A stretch of DNA of 64,000 nt, taken from the NCBI RefSeq assembly GCF_014132355.1, contig NZ_BLZO01000068.1:1-64000 (forward strand). The letters are read 5' to 3'. Shown in pieces: positions 1-64,000 of this stretch. The translations under genes and the position numbers were made by a program. This DNA is from Okeania sp. KiyG1 (GTDB lineage: Bacteria > Cyanobacteriota > Cyanobacteriia > Cyanobacteriales > Microcoleaceae). Below the pieces are notes generated by a model. That model was not told the origin of the DNA. It ran no database searches and saw nothing but the letters and a program-made list of their open reading frames with translations. Position 1 is the stretch's first letter, and every line of letters starts with the position of its first letter.

Positions 1-383
1 GGACAGCTTATCAGTACAAGCTAAAACCGAATCAAGAACAAGTGGCCATCATAGAACTGTGGTTAGATTTGTTGCGTCGGCAGTACAACTATAGATTGTC
101 TGAGCGATTCTTATGGTGGCAAGAAAATCGCTGTCCGATCAATGCTTGCCCGTTAATCATGCCAATTCCTCTTGTGGTAAAAAAGTCCCGAAAAATTATC
201 ACAGAGAACTCATTCTTGTCCGCATTGTGGTCTAGTTATTGACCGCGATGTGAATGCTGCAATAAATATAAAAATAGGGCGGCGGGGCATCCCGCCCTTA
301 AAGCTCGTGGAGTCCGATGCAATAGCAGGACTATAAACGAGAAGCCCACACTATAGCGTAAGCTTAGTGTGGGAGTATGTCAC
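1..383 (+). mobile_element. IS200/IS605-type tnpB element with large internal deletion, right end kept
   Basis: The first 170 bases read as the N-terminus of a TnpB nuclease (AYQYKLKPNQEQ, then LWLDLLRRQYNYRLSERF, a typical TnpB opening). After about base 200 the sequence jumps, in another frame, to the C-terminal zinc finger (CPHCGLVIDRDVNAAINI), so most of the RuvC region is missing. The coding part ends near 333 and is followed by a hairpin and the terminal GTATGTCAC typical of this element class. The protein cannot be active. The right end and its hairpin look intact, so the element could in principle have been mobilised by a transposase supplied elsewhere. The upstream end lies outside the window. 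Family assignment is firm; the boundary at 383 is inferred from the shared TGTCAC end seen again near 53262. Confidence 0.8.
345..373 (+). other. right-end hairpin of the tnpB element (omega-RNA 3' stem)
   Basis: CCCACACTA (345-353) pairs perfectly with TAGTGTGGG (365-373) around an 11-base loop, ten bases before the inferred element end. In TnpB elements the RNA guide scaffold overlaps the gene's 3' end and right end, with the guide taken from the DNA just outside. The stem is seen directly; its RNA role is inferred from the family. Confidence 0.6.
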
Positions 384-749
384 TATTTTGTGATATAAAT
401 ACTCTGGACATAGTCGCGATTTTCATTGAGGTATGGCATTTAACTAAGTCAGAAGTCAGAAGTCAGAAGTCAGAAGTCAGAAGTTAACCCACCCCTAACC
501 CTCCCAGGAGGGGAAGTAGGGGATGCGCGAGCAACTATCCAAAATATTTCGCCTTAAAAGGCGGAGTTTTAGACCCTTATAATTTTGATAAACTTTTGCC
601 TGAAGACAAAATCCAGAGAGCAGATTTCTCTGTATTCCACCAAAATTAAAAACGCCGTACATTATGATGCGACAATCCTGGCATATTAGTAGATATATTT
701 ACATATTTGCGGATAGCTAAAATTTTTTCAACATTCCAAAGATAAAAAT
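384..749. repeat. intergenic: heptamer tandem repeat and palindromic repeats
   Basis: No gene is visible. Bases 446-483 are about five copies of a 7-bp unit (AGTCAGA). Next comes a dispersed GC-rich palindromic element (ACCCACCCCTAACCC, then CCCAGGAGGGG, about 485-512), then a CGCCTTAAAAGGCG inverted repeat near 549. The last 100 bases before kaiC are AT-rich and presumably hold its promoter, but no clear -35/-10 pair stands out. Confidence 0.6.
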
Positions 750-2308
750 ATGAATGAAAATAGTGAATCTATTAAAAGAGATGAAATAGCAACAGTAGGA
801 GTTGAGAAGATTCGGACTATGATTGAGGGGTTCGACGACATCAGTCATGGGGGTATGCCAGTTGGCAGAACCACATTAGTAAGTGGTACATCTGGAACTG
901 GTAAAACATTGCTTGCTATTCAGTTTCTTTATAATGGAATTATCTATTTTGATGAACCAGGAGTATTTGTAACCTTTGAAGAATCTCCCCACGATATTAT
1001 TAAAAACGCCCACAGTTTTGGTTGGAATTTACAGAAATTAGTTAATGATGGGAAATTATTTATATTAGACGCTTCTCCCGATCCAGAGGGGCAAGATATA
1101 GTAGGAAATTTTGACTTATCTGCCTTAATAGAAAGAATTCAATATGCCATTCGTAAATACAAAGCAAGAAGAGTTTCTATTGATTCAGTAACTGCCGTAT
1201 TTCAACAATATGATGCTGCTTCTGTAGTCAGAAGAGAAATATTTCGTTTAGTGGCCCGACTCAAACAAGTTGGTGCAACTACAATTATGACTACAGAAAG
1301 AGTAGAAGAATATGGCCCAGTAGCAAGATTTGGAGTAGAAGAATTTGTCTCAGATAATGTTGTGATAGTTCGTAATGCTCTAGAAGGCGAGCGTAGAAGA
1401 CGAACTATAGAAATCTTAAAACTGAGGGGGACAACCCACATGAAGGGGGAATATCCATTTACGATTACTAATGATGGTGTAAATATATTCCCACTAGGAG
1501 CAATGAGGCTAACTCAACGTTCTTCAAATGCTAGAGTTTCCTCTGGAGATGACATTCTAGATCAAATGTGTGGAGGTGGTTTCTTTAAAGATTCAATCAT
1601 ATTAGCAACTGGAGCTACTGGTACAGGAAAAACTCTTTTAGTAAGTAAGTTCTTAGAAAATGGTTGTATGAATAATGAACCTGCGATGCTTTTTGCTTAT
1701 GAAGAATCTCGCGCTCAATTATTTCGTAATGCCAATTCTTGGGGTATAGATTTTGAAGAGTTAGAAAAAAGGGATTATTAAGAATCTTGTGTAGCTATCC
1801 AGAATCAGCAGGTTTAGAAGACCATTTACAAATTATTAAATCAGAAATTGCGAACTTCAAACCATCTAGAATAGCGATTGATTCTCTATCTGCTTTAGCA
1901 AGAGGAGTAAGTAATAATGCTTTTAGACAATTTGTGATCGGGGTTACAGGTTTTGCCAAGCAAGAAGAAATAACAGGCTTTTTTACTAATACGACCGATC
2001 AATTTATGGGGTCTCATTCTATTACGAATACTCATATTTCTACTATTACTGATACAATCATCATGTTACAGTATGTCGAAATCCGTGGTGAAATGTCCCG
2101 TGCTATTAATGTCTTCAAAATGCGTGGTTCGTGGCATGACAAAGGAATTAGAGAATATACAATAACATCAAATGGTCCTGAAATTAAGGATTCTTTCCGT
2201 AGCTATGAAAGAATTATTAGTGGTTCTCCCACTAGAATTACAGTTAATGAAAAAAGTGAATTATCTAGAATAATACAGGGAGTTCAAGAGAAGACCACAG
2301 AAGAATAG
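750..2308 (+). CDS. kaiC: circadian clock ATPase/autokinase KaiC, reading frame broken at 1765-1770
   Basis: KaiC is the hexameric ATPase and autokinase at the core of the cyanobacterial clock. Two RecA-like domains are visible: CI with Walker A GTSGTGKT and catalytic EE (FVTFEES), CII with GATGTGKT and FAYEES. The phosphorylation segment HISTITDT keeps the Ser-Thr pair equivalent to S431/T432 of Synechococcus. The reconstructed length, about 519 residues, equals the usual KaiC. The frame closes at 1781 but resumes one frame over: adding one A to the A6 run at 1765-1770 gives an uninterrupted KKGLLRILCSYPESAGLEDH, the normal CII sequence. This is therefore either a sequencing error in a homopolymer or a recent frameshift. 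No kaiA or kaiB lies next to it, unlike the usual kaiABC order. No strong Shine-Dalgarno precedes the ATG. Confidence 0.93.
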
Positions 2309-2786
<478 letters not shown>

Positions 2787-2858
2787 TGGGCGGTACTGGA
2801 TTTGAACCAGTGGCATCCTGCTTGTAAGGCAGGCGCTCTACCGCTGAGCTAACCGCCC
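2787..2858 (-). tRNA. tRNA-Val (anticodon TAC)
   Basis: The minus strand folds into a complete 72-base cloverleaf: acceptor stem GGGCGGT with ACCGCCC and discriminator A, D-arm TTAGCTCAGCGGTAGAGC, anticodon loop CCTTACAAG giving TAC, and T-arm with GGTTCAAATCC. The 3' CCA is not encoded. It is a stand-alone gene between repeats and the DUF2227 gene. Confidence 0.96.
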
Positions 2859-2972
2859 AACTTTTACAAGTATAACACATCTCACTAAATATGCAAGTAA
2901 AAAAAAAAGTATCTTTGATCTGCTAAGTTTGATAAATATATTCTGCGTTTTTTGGCCTAGATTAAATCTGCT

Positions 2973-3590
2973 ATGCCCAGTGGTCGCACCCATGACCGAA
3001 TAACCTTGTGGAGTTTACCCATAGTAACAAGCTTAAGCTTTGGGTTAGTTCATAGTACCCACTTAACCTTATTTGTTTCTGGGGGTTTTTTGTTCAGTGG
3101 GCTAATGTTTGGCCCAGACCTGGACATTAATTCTCGGCAATTTCAAAGATGGGGTTGGTTTAAGTGGCTTTGGCGACCCTACCAAACAAGTCTGAATCAT
3201 CGTTCCTTTTTATCTCATGGACCGATAATTGGTACTGCAATACGATTGCTATATGTTTTGACGTTGCTGGGAGCAGTAGTTGTATTTGGTTTAATTATAG
3301 ATGAATTACTGGGGCTGCAATGGAGTATTTTAGGGTTTGTTGAAAGCTTGTGGCGATCGCTTTCCCTACATTATCAAGAAGTAATTGCTTTATTGGTAGG
3401 TCTAGAACTTGGTGCAATGAGTCATTCTGTGAGTGACTGGAGTAGTTCAGTTTATAAACGCTTCAAAACTAAAGGTTTATCTAGCTTACTTCCCAAAATC
3501 AAACCTCAGAAACAGCGACGTAAGTCTAGTCCTCGTAAATCGACTTCTGCAAAAGTTGTTCCTCCTAGAAGTCGTCGTACTCAAAAATAA
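2973..3590 (+). CDS. DUF2227-type putative metal-binding membrane protein
   Basis: This 205-residue protein matches my recollection of the DUF2227 family found widely in cyanobacteria, annotated as a putative metal-binding protein of unknown function. The N-terminus has an HD pair (PSGRTHDRIT), a GPDLDINSR segment and HRSFLSHGP; these His/Asp residues are the likely metal ligands. Three or four hydrophobic stretches (about residues 14-30, 36-46, 85-108, 130-150) suggest a membrane protein. The C-terminal 40 residues are rich in Lys, Arg and Ser and look disordered. The ATG follows an AT-rich leader without a strong ribosome site. It stands alone between the tRNA and a convergent GGDEF gene. 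Confidence 0.75.
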   Translation: MPSGRTHDRITLWSLPIVTSLSFGLVHSTHLTLFVSGGFLFSGLMFGPDLDINSRQFQRWGWFKWLWRPYQTSLNHRSFLSHGPIIGTAIRLLYVLTLLGAVVVFGLIIDELLGLQWSILGFVESLWRSLSLHYQEVIALLVGLELGAMSHSVSDWSSSVYKRFKTKGLSSLLPKIKPQKQRRKSSPRKSTSAKVVPPRSRRTQK

Positions 3591-3720
3591 AATAGGAGTC
3601 AGAAGTCAGGAGTAAGGAGTCAGGAGTCAGGAGGGAAGAGAATTTAGAGAGATTTGCACATTTGCGCGCTCGGATGAAAAATTTTTTATACCGAACCCGA
3701 GCGGATTTGATATTAAACAT

Positions 3721-3935
3721 TAGAAGTTATGATTCCCCTGAATTCGGGTTATCAATATAGCGAGATTTAAACGCAAGTATTAACTTGAAAGATGCGGTTG
3801 GCTTGACCTGTGCAAGCCTGTGGATGAGTAACCGCCTACGGTCTCAGTAGAAGGAGGAAGTAAACATTAAAATATCACTAAGTGTGATGTTTTATATCAG
3901 TTTTATGAAGCAGTAGATGCTGCTAATAGAAAATT
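3721..3935 (+). pseudogene. tnpB 3' remnant with right-end sequence
   Basis: Translation gives SYDSPEFGLSI-stop-RDLNASINLKDAVG, a decayed C-terminal zinc-finger region of TnpB: the CPxCG cysteines have become S and F, and a stop is present. It is followed by a tail (ATGAGTAACCGCC, then a TATCAGTTTTATGAAGCAG motif) also found near 58200-58350 and, inverted, near 12836-12990. This is a dead fragment. The flanks at 3591-3720 hold heptamer repeats (AGTCAGG) and a GCGGATTTGATAT half-end of another miniature element. No other gene is seen between 3591 and 3976. Confidence 0.7.
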
Positions 3936-3976
3936 GAAACAAAATTATTTGTTATTTAATTCATCGGGAGCTACTC

Positions 3977-5044
3977 TTAACTTAGCAGAACACGATCGCG
4001 GCCTTTAATTTTAGCTTGATAAAGTGCTCGATCTGCTTCAGCAATTAATGCTTCTCGTGAGCCACCCAATTGAGGTATAGCTGTGGAAACTCCTAAACTT
4101 AAAGTTACAACTTTTGAGGCAACAGAAGCTTTATGGGTGATATTTAATGACTTGACATGAGAACGAATTTGTTCAGCTATAGAAACAGCATCAATAGCAT
4201 TCATCTGAGGTAAAACTATCGCAAATTCTTCTCCTCCATAACGAGCCACTAAATTATTTTCCTTCTTAATATTTATTGTCATTTGAACAGCTTGATTAAT
4301 TGCCAAAGCTACTTGTTTGATACACTTATCTCCAGCTTGATGACCATAAGTGTCATTATAACCTTTGAAACAATCAATATCTGCCATGATAATGGATATA
4401 GGACTTTGCTGTTTAGACATTTGGAGCCACTGTTGAGCTAGATATTCGTCAAATCTTCTACGATTAGCAACCTGAGTCAAAGCATCTAAAGAAGCTTGAA
4501 GCTCTAATTTTTGGTTAGCTGCCTCCAATTCTTGATAAAGTTCATGGAGTAAATTACTGGCCAATTGATGAATATGACATTGAGCTGTCAGCAAATGATG
4601 GACATCTAAAATTCTGTAGATGTATGGTTCTATTTCAACCACAATTGGTTCATAAGCTTGGTTAGTTGGTCTTTGTAAAGCAGTACTACTAGCTTCTATA
4701 ACTTTAGTATCTCCAGGCATCACTAAAAAATCTGTATAAGCGAACTGATGCAAAGTCTTTAAAGACCTTTTCAGAAATAATTCTCGTCCAAAAGGGCGAC
4801 TCAGATACTCCAAAAATCGCTGTCGGGAAATCATTCCTGAGATATGTCCCTCTTCAGTTAAAATTATTCCTGGCAATCTTGGTTCAGCTTCTAGTCTCAA
4901 AGCAGCCACTTCTCCTGATTGATTACTGTCAACTTGAAAATCATATAATGATAAATTTCGTAAAGTTAACTCTTGAAAAGTTTTTGGCAGGGAGTTTTCA
5001 ACAGCCGGTAAAATTAAGGGCTTAAAGCTAGATAAGTTAAGCAT
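3977..5044 (-). CDS. diguanylate cyclase with N-terminal sensory region (GGDEF protein)
   Basis: The 355-residue protein ends in a GGDEF domain (about residues 185-355) with DALTQVANRRRF, DIDCFKGYNDTYGH and the active-site motif GGEEF at 270-274, so it should make cyclic di-GMP from two GTP. The position of the inhibitory RxxD site upstream of the motif reads KENN, so classical product inhibition is probably lost. The first 155 residues hold LPGIILTEEGHISGMISRQRF and a similar later segment, a pattern like paired CBS-type modules; that assignment is tentative. A short coiled coil (NLLHELYQELEAANQKLELQ) links the two parts. No transmembrane segment is seen. It is transcribed towards pseudogene material and is not in an operon. 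Confidence 0.9.
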   Translation of the reverse strand: MLNLSSFKPLILPAVENSLPKTFQELTLRNLSLYDFQVDSNQSGEVAALRLEAEPRLPGIILTEEGHISGMISRQRFLEYLSRPFGRELFLKRSLKTLHQFAYTDFLVMPGDTKVIEASSTALQRPTNQAYEPIVVEIEPYIYRILDVHHLLTAQCHIHQLASNLLHELYQELEAANQKLELQASLDALTQVANRRRFDEYLAQQWLQMSKQQSPISIIMADIDCFKGYNDTYGHQAGDKCIKQVALAINQAVQMTINIKKENNLVARYGGEEFAIVLPQMNAIDAVSIAEQIRSHVKSLNITHKASVASKVVTLSLGVSTAIPQLGGSREALIAEADRALYQAKIKGRDRVLLS

Positions 5045-5236
5045 AAAACCTAAATATTATTTGTGTGCGAAAAGAAAAAGAAACTGTATGAACCTAGATA
5101 GGTTAATTATCTAGATTACCTAGTATATACTTACATTGTAAATATATGTATAGTTATTTGAATAATACGGACTGCTAGGCGATATTTGAGCCAAATAAAA
5201 TACTTAGGAAAAAAAGTTTAAAGAGTAAATCAAAAG

Positions 5237-6334
5237 ATGGCATCAACGCTGACAAATCAGTTGAATAATGCTTTCACCCTCTTTCTTAGTTTATTGGTAG
5301 AAGCAATACCATTTTTACTGCTGGGGGTGATTTTATCCGGAATATTACAGTGGTTTATTGATGAACGTAAATTAATTACATATCTGCCTAAAAACCCTCT
5401 TTTAGGAGCATTTGTAGGTAGCTTAGTTGGTTTTTTATTCCCGGTATGTGAATGTGGTAATGTTCCGGTTGCTCGACGTTTATTGATACAAGGTGTACCA
5501 GCTCCAGTAGCAATTGGTTTTTTATTGGCAGCTCCAACAGTAAATCCCATAGTAATCTGGGCCACTTGGACTGCTTTTAGGGACCAACCAGAAATAGTGG
5601 TATTACGAGTGGTATTTTCTCTAGTAATAGCAACAATTATTGGTTGGGTATTCAGCGTGCAAAAGGATATGCGACCATTATTGCAACCTACAACTGCTCG
5701 TCTATTACCTAGACCTCAACAGTCAGTTTCTCCAAAAGTTGCAACTTCTCCTCTTTTACAGTCAGGAACATTTTTTCTGGGTCAATCTACCACGTCTATG
5801 CCGCTTGAGTCTATCCCACTGTGGCAAGTAGAAGATCTTACAATTAATCAAAGTCCACTAGGTGTGAGTAGTCAAGCTACTTCTAACAAAGATATGAGTT
5901 GGAAATCTTTGTTCGTTGCGCCCGATCGACAAAGGCTTTTATCTTTGTTAAATAGTATGGTGCAAGAGTTACAAGACTTGGGTGGAGTTTTGGTGATTGG
6001 TAGCGCGATCGCTGCAATGATTCAGGTTGCTGCACCTCGTGAATTTATTTTGAATCTTGGTCAGGGTCCTATTAGTTCAATTATTGCTATGCTGACTTTG
6101 GCCGCAGTGGTTTCTATTTGTTCGACTGTGGATGCTTTTTTTGCTTTGTCATTTGCTGCAACTTTTACCAGTGGTTCTCTATTAGCTTTTTTGGTTTTTG
6201 GACCGATGATTGATATCAAAGCTGTTGGTTTGTTATTATCAGTATTTCGGTCGCGGGCTGTAATTTATTTAATGGTTTTAGCAGCACAATTAACTTTTAT
6301 TATGGCTTTGATTGTGAATTTATATTTGAGTTAA
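5237..6334 (+). CDS. YraQ/ArsP-type (DUF318) permease
   Basis: An integral membrane protein of 365 residues from the predicted permease family PF03773. The signature CECGNVPVARRL lies at 71-82 in the first membrane block, with AAPTVNPIV just after; the second half repeats the pattern with ICSTVDAFFALSFAATF. A long polar cytoplasmic loop (about 145-235) joins the halves. Relatives include ArsP organoarsenical exporters and B. subtilis YcgR; the substrate here is unknown, and a metal or metalloid is only a guess from the family. The next gene is a TIGR03943 protein, the usual partner (ycgR-ycgQ arrangement), although nearly 500 bases of repeats now lie between them. Confidence 0.85.
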   Translation: MASTLTNQLNNAFTLFLSLLVEAIPFLLLGVILSGILQWFIDERKLITYLPKNPLLGAFVGSLVGFLFPVCECGNVPVARRLLIQGVPAPVAIGFLLAAPTVNPIVIWATWTAFRDQPEIVVLRVVFSLVIATIIGWVFSVQKDMRPLLQPTTARLLPRPQQSVSPKVATSPLLQSGTFFLGQSTTSMPLESIPLWQVEDLTINQSPLGVSSQATSNKDMSWKSLFVAPDRQRLLSLLNSMVQELQDLGGVLVIGSAIAAMIQVAAPREFILNLGQGPISSIIAMLTLAAVVSICSTVDAFFALSFAATFTSGSLLAFLVFGPMIDIKAVGLLLSVFRSRAVIYLMVLAAQLTFIMALIVNLYLS

Positions 6335-6828
6335 ATTAACTTATAGCAGTTCAAGAATTTAGAATTTAGAATTTAGAATTTAGAATTTAGAATTACCTCT
6401 CCTTAAAAACGGATAGGATTGACGAACAGGAAAATTTTTCATTTATTATCCCCTTAAAAGGGGAGGCTTTAAACCACGATATTTCGGTAATAGGAAATAG
6501 GCAAAAGGCAACAGGCAACAGTGGGAGTAGAAAAATTTTCTATCTAAGATTCATCATTAACATAAGTAAAACATCAACTCGTTCCTTGCTATATTATTCA
6601 CTTATCAAACAGGATTGAGTTGCGCTATCCTGCTTTTTAAGGCGAAATATTTTTGGAGAGTTGCTCAAATTCCCGTGGCAAAAATACAGTGGATTCCACC
6701 AAGCATGAGATACACCAGTTGTGGGCAAGATTCCCGTAGTGGAAAAATTTAATTGTTAATATCTGTACTTCATATACTTGGAATCTGCTGTAACTTCTGA
6801 CTTCATTAAGTGGGGCAATTTTAATCTG
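6335..6828. repeat. intergenic between permease and partner: dispersed repeats
   Basis: AATTTAG heptamers at 6353-6393 run into a dispersed element of the CCTCTCCTTAAAA / CCCCTTAAAAGGGGAGGC type ending near 6490. A further inverted-repeat patch (AAGGCGAAATATTTT) lies around 6640. No gene is visible; an operon promoter for the TIGR03943 gene would have to lie here. Confidence 0.5.
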
Positions 6829-7633
6829 ATGAAAGTTTACAATTCACTTTTTTTCTACTCAAAAATATAGTTCTTGGATAGATGCTATAGCAATTTTTGT
6901 TTGGGGTTTTGTATTATTGCATTATTGGACGACAAGCAAGTTATACATATTAATTCATCCTCGTTATTTTGGTTTAACAGTGGGAGCTGGAATTGCTTTA
7001 CTTTTATTAGGTGGATTGAAAGTTTTGGAATTATGGAGTATTCGCAAAAGTCAAAGATTTAAGAGACAATCAAAACAAGCATTAACCAGTATTGAAAATC
7101 AGCATATTAATCTTTTTCCTCCTGGTTGGAGTAGTAGTTTATTATTAATATCAGCTCTATCGGCATTGATAATTACCCCTCAAGTTTTTGCTAGTCAAAC
7201 AGCATTACAAAGAGGTTTAACAGAATCTTTGCCAGTGACTAGAACTCAACCTCAAGAATTTCGTAGCGCTACTAAACCAGAAGAGCGATCGCTGATTGAA
7301 TGGATTAGAATTTTAAATGTTTATCCAGAACCAGATGCTTATAACGATCAAAAAGTTGAAGTAACTGGGTTTGTAATTTATCCTCCTGGATTATCTGAGC
7401 AATATTTTTGGATATCTAGATTTATTTTGACTTGTTGTGCTGCTGATGCTTATCCAGTGGGATTACCTGTTAAATTACCAGAAGGTAGAAGTCGGAGTAA
7501 ATATCCTCAAGATGGTTGGTTGAAAGTTGAAGGTAAAGCGATTACTGATGAGCTAAATGGTCAACGTAAATTAACAATTTCGCCATCTAAAATTGAACCA
7601 ATTCCTAAGCCGAAAAATCCTTATGATTATTAA
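6829..7633 (+). CDS. TIGR03943-family membrane protein, partner of the permease (start region frame-broken)
   Basis: The conserved part (ILNVYPEPDAYNDQKVEVTGFV, then FWISRFILTCCAADAYPVGLPV) is the TIGR03943/YcgQ signature, with a CC-x-AD motif. Two membrane segments lie at the N-terminus (WIDAIAIFVWGFVLLHYW and YFGLTVGAGIALLLLGGLK) and a third near residue 100. The only good ATG, at 6829 (MKVYNSLFF), is one frame off the body of the protein. Removing one T from the T7 run at 6848-6854 joins them as MKVYNSLFSTQKYSSWIDA. Starting instead at the in-frame TTG at 6917 would delete most of the first membrane helix. I therefore prefer 6829 with a one-base homopolymer error or mutation. Confidence 0.75.
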
Positions 7634-7650
7634 GAAGGAAGAAGGAAGAA

Positions 7651-8108
7651 GGAGGAATTCAAAAGTCAAAAGTCAAAAGTCAAAAGTAAGAAGTAAGAAG
7701 TAAGAAGGAAAAAGTGGATGGGAATTCAAACTCCTAACCAATTGTAAAACCCTGTATACGGCGGGGGGTTAAACCCAAAAGAAAAAGATAATATTATTAT
7801 CTCCGCTTAATAGCAGTATCTCACAAATAACTCTCTATAAATATTCAAAAGTTAAGTATTTCAACGGAGGAATTCAAAAGTCAAAAGTCAAAAGTAAGAA
7901 GTAAGAAGTAAGAAGTAAGAAGTAAGAAGTAAGAAGGAAAAAGTAAGAAGGAAAAAGTGGATGGGAATTCAAACTCCTAACCAATTGTAAAACCCTGTAT
8001 ACGGCGGGGGGTTAAACCCAAAAGAAAAAGATAATATTATTATCTCCGCTTAATAGCAGTATCTCACAAATAACTCTCTATAAATATTCAAAAGTTAAGT
8101 ATTTCAAC
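7651..8108. repeat. large tandem duplication, two units of about 215 and 243 bp
   Basis: The block starting GGAGGAATTCAAAAGTC at 7651 recurs at 7866. Both copies share GTGGATGGGAATTC, a GTATACGGCGGGGGGTTAAACCC hairpin region, TCTCCGCTTAATAGCAG and the end AAGTATTTCAACG. The copies differ mainly in the number of 7-bp units AGTAAGA and AAAAGTC, so unit number changed after a recent duplication. No gene lies in the block. Confidence 0.85.
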
Positions 8109-8203
8109 GCTGGTAAACACTATGATGATTAAGCACAATTTTCAAAACTATTGCGAAACTTTTATCTGTGGGATATAAAGTAAGCATTATAAGGAAAAAA
8201 TAA

Positions 8204-9756
8204 ATGGTAAATTTAAGAAAAAAATTAATTATCTATTTCGTGAAAATCAAGAAATTATTTCACAAGAATTACGACAACCTCTAGACAGAGTTGCTATTAC
8301 TTTGATTATCGGGTTAACTGTGTTAATTTGTCTGCTATTTGTAGGTGGTGGAAGTACAGCTCCAAAAGTAAAAGACTTTAGCTGGCAAGACAAAAAAATA
8401 GGAGCTGAAGATACAGCTTTTATACTAAATTTTAATCGACCTATGAACCATGCAAGTGTGGAAAAAAACTTAACAATAGAACCACCTTTACCAGGAAAAG
8501 TGAGTTGGGCGGGTCGGAGAATGGCTTATACAATTTTAGAACCTGCTCCCTATGGTAATCAGTATACAGTGAAATTATCAGGGGCAAAAGAAAAGTTTTA
8601 TGGTTTAGATCAAGGGGAGGTAATGCAGCCTTTTCAAGGTCTATTTAGCAGTCGCGATCGCGCATTTGCTTATATAGGTTTTCAAGGAGAGGAAAAAGGC
8701 AGATTAATCTTAATTAATTTAACTAAAAAGCAACGACCTATAATACTAAGTCCGAAAAATTTAGAAGTAATGGATTTTAAATTTTTTCCCCAAGGTGAAA
8801 AGATTTTATTTTCGGCAGTTGAAAAGCAAAATGAAGTTCCGACTCTGATAGAACAACAAATATATACTGTGACAACTGGGGTTAATTTGACTCCTGGAGA
8901 TGCCAAATTAAAATCATCAGAAGTTGTAGGTGAAATTGAAAAAGTTCTTGATAATTTAGAATACCAAAACTTGAAATTTGATTTATCTGCCGATGGTCAA
9001 AAAATTGTCATTCAACGGGTAAATAGGAAAGATGTTTTTGATTCCGGTCCGTGGGTATTAGAGTTAGGAAAAGAAGCACAACATTTAACAAATAAAGAAG
9101 GAATAATTCAAAAAGGTGGAGACTTTTTAATTACCCCAGATAGCAAAAATTTAGTAATTTTACAAGGAGAAGGAACCTCCATTTTACCAATAAATCCAGA
9201 AACAGATTCAGAGGATTTAATATTTTTACCAAAGTTTGGAACAGTATTAAATTTTGCTCCTGATGGTTCCATGGCAACCATGGTAAAATATAATCAGGAT
9301 GGGACGCGATCGCTTTATATTGTGACTAATCAAGGTGAGGAGCGAGAGGTGTTACGAACTCGTCCTTATGGTAATATTCTCAGTGCAGAATTTGACCCGA
9401 ATAAAAGAATTATTTATTGTTTATTAACTCAAGTAGTAGAGCAGGGAGAAGAGTATCAAGAACAACCTTATATTGCAGCATTCGATCTTAAGAGAAATAT
9501 ATTAAGACCTTTAGTTATTTTGCCAAATCAACAGAAAGTTCATATGGATTTATCGCCGGATGGTTTAGCATTATTATTTGACCAAATGGTGACAATATCA
9601 AATCAAGAAGAAGAAGAAAATACCAAAAACACTAAAAAAATTAGTCGTTTATGGATGTTACCTTTAGATTCAAAAATGCCAGAAGATGATTCACCATGGC
9701 AGCTTCAACCAGAAGAATTGCCTCAAACTGGTTTGAATCCTAAGTGGCTGCCTTAG
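8204..9756 (+). CDS. membrane-anchored Ig-like plus beta-propeller protein of unknown function
   Basis: One membrane helix (VAITLIIGLTVLICLLFVGGG) follows a short basic cytoplasmic stretch. After it comes an SbsA-like Ig fold (FSWQDKKIGAEDTAFILNFN to YTVKLSGAKEKF) and then TolB/DPP-IV-like propeller blades with the S/A-PDG pattern (DLSADGQKIVI, NFAPDGSMATMV, DLSPDGLALLF). The bulk should be periplasmic. The open frame can be read from 8179 but has no standard start before TTG at 8302, inside the helix. The ATG at 8204 is one frame off; a single extra A near 8209-8211 would give MVKFKKKINYLFRENQ and a complete N-terminus. I chose that start. It stands alone, without a recognisable partner. Confidence 0.65.
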
Positions 9757-10431
9757 CTATTCTATTGGTAGAAGTAAGGAAGAGTTCAAGAATTTAGAAT
9801 TTAGAATTTAGAATTTAGAATTACCTCTCCTTAATTTATAAATATATCAGAATTTATAAATATACCAGCACACACTGCTATAATTGCTTGATTTCTCGAC
9901 AGACAATAGACATCTGTTCAACAATTAATAATTATGATTTGCTGAATAAAGTCTTTTTGCTCTTTGTAGGAGACAGGAGAAATGGGAATGAGCGAGGAGG
10001 TAGGAGTTAAGAATTGTCTCTCAATTTTTGTGCCATAATCATCCCAAAATACTAGCTTTATGCAGCTCTTTCCACCGAAAAGTTGATACTTTTTTCAACT
10101 CTAAAACGCTAAAACCTTTATCTGTCAATACTTTTATAATTAATCAGCCAGCCTTAATTAATAATTAATAATTAATAATTAATAATTACCTGTTCTTTTC
10201 AAGGAGAGGATTGACTAAAAGGAAAATTTTTTCTTCTCTTGGTCAATTGGATGTGGCGAGGAGACCCGCTCTTATCAGAGCCGCTCCGCTGTTAGCGTTT
10301 GCGGTCGCATTCCGGAACGGAAAGCTTTGCGGTAGCAAACGCCATCCCTTGACCGCTTTTTTATCCTTTAAAGGAGAGGCTTTATACCTTAATTATTCGG
10401 TAAAAATCCAAAATAAAATCATATCAAATCC
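9757..10431. repeat. intergenic: heptamers, TTAGGG-family element and a GAGAGG-type element
   Basis: AATTTAG heptamers (about 9790-9826) lead to a truncated TTAGGG-family element at about 9965-10162 (GAATGAGCGAGGAGGTAGG to AATCAGCCAGCCTTAATTA). AATAATT heptamers follow, then a copy of the element bounded by CCTGTTCTTTTCAAGGAGAGG and CTTTAAAGGAGAGGCTTTA (about 10160-10405). Its interior holds the arms GAGACCCGCTC, then ATCAGAGCCGCTCCGCT. A 78-codon open frame across it is a by-product of the repeat, not a gene. Confidence 0.55.
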
Positions 10432-10629
10432 GGTTAAACAGCCATAGAATGCTTAAGTTAGGAGGAGTCAGGAGTCAGTAGGGGCGATTTCCTACGGAAT
10501 GCTCTGCAAACGCGTAATTAGGAGCATTCCGGAACGGAAATCGCCCGTACAGGAGGAGAAAGAATTACAAAGATGAGGGTAGTTGTAACGATTGAATAAT
10601 TTTTTATGTCTAATTAAACGGATTTGATA
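10432..10629. mobile_element. miniature inverted-repeat element, TATCAAATCCG ends
   Basis: Ends TATCAAATCCGGTTAAAC (10432) and CGGATTTGATA (to 10629) are inverted repeats. A nested palindrome inside (GTAGGGGCGATTTCC with GGAAATCGCCCGTAC, 10483-10552) surrounds another patch, ATTCCGGAACGGA. It encodes nothing. A related copy with the same end variant spans 23878-24058, and the TATCATGTCCGG variant recurs many times between 26599 and 51207. Confidence 0.65.
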
Positions 10630-10714
10630 TCAATTATTATACATAAATTATCAATTATTTTTCCCCATTTCCTATTCCCTATTTCCTATTACCTGACTTC
10701 TGCAAACAGTCTAA

Positions 10715-11422
10715 TTAACTCTTATTTTTAATATAAAAATTAACTCCTATATCCGCATCTAACTCACCTAAATAAGTTAATAAACTATAGATAAAAACCA
10801 CACATCCCATCATTTCCATTACTTCTTCTACAGTGGCTAACATTGCGTAAACTAAATTCTGCTGACCATCAATTCCATCATAGTAACTTCCGACCATTTC
10901 CATACCCAATGCACCGCCCACATATAAACTAATAGCAATTAAGAAATATCGGCGCAATTGTTTTGGTAAATAAAATATAAATTTCCAATATTTCCAGATA
11001 AAAATTATTACTAAAACTGTTCCAGGAATTACCCACACTGAATGCCAGAAACTGGGAAGATTTAGAGCATCTGCTAAATCATCAATAATCAAAATTTCAT
11101 GGATACTAGCTATTTCGTCAAGTGCTAATAGAAAGAAAATAGTTGAGAGAATTTTCCACTGTCGCCAGAAACGGTCAGACAGCGATCTTTTTATGGCAAA
11201 AATTCCGCGAATAATTAATCCACAAGATATCAACATTAAACCTGAATACCAAGTTGGAATATTCATTTCTCGGTCGAGATTAAATAATCTTGTCCAGGGT
11301 TCGCGGTAATCAAAAATGTATTTACCTATTTGAATAGCGATGCTGCATATAGTTAAAAATATTACGCCAAAGGTTAAGTATTGAGCAATCTTAAAGGGGG
11401 AAATTGTGATTTTAAATTTCAT
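10715..11422 (-). CDS. multipass membrane protein of unknown function
   Basis: I do not recognise the family by name. The 235-residue protein has about six hydrophobic segments (near residues 13-35, 60-78, 90-105, 128-145, 158-175, 202-218). Polar residues in or next to them form clusters: LDEIASIHE, HSVW, EMVGSYYD and VEEVMEMMG. Such Asp/Glu/His clusters within membranes suggest metal binding or hydrolase chemistry, but that is inference. The ATG is separated by a single base from a miniature inverted-repeat element upstream, so any promoter or ribosome site lies within the element (GGAAAACTGCTGTAA just before ATG). No partner gene is adjacent. Confidence 0.65.
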   Translation of the reverse strand: MKFKITISPFKIAQYLTFGVIFLTICSIAIQIGKYIFDYREPWTRLFNLDREMNIPTWYSGLMLISCGLIIRGIFAIKRSLSDRFWRQWKILSTIFFLLALDEIASIHEILIIDDLADALNLPSFWHSVWVIPGTVLVIIFIWKYWKFIFYLPKQLRRYFLIAISLYVGGALGMEMVGSYYDGIDGQQNLVYAMLATVEEVMEMMGCVVFIYSLLTYLGELDADIGVNFYIKNKS

Positions 11423-11522
11423 TTACAGCAGTTTTCCACTTGAGGAAGTACAGAATTTTGGGAAAATAGGGAATAGCAATTTAAGATTAAACTTTACCTC
11501 ACTATCTTAAAAAGTGCTGTAA
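11423..11522. mobile_element. 100-bp miniature inverted-repeat element, TTACAGCA ends
   Basis: Begins TTACAGCAGTTTT, then GAGGAAGTAC, and ends with the inverse TACCTCACTATC, then AAAAAGTGCTGTAA. Related copies lie at 13086-13200, 50514-51052 (expanded) and 61912-62018. Its left end touches the start codon of the membrane protein gene. Confidence 0.75.
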
Positions 11523-12324
11523 TAAAATTTGAATCAAGAAAAAGGGCGTTGCTGAATAGCGTGTATGATATAGCGCTGCGCGCAGCTCATCTGGCAATAG
11601 GCAACAGGCAACCCACCCCTCGCCCCTCCCCTCCCAGGAGGGGAATAAATTGCTGATAATATAAAACTTTTAGCTATTGGACACCTCCTGCAATTTGTAA
11701 ATATGCCAGCCCATATTGCTATATTAGTCTTAATTACTTAGGAGTCAACCCACCCCTCCCTCCCAGGAGGGGAAGTCAGGAGTAGGGGCGTTAACGATCA
11801 TTATGCGAAGCAAATGGCTGTTTGCTGACGCATAGCTGACGAATGGCGCCAGTACAGGAGGGAAGAAAGAATAAGAAAGAGGAGTAGAAGGAGAAAGTTT
11901 TATGAAAATAAAAATTAAACAATCTCAAATAGTTGTCATTCAATAGTTTAGCAATTACCAAAAAATACAAATCATACCCACACATTAGCAACGCCAGAAA
12001 AAGTAATAAGTAATACTATGCCGTTCTTAGAATCCTACGATTATCTACATAAATCTATGATTTTCGTGCTTATAATCTGTTATATTCCCTATTCCACTGG
12101 CAAAGTCGGCGTTATCCAGTCCGCAAGCTGTCACGGTTGTTTGCGTTAGCGTTGCGGAGCAAACTGACTGCCATAGCTAAATTTAACGCTGCATTTCCTA
12201 GGTCATGCTTCCCTACGGGATGCTACGCAAACGCAAATAAATCTAGTTCGCGCTAGCGTTCGGAGCAATCGCAACTAAAATTGCAGTGTTCGCAGTTTGA
12301 TTGCGCGCTCTGATAAAAACAGAG
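11523..12324. repeat. intergenic: GC-rich palindromic repeats, no gene seen
   Basis: Contains two copies of the ACCCACCCCT / CCCAGGAGGGG palindromic repeat (about 11610-11642 and 11748-11773), AACAGGC heptamers, and scattered pieces of a GCTCCGCAAACGC-type repeat (12140-12260). A 66-codon minus frame at 11791-11991 has no recognisable content and runs through repeats. Confidence 0.5.
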
Positions 12325-12835
12325 ACTCACGATTCAGTTCCACACCTACTGCAAGTTTTAGAACTAGGAAACCATCTATCCACAACGGTGAGTTGAGCAA
12401 CCTAATAACTCACACTTGTACTCGCGCCTGTCTGCAAAACTCGTAAAACCCCATAGACTAGGGCAGCCTTAGCTAGCTTGTGATTTGACATCATTCCTGA
12501 TACATTTAGGTCTTCACCCACCCCTCTAGCTCCTCTCCCGGGAGGGGATGGGGGTGGGTTGTGGTTTTTAGCCAAGTAAATAGTTAGCTTGTGCAATGTA
12601 TCTTTTCTCATGTTGGCTATGCATGCTATGTAGTTTAGCTATCTTGAGAGAAGCTCTTTTCCAATTGCTAGAGAACTTAGTTTTATTTCGGTTCAGATAT
12701 TGCAACGGAGAAAGTTTGGCTTCTAACTTTTTGTAAGACTTTGCTCCAACAAAAACTTCTAGCTTCTTCTATAGCTTGGGTTTGATGTGGCTTAGGTTGC
12801 CTGAATTTATATTCTAGAACAAACACTGCTCTATA
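12325..12835 (-). pseudogene. decayed tnpB with a palindromic repeat inserted in frame
   Basis: Read on the minus strand, scattered TnpB motifs appear in order: YKFRQPKPHQTQAIEEAR, KKLEAKLSPLQYLNRNKTK, NWKRAS, RKDTLHKLTIYLAKNH, EDLNVSGMMSNHKLAKA (the RuvC Asp/Glu region) and WFPSSKTCSRCG. Frame changes, stops and deletions separate them, so it is dead. Between AKNH and EDLNVSGMM, where active relatives have a few residues such as SQIVI, lies a copy of the dispersed GC-rich palindrome (about 12515-12560) that happens to keep the frame (NPPPSPPGRGARGVG). Next to it, at its 5' side, another tnpB element end is inserted. Confidence 0.75.
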
Positions 12836-13450
12836 AAACTGATACAAAGCGTCACATAACGTGAAAACTTGATAGCGTAACTCCGACCTAGGAGGCTGTT
12901 TACTTCCTGCTGTACGGACGTTGCATGCAACGTCCCTACCGTCGGCGGTTACTCATCCACAGGCATTCACGACCGAGCCGACCGCATGTCTAGAGTGCGT
13001 CTTACATTCTGGAGGGGCTGTGTGCGGAAGTAATTCCGCACAGTAGGCGCCCCGTAGGAAACCTCGCCAATTAGCACTCGCTTTCTTACAGGAGTTTTGG
13101 AGTTGATGAGGTACAAAATTTTAGGACTTTAGGGAGTAGGGAGTAGGGAAAAAAATATTAGCCTTAAAAGCGTACCTTACTATCCTAAAAAGTGCTGTAA
13201 ATTTATACTTGCGTTTAAATCTCTATCTATTGACAACCCGTAATCTGGGCAGTCATAAGTTCTCAGATGCAAGGGCATATCTTGAACATGACCGCACCTG
13301 CAACAAGTCTTTGATGATGGAAAAAATCTATCTACTACTACTAAATTACAACGGTACCATTGGCACTTGTATTTAAGCTGTCTCCGAAATTCATAAAACC
13401 CTTGGTCTCCACTTTTGACACTGCATTTTATAGTCAGGACTTACGCACGG
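12836..13450 (-). mobile_element. second tnpB 3' fragment with right end, broken by nested elements
   Basis: Minus-strand translation of 13201-13450 gives EFRRQLKYKCQWY, FFPSSKTCCRCGH and LRTYDCPDYGLSIDRDLNASIN, the TnpB RuvC-III and zinc-finger region with one Cys changed to Tyr. The reading stops where a 115-bp TTACAGC element (13086-13200) is inserted. The right end (12836-12990) closely matches the inverse of 58200-58350, including the 20-bp palindrome at about 12917. A further patch at about 13008-13078 with the hairpin TGCGGAAGTAATTCCGCA recurs near 50655-50735. The result is at least three layers of insertion. Confidence 0.7.
13086..13200. mobile_element. 115-bp TTACAGC-family miniature element inside a tnpB remnant
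   Basis: Starts TTACAGGAGTTTTGGAGTTGATGAGGTAC and ends TACCTTACTATCCTAAAAAGTGCTGTAA; the ends are imperfect inverted repeats. It interrupts the tnpB fragment after the DLNASIN motif. Confidence 0.75.
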
Positions 13451-14375
13451 ACACTAAATCCAGTAAGGGCGAGTGCCATTCACCCCTACATATTGCGTTT
13501 TCAAGCTGAATTTGCGTAAGTCTTGATAGTGTCTAATTATAACACAAGATTTAAAAAGTCACCCGCTTATGGGCGAGGCTTGAAACCCTTTTTTTTGGTC
13601 AAATCGCTGAATGGACTCAGTACGCCTCAATTGCCCCTTTTTAATACTTCGATAACTAATATGTATCTTAACTTCTGAAAAGACGATATATGAGAAACTC
13701 ATACTGCAAAACAATGTTCATGTAGCGATCGCTCCTACAATTCATATCATAAGTATTAATTTAACCGAATTTGTTGAGAGGTCTAAGAACTTAACAATTC
13801 TGAGAGGTTTATTAACTGTTTAAGTTTGTCATTGCTAATTATAGCAAAGCTTTTATAGTTTGTAAATCTATGTAAAGCGATAGTCAAAATTATTGGCCAC
13901 ATGGCAAATATACTTAGATTTAATAGTGTAGAATGATCTATATATATGAAGATCGATATCAATCAACTATCAACTATGGTGTATTTTTAGCCACTGATTT
14001 TAAGATTATTAATCAATTGATTGGTTAAATCATATTAATTTCCAGCTCTAAATAACATAGCTTTACTGTTTAGATATTGATTATAATTATCTAATTTGTG
14101 CTATGAATCAAAATGGAAAAATACTGAATTTTAATACAAACAATACAATAAAACACTTTAAGAATGTATGAAATAATAATGATGTTCTGTTCAAATATTG
14201 AGTATCATAATATAATATAATTAACAGAAAGAAAAATTAAAATAATTTTATTGTATTGTCATTTTCCTTAGAAAAAAAACTAATCTATAAAGTCAAGCAG
14301 ATGGCCACAAGTGATGTTCTCAAATATTCACAACTCGAATAGCGATCGAGTTTTCATATTGAACCTTTAAGATTC
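13451..14375. other. AT-rich intergenic region upstream of the pix operon
   Basis: A short palindrome (GGGCGAGTGCCATTCACCCC, about 13467) lies near the left edge. From 13650 on the sequence is unique-looking and very AT-rich, without a credible gene. It is the leader of the pix operon and should hold its promoter. I cannot place -35/-10 elements with confidence because TATAAT-like words are common here (for example around 14208). Confidence 0.45.
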
Positions 14376-15521
14376 ATGTCTGCAAACAACAAAATCATCA
14401 AATTAGCACAAGAAATAGACATCCTTAGTCAAAGAATGGCAACTGGCAACCTATTATTAAATAGCCATGCTAAAGAAGGAAAACTTTATATATTTTATGG
14501 TAGATTACTGTATACTACTGGCAACCTTCATAGAGTGAGACGTTGGCAACGAGCGATAGGGTTGCACTGTCCTGAATGGAAGCCCATAACTTCACAACTA
14601 TCAGATAGAGAAAAACCTTGGGAATATCTTCTATTGTATGATGGAATAACAAGAAATAAAATTACTCTTTATCAGGCTAAAAAAGTAATTCGTACTGTCA
14701 CCTTAGAAGTATTATTTACCTTGAGTCTTTACGCAGACCTAACACCCCAGTGGGAGCCAAGTCCATATAATAAATCAGAATTATCTTTAGGTTTAGCTCT
14801 ATGCTATAGAGAACTAGAAGAAGTTTTTAGTAAAATTACTAAAATGCAAAAGTTATGGCAAAAAGCAGGTTTTGATAGTCTTAACCCCAATCTTGTTCCT
14901 GTAATGAACAAACCTATTAAACCAGAAGCTCTATCTGGTTGGGGTAAATACTTACAGGGGGACCTAACTCTATGGGATATTGCCTATCAACTACGAAAAT
15001 CAGTATTAGCTGTAACTAAAACTTTACTTCCTTTAGTCAAAAAAGGATTACTTCAATTAAAAGCAGTACCAGACTTACCAATATCACCGCTCGAATCATC
15101 TTTAACAACAGCTAACCCTAGGAATAATGTAGACAAAACTACATCAAAAAAACAATCATTAATTGTTTGTATTGATGATAGCCCCGTAGTTGCTGAAACA
15201 TTAAAGAAAATTGTACAACCGGCAGGTTATAGATTTATCAGTATACAAGATCCAATTAGAGGATTTGTAAAAATAGCTGAACATAAACCAGATTTAATTT
15301 TTCTCGATCTAGAAATGCCTCATGCCAACGGTTATACTGTTTATCAATTCTTACGCAAAGCACCAGCATTTGAAAAAATACCAGTGATCATTTTTACCAG
15401 TCGAAATAATTTGATAGACCGCAGTCGGGCTAAATTAATAGGAGCAGCTGACTTTTTAAGTAAGCCTCCTAAACCGGAAGAGGTCTTAAGAATGATCCAA
15501 AAACATTTGCCTAATACTTAA
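14376..15521 (+). CDS. pixG: PatA/PixG-type response regulator (PATAN domain plus receiver)
   Basis: First gene of a pix-type phototaxis operon. Residues 1-230 form the DUF4388/PATAN region typical of PatA and PixG (GKLYIFYGRLLYTTG near 35-49, YQLRKSVLAVTKTLLPLVKKGLL near 204-226). Residues 260-380 form a receiver with acidic pair D267-D268, phospho-acceptor D311 (FLDLEMP) and K363. Such proteins are thought to receive phosphate from the CheA-like PixL and act on type IV pilus motility. It is followed after 74 bases by pixH. The start is the first ATG after an in-frame stop-rich leader. Confidence 0.88.
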   Translation: MSANNKIIKLAQEIDILSQRMATGNLLLNSHAKEGKLYIFYGRLLYTTGNLHRVRRWQRAIGLHCPEWKPITSQLSDREKPWEYLLLYDGITRNKITLYQAKKVIRTVTLEVLFTLSLYADLTPQWEPSPYNKSELSLGLALCYRELEEVFSKITKMQKLWQKAGFDSLNPNLVPVMNKPIKPEALSGWGKYLQGDLTLWDIAYQLRKSVLAVTKTLLPLVKKGLLQLKAVPDLPISPLESSLTTANPRNNVDKTTSKKQSLIVCIDDSPVVAETLKKIVQPAGYRFISIQDPIRGFVKIAEHKPDLIFLDLEMPHANGYTVYQFLRKAPAFEKIPVIIFTSRNNLIDRSRAKLIGAADFLSKPPKPEEVLRMIQKHLPNT

Positions 15522-15595
15522 AATTAAAGTGGCAAACAAAAATTTATTCTGTTCATAAATTTTTGGACAAATATTAAATAAAAAGTAGTAAAGTT

Positions 15596-15961
15596 ATGAA
15601 AGCAAGTATATTAATTGTAGAAGATAGCCCAACTGAAGCTAGTATTTTGACTGAATGTCTACAAAAGTCAGGATTTGATGTATTGAATGTAACTACAGCA
15701 GAAGCAGCTAAAGCTTTGCTAAATCAAAAAACTTTTGACGCAATTTTAACAGACGTGGTATTACCTGGTCAAAGTGGTTATGGACTTTGTAGGGAACTAA
15801 AAAGTCAAGAAAATACAGCTCATATACCAATTATTATTTGTTCTAGTAAATCAGGGAAAATAGACCAAAAATGGGGCATGAAGCAAGGTGCATCTGCTTA
15901 TGTTACAAAACCAATTAATCGAGAAGAAGTTGTAGCAACATTAAGACGATTAGTTGTGTAA
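15596..15961 (+). CDS. pixH: single-domain CheY-like response regulator PixH
   Basis: A 121-residue stand-alone receiver: acidic E9-D10, phospho-acceptor D53 (LTDVVLPGQSG) and K105 (YVTKP). It lacks any output domain, as in CheY and PixH. It lies second in the operon, 74 bases after pixG and 41 before pixI, and should take phosphate from PixL. Confidence 0.9.
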   Translation: MKASILIVEDSPTEASILTECLQKSGFDVLNVTTAEAAKALLNQKTFDAILTDVVLPGQSGYGLCRELKSQENTAHIPIIICSSKSGKIDQKWGMKQGASAYVTKPINREEVVATLRRLVV

Positions 15962-16002
15962 CAAAAATAAATTTTTATGACTAAAGTCTTTACTTAAAGT
16001 CA

Positions 16003-16524
16003 ATGCAAAAACAACATTTATGTATAGAAGTTAATCAGACCTTACAAACTATACTATCTACTGATGACTTAGATGAAGTTATTACCTTAGACTACCAAAA
16101 AATCTTACAAATACCAGGTATGCCAACTGTAGTTGCAGGAGTTTTTCAGTGGCATGGCGAGATTATGTGGTTAATTGATATTGCTTATTTGATGGGATTT
16201 AATCCTTTGCTATCTACTGGATACTATCAGGAAAAAATTCGGGTAGTAAAAGTAAAATATAAAGGTAAGTATCTAGGTATTTTAGTACAAAAAGTAGGTG
16301 AGTTGATAAATGTTGAGACTAAAAATATTACTCTGATGAAACAAAAAAGTTAATTCTTCTGTAGAAAAATTCATCAAGGGAACTTGTACAAATTCAGCCG
16401 GAGAAAAATGATGATTGTAGATATTGAAAAAATCATTCAATATTTAGAAAAAAGAGAAATAATAATCAAGTCAAAAAATCAACAACAGCCGTTAAAAATA
16501 AAATTAGTAATTCTGGATAATTAA
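16003..16524 (+). CDS. pixI: CheW-like coupling protein PixI, frame lost and regained within 60 bases
   Basis: CheW-type adaptor that would link the receptor PixJ to the kinase PixL. The first 116 residues show the CheW fold (IPGMPTVVAGVFQWHGEIMWLIDIAYLMG, VKYKGKYLGILVQKVGEL) and then hit a stop at 16351. The missing C-terminus is present: removing one A from the A6 run at 16343-16348 and adding one A to the A5 run at 16404-16408 gives VNSSVEKFIKGTCTNSAGEKMMIVDIEKIIQYLEK, the expected ending. The full length of about 173 residues is normal for PixI. Two compensating one-base changes in neighbouring A-runs suggest sequencing error. If real, the protein would be truncated and coupling lost. Confidence 0.82.
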
Positions 16525-16537
16525 TACCACTAAAATT

Positions 16538-19500
16538 ATGACACAGACAAATTTTAGAAAAACTAACCAATCAGACAATAGAACGCAAAATCTAAGCCAA
16601 AGTTACTACAAAAAAACTGAACAAGAAACTATACAGACTCCAGCAAATAATGAATCATTAGCAATAGTGCCAGTAGAAGTGTGGCAGCCAGATACTAATC
16701 AAAAAAGATTAGGAATTAGAGCAAAAACTAATGCTTTAGCAGAAGATTTAGCAGTATTACGGTCTAATATAGATGTCAGAATTAATCAACTTCAATCATT
16801 AATAGAAACAGAAGGAGCTGCAGCAGAACGAGCAGAATTATTAAACGAAATTACTTCCCATATTCGGGAATCTCTCAACTTAAAAGACATCTTTAAAACA
16901 GTAGTAGAAGATGCCAGAGCAGCCCTACAAACAGATAGAGTAGTAGTTTATCAATTTGACAAAAACTGGAAAGGTACAGTTATTGCAGAATCAGTAGATA
17001 GTAAATGGCCCAGAGCTTTGGGGGCAGAAATAGCCGACCCCTGCTTTGCAGACCGTTATGTAGAGTTTTATCAAAAAGGCCGGGTAAAAGCAACTGCTGA
17101 TATCTACGAAGCAGGATTAACAGAATGTCACATTAGCCAACTAGAACCCTTTGCTGTTAGAGCCAACTTAGTTGCTCCCATTGTAGCCAACGGAAAATTA
17201 TTAGGCTTATTAATTGCCCATCATTGTTCTGAGGCACGACAATGGATAGAATCAGAAATCGAATTTTTTCAGCAACTAGCTACTCAGCTAGGCTATGCTG
17301 TAGACCAAGCTCTACTATTAACAAAGCAAAAAGCAGCTACCCAACAAGCCCAAAAACTTAATTACATTAATGTCCAGATTCGTACATCTCCAAATATTCA
17401 AGATATTCTAACTATTTCAGTGGAAGAAACTCGCGATGCTCTTGCTTGTGACAGAGTAGTAGTATACGAATTTGATAGCCAGTGGAAAGGCACAGTTATT
17501 GCAGAATCAGTAGATAGCAATTGGCCACAAGCTCTAGGGGCAGAAATAGCCGATCCTTGCTTTGCCGATCGCTACGTTCAAGCATATCAAAGGGGACGGG
17601 TTAAAGCCACAGAAAATATTTACGAAGCTGGGCTAACAGAGTGCCATATTAATCAGCTTGAGCCCTTTGAAGTAAAAGCTAACTTAGTTGCTCCTATAGT
17701 AGTAGAAAAAAAACTTATAGGTCTATTAATTGGCCATCAATGCACAGGGCCTAGAGCTTGGACAGAATTAGAAATTGACTTAATTGGCAAGGTAGCTGTT
17801 CAAGTGGGTTATACTCTAGAACAGGCATATCTGTTGCAAAAACAACAAGTTGCTGCCAAGCAAGCTCGATTTTTAAACGAGATAGGTATCAAAATCCGAA
17901 ATTCCCAGAGGAGTGAAGATATTTTTGATACGATCGTGGAAGAAGCTCGTAGTGCATTACAAGCCGATCGCGTCATACTTTATCAATTTGATGCTGACTG
18001 GAATGGTACAGTTGTATCCGAGTCAGTAGATAAAGCTTGGCCTCAAGCCTTTGGTAAAAAAATATCTGAGCCTTGCTTTAAAAAAAATTATCTCAAATCA
18101 TATCTGCGAGGACGAGTTAGCACAATAGAGAATATTGATGAAGCAGGATTAGGAGAATGTCATATCCAACTTTTAAAACCTTTTGCCGTTAAAGCTAATA
18201 TTGTTGCTCCCATCATCGCCGAACAAAGACTTCATGGTTTGCTGATCGTACATCAATGTTCTGCACCCCGTAAGTGGCAAGAATCAGAAATTGACTTTAC
18301 TAGACAACTAGCCACCCAGGTAGGTTTTGCCCTCGACCAAGTAACATTATTACAACAACAACAAGCCGCTACAAAACAAGCCATTGCCCTTAATCAAATC
18401 AGTTCCAATATTCGTAAATCTCTTAATCCTCAAGACATCTTAAACACTACAGTCGAGGATATGCAAGAGGCTATGCAAGCAGACCGGGTTATGGTCTATG
18501 AATTCGACCCTCAGTGGAAAGGTACAGTAGTAGCAGAATCAGTAACAGTCGGGTTTCCAGAAGCATTAGGAGCTGAAATTGTAGACCCATGCTTTGCTCA
18601 AGGTTATATTAAGCCATATCTGAAAGGGAGAGTTAAACCAACCAATGATATCCGTGAAGCAGGATTAACAGAATGCCATATTAAACAATTAGAACAGTTC
18701 AAGGTTAAGGCAAATTTAGTAGCTCCCATTATCTCAGATCAAAAGTTATATGGTTTATTGATCGCCCACCAATGTTCTGCACCTCGCAACTGGGAAGCAT
18801 TAGAAATTGACTTAATTAAGCAAGTAGCTATTCAGGTTGGTTACGCACTAGACCAAGCATTCTTGCTACAGCAACAACAAGAAGCAACTCAACAAGCTCG
18901 GTTACTCAGTGAAATTAGTTCCCGTATTCGGGAATCTCTAGAATTGGAGAAAATTTTCCAAACCACTGTGGAAGAATCACTGCTACTGATGAAAGCTGAC
19001 CGTATTGTCATATATCGTTTTGATGACAACTGGGAAGGTAAAATTATTTCTGAGTCAGTCAAACCTAATTGGTCAAAAATTGCAGAGATGGAAACAGAAG
19101 TTCCCTGTTTCCCGGCTGAGTATGTAGAACCTTATCGTCAAGGTCGAGTACAAGTCACAGAAGATATTAACAAGGCAGATTTAACAGAATGTCACCGAGA
19201 ACAGTTGGAAAAATGGCAGGTAAAAGCAAATGTGGTAGTGCCGATTTTAGTAGGTCAAAAACTTTATGGTTTATTAGGCGCTCATCAATGTTCCGGTACA
19301 AGACAATGGCAAGATTCAGAAGTGGAAATTTTTAAACAACTGGCTTTACAAGTGGGTTCTACCCTAGAACAAGCTATCCTATTAGAACAGGTAATTCAGG
19401 CTCGGAAAACAGCAGAAACTATCTCTCAGGAGCAACAACAGCAAAAAGAATCATTAGAAAGTCAAATAGAAACTTTTTTGACAGAAATAGAAAATTCTTT

Positions 19501-20440
19501 TGATGGAGATTTGACAGTACGAGCTAATGTAACAGCAGGTGTAATGGGGACTGTAGGTGACTTTTTTAATGCCGCGATTGAAAACCTACAGCAGTTGGTA
19601 CTGAAGGTGAAGTCAGCAACAAATATTGTGAGTTCAACAACTGAGGGTAATAATGCTGAAATTGAAAAATTGTCCGGTGAAGCTCATCGCCAAGCAGAAG
19701 CGATCGCTAATGCTCTTGGGCAAATTCAGGTAATGACAAATGCGGTTAAAGCAGTAGCTGCTAATGCTCAACAGGCGGAAGTTAAGGTGCAGCAAGCAAA
19801 TCAGATTCTGCAAACCAGTGATGCTGCAATGAACCGTAGTGTGGAGGGAATTGTGGTAATTCAGAAAACAGTGGAGGCAACTGCCCGAAAGGTGAAAAAT
19901 TTAGGAGAAACTTCTAAGAAAATTTCACGGGTGCTGAGTTTGATTAATGATTTGGCAAATCAAACAAATATTTTGGCATTGAATGCTTCGGTAGAGGCAA
20001 CCAGAGCAGGTCAAGACGATCAAGGATTTGCTACAGTTGCTAGTGAGGTACGTTCTCTGGCGGAACAGTCAGCTAGTGCTACTCAAGAAATAGAGCAAAT
20101 TGTTGAAGAAATGCAATCTGGCACCAGCGAAGTTGTCAAAGCAATGATAGTAGGTCGCAAACGGGTAATGGTAGGAACTCAATTAGTTAAGGGAGCGCGA
20201 CAAACTCTGACCGATCTATTGGATGTGAGCGGACAGCTAAGTGAGTTGGTAGAGGAGATTACTTTGTCTGCTACTACTCAAGCTGATACTTCTAGTAAAC
20301 TGTCAGAAACAATGCAGGAAGTGGCAACGATCGCTAATCAAACTTCTGAACAATCTATGACTGTTGCAGAGTCTTTTTCTAAGTTACTAGGAGTAGCAGG
20401 AGATTTAGAAAAGAGTGTGGCAGAGTTTAAGGTAAATTAA
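16538..20440 (+). CDS. pixJ: cyanobacteriochrome methyl-accepting receptor PixJ with five GAF domains
   Basis: Soluble 1300-residue photoreceptor; no membrane segment is seen. Five tandem GAF domains lie at about 100-262, 272-433, 443-604, 614-776 and 786-947. Each has the canonical chromophore cysteine in an ECH motif (C197, C369, C541, C713, C885) and, exactly 28 residues before it, a second cysteine in a DXCF-type motif: DPCF (C169, C341, C685), EPCF (C513) and VPCF (C857). DXCF cyanobacteriochromes bind a linear tetrapyrrole through both cysteines and usually switch between blue/violet and green/yellow states. A coiled coil and HAMP-like stretch (about 955-1030) lead to the MCP signalling hairpin (NQTNILALNASVEATRAG, 1141-1158; EVRSLAEQSA). 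It starts 13 bases after the restored pixI stop. Confidence 0.93.
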   Translation: MTQTNFRKTNQSDNRTQNLSQSYYKKTEQETIQTPANNESLAIVPVEVWQPDTNQKRLGIRAKTNALAEDLAVLRSNIDVRINQLQSLIETEGAAAERAELLNEITSHIRESLNLKDIFKTVVEDARAALQTDRVVVYQFDKNWKGTVIAESVDSKWPRALGAEIADPCFADRYVEFYQKGRVKATADIYEAGLTECHISQLEPFAVRANLVAPIVANGKLLGLLIAHHCSEARQWIESEIEFFQQLATQLGYAVDQALLLTKQKAATQQAQKLNYINVQIRTSPNIQDILTISVEETRDALACDRVVVYEFDSQWKGTVIAESVDSNWPQALGAEIADPCFADRYVQAYQRGRVKATENIYEAGLTECHINQLEPFEVKANLVAPIVVEKKLIGLLIGHQCTGPRAWTELEIDLIGKVAVQVGYTLEQAYLLQKQQVAAKQARFLNEIGIKIRNSQRSEDIFDTIVEEARSALQADRVILYQFDADWNGTVVSESVDKAWPQAFGKKISEPCFKKNYLKSYLRGRVSTIENIDEAGLGECHIQLLKPFAVKANIVAPIIAEQRLHGLLIVHQCSAPRKWQESEIDFTRQLATQVGFALDQVTLLQQQQAATKQAIALNQISSNIRKSLNPQDILNTTVEDMQEAMQADRVMVYEFDPQWKGTVVAESVTVGFPEALGAEIVDPCFAQGYIKPYLKGRVKPTNDIREAGLTECHIKQLEQFKVKANLVAPIISDQKLYGLLIAHQCSAPRNWEALEIDLIKQVAIQVGYALDQAFLLQQQQEATQQARLLSEISSRIRESLELEKIFQTTVEESLLLMKADRIVIYRFDDNWEGKIISESVKPNWSKIAEMETEVPCFPAEYVEPYRQGRVQVTEDINKADLTECHREQLEKWQVKANVVVPILVGQKLYGLLGAHQCSGTRQWQDSEVEIFKQLALQVGSTLEQAILLEQVIQARKTAETISQEQQQQKESLESQIETFLTEIENSFDGDLTVRANVTAGVMGTVGDFFNAAIENLQQLVLKVKSATNIVSSTTEGNNAEIEKLSGEAHRQAEAIANALGQIQVMTNAVKAVAANAQQAEVKVQQANQILQTSDAAMNRSVEGIVVIQKTVEATARKVKNLGETSKKISRVLSLINDLANQTNILALNASVEATRAGQDDQGFATVASEVRSLAEQSASATQEIEQIVEEMQSGTSEVVKAMIVGRKRVMVGTQLVKGARQTLTDLLDVSGQLSELVEEITLSATTQADTSSKLSETMQEVATIANQTSEQSMTVAESFSKLLGVAGDLEKSVAEFKVN

Positions 20441-20776
20441 TAATGGACAATGGATAATGGATAATGGATAATTATTTATTAGTTGATAATGACTAGAAAG
20501 TGCAAAGTTCTTGGAATAGCTATTGCTAGCAAAGGCTTTCAGCGAAACTCTCTCTTTAGAGATGTAGATTCTGTAAGCATTTACCAGTAATACTTTCAGT
20601 CTTGAAAATAAATCGTTTTTTAGAATAACTTTGTACTCTCGAGATAATGAATTAATTATCAATTATTAATTGGTAATGAGAGACTTCAAACCTCTGAGAA
20701 TTAATTATCAATTATCCATTATCCGTTATCAATTATCCATTATCAATTATCCATTATCAATTATTCCCTATTCCCT
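20441..20776. repeat. repeat-filled gap inside the pix operon
   Basis: AATGGAT and ATTATCA-type heptamer runs at 20445-20475 and 20690-20765 flank an element containing TAATGAGAGACTTC. The gap separates pixJ from pixL, which would normally be adjacent. No gene or clear terminator is seen, so transcription may read through. Confidence 0.55.
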
Positions 20777-23653
20777 ATGATAGAAACTGACGATCGGGCC
20801 TACGAATTTTTTGTAGAAGAAGCTACAGAATTACTACAGACTCTTGAACAAGGATTAATAAATATCTCTCAAGAGCATAAGATTCAAAAACTACATCAAC
20901 TAATGCGGGCAGCTCACTCAATTAAAGGTGGTGCTGCTTGTATTGGTTTAATGGGAATTCAAAAAATTGCCCACAACTTAGAAAATAGTATTAGAGCGCT
21001 TTATCGGGAAAATACTGTTTTTGACCTAGAGTTAGAAAATTTACTCCTGCAAGCTTTTGACTGTTTGCGATCGCCTACTTTAAAACAAATTGAAACAGGT
21101 AGCTACGACCAAAAGAATTCGATGGTTAAGGCGAAGCAAGTTTTTGAGCAGATAGAAAAGAAATTGGGGCATTCTTTAGAAGAAGCAGCAGAATTTCCCG
21201 AAGTATCTATGGAAGAGAGTGATATGACTAAATTTCTGTTTACAGAAGAAATACCCTCTGGTTTGCATCGTTGGGACAATTTATTGGCTGGAAAGAATGG
21301 CTCCGACGGTGTTTTATCCATTAAAGAGGAACTGAAGAGACAAGCTGAAGTATTTGCAACTTTAGGGACAATGCTAAATTTGCCCGGGTTTACTTCTATT
21401 GCTCAAGCTGCTATCAAAGCTTTGGAAGTAAATCCGAAATACACTAAAAAAATTGGCAAACTAGCTCTAGCAGATTTTTGGGCAGGGCAAAAAGCAGTAT
21501 TAGCAGGCGATCGTACTCTAGGTGGGAATCCAAATGCCACATTGGTCAAACTCACAAAACCACTAAAATCTCGAAAGGTAGAAACTACTGCTAAGAGAAA
21601 ACAAGTCGAGGGACCAACTCGACCACTAAAAGTTGTTGCCCCTAAAAAATCTGAAGCTGTAGTAGAAACAAAAAATGTCAAAACATCTAATAGTGCGACC
21701 GCATCAGTAAATAATTCTCAAAAACAAGTTTCTGCACCGGGAGTTGCTAATAATAAGAAACAAATTCAGCAAAAGCAAATTACTTCTACATCCCCATCTT
21801 CTTTAGGTATCAGAATAGATATCAACCGTCTGGAAATTCTAAATAATTTGCTGGGAGAATTAGCCACTCAAGATAATAGTTTTATTCTCCAAAATCAACA
21901 ATCTCAAGCTGCAATAGGAACCTTAGAAAAAGGGTGGCAAAAATTTCATCAGTTAATGATGAAACTGCAAGATATTAATGCTTTTTCAGAGGAACTAAAT
22001 CAATCTCCTAATTCTCAGAAAGATCGACTAGCATATCTGGTAAATATACTACCAAATCTATTAGAAGAAATTTCTCAAGTAGGCGAAGCTGTTAGTGATA
22101 TTAAACTACTACATCAGCAAAACCAACAAGTTGTCAAAAAAAGACAACAAACCTTACAGCAAATACAAAATAATCTTACAAAAGCTCGAATGTTACCTGT
22201 GGAATCATTGTTGAATAGATTTCCTAGAATGATCAGAGACTTATCAGTGCAAAAGCAAAAACAAGTAAAACTCGAATTAGTGGGGATGAATACTCTAATT
22301 GATAAAGTAGTTTTAGAGAAATTGTACGATCCTATAGTTCATATAGTCAGAAATGCTTTCGATCATGGTATCGAACCCCCAGAAATTAGACAAAGTAATG
22401 GTAAATCAAAAGAAGGAAAAATCACTATTAAGTCTTATTATCAAGGGAATTATACTTATATAGACATTCGAGATGATGGTCGGGGTATAGATGTTAATAA
22501 AATTAGAAATCTAGCTATAGAAAAGAAAATTTATTCTGCCACTGAAGCTGCTAAATTATCCACTAAACAAGTATATAAATTATTATTTTATCCTGATTTT
22601 TCAACGACAAAAAAAGTGAGCGATTTGTCAGGAAGAGGCATGGGATTAGATTCAGTTTACAGTCAAATAGAATCGTTAAAAGGAAATATTACTATTCAAT
22701 CCCAACTTGGTAAAGGAACAAGATTTATTCTTAGATTGCCATGGACTTTAACAATTACAAAATTATTGGTTTTTCGCATGGAGGGAAATTTATTTGCAAT
22801 TCCTTTAGATATTTTAGCAGCTATCATATATGTCGATCCTAGTGAAATTAAAGTCGAGGGCCGGGAAAAAGTATATTATTGGAAAGGTAAAAAGGTATCT
22901 ATAGCACCATCAATTTTATTTAATTGTAATTATCCTATAGCCTCAGGAATTATTCAACAAGAACCTATTGAATCTTCTTGGAAAAATTCTTATACAAAAA
23001 ACTCTCAAGGGAAAGTGATGTTGCTATTGATATCTGAAGATTCCGATACAATTGCTATCAAAATCGATCAAATCTTAATGGAGCAAAATTTAACTATTAA
23101 ACCTTTTAGCAATATTTTAACAGCAGCATCATATTTATATGGTTGTGCAATTTTAGGAGATGGGAGCTTAGTACCAGTTCTTGATGGTATTCAATTATTA
23201 GAAAAAACATTACAAGCAGAACAATTCAATACTAAAAAATCACCCAAAAATATCTCTAAATTTCAACAGTCTCCTATTTCTAAATTACCAACTATTTTAG
23301 TAATTGATGATTCTCTAACTACTCGCCAAGCTATTTCCAATACTGTACAAAAAGCAGGGTATGATGTTGTGCAAGCTAAAGATGGATGGCAAGGGTTAGT
23401 ACAATTACAGCAACATACTCAAATTCAAGCTGTTATTTGTGATGTAGAAATGCCAGAAATGAATGGTTTTGAATTCCTCAGTCGTTGTCGTAAACAATAT
23501 TCTATGGCAGAAATGCCTGTATTAATGTTAACATCTCGTAGTAGTCAGCCTTATCGTACATTAGCTAAACAGTTAGGTGCAAATGACTATTTAACAAAGC
23601 CTTATTTAGACCAAGAATTAATCAATAGTTTACAAAGCTGCTTACAGGTTTAG
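20777..23653 (+). CDS. pixL: CheA-like hybrid histidine kinase PixL
   Basis: Kinase of the phototaxis pathway, 958 residues. Domain order: Hpt domain with phospho-histidine H47 (AAHSIKGGAA); Pro/Lys/Ser-rich linker (about 255-345); dimerisation helices with LTKARMLPVESLLNRFPRMIRDL; HATPase with N-box NAFDHGIEPPEIR, DDGRGID and the SGRGMGLDSV segment; CheW-like domain (TITKLLVFRMEGNLFAIPLDIL onward); C-terminal receiver (DVEMPEMNG, MLTSRSS, KPY). This matches PixL and the related Nostoc gene order. The CheW domain should bind PixI, and the receiver makes it a hybrid kinase. The ATG follows directly on a TTCCCTA heptamer run, so no typical ribosome site is present. Confidence 0.92.
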   Translation: MIETDDRAYEFFVEEATELLQTLEQGLINISQEHKIQKLHQLMRAAHSIKGGAACIGLMGIQKIAHNLENSIRALYRENTVFDLELENLLLQAFDCLRSPTLKQIETGSYDQKNSMVKAKQVFEQIEKKLGHSLEEAAEFPEVSMEESDMTKFLFTEEIPSGLHRWDNLLAGKNGSDGVLSIKEELKRQAEVFATLGTMLNLPGFTSIAQAAIKALEVNPKYTKKIGKLALADFWAGQKAVLAGDRTLGGNPNATLVKLTKPLKSRKVETTAKRKQVEGPTRPLKVVAPKKSEAVVETKNVKTSNSATASVNNSQKQVSAPGVANNKKQIQQKQITSTSPSSLGIRIDINRLEILNNLLGELATQDNSFILQNQQSQAAIGTLEKGWQKFHQLMMKLQDINAFSEELNQSPNSQKDRLAYLVNILPNLLEEISQVGEAVSDIKLLHQQNQQVVKKRQQTLQQIQNNLTKARMLPVESLLNRFPRMIRDLSVQKQKQVKLELVGMNTLIDKVVLEKLYDPIVHIVRNAFDHGIEPPEIRQSNGKSKEGKITIKSYYQGNYTYIDIRDDGRGIDVNKIRNLAIEKKIYSATEAAKLSTKQVYKLLFYPDFSTTKKVSDLSGRGMGLDSVYSQIESLKGNITIQSQLGKGTRFILRLPWTLTITKLLVFRMEGNLFAIPLDILAAIIYVDPSEIKVEGREKVYYWKGKKVSIAPSILFNCNYPIASGIIQQEPIESSWKNSYTKNSQGKVMLLLISEDSDTIAIKIDQILMEQNLTIKPFSNILTAASYLYGCAILGDGSLVPVLDGIQLLEKTLQAEQFNTKKSPKNISKFQQSPISKLPTILVIDDSLTTRQAISNTVQKAGYDVVQAKDGWQGLVQLQQHTQIQAVICDVEMPEMNGFEFLSRCRKQYSMAEMPVLMLTSRSSQPYRTLAKQLGANDYLTKPYLDQELINSLQSCLQV

Positions 23654-24225
23654 GGAGTAGGGAGTAGGGAGTAGTAAAGGAGGGAACACAGCATTAAATA
23701 GTAGCAAACCTCTCCTGGGGGGGAAGACAGGAGAAATAGGAATGAGCGAGGAGGTAGGAGTAAGAATTGTCAGAATAATTTTTCTACCATAGTCACCTCA
23801 AAATACTAGCTTTTTGCAGCTCTAGGCACCGAAAAGCTGGCACTTTTTTGAACCCCAAAAAGGCTAATATCAAATCCGGTTAAATACTTATTATATGAGA
23901 TGGGGGGATGGGGGGATGGGGAGATGAGGGGCGAGAAAGTGTGGATAGAATTATAAACATATACTGTATAACCTGATTCTATATAATACCTTTATTTATC
24001 AATACGCGCGAGAATTAATCAGCAAGCCCTAATTACACCAATGCTACCGGATTTGATATCATACCAGAATATTTAATCAAGAATGAGCGATCGCAAACTT
24101 CAAAAATTTGTCTACTTGACTAAAATCATAAAAAATGATATATTTGTGGACTAAAATTATAGTAATGTTGAAAAGCCTTCTATAACTCGACCGTTAATAC
24201 AAAGTCATTAACTCCACTCTTTCAA
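23654..24225. repeat. intergenic: interleaved miniature elements
   Basis: GGAGTAG heptamers follow pixL directly. A TTAGGG-family element begins near 23725 (GAATGAGCGAGGAGGTAGG) and ends near 24035 (AATCAGCAAGCCCTAATTA). The inverted ends TATCAAATCCGG (23878) and CCGGATTTGATA (24058) of a second element are interleaved with it. GGGGGAT octamers lie near 23900-23930. No gene is visible. The rhodanese promoter should lie in the last 150 bases. Confidence 0.55.
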
Positions 24226-24588
24226 ATGTCACAACAATCTTCCAAAGCACCTGTACTAGATATTACTGTCGAAGAACTAGCAGAGCGCTTAAAAGATGGT
24301 ATTCCTGAAAATTTACAATTAGTTGATGTTCGGGAAGATCCAGAAGTAGAAATAGCTTCTATTAAAGGTTTTAAAGTTTTATCTTTAAGTAAATTTTCTG
24401 AATGGTCAGACCAAATTAATGTCCATTTAGACAATGAGAAAGAAACTTTAGTTTTGTGCCATCATGGCATACGTTCAGCCCAAATGTGTCAATGGCTGAA
24501 GAGTCAGGGTTTTACAAATGTAAAAAATATTGTTGGTGGTATTGATGCCTACTCAATCGTAGTAGATCGAAGTATACCTCGCTATTAG
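24226..24588 (+). CDS. single-domain rhodanese-like sulfurtransferase
   Basis: A 120-residue rhodanese domain with LVDVREDPE near residue 32 and the active-site loop CHHGIRS starting with C78, followed by QMCQWLKSQGF and the NIVGGIDAY ending. The catalytic cysteine is present, so sulfane-sulfur transfer is possible; the acceptor is unknown. It lies 437 bases upstream of hrcA in the same direction. I recall rhodanese genes next to hrcA in other cyanobacteria, but cannot check this here. Confidence 0.9.
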   Translation: MSQQSSKAPVLDITVEELAERLKDGIPENLQLVDVREDPEVEIASIKGFKVLSLSKFSEWSDQINVHLDNEKETLVLCHHGIRSAQMCQWLKSQGFTNVKNIVGGIDAYSIVVDRSIPRY

Positions 24589-25025
24589 TTCAGAATTCGG
24601 AACTTTCAGCATGGGGTAAAATTAACAGTCTGGGGGTTTGATTTTCCCATATCCCCCACAAAGCTATACTTCCCAAACTAACTCCCCCAATATGATGAAG
24701 TATTTTAGATTTAAATAGCACTCAGTACTCAGCATTAGGACTTTTTTAGACGTTGAGGAGGAGATGAGCAACCCCTCCTCAACTAGAAGGCGCTTGGGGT
24801 TGCCAGGGTATAAAGCCAAGGTCAATATGACTATATTTATGTACAACGTTTATTATACCTAGTTAAATCGATACAGTTCATCTTGCTATCTACAAATCAA
24901 GATAAATATGAGTAGATAATAACGAAGTATAAGTTATATAAAGAAAAATAAATTTGGTGTTATGATGAACTAATATCATATTTTTTGCTATCTGGTAGTT
25001 CACCTAATACACTCTCTCTACGTCC
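24589..25025. other. intergenic with a perfect 10-bp hairpin
   Basis: GTTGAGGAGG (24752-24761) pairs with CCTCCTCAAC (24774-24783) around a 12-base loop. A T6 run precedes rather than follows it on the plus strand, so it does not look like a standard terminator for the rhodanese gene. No CIRCE operator (TTAGCACTC-N9-GAGTGCTAA) is present before hrcA. Confidence 0.5.
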
Positions 25026-26132
25026 ATGTCACTGCAAGTTAATCTTAGCAACCGTCATCAACATATATTATGGGCAACAGTTCGTCATTATATTGCAACG
25101 GCAGAACCAGTTGGCTCCAAATCTTTAGCAGAAGAGTACAATCTCAGTGTTAGTCCAGCGACAATTCGTAATGGGATGAGCTTTCTGGAAAAAATAGGAC
25201 TTTTATATCAACCTTATACTTCTGCTGGAAGAATTCCTTCGGACTCAGGCTACCGAATATATGTTGACCAATTGATGAAACCCTCAGAAAATCTGGCTTT
25301 TGAAGTTGAAGAGCTTTTACAAAAACAATTGAATTTGCCAGAAAGTCGTCTGGAGGCCCTACTTCAAGGCTCGGCCCAAATTTTGGCTACTCTAAGTGGT
25401 TATATTACCTTAGTTACAATGCCCCAAGCTGCCACCGCTAAGTTACGACATCTACAACTGGTACAGGTGGAAGCAGAAAAAATCATGTTAATTGTGGTGA
25501 CAAATACCTATGAAACTCAGTCTCTGGTGATGGACTTGAGAGCTGTAAATCAGAAAAAACATGGGAAAAATTTACCAGATAATTCTGTACTGCCTGACCC
25601 AGAAGATATTGATAGAGAATTACAAATATTATCAAATTTTTTGAATGGCCAACTACGAGGACAAGCAATAGGGGAATTATCTTCATTAGATTGGACGGAG
25701 CTAGACCGGGAGTTTGACAAGTATGCTAAGTCAATCAAAAATCTGCTGGAAAGTTTAGCTCTCCGTTGTCAGACACCAGAGTATACTAGGATTCTGATTA
25801 GTGGTATAGCAGAAGTATTGCGTTTACCAGAATTCTCTAAACTGCAACAGGTTCAAACTATTATTCAACTATTAGAAGAAGAACAGGAGCAGTTGTGGCC
25901 TTTAATATTTGAAGCTCCCAGTAAAGATAAGCAGGTGACTGTAAGAATAGGTTCGGAAAATCCTCTAGAACCCATCCAAGGTTGTGCCCTGATTTCTGCA
26001 ACTTATGGGAATGGGACAACTCCACTGGGAAGTGTAGGAGTTTTGGGGCCAACTAGAATGGTTTATGAGAATGCGATCGCCATAGTTAAGTCTACAGCAG
26101 ATTTTCTCTCAGAAGCTATTGGAGGAAGTTAG
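25026..26132 (+). CDS. hrcA: heat-inducible transcription repressor HrcA
   Basis: HrcA binds CIRCE operators and represses the groE chaperone genes; its folding depends on GroEL. The 368-residue protein has the winged-helix DNA-binding start ([57 protein letters not shown]), a GAF-like core and the C-terminal signature [20 protein letters not shown]. The length is normal. No CIRCE lies upstream and no groESL is in the window, so its targets lie elsewhere. Confidence 0.95.
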
Positions 26133-26823
26133 AATTTAGAATTTAGAATTTAGAATTTAGAATTTAGAATTTAGAATTTAGGAGAAAATAATAGTTGTCA
26201 TAATTTTGAAAACTATAGCGCTACATAAATATGCTGTTGACATTCTTCTGTTTCTAGAACCTGTGTTCCCTGTTCCCTTACAACCCAGACTTACTAACGT
26301 ATCATGTCTGGATAATCAGCGATAAAAAAACTTTCTTCTTTCTAGCCTTTTGTTCCCTTCTACCCTCTGCCTTCCTTCTATTCATGTCCGGATAATAGTC
26401 CAGTAGGGTGTGTTAGTGGAACAAAGTGGAGCGTAACGCACCATTTTGTTTGAGTTTTGTCACCTTAATGCCTCCTGTCTTATTCTTTCATTCTGACTCC
26501 TGATGCCTGACCAATAGGTGCGTTACGCTATCGCTAACAGCACCCTACTGGACTTGACCAATAGGTGCGTTACGCTATCGCTAACAGCACCCTACTAATA
26601 TCATCTCCGGTTAAACAGTTATAAATAAACTACTCATAATTTCCTACGGAATGCTGCGCAAACAGAATTTAGAATTCAGGAGGGAAGAAAGAAGAAAAGA
26701 AAGAGAAAGTTTTTTTATCAATAATTATCCGGACATGACATAACTTCTAACTTCTAACTTCTAACTTTTGACTTCTAACTTTTGACTTCTAACTTCTAAC
26801 TTTTAACTTTTAACTTTTGACTT
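26133..26823. repeat. intergenic: heptamer runs and a TATCATGTCCGG-type element
   Basis: AATTTAG heptamers start directly after the hrcA stop (26130-26185). Two copies of GCGTTACGCTATCGCTAACAG lie at about 26520 and 26565, and CTTCTAA/CTTTTGA heptamers fill 26745-26822 up to the stop codon of the CHAT gene. A miniature element spans 26599-26742. No gene is seen. Confidence 0.55.
26599..26742. mobile_element. 144-bp miniature inverted-repeat element, TATCATGTCCGG family
   Basis: Ends TATCATCTCCGGTTAAACAG and AATTATCCGGACATGACATA are imperfect inverted repeats. The interior holds TTCCTACGGAATGCTGCGCAAAC and purine-rich repeats. Confidence 0.65.
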
Positions 26824-29481
26824 CTATAACCAATTTCCTACTAAAACAAAAGTTGACCAAAAGTAAGGATGAACAAATTCAGAATTTACCTCTTCTATTT
26901 GAGCGTCTCGTAAAATTTTTCGTTGTGCTCGACGCAAAGCTTCTGCTTTAGTGATTTTTGGGTCAACCAACTGTTCATATAAATTTTTCATCAACACAGC
27001 AGTTGCTTCATCACTCACATACCACAGACTAGCAATGGTACTTCTGGCTCCTGCTCTGACTGCAACTCCCGCTAACCCTAATGTTGCTCGATCGTCCCCA
27101 GTGGCAGTACGACAAGCACTCAAAACTAATAATTCTACAGGACGCGTTTGTTGAACGCCAGATTTAATCATACTTCGTAACTCTTCAACATTAATCTTAT
27201 CGTCCCAGGTCAGAATAAATGTATCTTCAACATTAGAACTAAATTCGCCGTGGGTTGCAATGTGAATTACTTGATAAGGAGCATCAGCGACTTCGGTATT
27301 AGCTTCATTTTCTGTAAACGACTCATTTAGCAAAATTTCACTAGAAGCTTGAGCTTGAATATCTTCTAACTCTTGTTTTACATTTGGCAGTGGTGGAAAA
27401 CCTTGACGACTTTCAGTTATTCCCATACCTAGTACTTCTAGTTTATTTCGTGCTAGTGGTTTAGGATCGATTAATTCTAGACTAGGAGCGATCGCCACAT
27501 TATAGTTATCCATTACATATTCCTTAGTATCATCATTATAAAGACTAGCTAAAGGAATACTTCGCAACCTTCCTTCTAATACAAATACTAAGGTTTTTAT
27601 TTTATTATCTCGCAATAGCTCTTCAGCAGGATAAATTAGCCATTGATAAATTTCTGCAGCAGGTTCCAAATAGTTTTCAATAAAAATTCGTTTTTGGGGA
27701 AATGTGAGAGCTGTTAGCATAGTTTCAATTTTTGAGTCTACTTCCGCTCTTGATATCTTAGTGCTGTAATAAACCAAAGGTTTTTCTGGTATAGCTAATA
27801 TTACTGCCAAGCGATCGCGCAAAATAATTGTATAGAAAATAGCTGCATTTTTGTCTACGCGGTCTACTTCTACAGGTTGAGCATCTAAACAAGCATTACG
27901 AAAAAAATTATCTAGTTCAGCTAACTGCAAAGCTTCAATTACTTGTCGTGCTTGTTTCAAATTTTTTTGACTAATATCTTGTTTTTCAGGTGTGTCAGGC
28001 TGTAAAAGTAACTCTACTAATTCACGATAAATAGGTTCTACACTATCCCTAAAATCAAACTTTAATTCTGAACTAATAGCAACTATATCACTCCGTAAAG
28101 CTTGGAGACTTTTTACTGATTGAGAATAAGCTACTATCGCTTCGTTTTTATTTCCTGTAACTGTTAAAATCCTACCTAATTGCCATTCCCACTGATAAAC
28201 AATATCAGTTGCATTAATACCTTGAGCCAAAATTAAAGCTTTTTCTGTTAATTCTTTAGCCTCATTCCATTGCTGATTATGTTCATATAAAGTTCCCAAA
28301 GTTCCTAAACCATAAGATTCTGCTCTTGCATCTCCTAAGTTTCTTGCTTGTTGTACTGCTGTCACTAAGTAATCAGCAATTTTTGCTGGTGAATATAATG
28401 GTTTATTATTACCATTTGCTAAAACTTCTTTTCTGAATTCTATTAAATTCTGAGCCAGATTAATTCTGGCATAAATACCTGGTTGAGAAGCAGATAATTG
28501 ATTTAATGAATCATCTATATTTGTTACTAATTCTGTAGCAGTTAAATCTTGCTTTTGGTTGATAGCTAGATTTAACTGATTGAGCATTGCTTGAATTTTA
28601 ATTTCTACTATAGGTGATTCTTCAATAGCTCGTTGATAAAATAAATTAGCAGCTTGGGGATTATCTAAAAGGACAGCTGTATTACCTAAGCTAATCCATA
28701 TTATGGCAATTTCTTCTGTTGCTTGTAAATTTTCTGCTATTACTAAACTAGACTCTAAAGCTTTTTGAGATTCTGATAGTTGACCTATTCCTCGAAGTAC
28801 ATCACCCAAACTTTGTAATGCTTTTGCTTTAATTATTGTATCTGGTTGTTCCTCCAGGTTTTGTTTAGCTCTTGTTAACTGTTTAAATGCTTGAGAATAT
28901 AAACCCAAAGCTTGTAAAGCTTGAGCTTGATTAATTCCACTACGAGTAAACCCTAAAGAATCACCAATTTTTTCATAAATTTGACTGGCTTCTTTCCAAG
29001 TATCTAAAGCTACTTCTGCTTGACCAATAGATAATTTTAATTGACCTTTTACTTCTAGGACACTAGCTGTAATTTTTTTTGGTTTTTGAGTATTTGATAT
29101 TGATTTAATTAAATTTAAACAATTATTCAAGGCTGCTTCAGCATTTTGCCATTTTCCTAGTTTGAGATAAACTAAGCCTAAATTTCTTATGGTTCTTATC
29201 TGACTATAATTATCTCCTTGAGTGGCATAATTATTAATAGCTGCTTCTAACAGAGGTATACTTGCAGAAAAATCTCCTTTTTCAAAAAGTTTTTGTGCTT
29301 TTAGTTCTAAATTACTAGCTGATGTGGTCGGTGCTTGAGTTAGTACATTCTCATTGATTTTACTTTTTTGAACTAGATTATTATTCAGGTAAACTGCCTG
29401 AACTTGCTTTACTTGAATACCTACTATTAAGGCAGAAGGCAGAAGGCAGAAGGCAGAAGAAAGAAGAAATATTTTAAGCAT
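26824..29481 (-). CDS. secreted TPR-CHAT protease-like protein
   Basis: An 885-residue protein with an N-terminal signal peptide (MLKIFLLSSAFCLLPSALIVG), about ten tetratricopeptide-type repeats (residues 55-480; for example AQKLFEKGDFSASIPLLEAAI and AEAALNNCLNLI) and a C-terminal CHAT caspase-like domain. The catalytic dyad is visible: H744 in IHIATHGEF and C790 in LVLSACRTATGD. The hydrophobic core of the signal peptide is encoded by four tandem copies of a 7-bp repeat (TTCTGCC), the type of repeat otherwise found between genes. TPR-CHAT genes often accompany two-partner secretion genes in cyanobacteria, as here, but the substrate is unknown. Transcription follows that of tpsB, about 1 kb of repeats away. 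Confidence 0.88.
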   Translation of the reverse strand: MLKIFLLSSAFCLLPSALIVGIQVKQVQAVYLNNNLVQKSKINENVLTQAPTTSASNLELKAQKLFEKGDFSASIPLLEAAINNYATQGDNYSQIRTIRNLGLVYLKLGKWQNAEAALNNCLNLIKSISNTQKPKKITASVLEVKGQLKLSIGQAEVALDTWKEASQIYEKIGDSLGFTRSGINQAQALQALGLYSQAFKQLTRAKQNLEEQPDTIIKAKALQSLGDVLRGIGQLSESQKALESSLVIAENLQATEEIAIIWISLGNTAVLLDNPQAANLFYQRAIEESPIVEIKIQAMLNQLNLAINQKQDLTATELVTNIDDSLNQLSASQPGIYARINLAQNLIEFRKEVLANGNNKPLYSPAKIADYLVTAVQQARNLGDARAESYGLGTLGTLYEHNQQWNEAKELTEKALILAQGINATDIVYQWEWQLGRILTVTGNKNEAIVAYSQSVKSLQALRSDIVAISSELKFDFRDSVEPIYRELVELLLQPDTPEKQDISQKNLKQARQVIEALQLAELDNFFRNACLDAQPVEVDRVDKNAAIFYTIILRDRLAVILAIPEKPLVYYSTKISRAEVDSKIETMLTALTFPQKRIFIENYLEPAAEIYQWLIYPAEELLRDNKIKTLVFVLEGRLRSIPLASLYNDDTKEYVMDNYNVAIAPSLELIDPKPLARNKLEVLGMGITESRQGFPPLPNVKQELEDIQAQASSEILLNESFTENEANTEVADAPYQVIHIATHGEFSSNVEDTFILTWDDKINVEELRSMIKSGVQQTRPVELLVLSACRTATGDDRATLGLAGVAVRAGARSTIASLWYVSDEATAVLMKNLYEQLVDPKITKAEALRRAQRKILRDAQIEEVNSEFVHPYFWSTFVLVGNWL

Positions 29482-29636
29482 ATATTTACTACAGAATAGT
29501 TCAACAATTAATAATTAAAATTAATAATTAAAATTAATAATTAACAATTACCCTTCCTTTAAAAGAGGAGGCTTTCAACCACAATTTTTCGGTAAAGCAT
29601 AAAATTTTGTATTTTTTGACAAATAGTATTATCTTG

Positions 29637-29834
29637 TATCATGTCCGGATAATTAGTTATAAAAAAACTTTCTCCTTCAACTCCAGTTGTTCTTCTTTCT
29701 TCCCCTCCACGGTCGGGGTTAGGGGTGGGTTGACTCCTGACTCCTGACTTCCCCTCCACGGTCGGGGTTAGGGGTGGGTTGACTCCTGACTCCTCCGTAG
29801 TTATTTATTTATCACTGTCTAACCGGACATAATA
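29637..29834. mobile_element. 198-bp miniature element, TATCATGTCCGG family
   Basis: Ends TATCATGTCCGGATAATTAG and CTAACCGGACATAATA are inverted repeats. It is closely similar to 51053-51207, including CTTTCTCCTTCAACTCCAG and CCGTAGTTATTTATTTATC near the ends. A 50-bp internal block (CTTCCCCTCCACGGTCGGGG with its flank) is present twice here and once in the other copy. Confidence 0.75.
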
Positions 29835-30110
29835 TTAATGTTTGATAAAATTATACCATGTATGAAAAAATAATTTTACAAATAAACTTGCTAGTAAATA
29901 ACTAATAATCCGGCGTTGCACAGTGACGAATGATTTGAAATTTTTGATGAAAAGGATTTTGGATTTGAGAATTACTAGAATTATTAATTAATGGTTTTTT
30001 AGTCAAAATCGAACACCTATTTTTTGCAGTATCATTCGATAATGTGCAACCCCAATAATCCACCTAAAACTAATCCACCTAAAATCTAAAACCTACCACC
30101 TACCACCTAA

Positions 30111-30338
30111 TATCATGTCCGGTTGAATACTTATAAATAAACGACGGAGGAGTCAGGAGTCAGTAGGGGCGATTCGCGTTTGCGGAGCATGACCTTAGGA
30201 AATCGCCCGTACAGGAGTCAGGAGGGAAGAAAGAAGAAGAAAGAAGCAATAAGAAAGAATAAAGAGTAGGAAAAGGAGAAAGAATAAAGAGTAGGAAAAG
30301 GAGAAAGTTTTTTTATCACTAATTATCCGGACATGATA
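30111..30338. mobile_element. 228-bp miniature element, TATCATGTCCGG family
   Basis: Ends TATCATGTCCGGTTGAATAC and TTATCCGGACATGATA are near-perfect inverted repeats. The interior carries the nested palindrome GTAGGGGCGATT / AAATCGCCCGTAC and a purine-rich repeat. Confidence 0.75.
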
Positions 30339-30542
30339 TAACACCTAAAAAGTTATTTGTAGCAAACATTTATCAATTTAGTATAAGACACAAAGTGGCC
30401 GATCGTTGACTATCCCCATGCAATTGATTCTGTCTCCAGTATAGCTGTCTCCTGACTCCTTCTTCAAAACAGAATACAATCAATTATCTAATATAATTTT
30501 TTTTATAGCTTAAAAAATCGGAAATATTTGATTAATAAATGA

Positions 30543-32260
30543 TTAGAAAGCTCTGTATCTCAGATAAAAGTATATACCATCCTCCTGCAATGAATCTCCA
30601 TTTGTTTCTATATCTACAAAAGGTATTCCCCAATCTAATTGGGCCGAAAAACGAGTTCCTACTTGAATTCTTAAACCCACACCTACAGAAGATAGAGTTT
30701 CCTCTACCAGCTCAACATCATTACTATTCCAAACAGTACCAAAATCAACAAAAGGAGTTACTTGTAAAACAGCATCCCACTCTCGTACCCGCAGAATAGG
30801 AAACCTAAATTCACTAGAAATAAACAAACCATTATCACCAATTAAAGCATCTTGACGATATCCTCTCACACTTAATCCACCTCCCAAGCTAAACTGTTCT
30901 TGGGCAAATAAACTGCTAGGTGTTAATTGAATATCTGACCTAATTAAAAAAACTGTATCTGGTGCAAATAAACGTAAATATTGTGCTTGTCCCCGCCAAG
31001 AAAAATATCTCTCATCTGGAATTTCCTCATTAAAAGAATCTAAATTATTAGCATTAATATCGCTAACATCAAAATCATTTATTCCTAGAGAAAATTCTGA
31101 CCGTGCCACAAACACATCATTAGTACTCCTAGAAGTATATTCCTGAAAAAAACGAACTGAAGAAATGCTCACCTCCCCATCACTTATATCAGGAAAAGGC
31201 TCGCCATTAAGAGTAGTTTTTGATTCATCTACAGAACCCGTAAAACCCAGAGCAATTTCTTTACTAAGAGTTTGATAAATAGGTTGGCGAAAACTTATCT
31301 CATAAGTACGAGAATTTGTTTCGATATCTATTTCATCAGCATCTTCATCAACATCAAAAAATTCTTCAAGAATTTCACTACTGGTGCGACGATGACGTAA
31401 ACTAATAGTTCCATTTTTAGAATTAATGGGGATAGTATAACTAAAGTCATCAAGAGTATTGCTACCATCTGTATTGTAATAAGTCGCATTCAGGCGATCG
31501 CCAAACCCAGTCAAATTACTATGAGAAAGTTGAACTTGGCGACGAACAGTACCCACACTAGGAGAACGTAAATTATCAGCAGAAAGTTGAGCCAAAAAAA
31601 GCAGGTGCTTCTTCCACCTCAACCTCTAACCTACTCAAACCTGGACGAGAACCTGCCGTTAAATTAGCAGATAATCTCTCAACTAAGGGGTCAAGCTGAA
31701 GTAACTGCAAAGATTGAAATAAATCATCTTGATTTAAAGGCGTTTTAATACCAGATTCAATTCGACTGCGAATATACCCAGAATTAAGTCTTTTTAACCC
31801 CGAAATTTCAATTGCTTCAACTATCCCTTCTATCACTTCTATTGTAACTGTACCATCTTGCAAAGTTTGTGGGGGGAATAAATGCCCCAGAAGTAACATA
31901 TCCTCGATCAAAATATAGCTGAGTTACTGCTGTTTGTGCTTCTAGTAATTCCGCAAAAGAAATAGGACGACCTGTAAAAGGTTCCAGAATTTCCGCCAAT
32001 TCTGTAGAACTAAAAACTGTACTACCAACAACTACAAATTGGGTAACAGTAATTTTACCTGGAATTTGCAGAGGAGGTGACTGGGGAGATGGAGATGGTA
32101 CTGGTGGAGGTTGGAGCAAATCATTTGGTGGAGGTAATGGTTCTCCTTCCGGTATGGGTTGAGGGTTAGGGTTAACTGGCCTAGGAGTTGTTTGAGCAGT
32201 GGCAGGTTCAGAAGTAGAAAAATAAGATAAAGAAATAAGAATTATTATCCAGACAATCAT
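30543..32260 (-). CDS. TpsB/ShlB-type two-partner secretion outer-membrane transporter, frame broken twice
   Basis: Outer-membrane beta-barrel that exports TpsA exoproteins. The order is: signal region (MIVWIIILISLSYFSTSEPATA), Pro-rich linker, POTRA domains (ITVTQFVVVGSTVFSSTELAEIL; VEVEEAPAF), then a 16-strand barrel including the TpsB motif SLGGGLSVRGYRQDA and the C-terminal aromatic strand GIYFYLRYRAF. Three overlapping frames encode it. One base fewer in the G6 run at 31871-31876 restores GAFIPPQTLQDGT, and one base fewer in the A7 run at 31594-31600 restores APAFLAQLSADNLRS. Both breaks are homopolymers, so I annotate one gene of about 570 residues. It lies downstream of the two tpsA genes on the same strand. 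Confidence 0.85.
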
Positions 32261-33686
32261 AACTTTTTTTTGAAATTGAGGTCCTGCCTGAGCAAATAAT
32301 AAAATATGGTCATCGAAATAATAAAATTTTTTTTATAGTGTCCTTTCATGGCTTAGTGTTAAACCCAACATAAAATACCCAAAATAATTTTATAAGGGTG
32401 TGGAATGTCTCATCTATCACTGGGCTATTTTATCCATAGTTTTACTTCTTTTTTTTCTATTTCCTAATATTCAAAGGAGAAAATAATGAGAAATTTGTCA
32501 ACTTGGAGACGGTCGGTCGATAGAAAAAGTAGAGCGTTGCATAAATGCGCTTGGGATTTTAATAGTTTTGTGGAAGTGGAAGTGAAAGTAGAAGTGGAAG
32601 TGGAATGGGCATCTTGCCCGTTCCTGATATAGCAATGAGCGGTGGTATATTTACAAATTGCAGGAGAGGCCAAATAGCTAAAGGTTTTACATTATCAGTA
32701 ATTTATTCTCTCTGTTGCCTGTTGCCTGTTGCCTGCGCACAACGCTATATTTTGGGGCAGGCAGGATGGGACAGGCAGGATGGGACAGGGACAGGTAGGA
32801 TACCTGCCCCCACTTACCACTTATATTTATCCCGCCCCCTCAGCAATGCAAAAAGTAAAGTATGTGGAGACACAATTTATTATCTATTCAAGCATTTCTG
32901 TAAGTTTGGGTCGGGAGATAAGGAGATGGGGAGATCGAGAAATATTTGGTAATGGTTGAAGATGAAACATTTTATAGGGCGAATGCCATTCGCCCCTACA
33001 TATTCCCTATTATACCATTTTGAAAAAAGAATGTTACGAATTAATTTGCGCCATAAAAAGACTTTCAGATAAAGTCTGTTTCACGAAAAAGGTAATTTTC
33101 AACATCAAAAATTGTATTAAATCTATCCCCAAGTGCATTCTAAATTCTAAATTCGCGCATTAAAATAAATACCCTAACTATTTGTAGCAAACATTTATCA
33201 ATTTGGTATTATACCAATTCTTAAAAGTAATTCTATACTTAGGTAACACTTCAGTTATTAAGTTATTGACACTAACTTGATCATTTTTTTGCTAATTAGA
33301 GCCCTATTTAATGTCAACTATTCCTATTTTTATATTATGTCTAGCTAATTAGTTGTTAAAAAACTTATCCTCTTGCTTAAACAGTAAATTTTTATATTTT
33401 CCCTACTCCCCTACTCCCCACTCCCCCGCTCCCCTACTATTTTAATAATAAGTATTCAATCGGACATGATATTACTTCTCCCTGTACGGAAGTTGCATGG
33501 AACGTCCCTACCCACTCCCCTACTCAAGAAAATGTAGAAAAATTTTTGAGAAATTGTATTACCGAATTATTAATAATTAAATAATTCGCGCCTTGAAGCC
33601 TCCCCTTTTAAGGGGAAAAAAGAAATAATATCTCCTTATATTTAATTCCGTAACGGTTAAAACCCGAGGTAATTATCAATTATCCA
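32261..33686. repeat. intergenic between tpsA1 and tpsB: repeats, no gene seen
   Basis: Hexamer-like GAAGTG runs (32572-32605) are followed by GGGCATCTTGCCCG palindromes, GGACAGGCAGGAT repeats, a GGGCGAATGCCATTCGCCCC palindrome (about 32979), an element at 33012-33209 and an AGGGGA/TCCCCTTTT-type element (33555-33705). Open frames at 32605-32959 run through these repeats and have no protein-like features. Confidence 0.5.
33012..33209. mobile_element. 198-bp miniature element, ATACCATTTTG ends
   Basis: Begins ATACCATTTTGAAAAAAGAA and ends AAACATTTATCAATTTGGTAT; the outer ATACCA and TGGTAT are inverted. A second copy (62593-62815) has another element inserted in it. Confidence 0.6.
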
Positions 33687-36600
33687 TTATCCATTATCAA
33701 TTAATGAACTATTCCCTATTCCAGTTCCAAATGCCACAGGAGAAAATAGATAACAACTAGGATGAATTAACTGTAAACCACCTGTATTGACAGCAGCTTC
33801 AGTAGTAGTGAGTATAATAGTACCACCTTCAGTCATGGCCCAACCCTGAGCTTGGCGAATTTCTGGCAAGTTCTCGACTTCTGACCGATGGTAGATTACC
33901 ACAGGTTGTTTATCATCTCTCATCACAGCAGTTGTATACCTGGGTGTTTCTGTTTCCCATTCCACTGTTCCTCTCAATACTGTCAATGGTTTAGTTGGGT
34001 CTGGTGGTAGACCCCCTCGACCTGTAATCACAAATGAACTACCTTCTTTTTCAACCTGAGTAGACGCACATATATTTTTGGCCACTAATGACTCAGCATC
34101 TATAACTGTTGCAGATAATATGACCATTCCTTGAGTGGGGTCTATTTGAGTATTAAGTTCAACCGTACCATCAATGCCCAAAGTTGAGGTGGCAGTAATT
34201 TGACTACTATTATCAAAAAATACCCCTTCTGCGTTGATAGAAATATTACCACCTCGACCCTCTATAGCATTAGCACTAATCTTGTTATTATCTGCTGCAA
34301 TAATAAATTGTGCATCAATATTAATATCTCCACCTGTGGCAGACTTTGTAGCATTGGTAGTAATTGCACTATTATTTTCTAGGTTAATATTTGAAGCTTG
34401 TATAGTAATGTTACCCTGGTCTCCAGCTCTAGTTTCTGCACTCAGAGTACCATTATTGAGTTCAATAGATGGAGCATTAATATTGAGGGAACCCGCCACC
34501 CCGCTACCAGAACTACTAACAGTAACGATCGCTCGGTCTTCTACTTTTAAATTCGGTGTATTAATATTGATAGAACCAGCATTGCCATTATTCAGAGTAC
34601 GAGCAGTAATAGTGCTGGAGTCACCAGAAATTGAATTTACTCCAGATAGAGTAATATTTTCTGTGGCACTGACTGTTAAATTTCCTGCCTTGCCGTCTCC
34701 AAAGGTGCTAGCACTGATTTCACCTCCATCCAGAATTGTCAAGCGTTCTGTTTCTATGAATGCGTTGCCTCCATCTCCACTGCCTACTCCTAGAGACAAA
34801 TTTCTTAAGTCTTCTACACTAGCAAGAATACTACTAGCAAGTCCACCATCTTCAGCACGACCAATGAGTTCAATTTCTGTTGCTCGTACTGTTAAGTCTC
34901 CACTACTACCCACACCAGATGTACCTGCTCTGACTTGAGCACCATTTCTTAAGCTCAAGCGTTCGGTGTCAACAGTTAAACTTCCGCCATTGCCTGTAGC
35001 TTCATCAAAGACTGAAGTAAACAAGCTACTAGGAAGTTGACCGCTAGGAATAGTACCACTCATGTCAATTTCTGTTGCTCGTACTGTTAAATCTCCACTT
35101 TGACCTTGAGCAAATGTTCCAGTACCTATCAACCCTCCACCTTTTAACCGTAAACTTTGGGTATTAATTGCTAAATTTCCACCATTTCCTGTAGCTCCAG
35201 GTAAAACAGTTGTCAACAAACCACTAGGAACTTGACCGTTTATACTTTGAACTAGAGATGGTATTTCTGGCAATAAATTTTCACTGGTAGCATTACCTGA
35301 TAGCTCTACTTCCTTTGCATTGACCGTAATGTTTCCTCCTTGACCAGAACTGAAAACTGCCGCTTGAATTATTGCCCCGTCTCGTAATATCAGACGTTCC
35401 GTATCTATCGTTAAATTGCCACCATCCCCCGTAGACCCTAATGCAACTTGACTATTTATACCACTGAGAAACTGACCATCTGGTGAAATACCTACTGCTT
35501 CTATTTCAGTAGCATTAACTACAATATTTCCTCCCTTACCTTCACTCGAAGTAGATGCTAAAATTGAGCCTCCATTTGTCAGCATGAGATTTTGAGTATT
35601 AATTATTAAATTTCCTCCATCTCCATTCCTAATTATTGCTGCACTCTCATTACTATCAGCAGTAATGGAACTGTTATTTACCTCAATATCGGTAGCATTA
35701 ATTTCTATATTTCCACCTTTGCCTTCCCCTTCAGTACGGGCGCTAATGGTGGCTCCACCTTCAAGAGTCAGACGGTCTGTTGTAATCAATATTTGGCCAC
35801 CATCACCACTGCCAACACCGGATGGAGTTATAGGTGATAAGTCTTCAACTGCAGCTTGAATAATGCTAGGTAAGATAAAAAGATCGTTGGCAAAACTACC
35901 TTGTAAGTTAATTTCTTTTGCTGTTATAGTTACATCTCCACTATCTCCTACACCAGATGTACCAGCTCTTACTTGTCCTCCGTTTTGTAGAGTTAGAGAC
36001 TGAGTATCGATAGTAATATTTCCACCTTTACCTGTAGCACCTAATAAAACTGAAGTAAAAAAGCTACTTGGCAGAAAAGCATCTTCAGAAGAACCAATGA
36101 CTTCTATTTCCCTTGCCTTAACTGCCAGTTCTCCACTATCTCCGACACCAAATGTACCAGTTCCTATTTGCGCTCCGTTGCGTAATACTATGCGTCTGCT
36201 ATTAACTGTTAATTTGCCACTATTTCCTGTAGCTTCCGGTATAACTAGAGCTAAAATTGCACTGGGAAATTGACCATTTAGAGCTTCTAACAGGAGTTGT
36301 TGCTGAGGAACAGTACTTTGAGATACAATAGTACCAGAGGCTTCTATTTCAGTGGCATTTACAGTTAAATTTCCTCCTTGTCCTGCACCAAAAACGTTGG
36401 CTGTCAGTTGTCCCCCATTGAAAAGCTTGAGGTTTTGAGTATTAATTGTTAGGTCTCCACTTCTACCTGTTGCTCCTGGTAATACATCTGTAAATATGCC
36501 ACTGAGATTTTGACCATCTGCTGATATACCCATAACCTCTATTTCATTGGCGTTTACTGTCAGCTCTCCGCTTGTACCTGTGCCAAATGTAGCTGTACTT

Positions 36601-37661
36601 ATCTGTCCTCCACTTGTGAGTATTAAACGTGGAGTATTAGCTGTAATGCTTGCACCACTGCCATTTGCAGCAAATCCTACATCAGCGTCCACAAAGCTAT
36701 CTGTTACTTCCAATAATTCGGAAGATATCAATGAAATGCTACCTCCTGGTTCATTGCCTAAAGTATTGGCTACAATAGTTGAACCCCCTGTTATGGCCAC
36801 TTGTCTACCTTGGAGTTGAATATCACCACTACCTTCTCCACTTACATCCACAACAGCACCATTCTTGATTTGTATATTCTCAAAGTTTTCTACTTCTGAA
36901 TAATTAAGAGTATAATTATTGGTGTTTTCTAATCTGACTAAACTATTATTTCCAACGCTGCCTATTTCTATTCTTCCTTGTTCGGTTGTCAGTTTTCCAC
37001 TGTCAATAATTACCTCCCTTCCTATTAACCCTAAAGTTTCTCCAGATGGTATTTGTAGACCAACTTCTTCTGCGGTTGATTGACTGACAATATTTCCTTG
37101 ACACAGCGGACAGGATGCCCGCTCTACAAAAATTTGATTGAAAAATAGAGCTGAAGGTTCTACTGATAATAAGTTACTATTTTGAGGATTAGTAACACTA
37201 AATAAACCATTTTCTCCTAACCTAATTTCGTTGGCTGTTGTCGCAATAAATGACCCCCTAATATCTAGACTAGAATTAGGTCCGAATAATATACCATTAG
37301 GATTTATTAAAAATAAATTTGCTTCTCCTAATACTCCTAATTTTCCTAATATATTGCTGGCATTATTACCTGTAATTCTTGTTAATATATTTTCAATTCC
37401 TGCTGGGTTTGTGAAGTAGACACTTCGATTTTCTCCAACATTAAATTCTTGGAAACTATGAAACAAATTTGAACCTCTAATTGCTCCACCTTCTATCTGT
37501 TCTTTGAATCTATCTATAGAATTAACAACTGAATTTTCTGCCCCTAGTGTTTGGTCGGGAATTATTTGAGCATTTCCTGGATTTTGGCAAAATAAACTAG
37601 ATAAAATTAGCCATATTCCTGATGTTGAACTGGAGAAAATTATTAGAGATTTTAATTTCAT
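33687..37661 (-). CDS. giant TpsA exoprotein (filamentous haemagglutinin N-terminal domain), first paralogue
   Basis: A secreted 1324-residue protein. Signal peptide to about residue 32 (ending GNAQI), then the TPS secretion domain: DQTLGAENSVVNSIDRF, GAIRGSNLFHSFQEFNVGE, and LFLINPNGILFGPNSSLDIRGSF with the NPNGI motif. A long right-handed beta-helix follows, built of about 20-residue repeats (GNGGNLTIDTERLSLRNGAQV, then GDLTVRATEIE). The C-terminus (GRGGLPPDPTKPLTVLRGTVEW, GLQLIHPSCYLFS) is shared with the paralogue at 38858. Near residue 180 an extra IFVERASCPLCQG corresponds to a GC-rich dispersed repeat carried in frame. The dense codon repetition creates long antisense frames that are not genes. 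It should be exported by the adjacent TpsB. Confidence 0.92.
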   Translation of the reverse strand: MKLKSLIIFSSSTSGIWLILSSLFCQNPGNAQIIPDQTLGAENSVVNSIDRFKEQIEGGAIRGSNLFHSFQEFNVGENRSVYFTNPAGIENILTRITGNNASNILGKLGVLGEANLFLINPNGILFGPNSSLDIRGSFIATTANEIRLGENGLFSVTNPQNSNLLSVEPSALFFNQIFVERASCPLCQGNIVSQSTAEEVGLQIPSGETLGLIGREVIIDSGKLTTEQGRIEIGSVGNNSLVRLENTNNYTLNYSEVENFENIQIKNGAVVDVSGEGSGDIQLQGRQVAITGGSTIVANTLGNEPGGSISLISSELLEVTDSFVDADVGFAANGSGASITANTPRLILTSGGQISTATFGTGTSGELTVNANEIEVMGISADGQNLSGIFTDVLPGATGRSGDLTINTQNLKLFNGGQLTANVFGAGQGGNLTVNATEIEASGTIVSQSTVPQQQLLLEALNGQFPSAILALVIPEATGNSGKLTVNSRRIVLRNGAQIGTGTFGVGDSGELAVKAREIEVIGSSEDAFLPSSFFTSVLLGATGKGGNITIDTQSLTLQNGGQVRAGTSGVGDSGDVTITAKEINLQGSFANDLFILPSIIQAAVEDLSPITPSGVGSGDGGQILITTDRLTLEGGATISARTEGEGKGGNIEINATDIEVNNSSITADSNESAAIIRNGDGGNLIINTQNLMLTNGGSILASTSSEGKGGNIVVNATEIEAVGISPDGQFLSGINSQVALGSTGDGGNLTIDTERLILRDGAIIQAAVFSSGQGGNITVNAKEVELSGNATSENLLPEIPSLVQSINGQVPSGLLTTVLPGATGNGGNLAINTQSLRLKGGGLIGTGTFAQGQSGDLTVRATEIDMSGTIPSGQLPSSLFTSVFDEATGNGGSLTVDTERLSLRNGAQVRAGTSGVGSSGDLTVRATEIELIGRAEDGGLASSILASVEDLRNLSLGVGSGDGGNAFIETERLTILDGGEISASTFGDGKAGNLTVSATENITLSGVNSISGDSSTITARTLNNGNAGSININTPNLKVEDRAIVTVSSSGSGVAGSLNINAPSIELNNGTLSAETRAGDQGNITIQASNINLENNSAITTNATKSATGGDINIDAQFIIAADNNKISANAIEGRGGNISINAEGVFFDNSSQITATSTLGIDGTVELNTQIDPTQGMVILSATVIDAESLVAKNICASTQVEKEGSSFVITGRGGLPPDPTKPLTVLRGTVEWETETPRYTTAVMRDDKQPVVIYHRSEVENLPEIRQAQGWAMTEGGTIILTTTEAAVNTGGLQLIHPSCYLFSPVAFGTGIGNSSLIDNG

Positions 37662-37833
37662 AATTGTTATTAAACATTAATATATTATATATTTATATAA
37701 AATGCGGTTATATCATGTGCCCCCTACGGGGGAGCTACGCTAACAGACGGGTCAATTATAAATAAAATTTACCGAATAATTAATAATTATTAATTATTAA
37801 TTAAATAATTCAGGTTTAAAGCCTCTCCTTTAA

Positions 37834-37998
37834 TATCATGTCCGGTAGCATCAGTCTTGTATAGCAAAGGTAAGGAAGAAGGAAGAAGGAAGAAGGAAGA
37901 GGGAAGAGGTCCGAAGGCTACCCTCGCAAGAAAAAAACCATTATTTCCTGTAGATATTCACCCTTGGGTTTACACAAACGATATAAACGGACATGATA
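37834..37998. mobile_element. 165-bp miniature element, TATCATGTCCGG family
   Basis: Ends TATCATGTCCGGTAGCATC and AAACGGACATGATA. The interior contains GGAAGAA heptamers. Confidence 0.65.
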
Positions 37999-38268
37999 TA
38001 AAGGAGAAACAAGCGGTCGTTTTGCTTCGCATAACTAGGTTAACGGCCGTCGCCGACATGGCAAGCGTAGCATTCCGCACCGAAAAGCGCAGCTTCCCGA
38101 AGGGTGGGATGGCGAGGTCTCGGAGCCATATCTATGACAAAATCATCCTGCAATTATGCAATGCCAAATATTGTAGGGACGTTGCATGGAACGTCTAAGG
38201 GCGAATGCCATTCGCCCCTACTATGGTCTACCGTGCAGGAAAACCGCTGTAATATCAAGTCCGAATAA

Positions 38269-38580
38269 TTAGGGCTTGCTGATTAAATATCAAAGCACTG
38301 ACAGATATTAGTTTCAGCCTTTTTTGGTCTAAAAAACTGCGCCTGTTTCGGTCGCTCAAGCTCATGCATGGAGAGTATTTTGGGATGATTATGGCAGTTG
38401 GGTCTTGGGACAAATATACCCGACTACCCCCTCTATAATTTCCATTTCTCCTGTCTTCCCCTCCCCTCCTGGGAGGGGCTAGGGGTGGGTTGGGAAGGGG
38501 AGGGGCGAGGGGTGGGTTGTCTCCAGTATAGCTGTCTCCTACCCCTACCACTCATACTTTATGAGTGCAAACCCTAATTA
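38269..38580. mobile_element. 312-bp miniature element, TTAGGGCTTGCTGA family
   Basis: Begins ATTAGGGCTTGCTGATTAAA and ends GTGCAAACCCTAATTA. The interior GCGCCTGTTTCGGTCGCTCA and GGGATGATTATGGCAGTTGG is almost identical to 42756-43116. GC-rich palindromic repeats are inserted in the right half. Confidence 0.75.
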
Positions 38581-38805
38581 TAGCGCTACACGCTAGGGAA
38601 TAGGGAACAGCGGTGCGACCCAGTGGGGCGCGACAGACGCAAGCAGTCAGATCCCGCGTCGGCGACAGACAAGGGAATGCTGACCAAGGGAGGGAACAGG
38701 GAATAGCAAACTGTAAAAGGGTTTTAGCATTGAAAAATGTCCGCGCCCAATTCTTGTAGTGCTATGGCGATCAAAAACTTTCTTCTTCTCTTCCTTCTTT
38801 TTTCA

Positions 38806-38851
<46 letters not shown>

Positions 38852-38857
38852 CCGTCG

Positions 38858-41830
38858 TTATTCTCCTAATACATAACAACCTGGATGAATTAATTGTAGA
38901 CCACCTGTATTAACAGTGGGAGGATTAGCCGTCAGGATAATATTACCGGATCTATTTATGACCCAACCTTGAGCTTGAAGAATTTCTGGTAATTTTTTAC
39001 TCTGTTTTCTCTGGTAAACTGATACAGTTTGTTGCTTGATATCTGATGATGTCGTTTTTTTCGCGTCAGTTTCCCAACCTACTACTCCTCTCAATACTGT
39101 TAAAGGTTGAGTAGGGTTTGTTGGTAGACCCCCTCGACCTGTAATCACAAAGCTACTGCCTGCTATTCGATCTTGATTTGGTAAACATAGATTTTGTGCT
39201 ACCACAGACTCCGCATCCACAACTTCAGGAGATAATATCACCACCCCTTGAGTCGGGTCTATTTGAGTGTTTACATTAATTGTACCATCAATTCCCAATG
39301 CTGAACTAGCAGTCAAATTGCTACTGTTGTCAAAAAATAACCCCTCACCTGTAATATCAATATTACCACCTTGACCTTCAACAGCATTAGCATTAATTTG
39401 GCTACCATCTCTAGCGATAATAAACGTAGTATCAATAGTAATATTACCTCCCGTAGCATTCCCCTCAGCACTGGTAGTAATCGAACTGTTGTTTTCTAAA
39501 CTAATATTTGAGGAGCTGATCGTAATATTACCTTGGTCTCCAGCTTTAGTTTCTGCCGCCAGAGTACCATTGTTAAGTTCAATTGATGGAGCCTTAATAT
39601 TCAGGGAACCTGCTACACCTGTACCGAAGCTACTAACAGTAACTATACCCCGGTCTTCCACCCTCAGTAGAGGTGTATTGAGTGTAACTGAACCCGCATC
39701 ACTTTCATCTCTGGCACGGGAAGCGATCGCGCTTTCTGGACTATCACCGATTTCTATTTCTCTATTATCTCTTTCTCTATTAGCGATCGTCATTCCTCGT
39801 TCTTCTCTTTCATTGAAGTTGGAGTTGATGCCAGAGATCAAGATACCTTCTCTAGTATTTATTTCTATTGTACCTGCATTACCACTGCCGAAACTAGAGG
39901 TCAGAACTTGACCGCCTGTTGTAAGATTTAAGGTGTTGATATTCAGAGAAATATTACCTCCGTCAAAATCGCTGTTACTTCTTGCTGTAATTAATGCTCC
40001 ATTATCAATATTCAGATTTGGAGTAGTAATTTCTATACTACCTCCCTCTCTAGTTGCACCTAATTCTGTACTAGCAGTAATAGTGCTAGAATCACCAGAA
40101 ATAGAACTAAACCCAGAGACAGTAATGTTATTATTGGCTCGAATGGAAATACTTCCTGCTCTGCCATCCCCCTCAGTTCGAGCCTCAATTGTAGCCCCAT
40201 CTCGGATGGTTAAACTATCAGTCTCAATAGATATTTCTCCACCATTACCACTGGATCTGAATTCCTCTTCACCCCGTACTGTGGCAGATATGGTGCTAGG
40301 AAACATACCATCCTCAGAACGGCCAATCACTTCTATTTCGTTAGCCTTAATATTAAGTTCTCCAGCATCACCTGCACCAAGAGTAAAAACGCCTACTGAT
40401 GCTCCATCTTGTATACTCAAACGCTGAGTTTCAATAGAGAGGTCTCCTCCATCACCAGTTGATTCTGCTTGAACTGTAACACCTAAACCACTACTAAATC
40501 CTTCTCCTAGAATACCTATGAGTTCAATTTCCTTTGCTCGTACTATTAAGCTTCCTGCTTTACCTTCCGAAGAAGTTGATGAATCTATTTGAGATCCATC
40601 TCGTAAGCTGAGGCGTTGAGTCTCAATAGTTAAAGTCCCTCCTTCTCCTGTTGCTATTTCTCCTGAGTCAGATTCTCGGACACCAGTACCTATAAAATTA
40701 TTTATTGCTCCATCATTACCTGTGGCTTCAATTTCCACCGATCTAACTGTTAAGTTTCCAGCATTACCTTCACCAAAAGTTTCTGTTGCAATTAAAGAGC
40801 CATCCCTGAGAATCAAACGCTGAGTTTCAATATCAATGTTACCCCCACGTCCTGTCACTCCTTCGTTGACATCACTAAAAATATCACTACTAACTACTTC
40901 CAAGACTTCCGAAGCATTAATTTCTATATTTCCTCCTGGTTCCGGTCCATTGGTACTTCCTGTAATTCGAGATAATTCTGTAATAGTAATACGTCTGCCT
41001 TGAATTGAAATATCACCACCACCCTCATTTCCTTGAGTATCAATAACAGCAGAAGCTATATTGATATCTTGAAAATTATCAACTTCTGAATAATCCAAAT
41101 CATAACCTTTGTCTGTTGGATTTAACTTGACAACAGAGTTATTCCCTATACTCCCTAGTTCTACCCTTCCTTGTGGGACTACGATTATTCCCCCATCTAT
41201 TTCTACATTTCCTCCTACTAAAGCTAGGGTTTGCTCCCCTGGCAATTCTAAGCCCACTTCTGTGGATTGATTAATAATTGTTCCTGTTCCTCTAGCTTGA
41301 GTCTCCAGTTGATTTGAGAATAACGCTGAGGGTTCTACTGATAATAAATTACTTGTATGAGGTGCTGTGGCACTGAATCGTCCATTTTCTCCCAGTCTAA
41401 TTTCGTTAGCAGTTGTGGCGATAAATGAACCCCGAATATCTAAACTGGCTTTAGGCCCAAAAAAAATGCCCTGGGGATTCACCAAAAATAAATTTGCCCC
41501 GCCATCTACTCCCAATTTGCCTAAAATACTACTGGGGTTGTTACCTGTAATTCTAGTCAGAATATTTTCTATGCCGTTAGGGTTAGCAAAATAAACGCTT
41601 TTACCTTCTCTGATATTAAATTCCTTAAAACTATGGAATAAATTTGAGCCACGAATAGCTCCTCCTTCAATTTGGTCTTTCAGTCGATCGATGGAATTAA
41701 CAACAGAACTTTCTTCACCAAGGGTGTTATCTGGAACTATCTGAGCATTTGCTTGAGTTTTCCAGTTACTGAAAAAATTCCACAAGACAAAAGTTAGTGA
41801 GACTACGAAGAGAGAGGAATAGGATTTCAC
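38858..41830 (-). CDS. giant TpsA exoprotein, second paralogue
   Basis: A 990-residue paralogue of the 33687-37661 protein. Signal peptide to about residue 30 (KTQANAQI), then the secretion domain (DNTLGEESSVVNSIDRL, LFLVNPQGIFFGPKASLDIRG). The NPNGI motif reads NPQGI, a mild variant. The beta-helix repeats (GDGGDLSIETQRLSIQDGA, AGELNIKANEIEVIG) run to the shared C-terminus GRGGLPTNPTQPLTVLRG and GLQLIHPGCYVLGE. It is about 330 residues shorter than the first paralogue, mainly from fewer helix repeats. Same strand and direction as tpsA1 and tpsB. Antisense open frames are artefacts of the repeats. Confidence 0.92.
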   Translation of the reverse strand: MKSYSSLFVVSLTFVLWNFFSNWKTQANAQIVPDNTLGEESSVVNSIDRLKDQIEGGAIRGSNLFHSFKEFNIREGKSVYFANPNGIENILTRITGNNPSSILGKLGVDGGANLFLVNPQGIFFGPKASLDIRGSFIATTANEIRLGENGRFSATAPHTSNLLSVEPSALFSNQLETQARGTGTIINQSTEVGLELPGEQTLALVGGNVEIDGGIIVVPQGRVELGSIGNNSVVKLNPTDKGYDLDYSEVDNFQDINIASAVIDTQGNEGGGDISIQGRRITITELSRITGSTNGPEPGGNIEINASEVLEVVSSDIFSDVNEGVTGRGGNIDIETQRLILRDGSLIATETFGEGNAGNLTVRSVEIEATGNDGAINNFIGTGVRESDSGEIATGEGGTLTIETQRLSLRDGSQIDSSTSSEGKAGSLIVRAKEIELIGILGEGFSSGLGVTVQAESTGDGGDLSIETQRLSIQDGASVGVFTLGAGDAGELNIKANEIEVIGRSEDGMFPSTISATVRGEEEFRSSGNGGEISIETDSLTIRDGATIEARTEGDGRAGSISIRANNNITVSGFSSISGDSSTITASTELGATREGGSIEITTPNLNIDNGALITARSNSDFDGGNISLNINTLNLTTGGQVLTSSFGSGNAGTIEINTREGILISGINSNFNEREERGMTIANRERDNREIEIGDSPESAIASRARDESDAGSVTLNTPLLRVEDRGIVTVSSFGTGVAGSLNIKAPSIELNNGTLAAETKAGDQGNITISSSNISLENNSSITTSAEGNATGGNITIDTTFIIARDGSQINANAVEGQGGNIDITGEGLFFDNSSNLTASSALGIDGTINVNTQIDPTQGVVILSPEVVDAESVVAQNLCLPNQDRIAGSSFVITGRGGLPTNPTQPLTVLRGVVGWETDAKKTTSSDIKQQTVSVYQRKQSKKLPEILQAQGWVINRSGNIILTANPPTVNTGGLQLIHPGCYVLGE

Positions 41831-42238
41831 AACTAATTACCAATTTACTTCAGATTTATTATTTTGTAGATCAAACCTATACTATCTAAAATTTTAGTAG
41901 ATTGGTTCAAAAATTAATAATTAATAATTACCTCTTCTTTTGAAGAAGAGGATTGACTCAAAAAAATATTTTTTCTTTTTTCCCTTTTATCAGGAGAGGT
42001 TTTAAACCTTAAATTATTCGGTAAAGCCCTGCATCACCCAGTAATAATATGTCCAACTTATTACACTTTTTACCATTTCTTAATCATAATGCGATCAGGA
42101 CTTATGCATAAGGTACAAAAAAACTAGGACTTGAGATTACTTTCCGTTCTGGACTGCTCCACAAACCCTGTCTGTTGCTTCGGACGAAAATACGCTATGG
42201 TGCTTCATTAATTGATAATTGATAATGGATAATTGATA
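41831..42238. repeat. region upstream of tpsA2: GAGAGG-type element
   Basis: AATAATT heptamers and a TCTTCTTTTGAAGAAGAGG element (41905-42025) lie within 200 bases of the tpsA2 start, and ATTGATA heptamers precede the next element. No gene is seen. Confidence 0.5.
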
Positions 42239-42518
42239 ATTAGGGCTTGCTGATTAAATCTCAAAGTACTGGTAAATAAAGGTATTAGCCTTTTGATCGT
42301 CGAAAAAACTGTGCCTGTTTCAATTCACTTACCCTCAAAAAGTGAGTATGCGTGGGGTGAGTATGGCAGAAAAATCTCCCTAACAATTATTCCTTCTACT
42401 TTCGAGCGTCTTCCCACCCTTCCCACACGAACCAACTCCCCACATTCCCCTCCTGGGAGGGGTTAGGGGTGGGGACCCACCCCCCCCACGCTTCGCTTTT
42501 TTCAGCAAACCCTAATTA
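42239..42518. mobile_element. 280-bp miniature element, TTAGGGCTTGCTGA family
   Basis: Begins TTAGGGCTTGCTGATTAAAT and ends TTCAGCAAACCCTAATT; the first 15 bases are almost perfect inverted repeats of the end. The interior is more diverged than in the copies at 38269 and 42756. Confidence 0.75.
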
Positions 42519-42755
42519 CCTCGGGTTTTAACCGTTACGGAATTGAATATAAGGAAATATTATTTCTTCTCTTGGTCTGATGGATATGGCGCAGGTTTCG
42601 GAGCCATCCCACCCTACGGGAAGCTCCGAAGATAGAACTCCGTTCCGAGATACGCGTTTCGCGTCAGCGTTGCGTTGCGCCAGCTTTGCGAAGCAAAAGC
42701 AAACGACCGCTTTTTTCCCCTTAAAAGGGGAGGCTTCAAGGCGCAAATTATTTAA
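42519..42755. repeat. CCTCGGGTTTTAACCG / CCCCTTAAAAGGGG-type dispersed element
   Basis: Runs from ACCTCGGGTTTTAACCGTTACGG to CCCTTAAAAGGGGAGGCTTCAAG, filling the gap between two TTAGGG-family elements. Parts recur inverted at 33560-33690 and 62330-62470. The interior holds GCTCCGAAGATAGAACTCCG and GCAAACGACCGC patches seen in other copies. Confidence 0.55.
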
Positions 42756-43116
42756 TTAGGGCTTGCTGATTAAATATCAAACCACTTACAGATATTGATT
42801 TGCTGCCTTTTTTGATCGAAAAAAGTGCGCCTGTTTCGGTCGCTCAAGCTCATGCATGCTAGTATTTTGGGATGATTATGGCAGTTGGGTCTTGGGACAA
42901 TTTTTACGACTACCTCCTCTATAATTCCCCGTTCCTTCTGTCTTCCCCTCCCCTCCAGGGAGGGGTTAGGGTGGGTTGGTCGGGGTTAGGGGTGGGTTGT
43001 CTCCTGTCTTCCCCTCCCCTCCAGGGAGGGGTTAGGGTGGGTTGGTCGGGGGAGGGGCGAGGGGTGGGTTATCTCCTACCCCTACTACTTATACTTTCCA
43101 TACGCAAACCCTAATT
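42756..43116. mobile_element. 361-bp miniature element, TTAGGGCTTGCTGA family
   Basis: Begins TTAGGGCTTGCTGATTAAAT and ends ACGCAAACCCTAATTA. A GC-rich block (CTTCCCCTCCCCTCCAGGG and its flank) is directly duplicated inside. An 80-codon open frame over this block is not a gene. Confidence 0.75.
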
Positions 43117-43632
43117 ATTAATTATTAATTATTAATTATTCGGTAAGTCTTAGCTATATTTGATGACCATCTCCCTACCTCCCTATTGTTCAAGATGATA
43201 CATAGCAAACTTTTTGAAATTTGGTATTAGATTTAGCGATCGCAACCTCTATCAGTAAAATGTTGTATTTTCTAATCTTCTCCAGCCAGAGCGCTCAAAG
43301 ATGAATATATATTGTGGTAAAATTTTAATTAATTCCGGATCGATTGTATATAGTATTGTAATTAATAAATAAGTTCAAGCAATTCGTAGGGATGGCCAGT
43401 TTTTATCCTCTTACATGTTGTAAATACCTAGTTAATATGATTGAGTATGTAAAATTTTTTTAAATACTCACTATATCAGGGATTCAAACAATTATTTAGT
43501 GGGATATGATAGACACAAGGGTTAGCTATGAGTTAAACTATAGATAGGATATTTAGTTGAATTCTGTTTAACCTAGTATACAACAGTATATACACTTAGA
43601 TTAAATTAGAGAAGTTACTTAGGAGAAGGACA
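43117..43632. other. AT-rich leader upstream of the double-glycine peptide gene
   Basis: AATTATT heptamers at the left edge are followed by unique, very AT-rich DNA with no other gene. The last 100 bases contain TATA-rich words (TAGTATACAACAGTATATAC) that could hold the promoter. The length and uniqueness contrast with the repeats on both sides. Confidence 0.4.
43621..43625 (+). promoter_or_regulatory. strong ribosome binding site of the 52-residue peptide gene
   Basis: AGGAG lies 7 bases before the ATG at 43633. It is one of the few canonical Shine-Dalgarno sites in the window and supports this short frame as a real gene. Confidence 0.75.
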
Positions 43633-43791
43633 ATGACACACAAACAACAAAAACCAAACCCAAAACAAGAAAGTAAATTGAAAAAGCCTATTGCTGACAA
43701 GCAGCCAACATTAGAAAAGCTAACTGATCAGGATTTAGACTCAGTAGCTGGTGGTCGTCGTTTTCGTATGCCTTATGCTCGTTGGCGTTAA
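43633..43791 (+). CDS. putative RiPP precursor: double-glycine leader with Arg/aromatic-rich core
   Basis: A 52-residue peptide. Residues 1-41 form a hydrophilic leader ending LEKLTDQDLDSVAGG, the pattern that peptidase-containing ABC transporters cut after GG (compare LSDxELExVAGG leaders of lanthipeptide and microcin precursors). The predicted core is RRFRMPYARWR: five Arg in eleven residues, plus F, Y and W, with no Cys, Ser or Thr, so it cannot form lanthionines or azol(in)es. The spacing of Y-A-R and the terminal W-R leave room for aromatic-arginine crosslinking or arginine modification, which is speculation. No modifying enzyme, transporter or immunity gene lies nearby. The gene is too short for usual length cut-offs. 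A free cationic signal or antimicrobial peptide is the alternative. Confidence 0.75.
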   Translation: MTHKQQKPNPKQESKLKKPIADKQPTLEKLTDQDLDSVAGGRRFRMPYARWR

Positions 43792-44080
43792 TACATGACA
43801 ATCATCCATGTGTACTAATTAATTAATGACGGTAGTAGTGCTATCTATCACAGACATTTAGTATTAACTGCAGGTATTCCAAAAAGAATAAAAAATTGAT
43901 ATTCCATCTCATTCTACCTAAAAATTTCCCATATTTAAAGGTAGCGATTACTAACTAGAATATCTAGACCTAATGTAATCAGCTATCTTTATAATAATTC
44001 CAGGTTTTGATATTAACTTCTACAGCTAGAGTTAAAAATTTTTCTCTAGCCTATTTTCTCTGTAAAATTTTGCGGTTCTT
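43792..44080. other. 3' region of the peptide gene, no further gene
   Basis: AT-rich and unique, with one hairpin (44025-44050) that may end the peptide transcript. Confidence 0.4.
44025..44050 (+). terminator. possible terminator hairpin after the peptide gene
   Basis: GCTAGAG (44025-44031) pairs with CTCTAGC (44044-44050); the loop TTAAAAATTTTT can extend the stem. The following CTATTTTCTC is T-rich but not a clean T-run, so this is only a possible terminator. Confidence 0.35.
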
Positions 44081-44272
44081 AACAATAGTGTGCTCTACAA
44101 TAAGGCTGCTTGGTTAGCGGTGTCAGCGCTAGTCGCTCATAGGATAAACCACGGCAGTTGTTTAAGTTGGCGGGAACCCAAGACTTTACTAACTTTTCTG
44201 TGCAGAGTGCTTTCAGAGATGCATCAATAATGTCCTATTGTCTGATGAGAGCAGGGTCAGGAGGATATCAAT
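44081..44272 (+). ncRNA. solo structured RNA element, HEARO/IscB omega-RNA-like, no protein
   Basis: AACAATAGTGTGCT, AATAAGGCTGCT, then TAGCGGTGTCAG at the start and GGAGGATATCAA at the end are shared with 51811-52022, while the middle differs but keeps paired arms (AAGTTGG with a later complement). Strong conservation of short blocks with variable stems is typical of structured RNA. I believe the blocks match the HEARO RNA found upstream of iscB, whose ORF begins near the GGAGGATGTCAA end, but this is from memory. Here the following bases read SIHISNNK, perhaps a trace of an IscB start, and no iscB follows. Confidence 0.5.
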
Positions 44273-44474
44273 ACACATCTCCAATAATAAAAGAAAGGCG
44301 TTGCATATTTGCGCATTAGAAGGGGTATGAGTAGTTTAGAGGGCGTTATATAAAATCCGGTTATCAGTTATCGCACTCTCTACTTCCATTCAATGCACAC
44401 ATAAAAAGCCAGAATATACCCAGATAATTCCTACTCTCATCCTTCCTGACTTGGTCCTGCTGACTCCTGAGTTA

Positions 44475-44684
44475 TATCATGTCCGAACGCAATCGTTTGT
44501 GTATAAAGTTGGGGAAATATCTAGCGCCATATAAGGTTTTTCCTTCTCTTGTAGGGGCGATTTCCGTTCCGGAATTTTCCTAATTACGCGTTTGCGGAGC
44601 ATGACCTAGGAAATCGCCCCTACTTCTTCCTTCTTCCTTCTTCCTTACCTTCTCTATACAATATCGATGCTACCGGACATGATA
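44475..44684. mobile_element. 210-bp miniature element, TATCATGTCCGG family
   Basis: Ends TATCATGTCCGAACGC and CTACCGGACATGATA. A nested palindrome GTAGGGGCGATTTCC / GAAATCGCCCCTAC lies inside (about 44550-44624). A stray half-end (AATTATCCGGATACTATA) follows near 44700. Confidence 0.65.
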
Positions 44685-44763
44685 TTATACGATAACTAAT
44701 TATCCGGATACTATATTACATATTTGCCCATTGGAATTCTTGTTTGAGAAAAAGAGGAACTAA

Positions 44764-45198
44764 TATCATGTTCGGACGGGTCAGTTATAAATAAAATTTC
44801 AGAACTGACAGTACCGAATAAATACTGAAATTATCTTGATTTTTCTCCTTTCTTCCCCTCCTGGGAGGGGCGAGGGGTGGGTTGACTCCTGACTTCCCTC
44901 CCTCCTGGGAGCAGGGCTAATTCATTGTCGCGCCTAGAATATTTACAACTGTATATTTTTGGTTAACTCACCTAGCAAGATGCACAAAATCTCAAAATTT
45001 CAAAGGATACAATTTTTCGATCGCGTGACGATGAATTGACAAATGCTCCCCATCCCCTACTCCCCACTCCCCACTCCCCTACTTCTTTTTCTCTCGTGAC
45101 AATAAATAGACCCTGCCTCCTGGGAGGGGAGGGGCGAGGGGTGGGTTGACTCCTGAGGACTCGCTAAGTTATTTATAAGTATTCAACCGAACATGATA
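44764..45198. mobile_element. 435-bp composite of the TATCATGTCCGG family
   Basis: Outer ends TATCATGTTCGGACGGG and AACCGAACATGATA are inverted repeats. Two GC-rich palindromic repeats (CTGGGAGGGGCGAGGGG) and CCCCACT heptamers lie inside. No gene is seen between here and the cyclase stop at 45260. Confidence 0.55.
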
Positions 45199-45259
45199 TA
45201 AAAGATGGCTCAACCTAACTTCAATTCTGATTTCTAGTCTTCTACCCCAACAAACAATT

Positions 45260-47575
45260 CTATGGTTGTAAAGAAGATTGATATAAACTATCAAGCTGTT
45301 CTACAACAGATCGAGGCTTGAAAGTAAAACGGATGTAAAAAACCTTTGATGCTTCTTCTACCCTTAAGACTTTTCCATAAATATGCTCGCTCATAAACGA
45401 TTGATTGCTAGGATTTAATAAATTAAGTTGGATATTACTATGAACTAATGGTAGTGAATCTTCTGAAGCATATCTGTTAATTTCTATCTCCGCTCCTCTT
45501 TGAGAAAGCTTAACTAACTTTCCCTTAAATACAGTATTACTAATATGTTTACCTTCTACAATTAAATAAAATATAGGAATTTTTTGTTCTATCGGTAAGA
45601 GAATTTCCTCCTCTTTCGGCAAAAATAGATTATATTTATCTCTAATTCCTCCCACCTCATAAATATTAATTGGATGACTAATACCTTTAGGTCTAATTTC
45701 CTTCGTACTATCTATCCTTAATTGTGAAGTACCGATCACTGCCCTAGTAGCATCAGAAATCAGAATTTGATTTCCAGTAGCATAGCTTTCTATGCGAAAA
45801 GCCAAATTAACTTCCCAACCAATAGCAGTATATTCAGTATGTTCTTCAGAGCCAATATTTCCGACTACAGCATCCCCTGTATTAATACCAATACCCATTT
45901 CCAAAGCTGGCAACCCCAGAACTTTGATTTTTTGATTAATAGATTTCATTTCTAGCTGCATTGCCACTGCACAAGCCACAGCTCTATGTGCATCATCTTC
46001 CCTAGCTGTAGGAGCGCCGAACAAAACCATTATCCCATCACCAAGTAGTTTGTCAATACTACCACCATATTTTGTAATTATTTTTAATATATCTTTGAGA
46101 TAAATATTAATAATTTCTACAACACTTTCTGAGGATAGTTGCTCAGAAATGGCAGTGAAGCCTCTTAGATCGGAAGTTAATACAGTTATACATTGCCTCT
46201 TACCTCCTATTTTTAAACCCTCTTTACTTTCCAATAAGTTCTTGACTATTTCATTGGAGTGATAACGAGCAAAAGTTTTTCTAATCAAACTAGCAGTGCC
46301 AGCAACATAACCTGTAATGGCAAATGAAGAAACTACTATTGCCAATAAAGGAGGCACTACAGGAAGCCACCATCCCCAAATAAACATAATATAAGTGCTA
46401 AGAAAAATGATCGCAGATTCTAGGGTGAGATGCTTCAATAATGTTAGTGACAAGAATTTTTGGGTTTGATTTTGCCACTGCCATGTAACTGTGGCACTAA
46501 CTCCAGACCAGATAAAAATCCATAACCATTCCTGGGGTTCAGACCAAGTTTTGATTAAGGGACGTTCATTTAGGGCCGCACTAATAATTTGACTAATAAA
46601 ATTTGCTTGCAGTTCTACTCCTGCCATTGGTATTGGTGGAGCTAGCAAATGACTACTGTAGGGTGTATAGAATAGATCGTTGAAGCTTTCTCCTACTGCT
46701 CCAATCAGAATTATGCGATCGCGTCCCCAGTCTGGAGGGACTCGGTCGTCAAGAATATCTGTCAGAGAAACTTTTTCAAAATGACTACTTGGCCCTCTAT
46801 AGTTAATTAATAACTGATATCCACGAGCATCAGCTCTTACATAAGCACCATCATTTTTTTGAAAAGGAGGGAAAACTTGACTTCCCACCCGCCAGCGATC
46901 AGTTCCCTCTACTATTTCTGCTCTAATATTTTCCTTTTCTAAATAAAGCAATGCTAAATGCAGGGCAAAACTATAAATAATTTCCCCATCTTTATTATCT
47001 AAATAAAACAAGCCTCGCCGAGATCTGTTATCTGCATCGACAGGGGTATCATTTGCTCCTACTTGTCCTTTTTCTTGTAAAGCAGGTGGTGCTGCTACTC
47101 CTTCTCCTCTATCATCCCCTACTACTTTTTGGATGCCAACTAAATTAGGAGTGTTTTGAAATACTTTAACCAGTTCTCGATAACCAGGCGGTACAGGTAA
47201 ATTTCGGTAAATATCTAAACCAATAGCCCTGGGTTCCATTGCTTTGAGTTTTTTGAGCAGCTTGGCAAGAGTTGCGTCAGGAATTGTTCCCCGACCTACT
47301 CTGCGTATATCCGCTTCATCAATACCAACAATTACGATACGTTTGTCCCTTGGAGGTAAAGGTCTATTTCTGATATAAAAGTCGTATGTACCCCACTCCC
47401 AGAGTTGCAATATTCCAGTTAGACGTAGTAATATCACTAATATAGTTACGCAGGGAGTAGTTATCCACACCCCGCGCCACTGCCAAATTAATGATTTAGC
47501 TCTTGATCCACAAGAATCATAATGAGATTTCACTAAAGGTTTCTCAATATGTTTAACTTTTAGGTAATCTAACAA
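45260..47575 (-). CDS. CHASE2 - class III nucleotidyl cyclase - PilZ membrane protein
   Basis: A 771-residue sensor. One membrane helix (about 36-58), extracytoplasmic CHASE2 domain (about 65-335; IVIVGIDEADIRRVGRG, AVGESFNDLFYTPY), three membrane helices (349-366, 388-405, 406-428), class III cyclase domain (about 460-620) and a C-terminal PilZ-like domain (about 664-760). Metal-binding aspartates D469 (SDLRGF) and D513 (LLGDGI), substrate lysine K509, N590 and R594 are present. The usual Asp of the IGDxVN motif, which helps select adenine, is Trp here (IGWEVN, W587), so ATP specificity is uncertain. The PilZ part lacks an obvious RxxxR before it. It starts 6 bases after the DUF928 stop and is surely co-transcribed with it. 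Confidence 0.9.
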   Translation of the reverse strand: MLDYLKVKHIEKPLVKSHYDSCGSRAKSLIWQWRGVWITTPCVTILVILLRLTGILQLWEWGTYDFYIRNRPLPPRDKRIVIVGIDEADIRRVGRGTIPDATLAKLLKKLKAMEPRAIGLDIYRNLPVPPGYRELVKVFQNTPNLVGIQKVVGDDRGEGVAAPPALQEKGQVGANDTPVDADNRSRRGLFYLDNKDGEIIYSFALHLALLYLEKENIRAEIVEGTDRWRVGSQVFPPFQKNDGAYVRADARGYQLLINYRGPSSHFEKVSLTDILDDRVPPDWGRDRIILIGAVGESFNDLFYTPYSSHLLAPPIPMAGVELQANFISQIISAALNERPLIKTWSEPQEWLWIFIWSGVSATVTWQWQNQTQKFLSLTLLKHLTLESAIIFLSTYIMFIWGWWLPVVPPLLAIVVSSFAITGYVAGTASLIRKTFARYHSNEIVKNLLESKEGLKIGGKRQCITVLTSDLRGFTAISEQLSSESVVEIINIYLKDILKIITKYGGSIDKLLGDGIMVLFGAPTAREDDAHRAVACAVAMQLEMKSINQKIKVLGLPALEMGIGINTGDAVVGNIGSEEHTEYTAIGWEVNLAFRIESYATGNQILISDATRAVIGTSQLRIDSTKEIRPKGISHPINIYEVGGIRDKYNLFLPKEEEILLPIEQKIPIFYLIVEGKHISNTVFKGKLVKLSQRGAEIEINRYASEDSLPLVHSNIQLNLLNPSNQSFMSEHIYGKVLRVEEASKVFYIRFTFKPRSVVEQLDSLYQSSLQP

Positions 47576-47581
47576 TTTATC

Positions 47582-48343
47582 TTACCTTTTAGCGGGTTTT
47601 ATTTCCTGACAACAATCAAAGATTTGAATATCGGCATAGTCCCCTAGTCCAACTGATTTTAACAGTTCTCTCCAGGCATTAGGATTAGCAACACGAGATT
47701 TTTCTAAAGTTGTAATTGTTTCGCTCCAAACTGATGATTCAGCATAGAGTTTAGCTTGGTCTAATGGTTTTTCCTGCAGTTCTTTTAATTTATCTTCCGT
47801 TTCTGGCTTGAGAGTTGTACGTTCTAGCAAGCTATTAATGTAAAAATCTAAACTACGATTATCTGGATCGCAAACTATGCCAAAGTGCCAAATATAAGTG
47901 TTATTCGGTTTTAATTCAACTGTTTTTGGCAAACTTACTTTGATAATTCCAGCGGAGTCAGGCAGAGATAAACCTATTTTATATATTGGTTCTCTGACTC
48001 TATTTGTCCAATCAAATAAAGCAAATTCTGCCTTTCGTTTACTACTTTTAGGAACATAAAGGTAAATATTTGGGTTAGGACTAACTGTTGTACCAATGTT
48101 ATTTTCTGGTACTACGACCGTTAGGTTGCTTAGTTCTTGTTTAATTATTGGATTACAAGGGCCGCGAGACCCAGCTCCTCTAGTTCTCGATGGCGCACCT
48201 CTGGAGGTTGTTGGTGGAAATGTTACGGCCTGTAATTGTGGGCTTGATTCCACCTTAGTTTTTCCAGTTTGAGGGTGATTGACTGGAGGAGCTGAAACTA
48301 AAAGACCTACTAAAGAAAGTCCTAAAAAGTTTCGTACAAACAT
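47582..48343 (-). CDS. DUF928 protein, probably exported
   Basis: A 253-residue member of DUF928, a cyanobacterial family of unknown function. The N-terminus is hydrophobic (FLGLSLVGLLVSAPP) and may be a signal peptide, followed by a low-complexity stretch (RGAPSRTRGAGSRGPC). The domain shows YLYVPKSSKRKAEFALFDW, IKVSLPKTVELKPNNTYIWHFGIVCDP and a C-terminal ETITTLEKSRVANPNAWRELLKSVGL. It is the first gene of an operon with the CHASE2-cyclase, a frequent pairing as I recall it, near two-partner secretion genes. Confidence 0.85.
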   Translation of the reverse strand: MFVRNFLGLSLVGLLVSAPPVNHPQTGKTKVESSPQLQAVTFPPTTSRGAPSRTRGAGSRGPCNPIIKQELSNLTVVVPENNIGTTVSPNPNIYLYVPKSSKRKAEFALFDWTNRVREPIYKIGLSLPDSAGIIKVSLPKTVELKPNNTYIWHFGIVCDPDNRSLDFYINSLLERTTLKPETEDKLKELQEKPLDQAKLYAESSVWSETITTLEKSRVANPNAWRELLKSVGLGDYADIQIFDCCQEIKPAKR

Positions 48344-48762
48344 GATAAAAAATCACCACCGTTAAGCTAAAGTTATATAGCTATTGGTATTTTTAGCTAT
48401 TTTATATGATTATAACATATAGTTGTTTTACATTATCGATAATTAATAGAATAACTAAGTTATAATTATTAAGTTTGTGTGGGGTAATTATTATGCGAGA
48501 ATGGAACTGCTAATTTAGCAATAGTAATTAACAGATTAAGATTTTTTATATCGGGAGTAGGGAGTAGGGGAAATAATTGATAAATAAGAGTGGGATAATT
48601 GATTTTATTTTTTATGATCGCCAGATGTCTATATAGTTAGTATTGCTTTACAGAGTTGCCAGATTATTTTTTCAGCGAAATAGTTATTTTTTCTTCTGCT
48701 GAAAACTGTCTTGTTGGTTTTTATTGTTCTTTTTTTCAAGTATTTATTTTTTTGTTCGCATC
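48344..48762. other. AT-rich leader of the DUF928 operon
   Basis: No gene is visible. A GGGAGTA heptamer trace lies at 48555. The DUF928 promoter should lie in the right part of 48344-48480. Confidence 0.4.
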
Positions 48763-49438
48763 TCAAATTTAGAGACTAAATATAATATAGCCATTCCCAG
48801 GAAGCGTGAGGTACGCGCATTCGTTGGTTTTAGGGAAAACTTAACTGGGAATAGAAGACAAATTAAAGATAGGTGTACCTCATTAGGTTGAGAAGCGCTA
48901 TGTACGCGTACTGTAAGTTTTTTTTGGTAGTCATTCTTGTGTAATAGTAAATAGGAACAATTCAATAATTGATAATTGATAATTGATAATTGATAATTAC
49001 CTCTCCCTAAAACGGATAGGATTGAATAAAAGGAAAATTTTTTCTCTCTGGGTCTGATGGATATGGCTCCGAGACCCGCTCTGATCAGAGCCGCTCCGCT
49101 TCATATTTAGAGCCTAAATATAATATAGCAATTCCCAGGAAGCTTGAGGTACGCGCATTAGTTGGTTTTAGGGAAAACTTAACTGGGAATAGAAGACAAA
49201 TTAAAGATAGGTGTACCTTATTAGGTTGAGAAACGCTATGTACGCGTACTGTAAGTTTTTTTTGGTAGTCATTCTTGTGTAATAGTAAGTAGGAACAATT
49301 CAATAATTGATAATTGATAATTGATAATTGATAATTGATAATTACCTCTCCCTAAAACGGATAGGATTGAATAAAAGGAAAATTTTTTCTCTCTGGGTCT
49401 GATGGATATGGCTCCGAGACCCGCTCTGATCAGAGCCG
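48763..49438. repeat. tandem duplication, two units of 338 bp
   Basis: The unit runs from AATTTAGAG-x-CTAAATATAATAT through AACTTAACTGGGAATAG, GTGTACCT-x-ATTAGGTTGAG, TACGCGTACTGTAAG, ATTGATA heptamers, CTCCCTAAAACGGATAGG and GATCAGAGCCGCTCCGCT. The copies differ at only a few positions and in heptamer number. Each has a 72-73 codon minus frame with almost the same translation, but without protein-like features beyond the duplication itself. It follows that the duplication is recent. Confidence 0.8.
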
Positions 49439-49669
49439 CTCCGCTTTATATGTTGCGGAGCAAAACGCCATCCCACCCTACCGGAAGCTACGCTTTTTCC
49501 GTTTGTCATGCTCCGCAAAGATGTTGCGTAGCAAAACGACCGCTTGTTTCTTCACGGCGAGTGAGAGGATTTTTACCTTAACTATTCGGTAATGCCGAGT
49601 GCGGGTATGGCCGCGAGAAAGTCCTAATGCTGAGTGCTGAATGCTGAGTGCTGAATGCTATTTTATTAT
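49439..49669. repeat. right part of a GAGAGG-type element and TGAGTGC heptamers
   Basis: Continues the element of the duplicated unit to TTCGGTAATG (about 49592), then TGAGTGC/TGAATGC heptamers reach the SWIM gene stop. No gene is seen. Confidence 0.5.
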
Positions 49670-50506
49670 TCATTTATCTTGTCCCTGGTTTAAGGCAGTA
49701 ATAACTGCCTGCTGACTAATATTTTGATAAATTTTCTTAAAATAATCCTCGATAATATTGGCAGATGTACCTAAAGGAAGAGGTCCTAAAACATCTAAAA
49801 CTGTCTCATTACTTGGGGGTGGTGTAATTACTACTAGGGATGAATCTAGCTTTTGTTTGTATTCCCAAAAATGTTCAAAATTTATAGATTCTTGAGTTGC
49901 TGAAGTTGGAGATTTTTGTGTTTTTTCTGTTGTGTTTTTTTCTTTGATTGTGGAATTTTTTTCTTGACTTTGACCACGTTTTTGCCGGAGAATTTCTAAT
50001 ATTTTTTCTTTGCTACGACCGCGTAATTGAAATAATAAAAATGGATCGTCACTAAAGCGATCGCCTAATATATAATAAACTGCTGCGATATGTTTACAAA
50101 CTCTTTTTGGGTCTGGGCAGTCACATTTAGCATGGATATCATCTAAGGTAAATGGAAATAGTCTTAAACCATTAACAGCAAAAACTTCTTCTATATTTTG
50201 AGGCATTTCTCCTGCTAATAATTTGGCAGTAAAAATTGCTCTTTGTGACATTGTTTCAATGACATAATTCCAGTCTTCATCACTAAAAGTATCTAACCAT
50301 AATGATTGTTTATAAGGTTCTGGAGCTGTTCCTTGAACTTGGGAAATAATTTCTTTGTCTTTAAATTCTATACTGAGAACATTTCCTTGTCTGGCATAAT
50401 TTCTTGCTCTTTCTAATCGTTTTTTAAATCGATAAGAATTTAACAAGTCTATCCATTGTTGAGTCCACCATTCTTTATCGTTTTGTGAGTTGTTGTAGTT
50501 AGTCAT
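49670..50506 (-). CDS. SWIM zinc-finger protein, likely partner of the SNF2 helicase
   Basis: A 278-residue protein with the SWIM motif CDC-x6-C-x-H (C128, C130, C137, H139), preceded by a conserved basic N-terminal half (KRLERARNYARQGNVLSIEF, SLWLDTFSDEDWNYVIETM). SWIM domains bind nucleic acid or protein. This form, with an EWWTQQWIDLL start, is normally found beside a SNF2-type helicase in cyanobacteria; that helicase is present at 53670-56859 on the same strand. The C-terminal half has a charged linker (KEKNTTEKTQKS) and a second small domain (LDVLGPLPLGTSANIIEDYFKKIY). A TTACAGC-family element begins 8 bases upstream of the ATG. Confidence 0.88.
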   Translation of the reverse strand: MTNYNNSQNDKEWWTQQWIDLLNSYRFKKRLERARNYARQGNVLSIEFKDKEIISQVQGTAPEPYKQSLWLDTFSDEDWNYVIETMSQRAIFTAKLLAGEMPQNIEEVFAVNGLRLFPFTLDDIHAKCDCPDPKRVCKHIAAVYYILGDRFSDDPFLLFQLRGRSKEKILEILRQKRGQSQEKNSTIKEKNTTEKTQKSPTSATQESINFEHFWEYKQKLDSSLVVITPPPSNETVLDVLGPLPLGTSANIIEDYFKKIYQNISQQAVITALNQGQDK

Positions 50507-50513
50507 TGGGTTA

Positions 50514-51052
50514 TTACAGCAGTTATCGAGTTGATGAGGTACAAAGTTTTATTGCTCTAGTGCCGCTACGCGGAAGTCAAAAGTCGTAGGGGCGAATGGC
50601 ATTTGCGCTCCGCAAAGCTCCGAATGGCAACGGTACAAAAGCGAGTGCGGTCTTGGCGAGGTTTCCTACGGGACGCCTACTGTGCGGAAGTAATTCCGCA
50701 CACAGCACCTCCAGAATGTAAGACGCACATCTGACAGTCAATCATTTTTGATTAGACATCTCCAGAAAAGAGGGAGTAGGCAGTAGGGACGTTGCATGCA
50801 ACGTCCGTACAGCAGTAGGGAGAAATAATTGATAATTTATGTGTGAGAATTGATTTGATTTTTGATTTTTGGAGATGTCTATTTGTAATTGTTTTAGGAT
50901 TTTGTAACTGGTCAGTTATTTCCGCCATCCTGCACTAGGGAACAGGGAACAGGGAACAGGGAACAGGGAACAGGGAACAGAGGACAGGGGACAGGGGACA
51001 GGGGAATAAATAGTCTTATAACTGTACCTCACTATCCTCAAAAGTGCTGTAA
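50514..51052. mobile_element. expanded 539-bp TTACAGC-family element with nested repeats
   Basis: Begins TTACAGCAGTTATCGAGTTGATGAGGTAC and ends TACCTCACTATCCTCAAAAGTGCTGTAA, like the short copies. The interior holds the GGGCGAATGGCATTTGCGC palindrome, the TGCGGAAGTAATTCCGCA hairpin patch shared with 13008-13078, a GGACGTTGCATGCAACGTCC palindrome (about 50787) and AACAGGG heptamers (50935-51002). The next element starts at its last base. Confidence 0.6.
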
Positions 51053-51207
51053 TATCATGTCCGGATAATTAGTTATAAAAAAACTTTCTCCTTCAACTCC
51101 AGTTGTTCTTCTTTCTTCCCCTCCACGGTCGGGGGAGGGGCGAGGGGTGGGTTGACTCCTGAGGACTCCGTAGTTATTTATTTATCACTGTTTAACCGGA
51201 CATGATA
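51053..51207. mobile_element. 155-bp miniature element, TATCATGTCCGG family
   Basis: Ends TATCATGTCCGGATAATTAG and TTTAACCGGACATGATA are near-perfect inverted repeats. Very similar to 29637-29834. Confidence 0.75.
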
Positions 51208-51212
51208 TTAAG

Positions 51213-51390
51213 TGGACTGACACAGCTAAAACTGTGCAATAGATTGTTATTTCTATGTGTCTTTATCTCCCCACCCTCCCCACACTCCCTACGCTTCCCA
51301 CCCTTACCATCTAGGTATCTTTATCTCCCCCACTTCCCTACTCCCCCACTTCCCTACTCCCTAATGCACCATTTAAGGTGTGTCAGTCCA
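51213..51390. mobile_element. 178-bp element with perfect 12-bp inverted ends TGGACTGACACA
   Basis: TGGACTGACACA (51213-51224) and TGTGTCAGTCCA (51379-51390) are exact inverted repeats. The interior is CCCCACTTCCCTACT-type repeat. A GTGTCAGTC half-end occurs near 58938. An open frame of 71 codons across it is not a gene. Confidence 0.75.
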
Positions 51391-51810
51391 GTAAGTACCT
51401 GCGCAAAATTAATTTAACATTTGTAAACAGGGAATAGGGAATAGGGCAATAAAAAATATACTTTTGTCCACAAGATGTCAATCTATAGCGCTGTGCGCAG
51501 GCAACAGGCAATAGGCAACAGCTCCGGAAGGGGGAATAAAAAACCGATAATATAAGACTTTTAGCTATTGGACAGTTCCTGTAATTTGTACATTGCTATA
51601 AAAATAATTTTTCCCACTTACTTATTTAAGCTGACCATCAAATATACACAGGACTTACCCATAACCAGCAGGTATAGTAGGGGTTAACGGTCGTTAACCC
51701 CTACAAATGGTTTATCTCAACGTTGGTTGAAGACCCGCGCTCTCCCGAAGGGGAGCGTCGGGATGTTTGCGCAGCATTCCGCAGGAAAAACCAATCAATA
51801 AGAGCGGTTC
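51391..51810. repeat. intergenic: heptamers and a GTTAACGG palindrome
   Basis: Contains GGGAATA and CAGGCAA heptamers and the palindrome AGGGGTTAACGGTCGTTAACCCCT (about 51680). No gene is visible. Confidence 0.5.
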
Positions 51811-52022
51811 TTACAATAGTGTGCTATCCTAAATAGGATAAGGCTGCTGGGCTAGCAGTGTCAGTCTGTGGAGCGCGCCTTTAGACCGAAAAGAGGTTCG
51901 GCCTCGGAGGCTGGTGCTATGTTAGCGCAGCTCCTCTGTCAAGAGGCAGCAGAAAGTCCCTATCAGTGATGGAGCGGGAATCCTGCGCTGTCACGCAAGT
52001 GCAGCGTCGGGAGGATGTCAAG
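51811..52022 (+). ncRNA. second solo structured RNA element, HEARO/IscB omega-RNA-like
   Basis: Shares TTACAATAGTGTGCT, ATAAGGCTGCTGGGCTAGC, GTGTCAG and the end GGGAGGATGTCAA with 44081-44272. Helices are clear: ATCCT with AGGAT around AAAT (51826-51839), AGAGGTTCGGCCTCGGAGG, and GCGCTG...CAGCGTC before the end. The last bases contain an ATGTCA that could be the remains of an iscB start (MSRYR, then a stop within ten codons). No iscB or HNH/RuvC gene follows. Whether it is still transcribed is unknown. Confidence 0.5.
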
Positions 52023-52128
52023 ATATCGTCTTTTGCTTAAGTCCTGAGTATGTCAAACAGTCAATCATATCATTTTCGGTTGAATACTGACAGCACTTCC
52101 CACAAAAAACTTGATTTTCAAAAATTGT

Positions 52129-53458
<1,330 letters not shown>

Positions 53459-53669
53459 TTTGATTCTCCTATTTAATCGATCGTACTTTTCTTTCTCAAG
53501 GTGAATGTTGCATTGAAACCTCACCTAATAATTAATAATTGAACAATTCAGGTTTTAAGCCTCTCATGAGCAAGGAGAAACAAGCAAAAATTTTCCTTTT
53601 ATTCAATCAATTCCGTTTTAGGGAGAGGTAATTATCAATTATCAATTATCAATTATCCATTATTGAAAC
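53459..53669. repeat. gap between the reductase and the helicase: CTCTCATGAG / GGGAGAGG element
   Basis: An element from ATAATTGAACAATTCAGG to CGTTTTAGGGAGAGGTAATTATC, followed by ATTATCA heptamers. No gene is present. The first 60 bases are the reductase leader. Confidence 0.5.
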
Positions 53670-56600
53670 CTACTCTTCCTCAATTACTTTATTTCTATCA
53701 AGTATTAATAAATTTCTCAACTGGTCTGTATCTAGTTCAGTTAACCATTGTTCTCCTGCACCTACTACTTGCTCTGCTAGTTCTTTTTTACTTTCAATTA
53801 AATCGTGTATTTTCTCTTCTAAAGTTCCAGTACAGACAAATTTATGTACCTGAACATTCCGGGTTTGACCAATTCTAAATACCCTGTCTGTAGCCTGATT
53901 TTCTACTGCAGGGTTCCACCATCGATCAAAGTGAAAAACATGATTAGCACGAGTTAAATTTAAACCAGTACCTCCCGCTTTTAAAGAAAGAATCATTACT
54001 GGTGGACCTTGAGGGTCTTGTTGGAATCTGTCTACCATTTCTTCTCTTTTATTTTTGCGAGTTGCTCCATATAAAAATGATACTTCTCTGCCTAATTTTT
54101 CTTGCAAATAAGGTTGTAAAACTTTTCCCCATTCGGCAAATTGAGTAAAAATAATAGCTCTTTCTGTTTCTGAAATTATTTCTTCTAACATGGCAAATAA
54201 ACGTTGCAGTTTTCCTGAATTTTTATCGCTAATTTCTAGTTTTTCCTACTACCTTTTTTAATCTGTAGAAGTACGGGATGATTACAAAGTTGTTTGAGTT
54301 TTACCAATAGGGCTAAAACTTTTCCTTTTCGCTGAATACCATCAGCAGCTTCAATCTCTGCTAAGGAAGTTTCTACTATGTCTTGATAAAGTTTTGCTTG
54401 CTCATTTGCTAATGGGCAAAAGATAGTATTTTCTTGTTTTTCTGGCAAGTCTTGAATAATATCTTTATCAGTTTTGAGCCGACGTAGAATAAATGGTTGA
54501 ACCAGAGAACGCAAAGTTTGTAATGAATTTGTATCCCCATACTTTTCAATAGGAATAGCAAAGCGACGTTGGAAAAATTGTTTTTTCCTAAATATCCAGG
54601 ATTCAAAAAATCTAAAATTGACCATAATTCTGAAAGGCGATTTTCTACAGGAGTTCCTGTTAAACCAATTCTAAAAGATGCTTCTAATTTTCTCACCGCT
54701 TGAGATTGTTTTGCCTCTGGATTTTTGATATTTTGAGCTTCATCAACTATTACTGCCTGCCATTTTACTGTCTGTAATATTTTTTCATCTCGATACAATA
54801 AAGCGTAACTGGTAATTACTAAATTTTTGTCTTTAATTACTTTGAGAAACTCTTTACCTTTGGCACGTTTATCACCATGATGTACTATTACTTTTAAGGT
54901 TGGTCCGAATTTTTTAACTTCCCGTTCCCAGTTCCCTAATACTGAAGTAGGGCATACTAATAATGTAGGTGCTTCTAGTAATTCTTGTTCTTGTTGATTG
55001 AGAAGAAAGGCTATTGTTTGGATGGTCTTACCGAGGCCCATGTCATCGGCCAAACAAGCACCTAAACCCCAACGTTCCAAAAATGTTAACCAACTGACGC
55101 CCCGCGCTTGATAAGGACGTAGTTCACCGCGAAAATTCTTCGGAGTCGGAATTTCCTCTAAGGAACGATTATTTGTCAAAGTGTCCAGAAGTTCTTGGAG
55201 TTGACCGCCAGCTTCAAAATTAACGACGGGTAACTTTTCCATAACTTGAGTGTCTCCAGTGGCCAATCGCAAAGCATCTTCTAAAGATAAGGCCATTTCA
55301 TCTTGACGACTGGCAAAGAAATTTTGGGCTGCCCGCACATCTTGAGGTTGTAGTTCGACCCACTCGCCGTTAATTTCTACTAGGGGACTATCTTTTGCCA
55401 CTAATTGATTAAATTCAGCTTTAGTTAATTTCTGACCTCCAATAGACAATTCCCACTGGAAATTGAGGAGACTTTTTAAGCCTAATCTTTCAGTTTTTTT
55501 AATTTTTGGAGCTTGGGCACGAATACTTAGACCTAAGCGGGAAGCCCATCCTTCTCTATTAGCTAAACTAGGTGGTAAAATAACTCCTAAACCACTGTCT
55601 GTAAACCGCCAACTCCCACTTTTAATAAATGCATAAGCTTGGTGTGGAGTTAATTGGCAATTTTGGGGAGTTGCTTGTTGTAAACTAGGTTCAATAATTG
55701 GATAAATTCTTGATGCTAAACCTAAGCCACTGAGCAGTGTTTCTTGAGGAAATTTAATTGTTCGTCCTTGATAGTTGAAACTTGCTACAGGATTTTTCCA
55801 AATTGTATTGGCATCGACTAAAAAGTCTGGGTCGTCTATTGCTTGAAGACAATATTCTAGAGTCCAATCTTTGGAATTTTTGGATGGTGAATGAAGGTGA
55901 AAACAGCTAATGAATTGATTTTCTGTAGTTTGATATTGTTGGAGTGGGGATTGCCAATTATTAAGTATTTTGCTAATTTGCTGTGTTTCTTTAGTGGCAG
56001 GTAATTTTAAAACTGATTGTTCTGATAAGGATTTTAACCATTGTTTAATTGCGGGATTTAATGAGGCAATTTCTGTTTGAGATATTTCGGATGATATTTG
56101 TCTAATTTGTGCGTCTATTGTTTTTTGCAAGAAATCTTGGAGTAGTTCTTGACTTGCTCTGAGGTTTGGTAATTTTGAAGTGTTATTTTTGGGGATTATT
56201 TGTAGATTTTCTAAGGAATCTAAGGAAATAGGCGACTGCCAATCTAGTTGATATGTGCGACAAACAAGAGGCATTTGTAGGGTAAAATTTTTCAGTCGAT
56301 TTTGGTCTGTAGCACTATCAAGTAAGGGTTGCCAAATAGCAAAGTTTTGTTCATTTGATTGTTGTTCAATAGTTGGTAAAAATTTACATCTTGCTAATAA
56401 GTCAAGACTCCATCTAGCAACATGAGACCAAAATCTTAAATCTGCCCCAATAAAAGATTCCGTGATGTTGCCCAGAGGAAAAGAGCGTAAAAATTCTATT
56501 GTTTGTATAGGGTCTAGGCAAATTCCTTCTATTTGCCAGGGATAAAGATATAATTTTTCTGTGGTTTCTGAAAAATTAGTAGCAGAATGAAGTGGGTATA

Positions 56601-56859
56601 GTTTTTGGCTAGATTCTAATGATTTTGTGGGAAAAGCTAAAGTTTGGTTTGTGGTAATTTTCTGATTTTTTAAAGAGATATCAGTCTTTTCCTGAAATAG
56701 CTTCAAAAGTTCATTTCCAGTTATTGCATAAGGATTATTAATTATTTTTCCTGTTTCACCAGCGTCATCTTCTGTAATTCTGCGCCAAATTTCTCCCCAA
56801 ATAAAGAAATAACTATCTTGTTCAGACTGAGCAAACCAAAAACCATGTAAAATCGCCAT
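53670..56859 (-). CDS. SNF2/HepA-type helicase-like ATPase, frame broken twice near the middle of the motor
   Basis: DNA translocase of the SNF2 family, about 1060 residues when restored. The N-terminal 550 residues are the bacterial SNF2 accessory region. Motor motifs in order: DDMGLGKT (Walker A), [39 protein letters not shown], then on the second lobe [50 protein letters not shown]. Two frame breaks interrupt it: one more T in the T6 run at 54581-54586 restores [12 protein letters not shown], and one more T in the T5 run at 54240-54244 restores [17 protein letters not shown]. All motifs survive, so the breaks are probably sequence errors. It should work with the SWIM protein at 49670. Confidence 0.88.
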
Positions 56860-57529
56860 ATTAAATATCTATCAAAAAGGTTATATTTTGACTACTAAAT
56901 TTTTCTACTGTAAATCTTTCAATAATGAAATTTAACAATGAAAAATGGCATCCGAGTTCAAATAACTGGATGCAAACTTCATCATTTGCGATGAAAGGTA
57001 AGTAGGATTATTATAGCGGTTTATCTTCAGTAAAATTCTAGAGATATTAGGAGAGTTGGAAAATTTCACTACTCATCCCTCTGAGGTTAGTGCTGCATAA
57101 AATGAATTAACAACGATAGGTCTGTTTTTTGCCTCCTTAAATTGGGGATTTGAGACTACTGGTGTTGGCGATGCCGTGGCCAATTTTCAGATGGGAAATT
57201 TAGATGATTAAAATCAGTCACAAATTTGGGTTAGAATTCGTCTTAATTAAAACGGGGGATTTGAGACTATTGGTTGGTGTTGGCGATGCCGTGGCCAATT
57301 TTCAGATGGGAAATTTAGATGATTAAAATCAGTCACAAATTTGGGTTAGAATTCGTCTTAATTAAAACCTCAGCTTGATAAAAACTATTTTATCGAACTG
57401 AAGTTAAGTTGGCCATTGAAGCTGACTCCGCTGTAGCTCAACTCCATCGTTATGCTTGCAGCAAGTTTAAGTCGTTTGCACCAATCTCAAGTTTGCAAAC
57501 AGAAAAAAAGTTGAATTTAGGAGATTCAA
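56860..57529. repeat. intergenic with a directly repeated block of about 110 bp
   Basis: A block from GGGGATTTGAGACTA through GGCGATGCCGTGGCC, TTTCAGATGGGAAATTTAG and TTAGAATTCGTCTTAATTAAAA occurs at about 57144-57252 and again at 57253-57366. The second copy has a 4-base GTTG addition. The region should hold the promoter of the Cys-rich protein gene. No other gene is seen. Confidence 0.7.
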
Positions 57530-57988
57530 ATGAAAAACATGACAAAATCTGCTCTGGTATTTGCGCTATCCTGTCTTATGGTAGTTGTATCCTTCTTTGC
57601 ATCGGCAGAAAGTAGTTTAGCTGATTCAGCACGATGCTATTGGATGGAAACCTATACAGGCCAATACACCTGGGTTGATGCACCTCAAGGCGATATTGAC
57701 AAAGAAGAATGCTATACCCTTGATAGTTGTGATGGCGGACTAGGAGCATCTGGTGGCGGTTGTTATAAGTGGGCAACATCACCCGACGCCAAGCGGATTC
57801 CTTGGGAACAATGCTTTTGGATGGAAACCTATACAGGCCAATACACCTGGGTTGATGCACCTCAAGGCGATATTGACAAAGAAGAATGCTATATCCTTGA
57901 TAGTTGTGATGGCGGACTAGGAGCATCTGGTGGCGGTTGTTATAAGTGGGCTATAACAGCCGATGGTCCCCGAATTCCATGGAGTTAA
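57530..57988 (+). CDS. secreted protein of two near-identical four-cysteine repeats
   Basis: I do not recognise the family. The 152-residue protein has a signal peptide (KSALVFALSCLMVVVSFFASA), then two 59-residue repeats: C-x-WMETYTGQYTWVDAPQGD, EECY-x-LDSCDGGLGASGGGC, YKWA, RIPW. Cysteines are C36, C61, C67, C78 and C95, C120, C126, C137, four per repeat, which suggests two small disulfide-bonded domains outside the cytoplasm. The repeats are almost identical at the DNA level over about 125 bases, so the doubling is recent. The start at 57530 follows a TTTAGGAG ribosome site. Its neighbours give no clue; an aromatic and glycine-rich surface or carbohydrate-binding module is one guess. Confidence 0.8.
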   Translation: MKNMTKSALVFALSCLMVVVSFFASAESSLADSARCYWMETYTGQYTWVDAPQGDIDKEECYTLDSCDGGLGASGGGCYKWATSPDAKRIPWEQCFWMETYTGQYTWVDAPQGDIDKEECYILDSCDGGLGASGGGCYKWAITADGPRIPWS

Positions 57989-58412
57989 GCATATAATTTA
58001 GAGAATGCAGCTTTTTGAGAAGCTGCAGATTCTAGCGATCCATCTCAGGGAAGTTGTGGTGTTCCGGATAATAGTTTTCCTTGGAGCATTGACTTAATCA
58101 GAGAATAACGATTAAATCTGAGAACTTATGATTGCCCAGAATGTGGCTTATCAATGGATAGAGATTTAAATGCCAGTATAAATTTAACAAATGCGGTCGG
58201 CTCGGTCGTGAATGCCTGTGGATGAGTAACCGCCAACGGTAGGGACGTTGCATGCAACGTCCGTACAGCAGGAAGTAAACAGCCTCCTAGGTCGGATCTA
58301 CGCTATCAAATTGTCACGTTATGTGACGCTTTGTATCAGTTTTATAGAGCAGTCAATTGATATCCTACGGAACCTAACATCAACGTCAGTTCGACAGATG
58401 CTCAAAACCTGA
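57989..58412 (+). pseudogene. tnpB 3' remnant with right end (about 58100-58350)
   Basis: LRTYDCPECGLSMDRDLNASINLTNAVGS is the C-terminal zinc finger and RuvC-III region of TnpB, beginning abruptly near 58110. The right end follows (ATGAGTAACCGCC, TCACGTTATGTGACG hairpin, TATCAGTTTTATAGAGCAG) and is interrupted by a 20-bp palindromic repeat at about 58240. It matches the inverted fragment at 12836-12990. The first 100 bases after the Cys-rich gene hold a GCAGCTTTTTGAGAAGCTGC hairpin that may end its transcript. Confidence 0.7.
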
Positions 58413-58739
58413 TTATTCTGTTAGCACACTAAACAGCTCGGTTTTTATTGAATTGACGTTAACATTAACACCCAAGTCTTGCCCTAATAAAAACAAAGCC
58501 CCTGGAAATATTCCTCCAGGGGTTTCTTGTGAGTTTAGCGATCTTTGAATTCTGCGAATCAAATTTAGTGCAAACCGCTCCCCCGTTCGACCGTTAACTA
58601 ACAAAACTCCTCCAGTTGCTCCATACAAACAAGTGTTGCCGACAATGGGATTTTCCCCAGGCTCGTCTCTGGAGGAATGCTTCAGAAAATGTATGATAGC
58701 GGTTTTCAAATAGATAGATAGATAGACTAAAGTGGCCAA
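58413..58739 (-). pseudogene. fragment resembling the glutamate synthase (GltB) GXGXG domain
   Basis: The stretch [22 protein letters not shown], followed by TGERFA, is very like the C-terminal GXGXG region of ferredoxin/NADPH glutamate synthase. After GERFA a frame shift seems to lead to NSKIAKLT. Nothing before or after matches the rest of that 1500-residue enzyme, so this is a small stranded fragment. The downstream 58 residues pass through a hairpin (58499-58522) and are not credible protein. I judge it a remnant, but a short real gene is not excluded. Confidence 0.45.
58499..58522. terminator. hairpin CCCCTGGA / TCCAGGGG, possible bidirectional terminator
   Basis: CCCCTGGA (58499-58506) pairs perfectly with TCCAGGGG (58515-58522) around 8 bases, followed by TTTCTT on the plus strand and CTTTGTTTTT on the minus strand. 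This is terminator-like in both directions. Confidence 0.5.
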
Positions 58740-59096
58740 AGCATTCTCCTACTCCCTATTCCCTACTCCCGCGCACCAAAATAATTTTGTAGTCTAGTCT
58801 ACTTAAATGAAAAGCGCTGTAACTTGCTCTATACCCATGGGGAAGAAAAATTTCACTCTCCATCATTAGCTTTTTTCGTATAACTTTTGTTATGGCAAGG
58901 TTTGACAATTTTTTTTCTCATGCAAAATTTAAGGAGTGTCAGTCAACTACTAGACTTCAAAAAACTTCTGACTTCTGACTTCTTAATTATGACTTCTGAC
59001 TTCTGACTTCTGACTTCTAACAATTGCCCCAGTAACAGTGTTACGATTTCCACAGAAGCGAAAGAATAATATGATTAGAGAAGGAAAAAAAACTGG
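58740..59096. repeat. leader of pnp: CTTCTGA heptamers and element pieces
   Basis: AGATAGAT tetranucleotide repeats lie just left (58710-58725). A GGAGTGTCAGTC half-end is near 58938, and CTTCTGA heptamers occupy 58960-59018. The pnp ribosome site (AAGGAAAA) lies about 12 bases before the ATG. No gene is seen. Confidence 0.5.
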
Positions 59097-61247
59097 ATGG
59101 AAGAGATAGACAAATCCATATCCTTTGATGGAAGGGATATTAGACTAAAAGTTGGTTTATTTGCGCCTCAAGCTGGTGGTGCCGTGATGATAGAGTCAGG
59201 AGACACAGCGGTGTTAGTGACGGCCACCACTGCCCCAGGTAGAGAAGGAATAGATTTCCTACCCCTTTTAGTGGACTACGAAGAAAGACTCTACGCCGGT
59301 GGTAAAATTCCAGGTGGTTTTTTGCGTAGGGAAGGTCGCCCACCAGAAAAGGTAACACTGACTGGTCGTTTGATTGATAGGCCGCTACGCCCTTTATTTC
59401 CTAGTTGGTTGCGAAATGATATTCAAATTGTGGCCACAACTTTGTCCATGGATGAAGAGGTGCCACCAGATGTGCTAGCTGTGACGGGTGCTTCTGTGGC
59501 AGTATTACTAGCTCAATTACCATTTTATGGCCCAATGGCGGCAGTACGGGTAGGTTTGGTAGGAGACGATTTTATTATCAATCCAACTTACCGTGAAGTC
59601 AAAAATGGCGATTTAGATTTGGTTGTTGCTGGGTCTCCCCAAGGGGTGATTATGGTAGAAGCAGGGGCAAATCAATTACCAGAACAAGATATTATTGAGG
59701 CAATTGATTTTGGTTATGAAGCAGTTTGTGACCTCATTCAAGCTCAACGAGAAATTATTGCGGAAATGGGTATAGAACTTGTTGAGTCGGAAGCTCCGGA
59801 AGTAGACCCAACTTTAGAAGACTATATCAAAGACAAGGCAACAGATTCTATCAAACAGATATTATCTGAATACGACCTGGATAAAAATCAGCGGGATGAA
59901 AAACTTGATGCAATTAAAGAGTCTATTGCAGAAGCGATCGCTGAACTACCTGAAGAGGAACCAGTAAAGGTATTCATTGAATCAGATAGTATGGCATTAG
60001 GGAACGTTTTTAAGGGCGTCACCAAAAAGCTGATGCGTAAACAAATTATTGATGAAGGTATCAGGGTTGATGGTCGTAAATTAGATGAAGTCCGTCCTGT
60101 TTCTTGTCGAGTAGGAGTTTTGCCACCACGAGTCCACGGTAGTTCTCTATTTAATCGAGGTTTGACTCAAGTAATGTCTGCGGTAACTCTGGGAACTCCT
60201 GGTGATGCTCAAGAATTAGCAGATGACTTACATCCCCAAGACGAAAAACGTTATCTGCACCATTATAATTTCCCTCCTTTTTCTGTGGGAGAAACCAAAC
60301 CATTGCGATCGCCTGGTCGTCGTGAAATAGGTCACGGTGCTTTAGCTGAACGTGCGTTGAACCCAGTTATACCAACAGCGGATATTTTTCCCTATGTTAT
60401 TCGAGTGGTTTCAGAGGTGCTTTCTTCAAATGGTTCAACTTCTATGGGTTCCGTTTGTGCTTCGACTTTGGGTTTAATGGATGCTGGTGTTCCTATTACG
60501 AAACCTGTAAGTGGAGCAGCTATGGGTTTAATTAAAGAAGAAGATGAAGTTCGTATCCTCACAGATATTCAAGGTATTGAAGACTTCTTGGGTGATATGG
60601 ATTTCAAAGTCGCTGGTACTGATAGTGGTATCACAGCTTTGCAGATGGATATGAAAATTACAGGTTTGCCTCTAGCAGTAATTTCTGATGCAATTCATCA
60701 AGCTAAACCTGCACGGATACATATTTTGGAGAAGATGCTTGGTACTATCGATCAAGCTCGTCCAGATATGTCACCTTATGCACCACGACTGTTAACATTT
60801 AAGATTAGTCCAGACATGATTGGTTTAGTTATTGGACCTGGTGGTAAAACTATCAAGGGTATTACTGAGGAAACGGGTGTCAAAATTGATATTGATGATG
60901 ATGGGACGGTGACTATTGCAGCGACTGATGGCGAAAAGGCTAAACAAGCTTGCAATATTATCCAAGGTATGACCAAGAAACTGAATGCTGGAGATGTTTA
61001 TGTTGGTCGTGTGACTCGAATTATTCCTATTGGTGCTTTTGTGGAAGTGTTTCCAGGAAAGGAAGGAATGGTTCATATATCTCAAATTGCAGATTATCGT
61101 GTTGGTAAAGTTGAAGATGAGTTAGCAGTTGGAGATGAAGTAATTGTTAAGGTACGAGAAATTGATGCTAAGGGTCGGGTGAATTTAACTCGTTTGAATA
61201 TTCATCCTGATGAAGCTGCTGCTGCTCGTGCTAATGCAATGCAATGA
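59097..61247 (+). CDS. pnp: polynucleotide phosphorylase (PNPase)
   Basis: 3'-5' exoribonuclease that degrades RNA with phosphate and can add tails; cytoplasmic trimer. The 716-residue protein has the full order: RNase PH-like domain 1 ([53 protein letters not shown]), helical linker, RNase PH-like domain 2 ([25 protein letters not shown]-like, [37 protein letters not shown]), KH domain ([16 protein letters not shown]) and S1 domain ([30 protein letters not shown]). Length and motifs are normal. It stands alone; rpsO, often upstream in other bacteria, is not present. Confidence 0.97.
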
Positions 61248-61911
61248 GTTCTTAAATAAGCGTTCGGAACTCAGCACTCAGCAGTAAATATGTGCGTTTG
61301 CGGAGTATTCCGGAACGGAAAGGGGATTTTCAACCCCTACCTCTAAAAGCTGAATCTCGCAGTTTCGACCTAGGAGACTAGCTGTTTGCGGAGCATTCCG
61401 TCAGGAAATGCGCTTAAGCTAATAGCTAGTTAAAGATAGTTACAAGTCAAAAGTCAAACGTCAGAAATGGGTATTCATTAATTGATAATGGATAATGAAT
61501 AATGGATAATTACCTCGGGTTTTAAGCGTTACGGAATTGAATATCAGGAAATCTGATTTCTTTTTTCTCCTTGCTAATGAGAGACTTTAAATCTTTGGGG
61601 GTTAATTATCAATTATCAATTATCAATTATTCATTGGTAATCATTCTGTTGTTTTTGTGTCGATAGAAAATTTAATTTTTATGTGGAAATATCCCATTAA
61701 CTGGCACACTTTTGACTTGGTAAGTAGGTTGTCATTTCAGTTATCAGTTATCAGTTATCAGTGTTCAAGAATTTAGAATTTAGAATTTAGAATTTAGAAT
61801 TTAGAATTTAGAATTACCTATTCTTGAAAAGAAGAGGATTGACTAATCATGAAAATCTTTTCTTGTTTCTCCTTTAAAGGAGAGGCTTTAAACCTTAATT
61901 ATTCGGTAAAA

Positions 61912-62018
61912 TTACAGCACTTTTGAGGAAGTGTGAGGTACAGTTTAATACTAATATCTATTCCCTATTCCTTAAACTCGTAAAACTTTGTACCTCATCA
62001 ACTCCAGAACTGTTGTAA
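61912..62018. mobile_element. 107-bp TTACAGC-family miniature element
   Basis: Begins TTACAGCACTTTTGAGGAAG and ends TCATCAACTCCAGAACTGTTGTAA, with inner GTGAGGTACA / TGTACCTCA also inverted. Confidence 0.75.
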
Positions 62019-62592
62019 ATAGAAAATCCTTACAAGAGGGAACAGAAAGCAGGGAATTTTGATTAAAAAATATTTCACTTTGCCTGAAATATACGTCTTA
62101 AATTTTTATACTTATTTATAACTACTTACTTAAATTGCACAGTAATGTTTAGATTAATAAATATTTGTTGATTATTTGACAAACAAACATAAGCAGCAAA
62201 TTTCATATATTTTGACAATAAATTTTTTGTTTGTAGTTTTGCTTTAACCTTTGCAATACTTATATAATTGCTCAAGGTCAACTACCGAATAATTAATAAG
62301 TATTAATTAAATAATTTAGGTTAAATCCCTCCCCTTTCAAGGGGAAAAAAGAGGTCGATATTCGGAGATTCCCGTAGGGTGGGATGAATTGCTTTCCTAA
62401 CCATATCCAATCGTTCAAGAGAAGAAATAATATTTCCTTATATTCAATTCCGTAACGGTTAAAACCCGAGGTAATTATCCATTATCAATTATCCATTATC
62501 AATTATCCATTATCCATTAATGAAGAGCCTGATTATAACTTTTCTACTGAACATAATATTATTTGTAGCAAACATTTATTAATTTGGTGATC

Positions 62593-62815
62593 ATACCATT
62601 TTGAAAAAAGAATGTTACTAATAATAAGCACCATTGCGCATACTTTATCTGAAAGTCTATTTGACGAAAAAGATAATTTATATTATGTCCGAATAATTAG
62701 CGTTCAAAAAAACTTTCTCCCTTTCTTCCTCTTTTTTCTTGCTTCTTCCTTATTTTTTCCCTCCTGACTCCTGACTCCTGACTCCTGAAGACTCCGTCGT
62801 TTATCAATTTAGTAT
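62593..62815. mobile_element. ATACCATTTTG-family element interrupted by a TATTATGTCCG-type element
   Basis: Begins ATACCATTTTGAAAAAAGAA, as at 33012, and ends TTTATCAATTTAGTAT. The middle (about 62681-62795) begins TATTATGTCCGAATAATTAG and contains CTTTCTCC and CTCCTGA heptamers as in the TATCATGTCCGG family. The following receptor gene starts 7 bases after the end. Confidence 0.6.
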
Positions 62816-62821
62816 AATATC

Positions 62822-64000
62822 ATGGCAAAATTTAAGAAACTATTCCGTCCTAAAATTAAAAAACAACTCCCATTACGTTTGGTTCTTACTTTACCAGTAG
62901 TATTGCAAATATGCGCTTTTATTAGCATATTAGGATGGTTGTCATTAGTTAACAGTCAAACAGCAGTTAATGAAATTGTTAATCAGCTCCAAAAAGAAAT
63001 TAGTAGTCGGGTAGAAGAACGGACAAAAACTTACACAAAGATTCCATATTTATTTATGAAAATTCATAGTTCTGCAGTAAAAACTGGCGAACTAGATTTA
63101 GAAGATTTTCCTAAATTTCAACGCTATTTATGGGAACAAGTACAACTATACGATTCAGTTCCTTTTATTTATTATGCAAATGAACAAGGAGAATTTCTTG
63201 GGGTTGAAAAAAAAGAAGATGGTACAGGAATTCTCTGGATTTTAGACAAACCAAAAATCCCAAGATTAACATTTTATCAGTTAAATAAAGAAGGAAAAAA
63301 GGGAGATTTTATTGAGAGTAAAGAGTATGACCCTCGTACTCGTCCTTGGTATCAATCAGTAATTAAAAATGTTAGTAAAAAACAATCGGGTAGAATTGGT
63401 GAACCTATTTGGTCTCCCATTTACGCAGATATTAGACGACCGATATTAGTTAGCAGTTTAATGGTTCCTATCTACACAGAAACAGAAAATATTCAAGGTA
63501 TATTAGCAACAGATTTAAGCTTAGTTTCATTAAGTGGCTTTCTGCGGGATCTAGACATTAGTAAATCTGGTAAAGGGGAAGTTTTTATTGTTGATGATTC
63601 TGGCAAACTATTTGCAACTTCCGGAGAAGAATTACCATTTAAAGTAACAGTTAATGGTATCGAACGAATTAATGCAATAAATAGTAGAAATCCATTAATT
63701 AGAGAAACAACTAAATATTTACTAGATAATTTTGGTAATTTCTTTGCAATTAATCGAGATAAAAGTTTAAAAATTTCCATAGAGGAAGAAAAACATTTTG
63801 TCGAAGTAAATCATATCAAAACTGAAGGTGATTGGGAATTACTGATTGTGGTAGTACAGCCAGAATCAGACTTTTTAGAAGAGATTAATCAGAACACTCA
63901 GGGCACAATTAGATTATTGATTTTAGCATTAGTAGCTGCTGTAATTCTCGGTTATTTTACTACTCGTTCGATTACACAACCAATTCAAAATTTGAGCCAA
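62822..64000 (+). CDS. dCache-HAMP membrane receptor, 5' part (runs off the window)
   Basis: 393 codons are open to the window edge. Basic N-terminus (MAKFKKLFRPKIKKQLPLR), first membrane helix (LVLTLPVVLQICAFISILGWL), extracytoplasmic dCache_1 sensor (about residues 48-360; KEYDPRTRPWYQ, GILATDLSLVSLSGFLRDL), second helix (TIRLLILALVAAVILGYF) and the start of a HAMP segment (TTRSITQPIQNLSQ). The output domain lies beyond the window; in cyanobacteria it may be a histidine kinase, nucleotidyl cyclase, GGDEF or MCP module. The ATG lies at the edge of a miniature element, and a TATAAT word directly before it is too close to be its own promoter. Confidence 0.85.
   Translation, partial: MAKFKKLFRPKIKKQLPLRLVLTLPVVLQICAFISILGWLSLVNSQTAVNEIVNQLQKEISSRVEERTKTYTKIPYLFMKIHSSAVKTGELDLEDFPKFQRYLWEQVQLYDSVPFIYYANEQGEFLGVEKKEDGTGILWILDKPKIPRLTFYQLNKEGKKGDFIESKEYDPRTRPWYQSVIKNVSKKQSGRIGEPIWSPIYADIRRPILVSSLMVPIYTETENIQGILATDLSLVSLSGFLRDLDISKSGKGEVFIVDDSGKLFATSGEELPFKVTVNGIERINAINSRNPLIRETTKYLLDNFGNFFAINRDKSLKISIEEEKHFVEVNHIKTEGDWELLIVVVQPESDFLEEINQNTQGTIRLLILALVAAVILGYFTTRSITQPIQNLSQ

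Follow-up and report, generated by a model that had tools for sequence, protein, structure and literature searches.

The frame under study occupies positions 43633–43791 (plus strand) of the window, i.e. the whole 64,000-nucleotide stretch of Okeania sp. KiyG1 DNA that was analysed. It encodes 52 residues, the leader MTHKQQKPNPKQESKLKKPIADKQPTLEKLTDQDLDSVAGG and the core RRFRMPYARWR, which matches exactly the 52-codon translation reported in the preliminary description of this DNA. The strong ribosome site, the canonical double-glycine leader and the core composition claimed there were likewise recovered: AGGAG (43621–43625) stands 7 nt 5′ of the ATG, the leader of 41 codons ends in Gly-Gly, and the core holds five Arg and one each of Phe, Tyr and Trp, but no Cys, Ser or Thr. 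The leader end reads ...LEKLTDQDLDSVAGG, with the hydrophobic residues L, L, L and V at positions −15, −12, −7 and −4 as counted from the second Gly. In C39-peptidase substrates, the anchor pattern consists of GG (or GA/GS) where cleavage occurs and of hydrophobic residues at −4, −7, −12 (and −15). The N-terminal half of the leader is rich in Lys, Arg and Pro, and a Pfam search of the 52-residue peptide gave no match. As described previously, the surrounding island is AT-rich (29–36% GC at 43200–44099 vs 37.4% for the whole window) and free of repeats, since all repeats of at least 18 nt within 42500–45500 fall outside 43100–44300. The features of the locus are as follows:

43430..43632, plus strand: conserved stretch ahead of the gene, probably containing its promoter and 5′ UTR; mean pairwise identity 83–88% over six genomes, against 70–72% further upstream
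43577..43590, plus strand: invariant box TATACAACAGTATA, 42 nt 5′ of the start codon; eight exact copies in the six same-genus genomes, six of them one per peptide gene
43621..43625, plus strand: Shine-Dalgarno sequence AGGAG, unchanged in all six genomes
43633..43755, plus strand: leader; L27, L30, L35, V38, G40 and G41 invariant in all six genomes; 91.2% DNA identity, no gaps
43756..43788, plus strand: core RRFRMPYARWR; length differences among relatives all multiples of three, Arg codons all CGT
43937..43990, plus strand: 3′ stem-loop past the stop codon; 94.1% of cells paired, against 28–45% with the partner slid (six distinct rows of seven; G004 is left out, an insertion splitting its 3′ hairpin region)
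44025..44050, plus strand: second hairpin GCTAGAG...CTCTAGC followed by a T-rich stretch, a possible terminator; arms intact in five of six alignment rows, G004 having an insertion before the hairpin

The leader alone is not beyond chance. A loose GG-leader pattern fits one short ORF in the window, and 60 Markov-random simulations of 64 kb contained on average 0.42 such ORFs (maximum 3). A stricter pattern, with no hit in the window and none in 100 simulations, is uninformative. The case for a gene is carried by conservation, because homologues are conserved in all five other Okeania genomes among the 99 related genomes searched (E 4.8e-14 to 4.4e-19). Each of the six Okeania genomes has exactly one copy of the gene, always at the same position next to a CHASE2 cyclase gene, and the peptide frame is the only ATG-started ORF of at least 28 residues common to all six islands. 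On these grounds (conservation in five of five relatives, fixed slot, sole shared ORF) a chance ORF was rejected. Outside Okeania, the best match in the 99 genomes had an E value of 0.03, and profile searches of 386 genomes from the phylum and 389 from the order gave nothing below E 0.006 outside the genus. Matches at E 0.006–0.5 were rejected as family members, as those that were read share only a generic GG leader or an Arg run; the phylum match PQLEQLTDRDVDLTRGG (E 0.0095), which has no Arg run, was likewise not assigned to the family.

The preliminary description had proposed to look for leader homologues with variable cores. Such homologues were found in Okeania only, though hundreds of other cyanobacteria were searched. 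The relatives' cores read RRRRRR, RRRRRRR, RRQIRRR, RRRRR and GSRRGRRGR. All six cores contain five to seven Arg and neither an acidic residue nor Cys, and aromatic residues are absent from five of the six. In-frame length differences are confined to the core, whereas no leader shows a gap or a stop. It had also been considered that the frame might be conserved no better than the flanking DNA. It is conserved better, albeit by a modest margin: mean pairwise identity is 91.2% for the ungapped leader compared with 82–88% for the nearest 200 bp on each side (88% and 83% in the nearest two upstream 100-bp blocks, 82–83% in the next 210 bp downstream) and 70–72% further out. All six Okeania genomes examined thus encode a real orphan GG peptide with a hypervariable, Arg-rich core.

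In the sister genera, the peptide gene was not recovered at four loci with CHASE2 orthologues of 78–79% identity. Two of these genomes (G022, G035) have kept a 66–70% match to the 3′ region without the peptide, and the other two (G009, G017) show no recognisable trace of the locus. G035 also has a short match to the leader segment, in which no GG motif is visible by eye; this locus contains an N and a duplicated stretch, and an assembly error is possible. Since the 3′ region survives without the peptide in two sister-genus genomes, either the locus is older than the genus or the peptide was lost in the sister genera. In G022 and G035 the 3′ stem-loop region persists in the same chromosomal slot (L103:7970–8107 and L134).

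The two remaining copies of the box TATACAACAGTATA (L187, L188) have no such peptide adjoining, and with six of eight copies at the peptide gene and two without a peptide the box was rejected as a regulon marker. A promoter scan was near chance (8 vs 5.9 expected, sd 2.4). The fold z score of the 3′ region is −2.7. In the stem-loop at 43937–43990 one pair is changed on both sides, but one slid control also gives one such pair, and covariation therefore does not decide the matter. A terminator scan confined to loops of 3–8 listed none, and an Rfam search found nothing. An arginine-sensing attenuator, in which the run of Arg codons would precede the hairpins, was rejected because there is no downstream gene on the plus strand, the next long gene being convergent. 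Degenerate G-rich repeats like GGGAGGGGCGAGGGGTGGGTTG flank the conserved island on both sides (window 42935–43085 and 44840–45162).

Of the changes that the six-genome tree places in the leader as a whole, 10 are synonymous and 21 nonsynonymous (omega 0.55, p 0.09), which is only suggestive of selection. Codons 24–41, which would face the exporter, have six synonymous and six nonsynonymous changes (omega about 0.32, p 0.045), whereas codons 1–23 look unconstrained (omega about 0.84, p 0.47). The weak significance of these tests is due to the closeness of the genomes. Within the core, all 33 Arg codons over the six genomes are CGT, without a single synonymous change, whereas three genes nearby use CGT for 16 of their 102 Arg codons. 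Therefore, the core looks like a CGT triplet-repeat tract that gains and loses triplets and diversifies by substitution too. Slippage alone could keep the run rich in arginine, and the lack of synonymous Arg changes argues against each arginine having long been under purifying selection. Even so, in each of the three cores that have departed from a pure repeat, five Arg are retained and acidic residues are still absent. Overall, there is weak evidence that the arginines are maintained by selection and not by slippage of triplets.

The gene neighbourhood is largely shared among the genomes. Downstream genes for a CHASE2/cyclase protein and a DUF928 protein are present in all six, and an upstream TPS gene (two-partner secretion, hemagglutinin-like) in five, G005 being different. 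The CHASE2 cyclase occupies the same slot in sister genera where the peptide was not found. At 26824–41830 of the window, a CHAT-TPR protein, a ShlB/FhaC-type transporter and two TPS-domain exoproteins are encoded in a row, which amounts to a two-partner secretion cluster adjoining the gene for the peptide; by their predicted domains, the left-hand neighbours are an adhesin-type setting. The description of the peptide as an orphan held up. A Pfam scan of 22 of the 26 window ORFs of at least 150 aa (the other four being 1787–2308, 6917–7633, 34234–34938 and 39933–40427) recognised no C39 exporter, HlyD adaptor, radical SAM enzyme or other RiPP enzyme, and the contig carrying the peptide gene has no C39 match in any of the six genomes, although in G001 this contig is only 17.7 kb long. 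A plasmid DNA search returned nothing.

Elsewhere in the genome, unlinked C39-peptidase ABC transporter genes are indeed present, as had been suspected: the C39 model PF03412 matches at four to five places in each of the six genomes. A 738-aa exporter occurs in all six and is 98–99% identical in the five relatives. In the copy from the peptide's own genome the Cys motif of C39 is present, and inspection by eye identified the His and Asp motifs as well; the two neighbourhoods that were read contain neither an HlyD-type adaptor nor a GG peptide. Other genera of the family, in which the peptide was not found, have the same exporter at 87–91% identity; it is therefore not dedicated to the peptide but at best a general exporter. 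Four of the six genomes encode a C39 type of 908 aa whose Cys motif is intact, a 1007-aa type is devoid of the Cys motif, and an NHLM-type exporter has it in the form that was read. From these data we infer that the 738-aa form is the leading candidate exporter for the peptide, with the 908-aa and NHLM types as alternatives. The NHLM-type gene appears split into two frames in the own genome (L085:7354–9518) and is whole in the relative G003 (L088).

Several known systems invite comparison. ComC and microcin V are double-glycine leader substrates of C39-peptidase ABC exporters (PCAT). The Okeania leader has the anchor pattern and GG of such substrates in all six genomes, for which a small secreted product would be expected, and exporters with the Cys motif (738-aa, 908-aa and NHLM types) are encoded in the same genomes. 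The heterocyst peptides PatS and PatX are short Arg-containing signals with the motif RGSGR. This motif is absent from all six Okeania cores, and PatS further differs from the Okeania peptide in that it is said, in a passage of PMC4997328, to have no GG motif. The same source, in the sections available, describes the GG peptides EbfG1-4 of Synechococcus elongatus, which serve biofilm formation and are efficiently secreted only with the C39 exporter PteB; for EbfG1 and EbfG2 it gives TTYNPPSYPYPSYPK and SGYSIPTYPK as the N-terminal peptides that are likely mature (PMC4997328). The Okeania core, in contrast, has 5–11 residues and is mostly arginine. In excerpts of Wang et al. 2011, the precursors of cyanobacterial bacteriocin clusters (NHLP, N11P and other GG precursors) show little core conservation (PMC3140520). 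The Okeania peptide resembles them as a GG precursor with a poorly conserved core, but those precursors were, in these excerpts, taken close to processing and export clusters, whereas the Okeania gene is solitary. Finally, HetC is a cyanobacterial C39 exporter involved in cell differentiation, and parts of PMC10986499 give it neither a known substrate nor a GG-leader gene nearby. Okeania presents the same picture, being filamentous and having a C39 exporter to which no substrate is linked.

Taking the evidence together, we see about an even chance that the gene encodes a linear, unmodified, polycationic peptide of 5–11 residues, which is cut by a C39 peptidase after Gly-Gly, exported, and acts outside the cytoplasm by its charge. 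The ribosomal precursor would be translated with its canonical double-glycine leader, and the leader would dock in the C39 groove of an ABC exporter encoded elsewhere, most probably the 738-aa form. Cleavage after GG would then release the Arg-rich tail as a peptide with five to seven Arg, which could act in the periplasm, the sheath or the medium. Its most likely targets would be anionic surfaces and polymers of the filament, the mat or neighbours, such as the sheath, the outer membrane or extracellular DNA. Core length would shift by gain and loss of CGT triplets and core sequence by substitution, while the leader would be held constant by the exporter. Cleavage, export, absence of modification, choice of exporter and action by charge are all predicted from sequence, and action by charge is favoured because the cores share positive charge and small size, not sequence. 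The presence of exactly one gene copy at a fixed position in all six genomes, the invariant anchors and GG, and a constraint that is strongest in codons 24–41 support this model, as do the linked analogue at L177 and the Arg runs after GG in Nostocaceae described below. Against it count the flanks, which are almost as conserved as the leader, and the C39 matches, which are unlinked and include a 738-aa exporter also present in genera without a detected peptide. Likewise, slippage may explain the all-CGT Arg run better than selection for charge does.

The preliminary description had left open either a simple cationic peptide or a modified one, and the relatives' cores favour the former. A modified RiPP, with Arg converted to Orn or an aromatic-Arg crosslink made by a radical SAM enzyme, and with an unlinked maturation enzyme, is highly improbable. 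An orphan precursor would fit such a pathway, and the leader does score with the XyeA triceptide (TIGR04495, 12.6 bits) and NHLP leader (TIGR03793, 12.8 bits) models; these scores are very weak, however, and fail the curated cut-offs of 33 and 50.9 bits by far. Since five of six cores lack aromatic residues, the suggested aromatic-arginine crosslink is not supported and cannot be a general maturation. The model for UPF0489, which we take to be a peptide-arginase-like family, matched none of the six genomes, yet its control matched nothing either. Improbable, too, is an intracellular RNA- or DNA-binding small protein, in which GG would be just a linker between a basic N-terminus and an Arg tail and nothing would be exported. 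The Lys/Arg/Pro-rich N-terminal half and the Arg-rich tail would suit this function, but then neither the invariance of the C39 signature −15/−12/−7/−4 and GG in all six genomes nor the stronger constraint on the signature segment than on the basic N-terminal part would be expected.

Two further readings share export and cleavage with the charge-based model. It is unlikely that the product is an antimicrobial, i.e. a bacteriocin or microcin that kills competitors via their membranes. The window core, with its Arg plus Trp/Phe/Tyr, resembles short Arg/Trp antimicrobial peptides, but five of the six cores have no aromatics and R5 to R7 are very short. GG leaders are common in bacteriocin precursors according to the available part of PMC3140520; here, however, no exporter is linked, no immunity gene was recognised, and the gene is present in all six genomes rather than patchy. 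A pheromone function, in which a receptor on other cells or along the filament would sense the core once it has been cleaved off at GG and exported, and in which the core variants would confer strain specificity, is also unlikely, if slightly less so. It would account for the conserved leader and variable core as well as for the single copy, fixed place and conserved upstream box. Streptococcal ComC/CSP is a pheromone with a likewise unlinked exporter, and the ComC-like anchor spacing of the Okeania leader speaks for this reading as well. HetC, as far as the consulted parts of PMC10986499 go, sets a precedent for a C39 exporter without a known substrate. On the other hand, no receptor was recognised as dedicated to the peptide, the neighbouring CHASE2 cyclase keeps its slot where no peptide was found, and RRRRR, RRRRRR and RRRRRRR would hardly serve as signals that are specific and distinct from one another.

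Weak matches to the Okeania peptide led to an unrelated GG family, represented in 98 of 192 genomes by a match to a two-row profile which itself contained Arg columns; we take these genomes to be Nostocaceae. As in Okeania, an Arg run directly follows GG. The family (L178, L179 and L197–L225) differs in its longer tail past the run, the start of its leader and its mostly AGA codons, and is not a member of the Okeania family. In the 25 loci parsed from the 30 best matches, the 12 positions that follow GG include three or more basic residues in 24 cases, AGA makes up 100 of 126 Arg codons, and the Arg codons are all of one kind in 11 of 25. Because of this last figure, repeat expansion is possible in the Nostocaceae family too. 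A Pfam scan of two of its GG peptides gave no match. In the two neighbourhoods read, a similar gene pair lies downstream of the GG peptides at L178:11236–11463 and L179:4486–4719, which in L178 Pfam assigns to an APH/choline-kinase-like and a HopA1 protein. According to the part of PMC9486802 at hand, kinase-like and HopA1 proteins are the enzyme types of class V lanthipeptide dehydration. This suggests that the Nostocaceae peptides are class V lanthipeptide-like precursors. Since that family is unrelated and uses different codons, the comparison also suggests more than one origin for Arg runs that directly follow GG.

A bolder proposal, which we regard as possible but doubtful, is that the peptide secreted by Okeania is free oligoarginine (R5 to R7 and variants), made by ribosomes from a CGT tract behind a C39 leader, as a natural, slippery equivalent of the synthetic cell-penetrating arginine peptides that is used between the cells of filament or mat, and that oligoarginine after GG is a recurrent, independently evolved cyanobacterial product type (CGT in Okeania, mostly AGA in Nostocaceae). 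Okeania, a genus of marine cyanobacteria, probably releases a very small, strongly positive peptide. Among the papers listed by literature searches, with most subscription journals outside reach, none showed a peptide secreted by bacteria that consists nearly entirely of arginine. If confirmed, the Okeania product would be a minimal polycation that is encoded by a gene and changes in sequence as triplets are gained and lost, and it would allow a straightforward test of whether a secreted peptide can function by charge alone. It would also be a possible substrate for C39 exporters that have no linked precursor, a question raised for HetC in the accessible sections of PMC10986499.

Two other loci with GG peptides came to light in these searches. 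At L177:8448–12190, two tandem GG peptides with the cores GRRWS and RSAWR lie between a piece of a C39-ABC exporter and a biotin-lipoyl (HlyD-like) gene. This arrangement may be viewed as a minimal linked cassette of exporter and short peptides, and by analogy as a linked counterpart of the Okeania peptide. From L169:807 onwards (the same gene as L180:1324–1620), a precursor that is presumably Nif11-like has a core that begins with GRRRRRRRLIKWKIKIEIGN, another Arg run right after GG.
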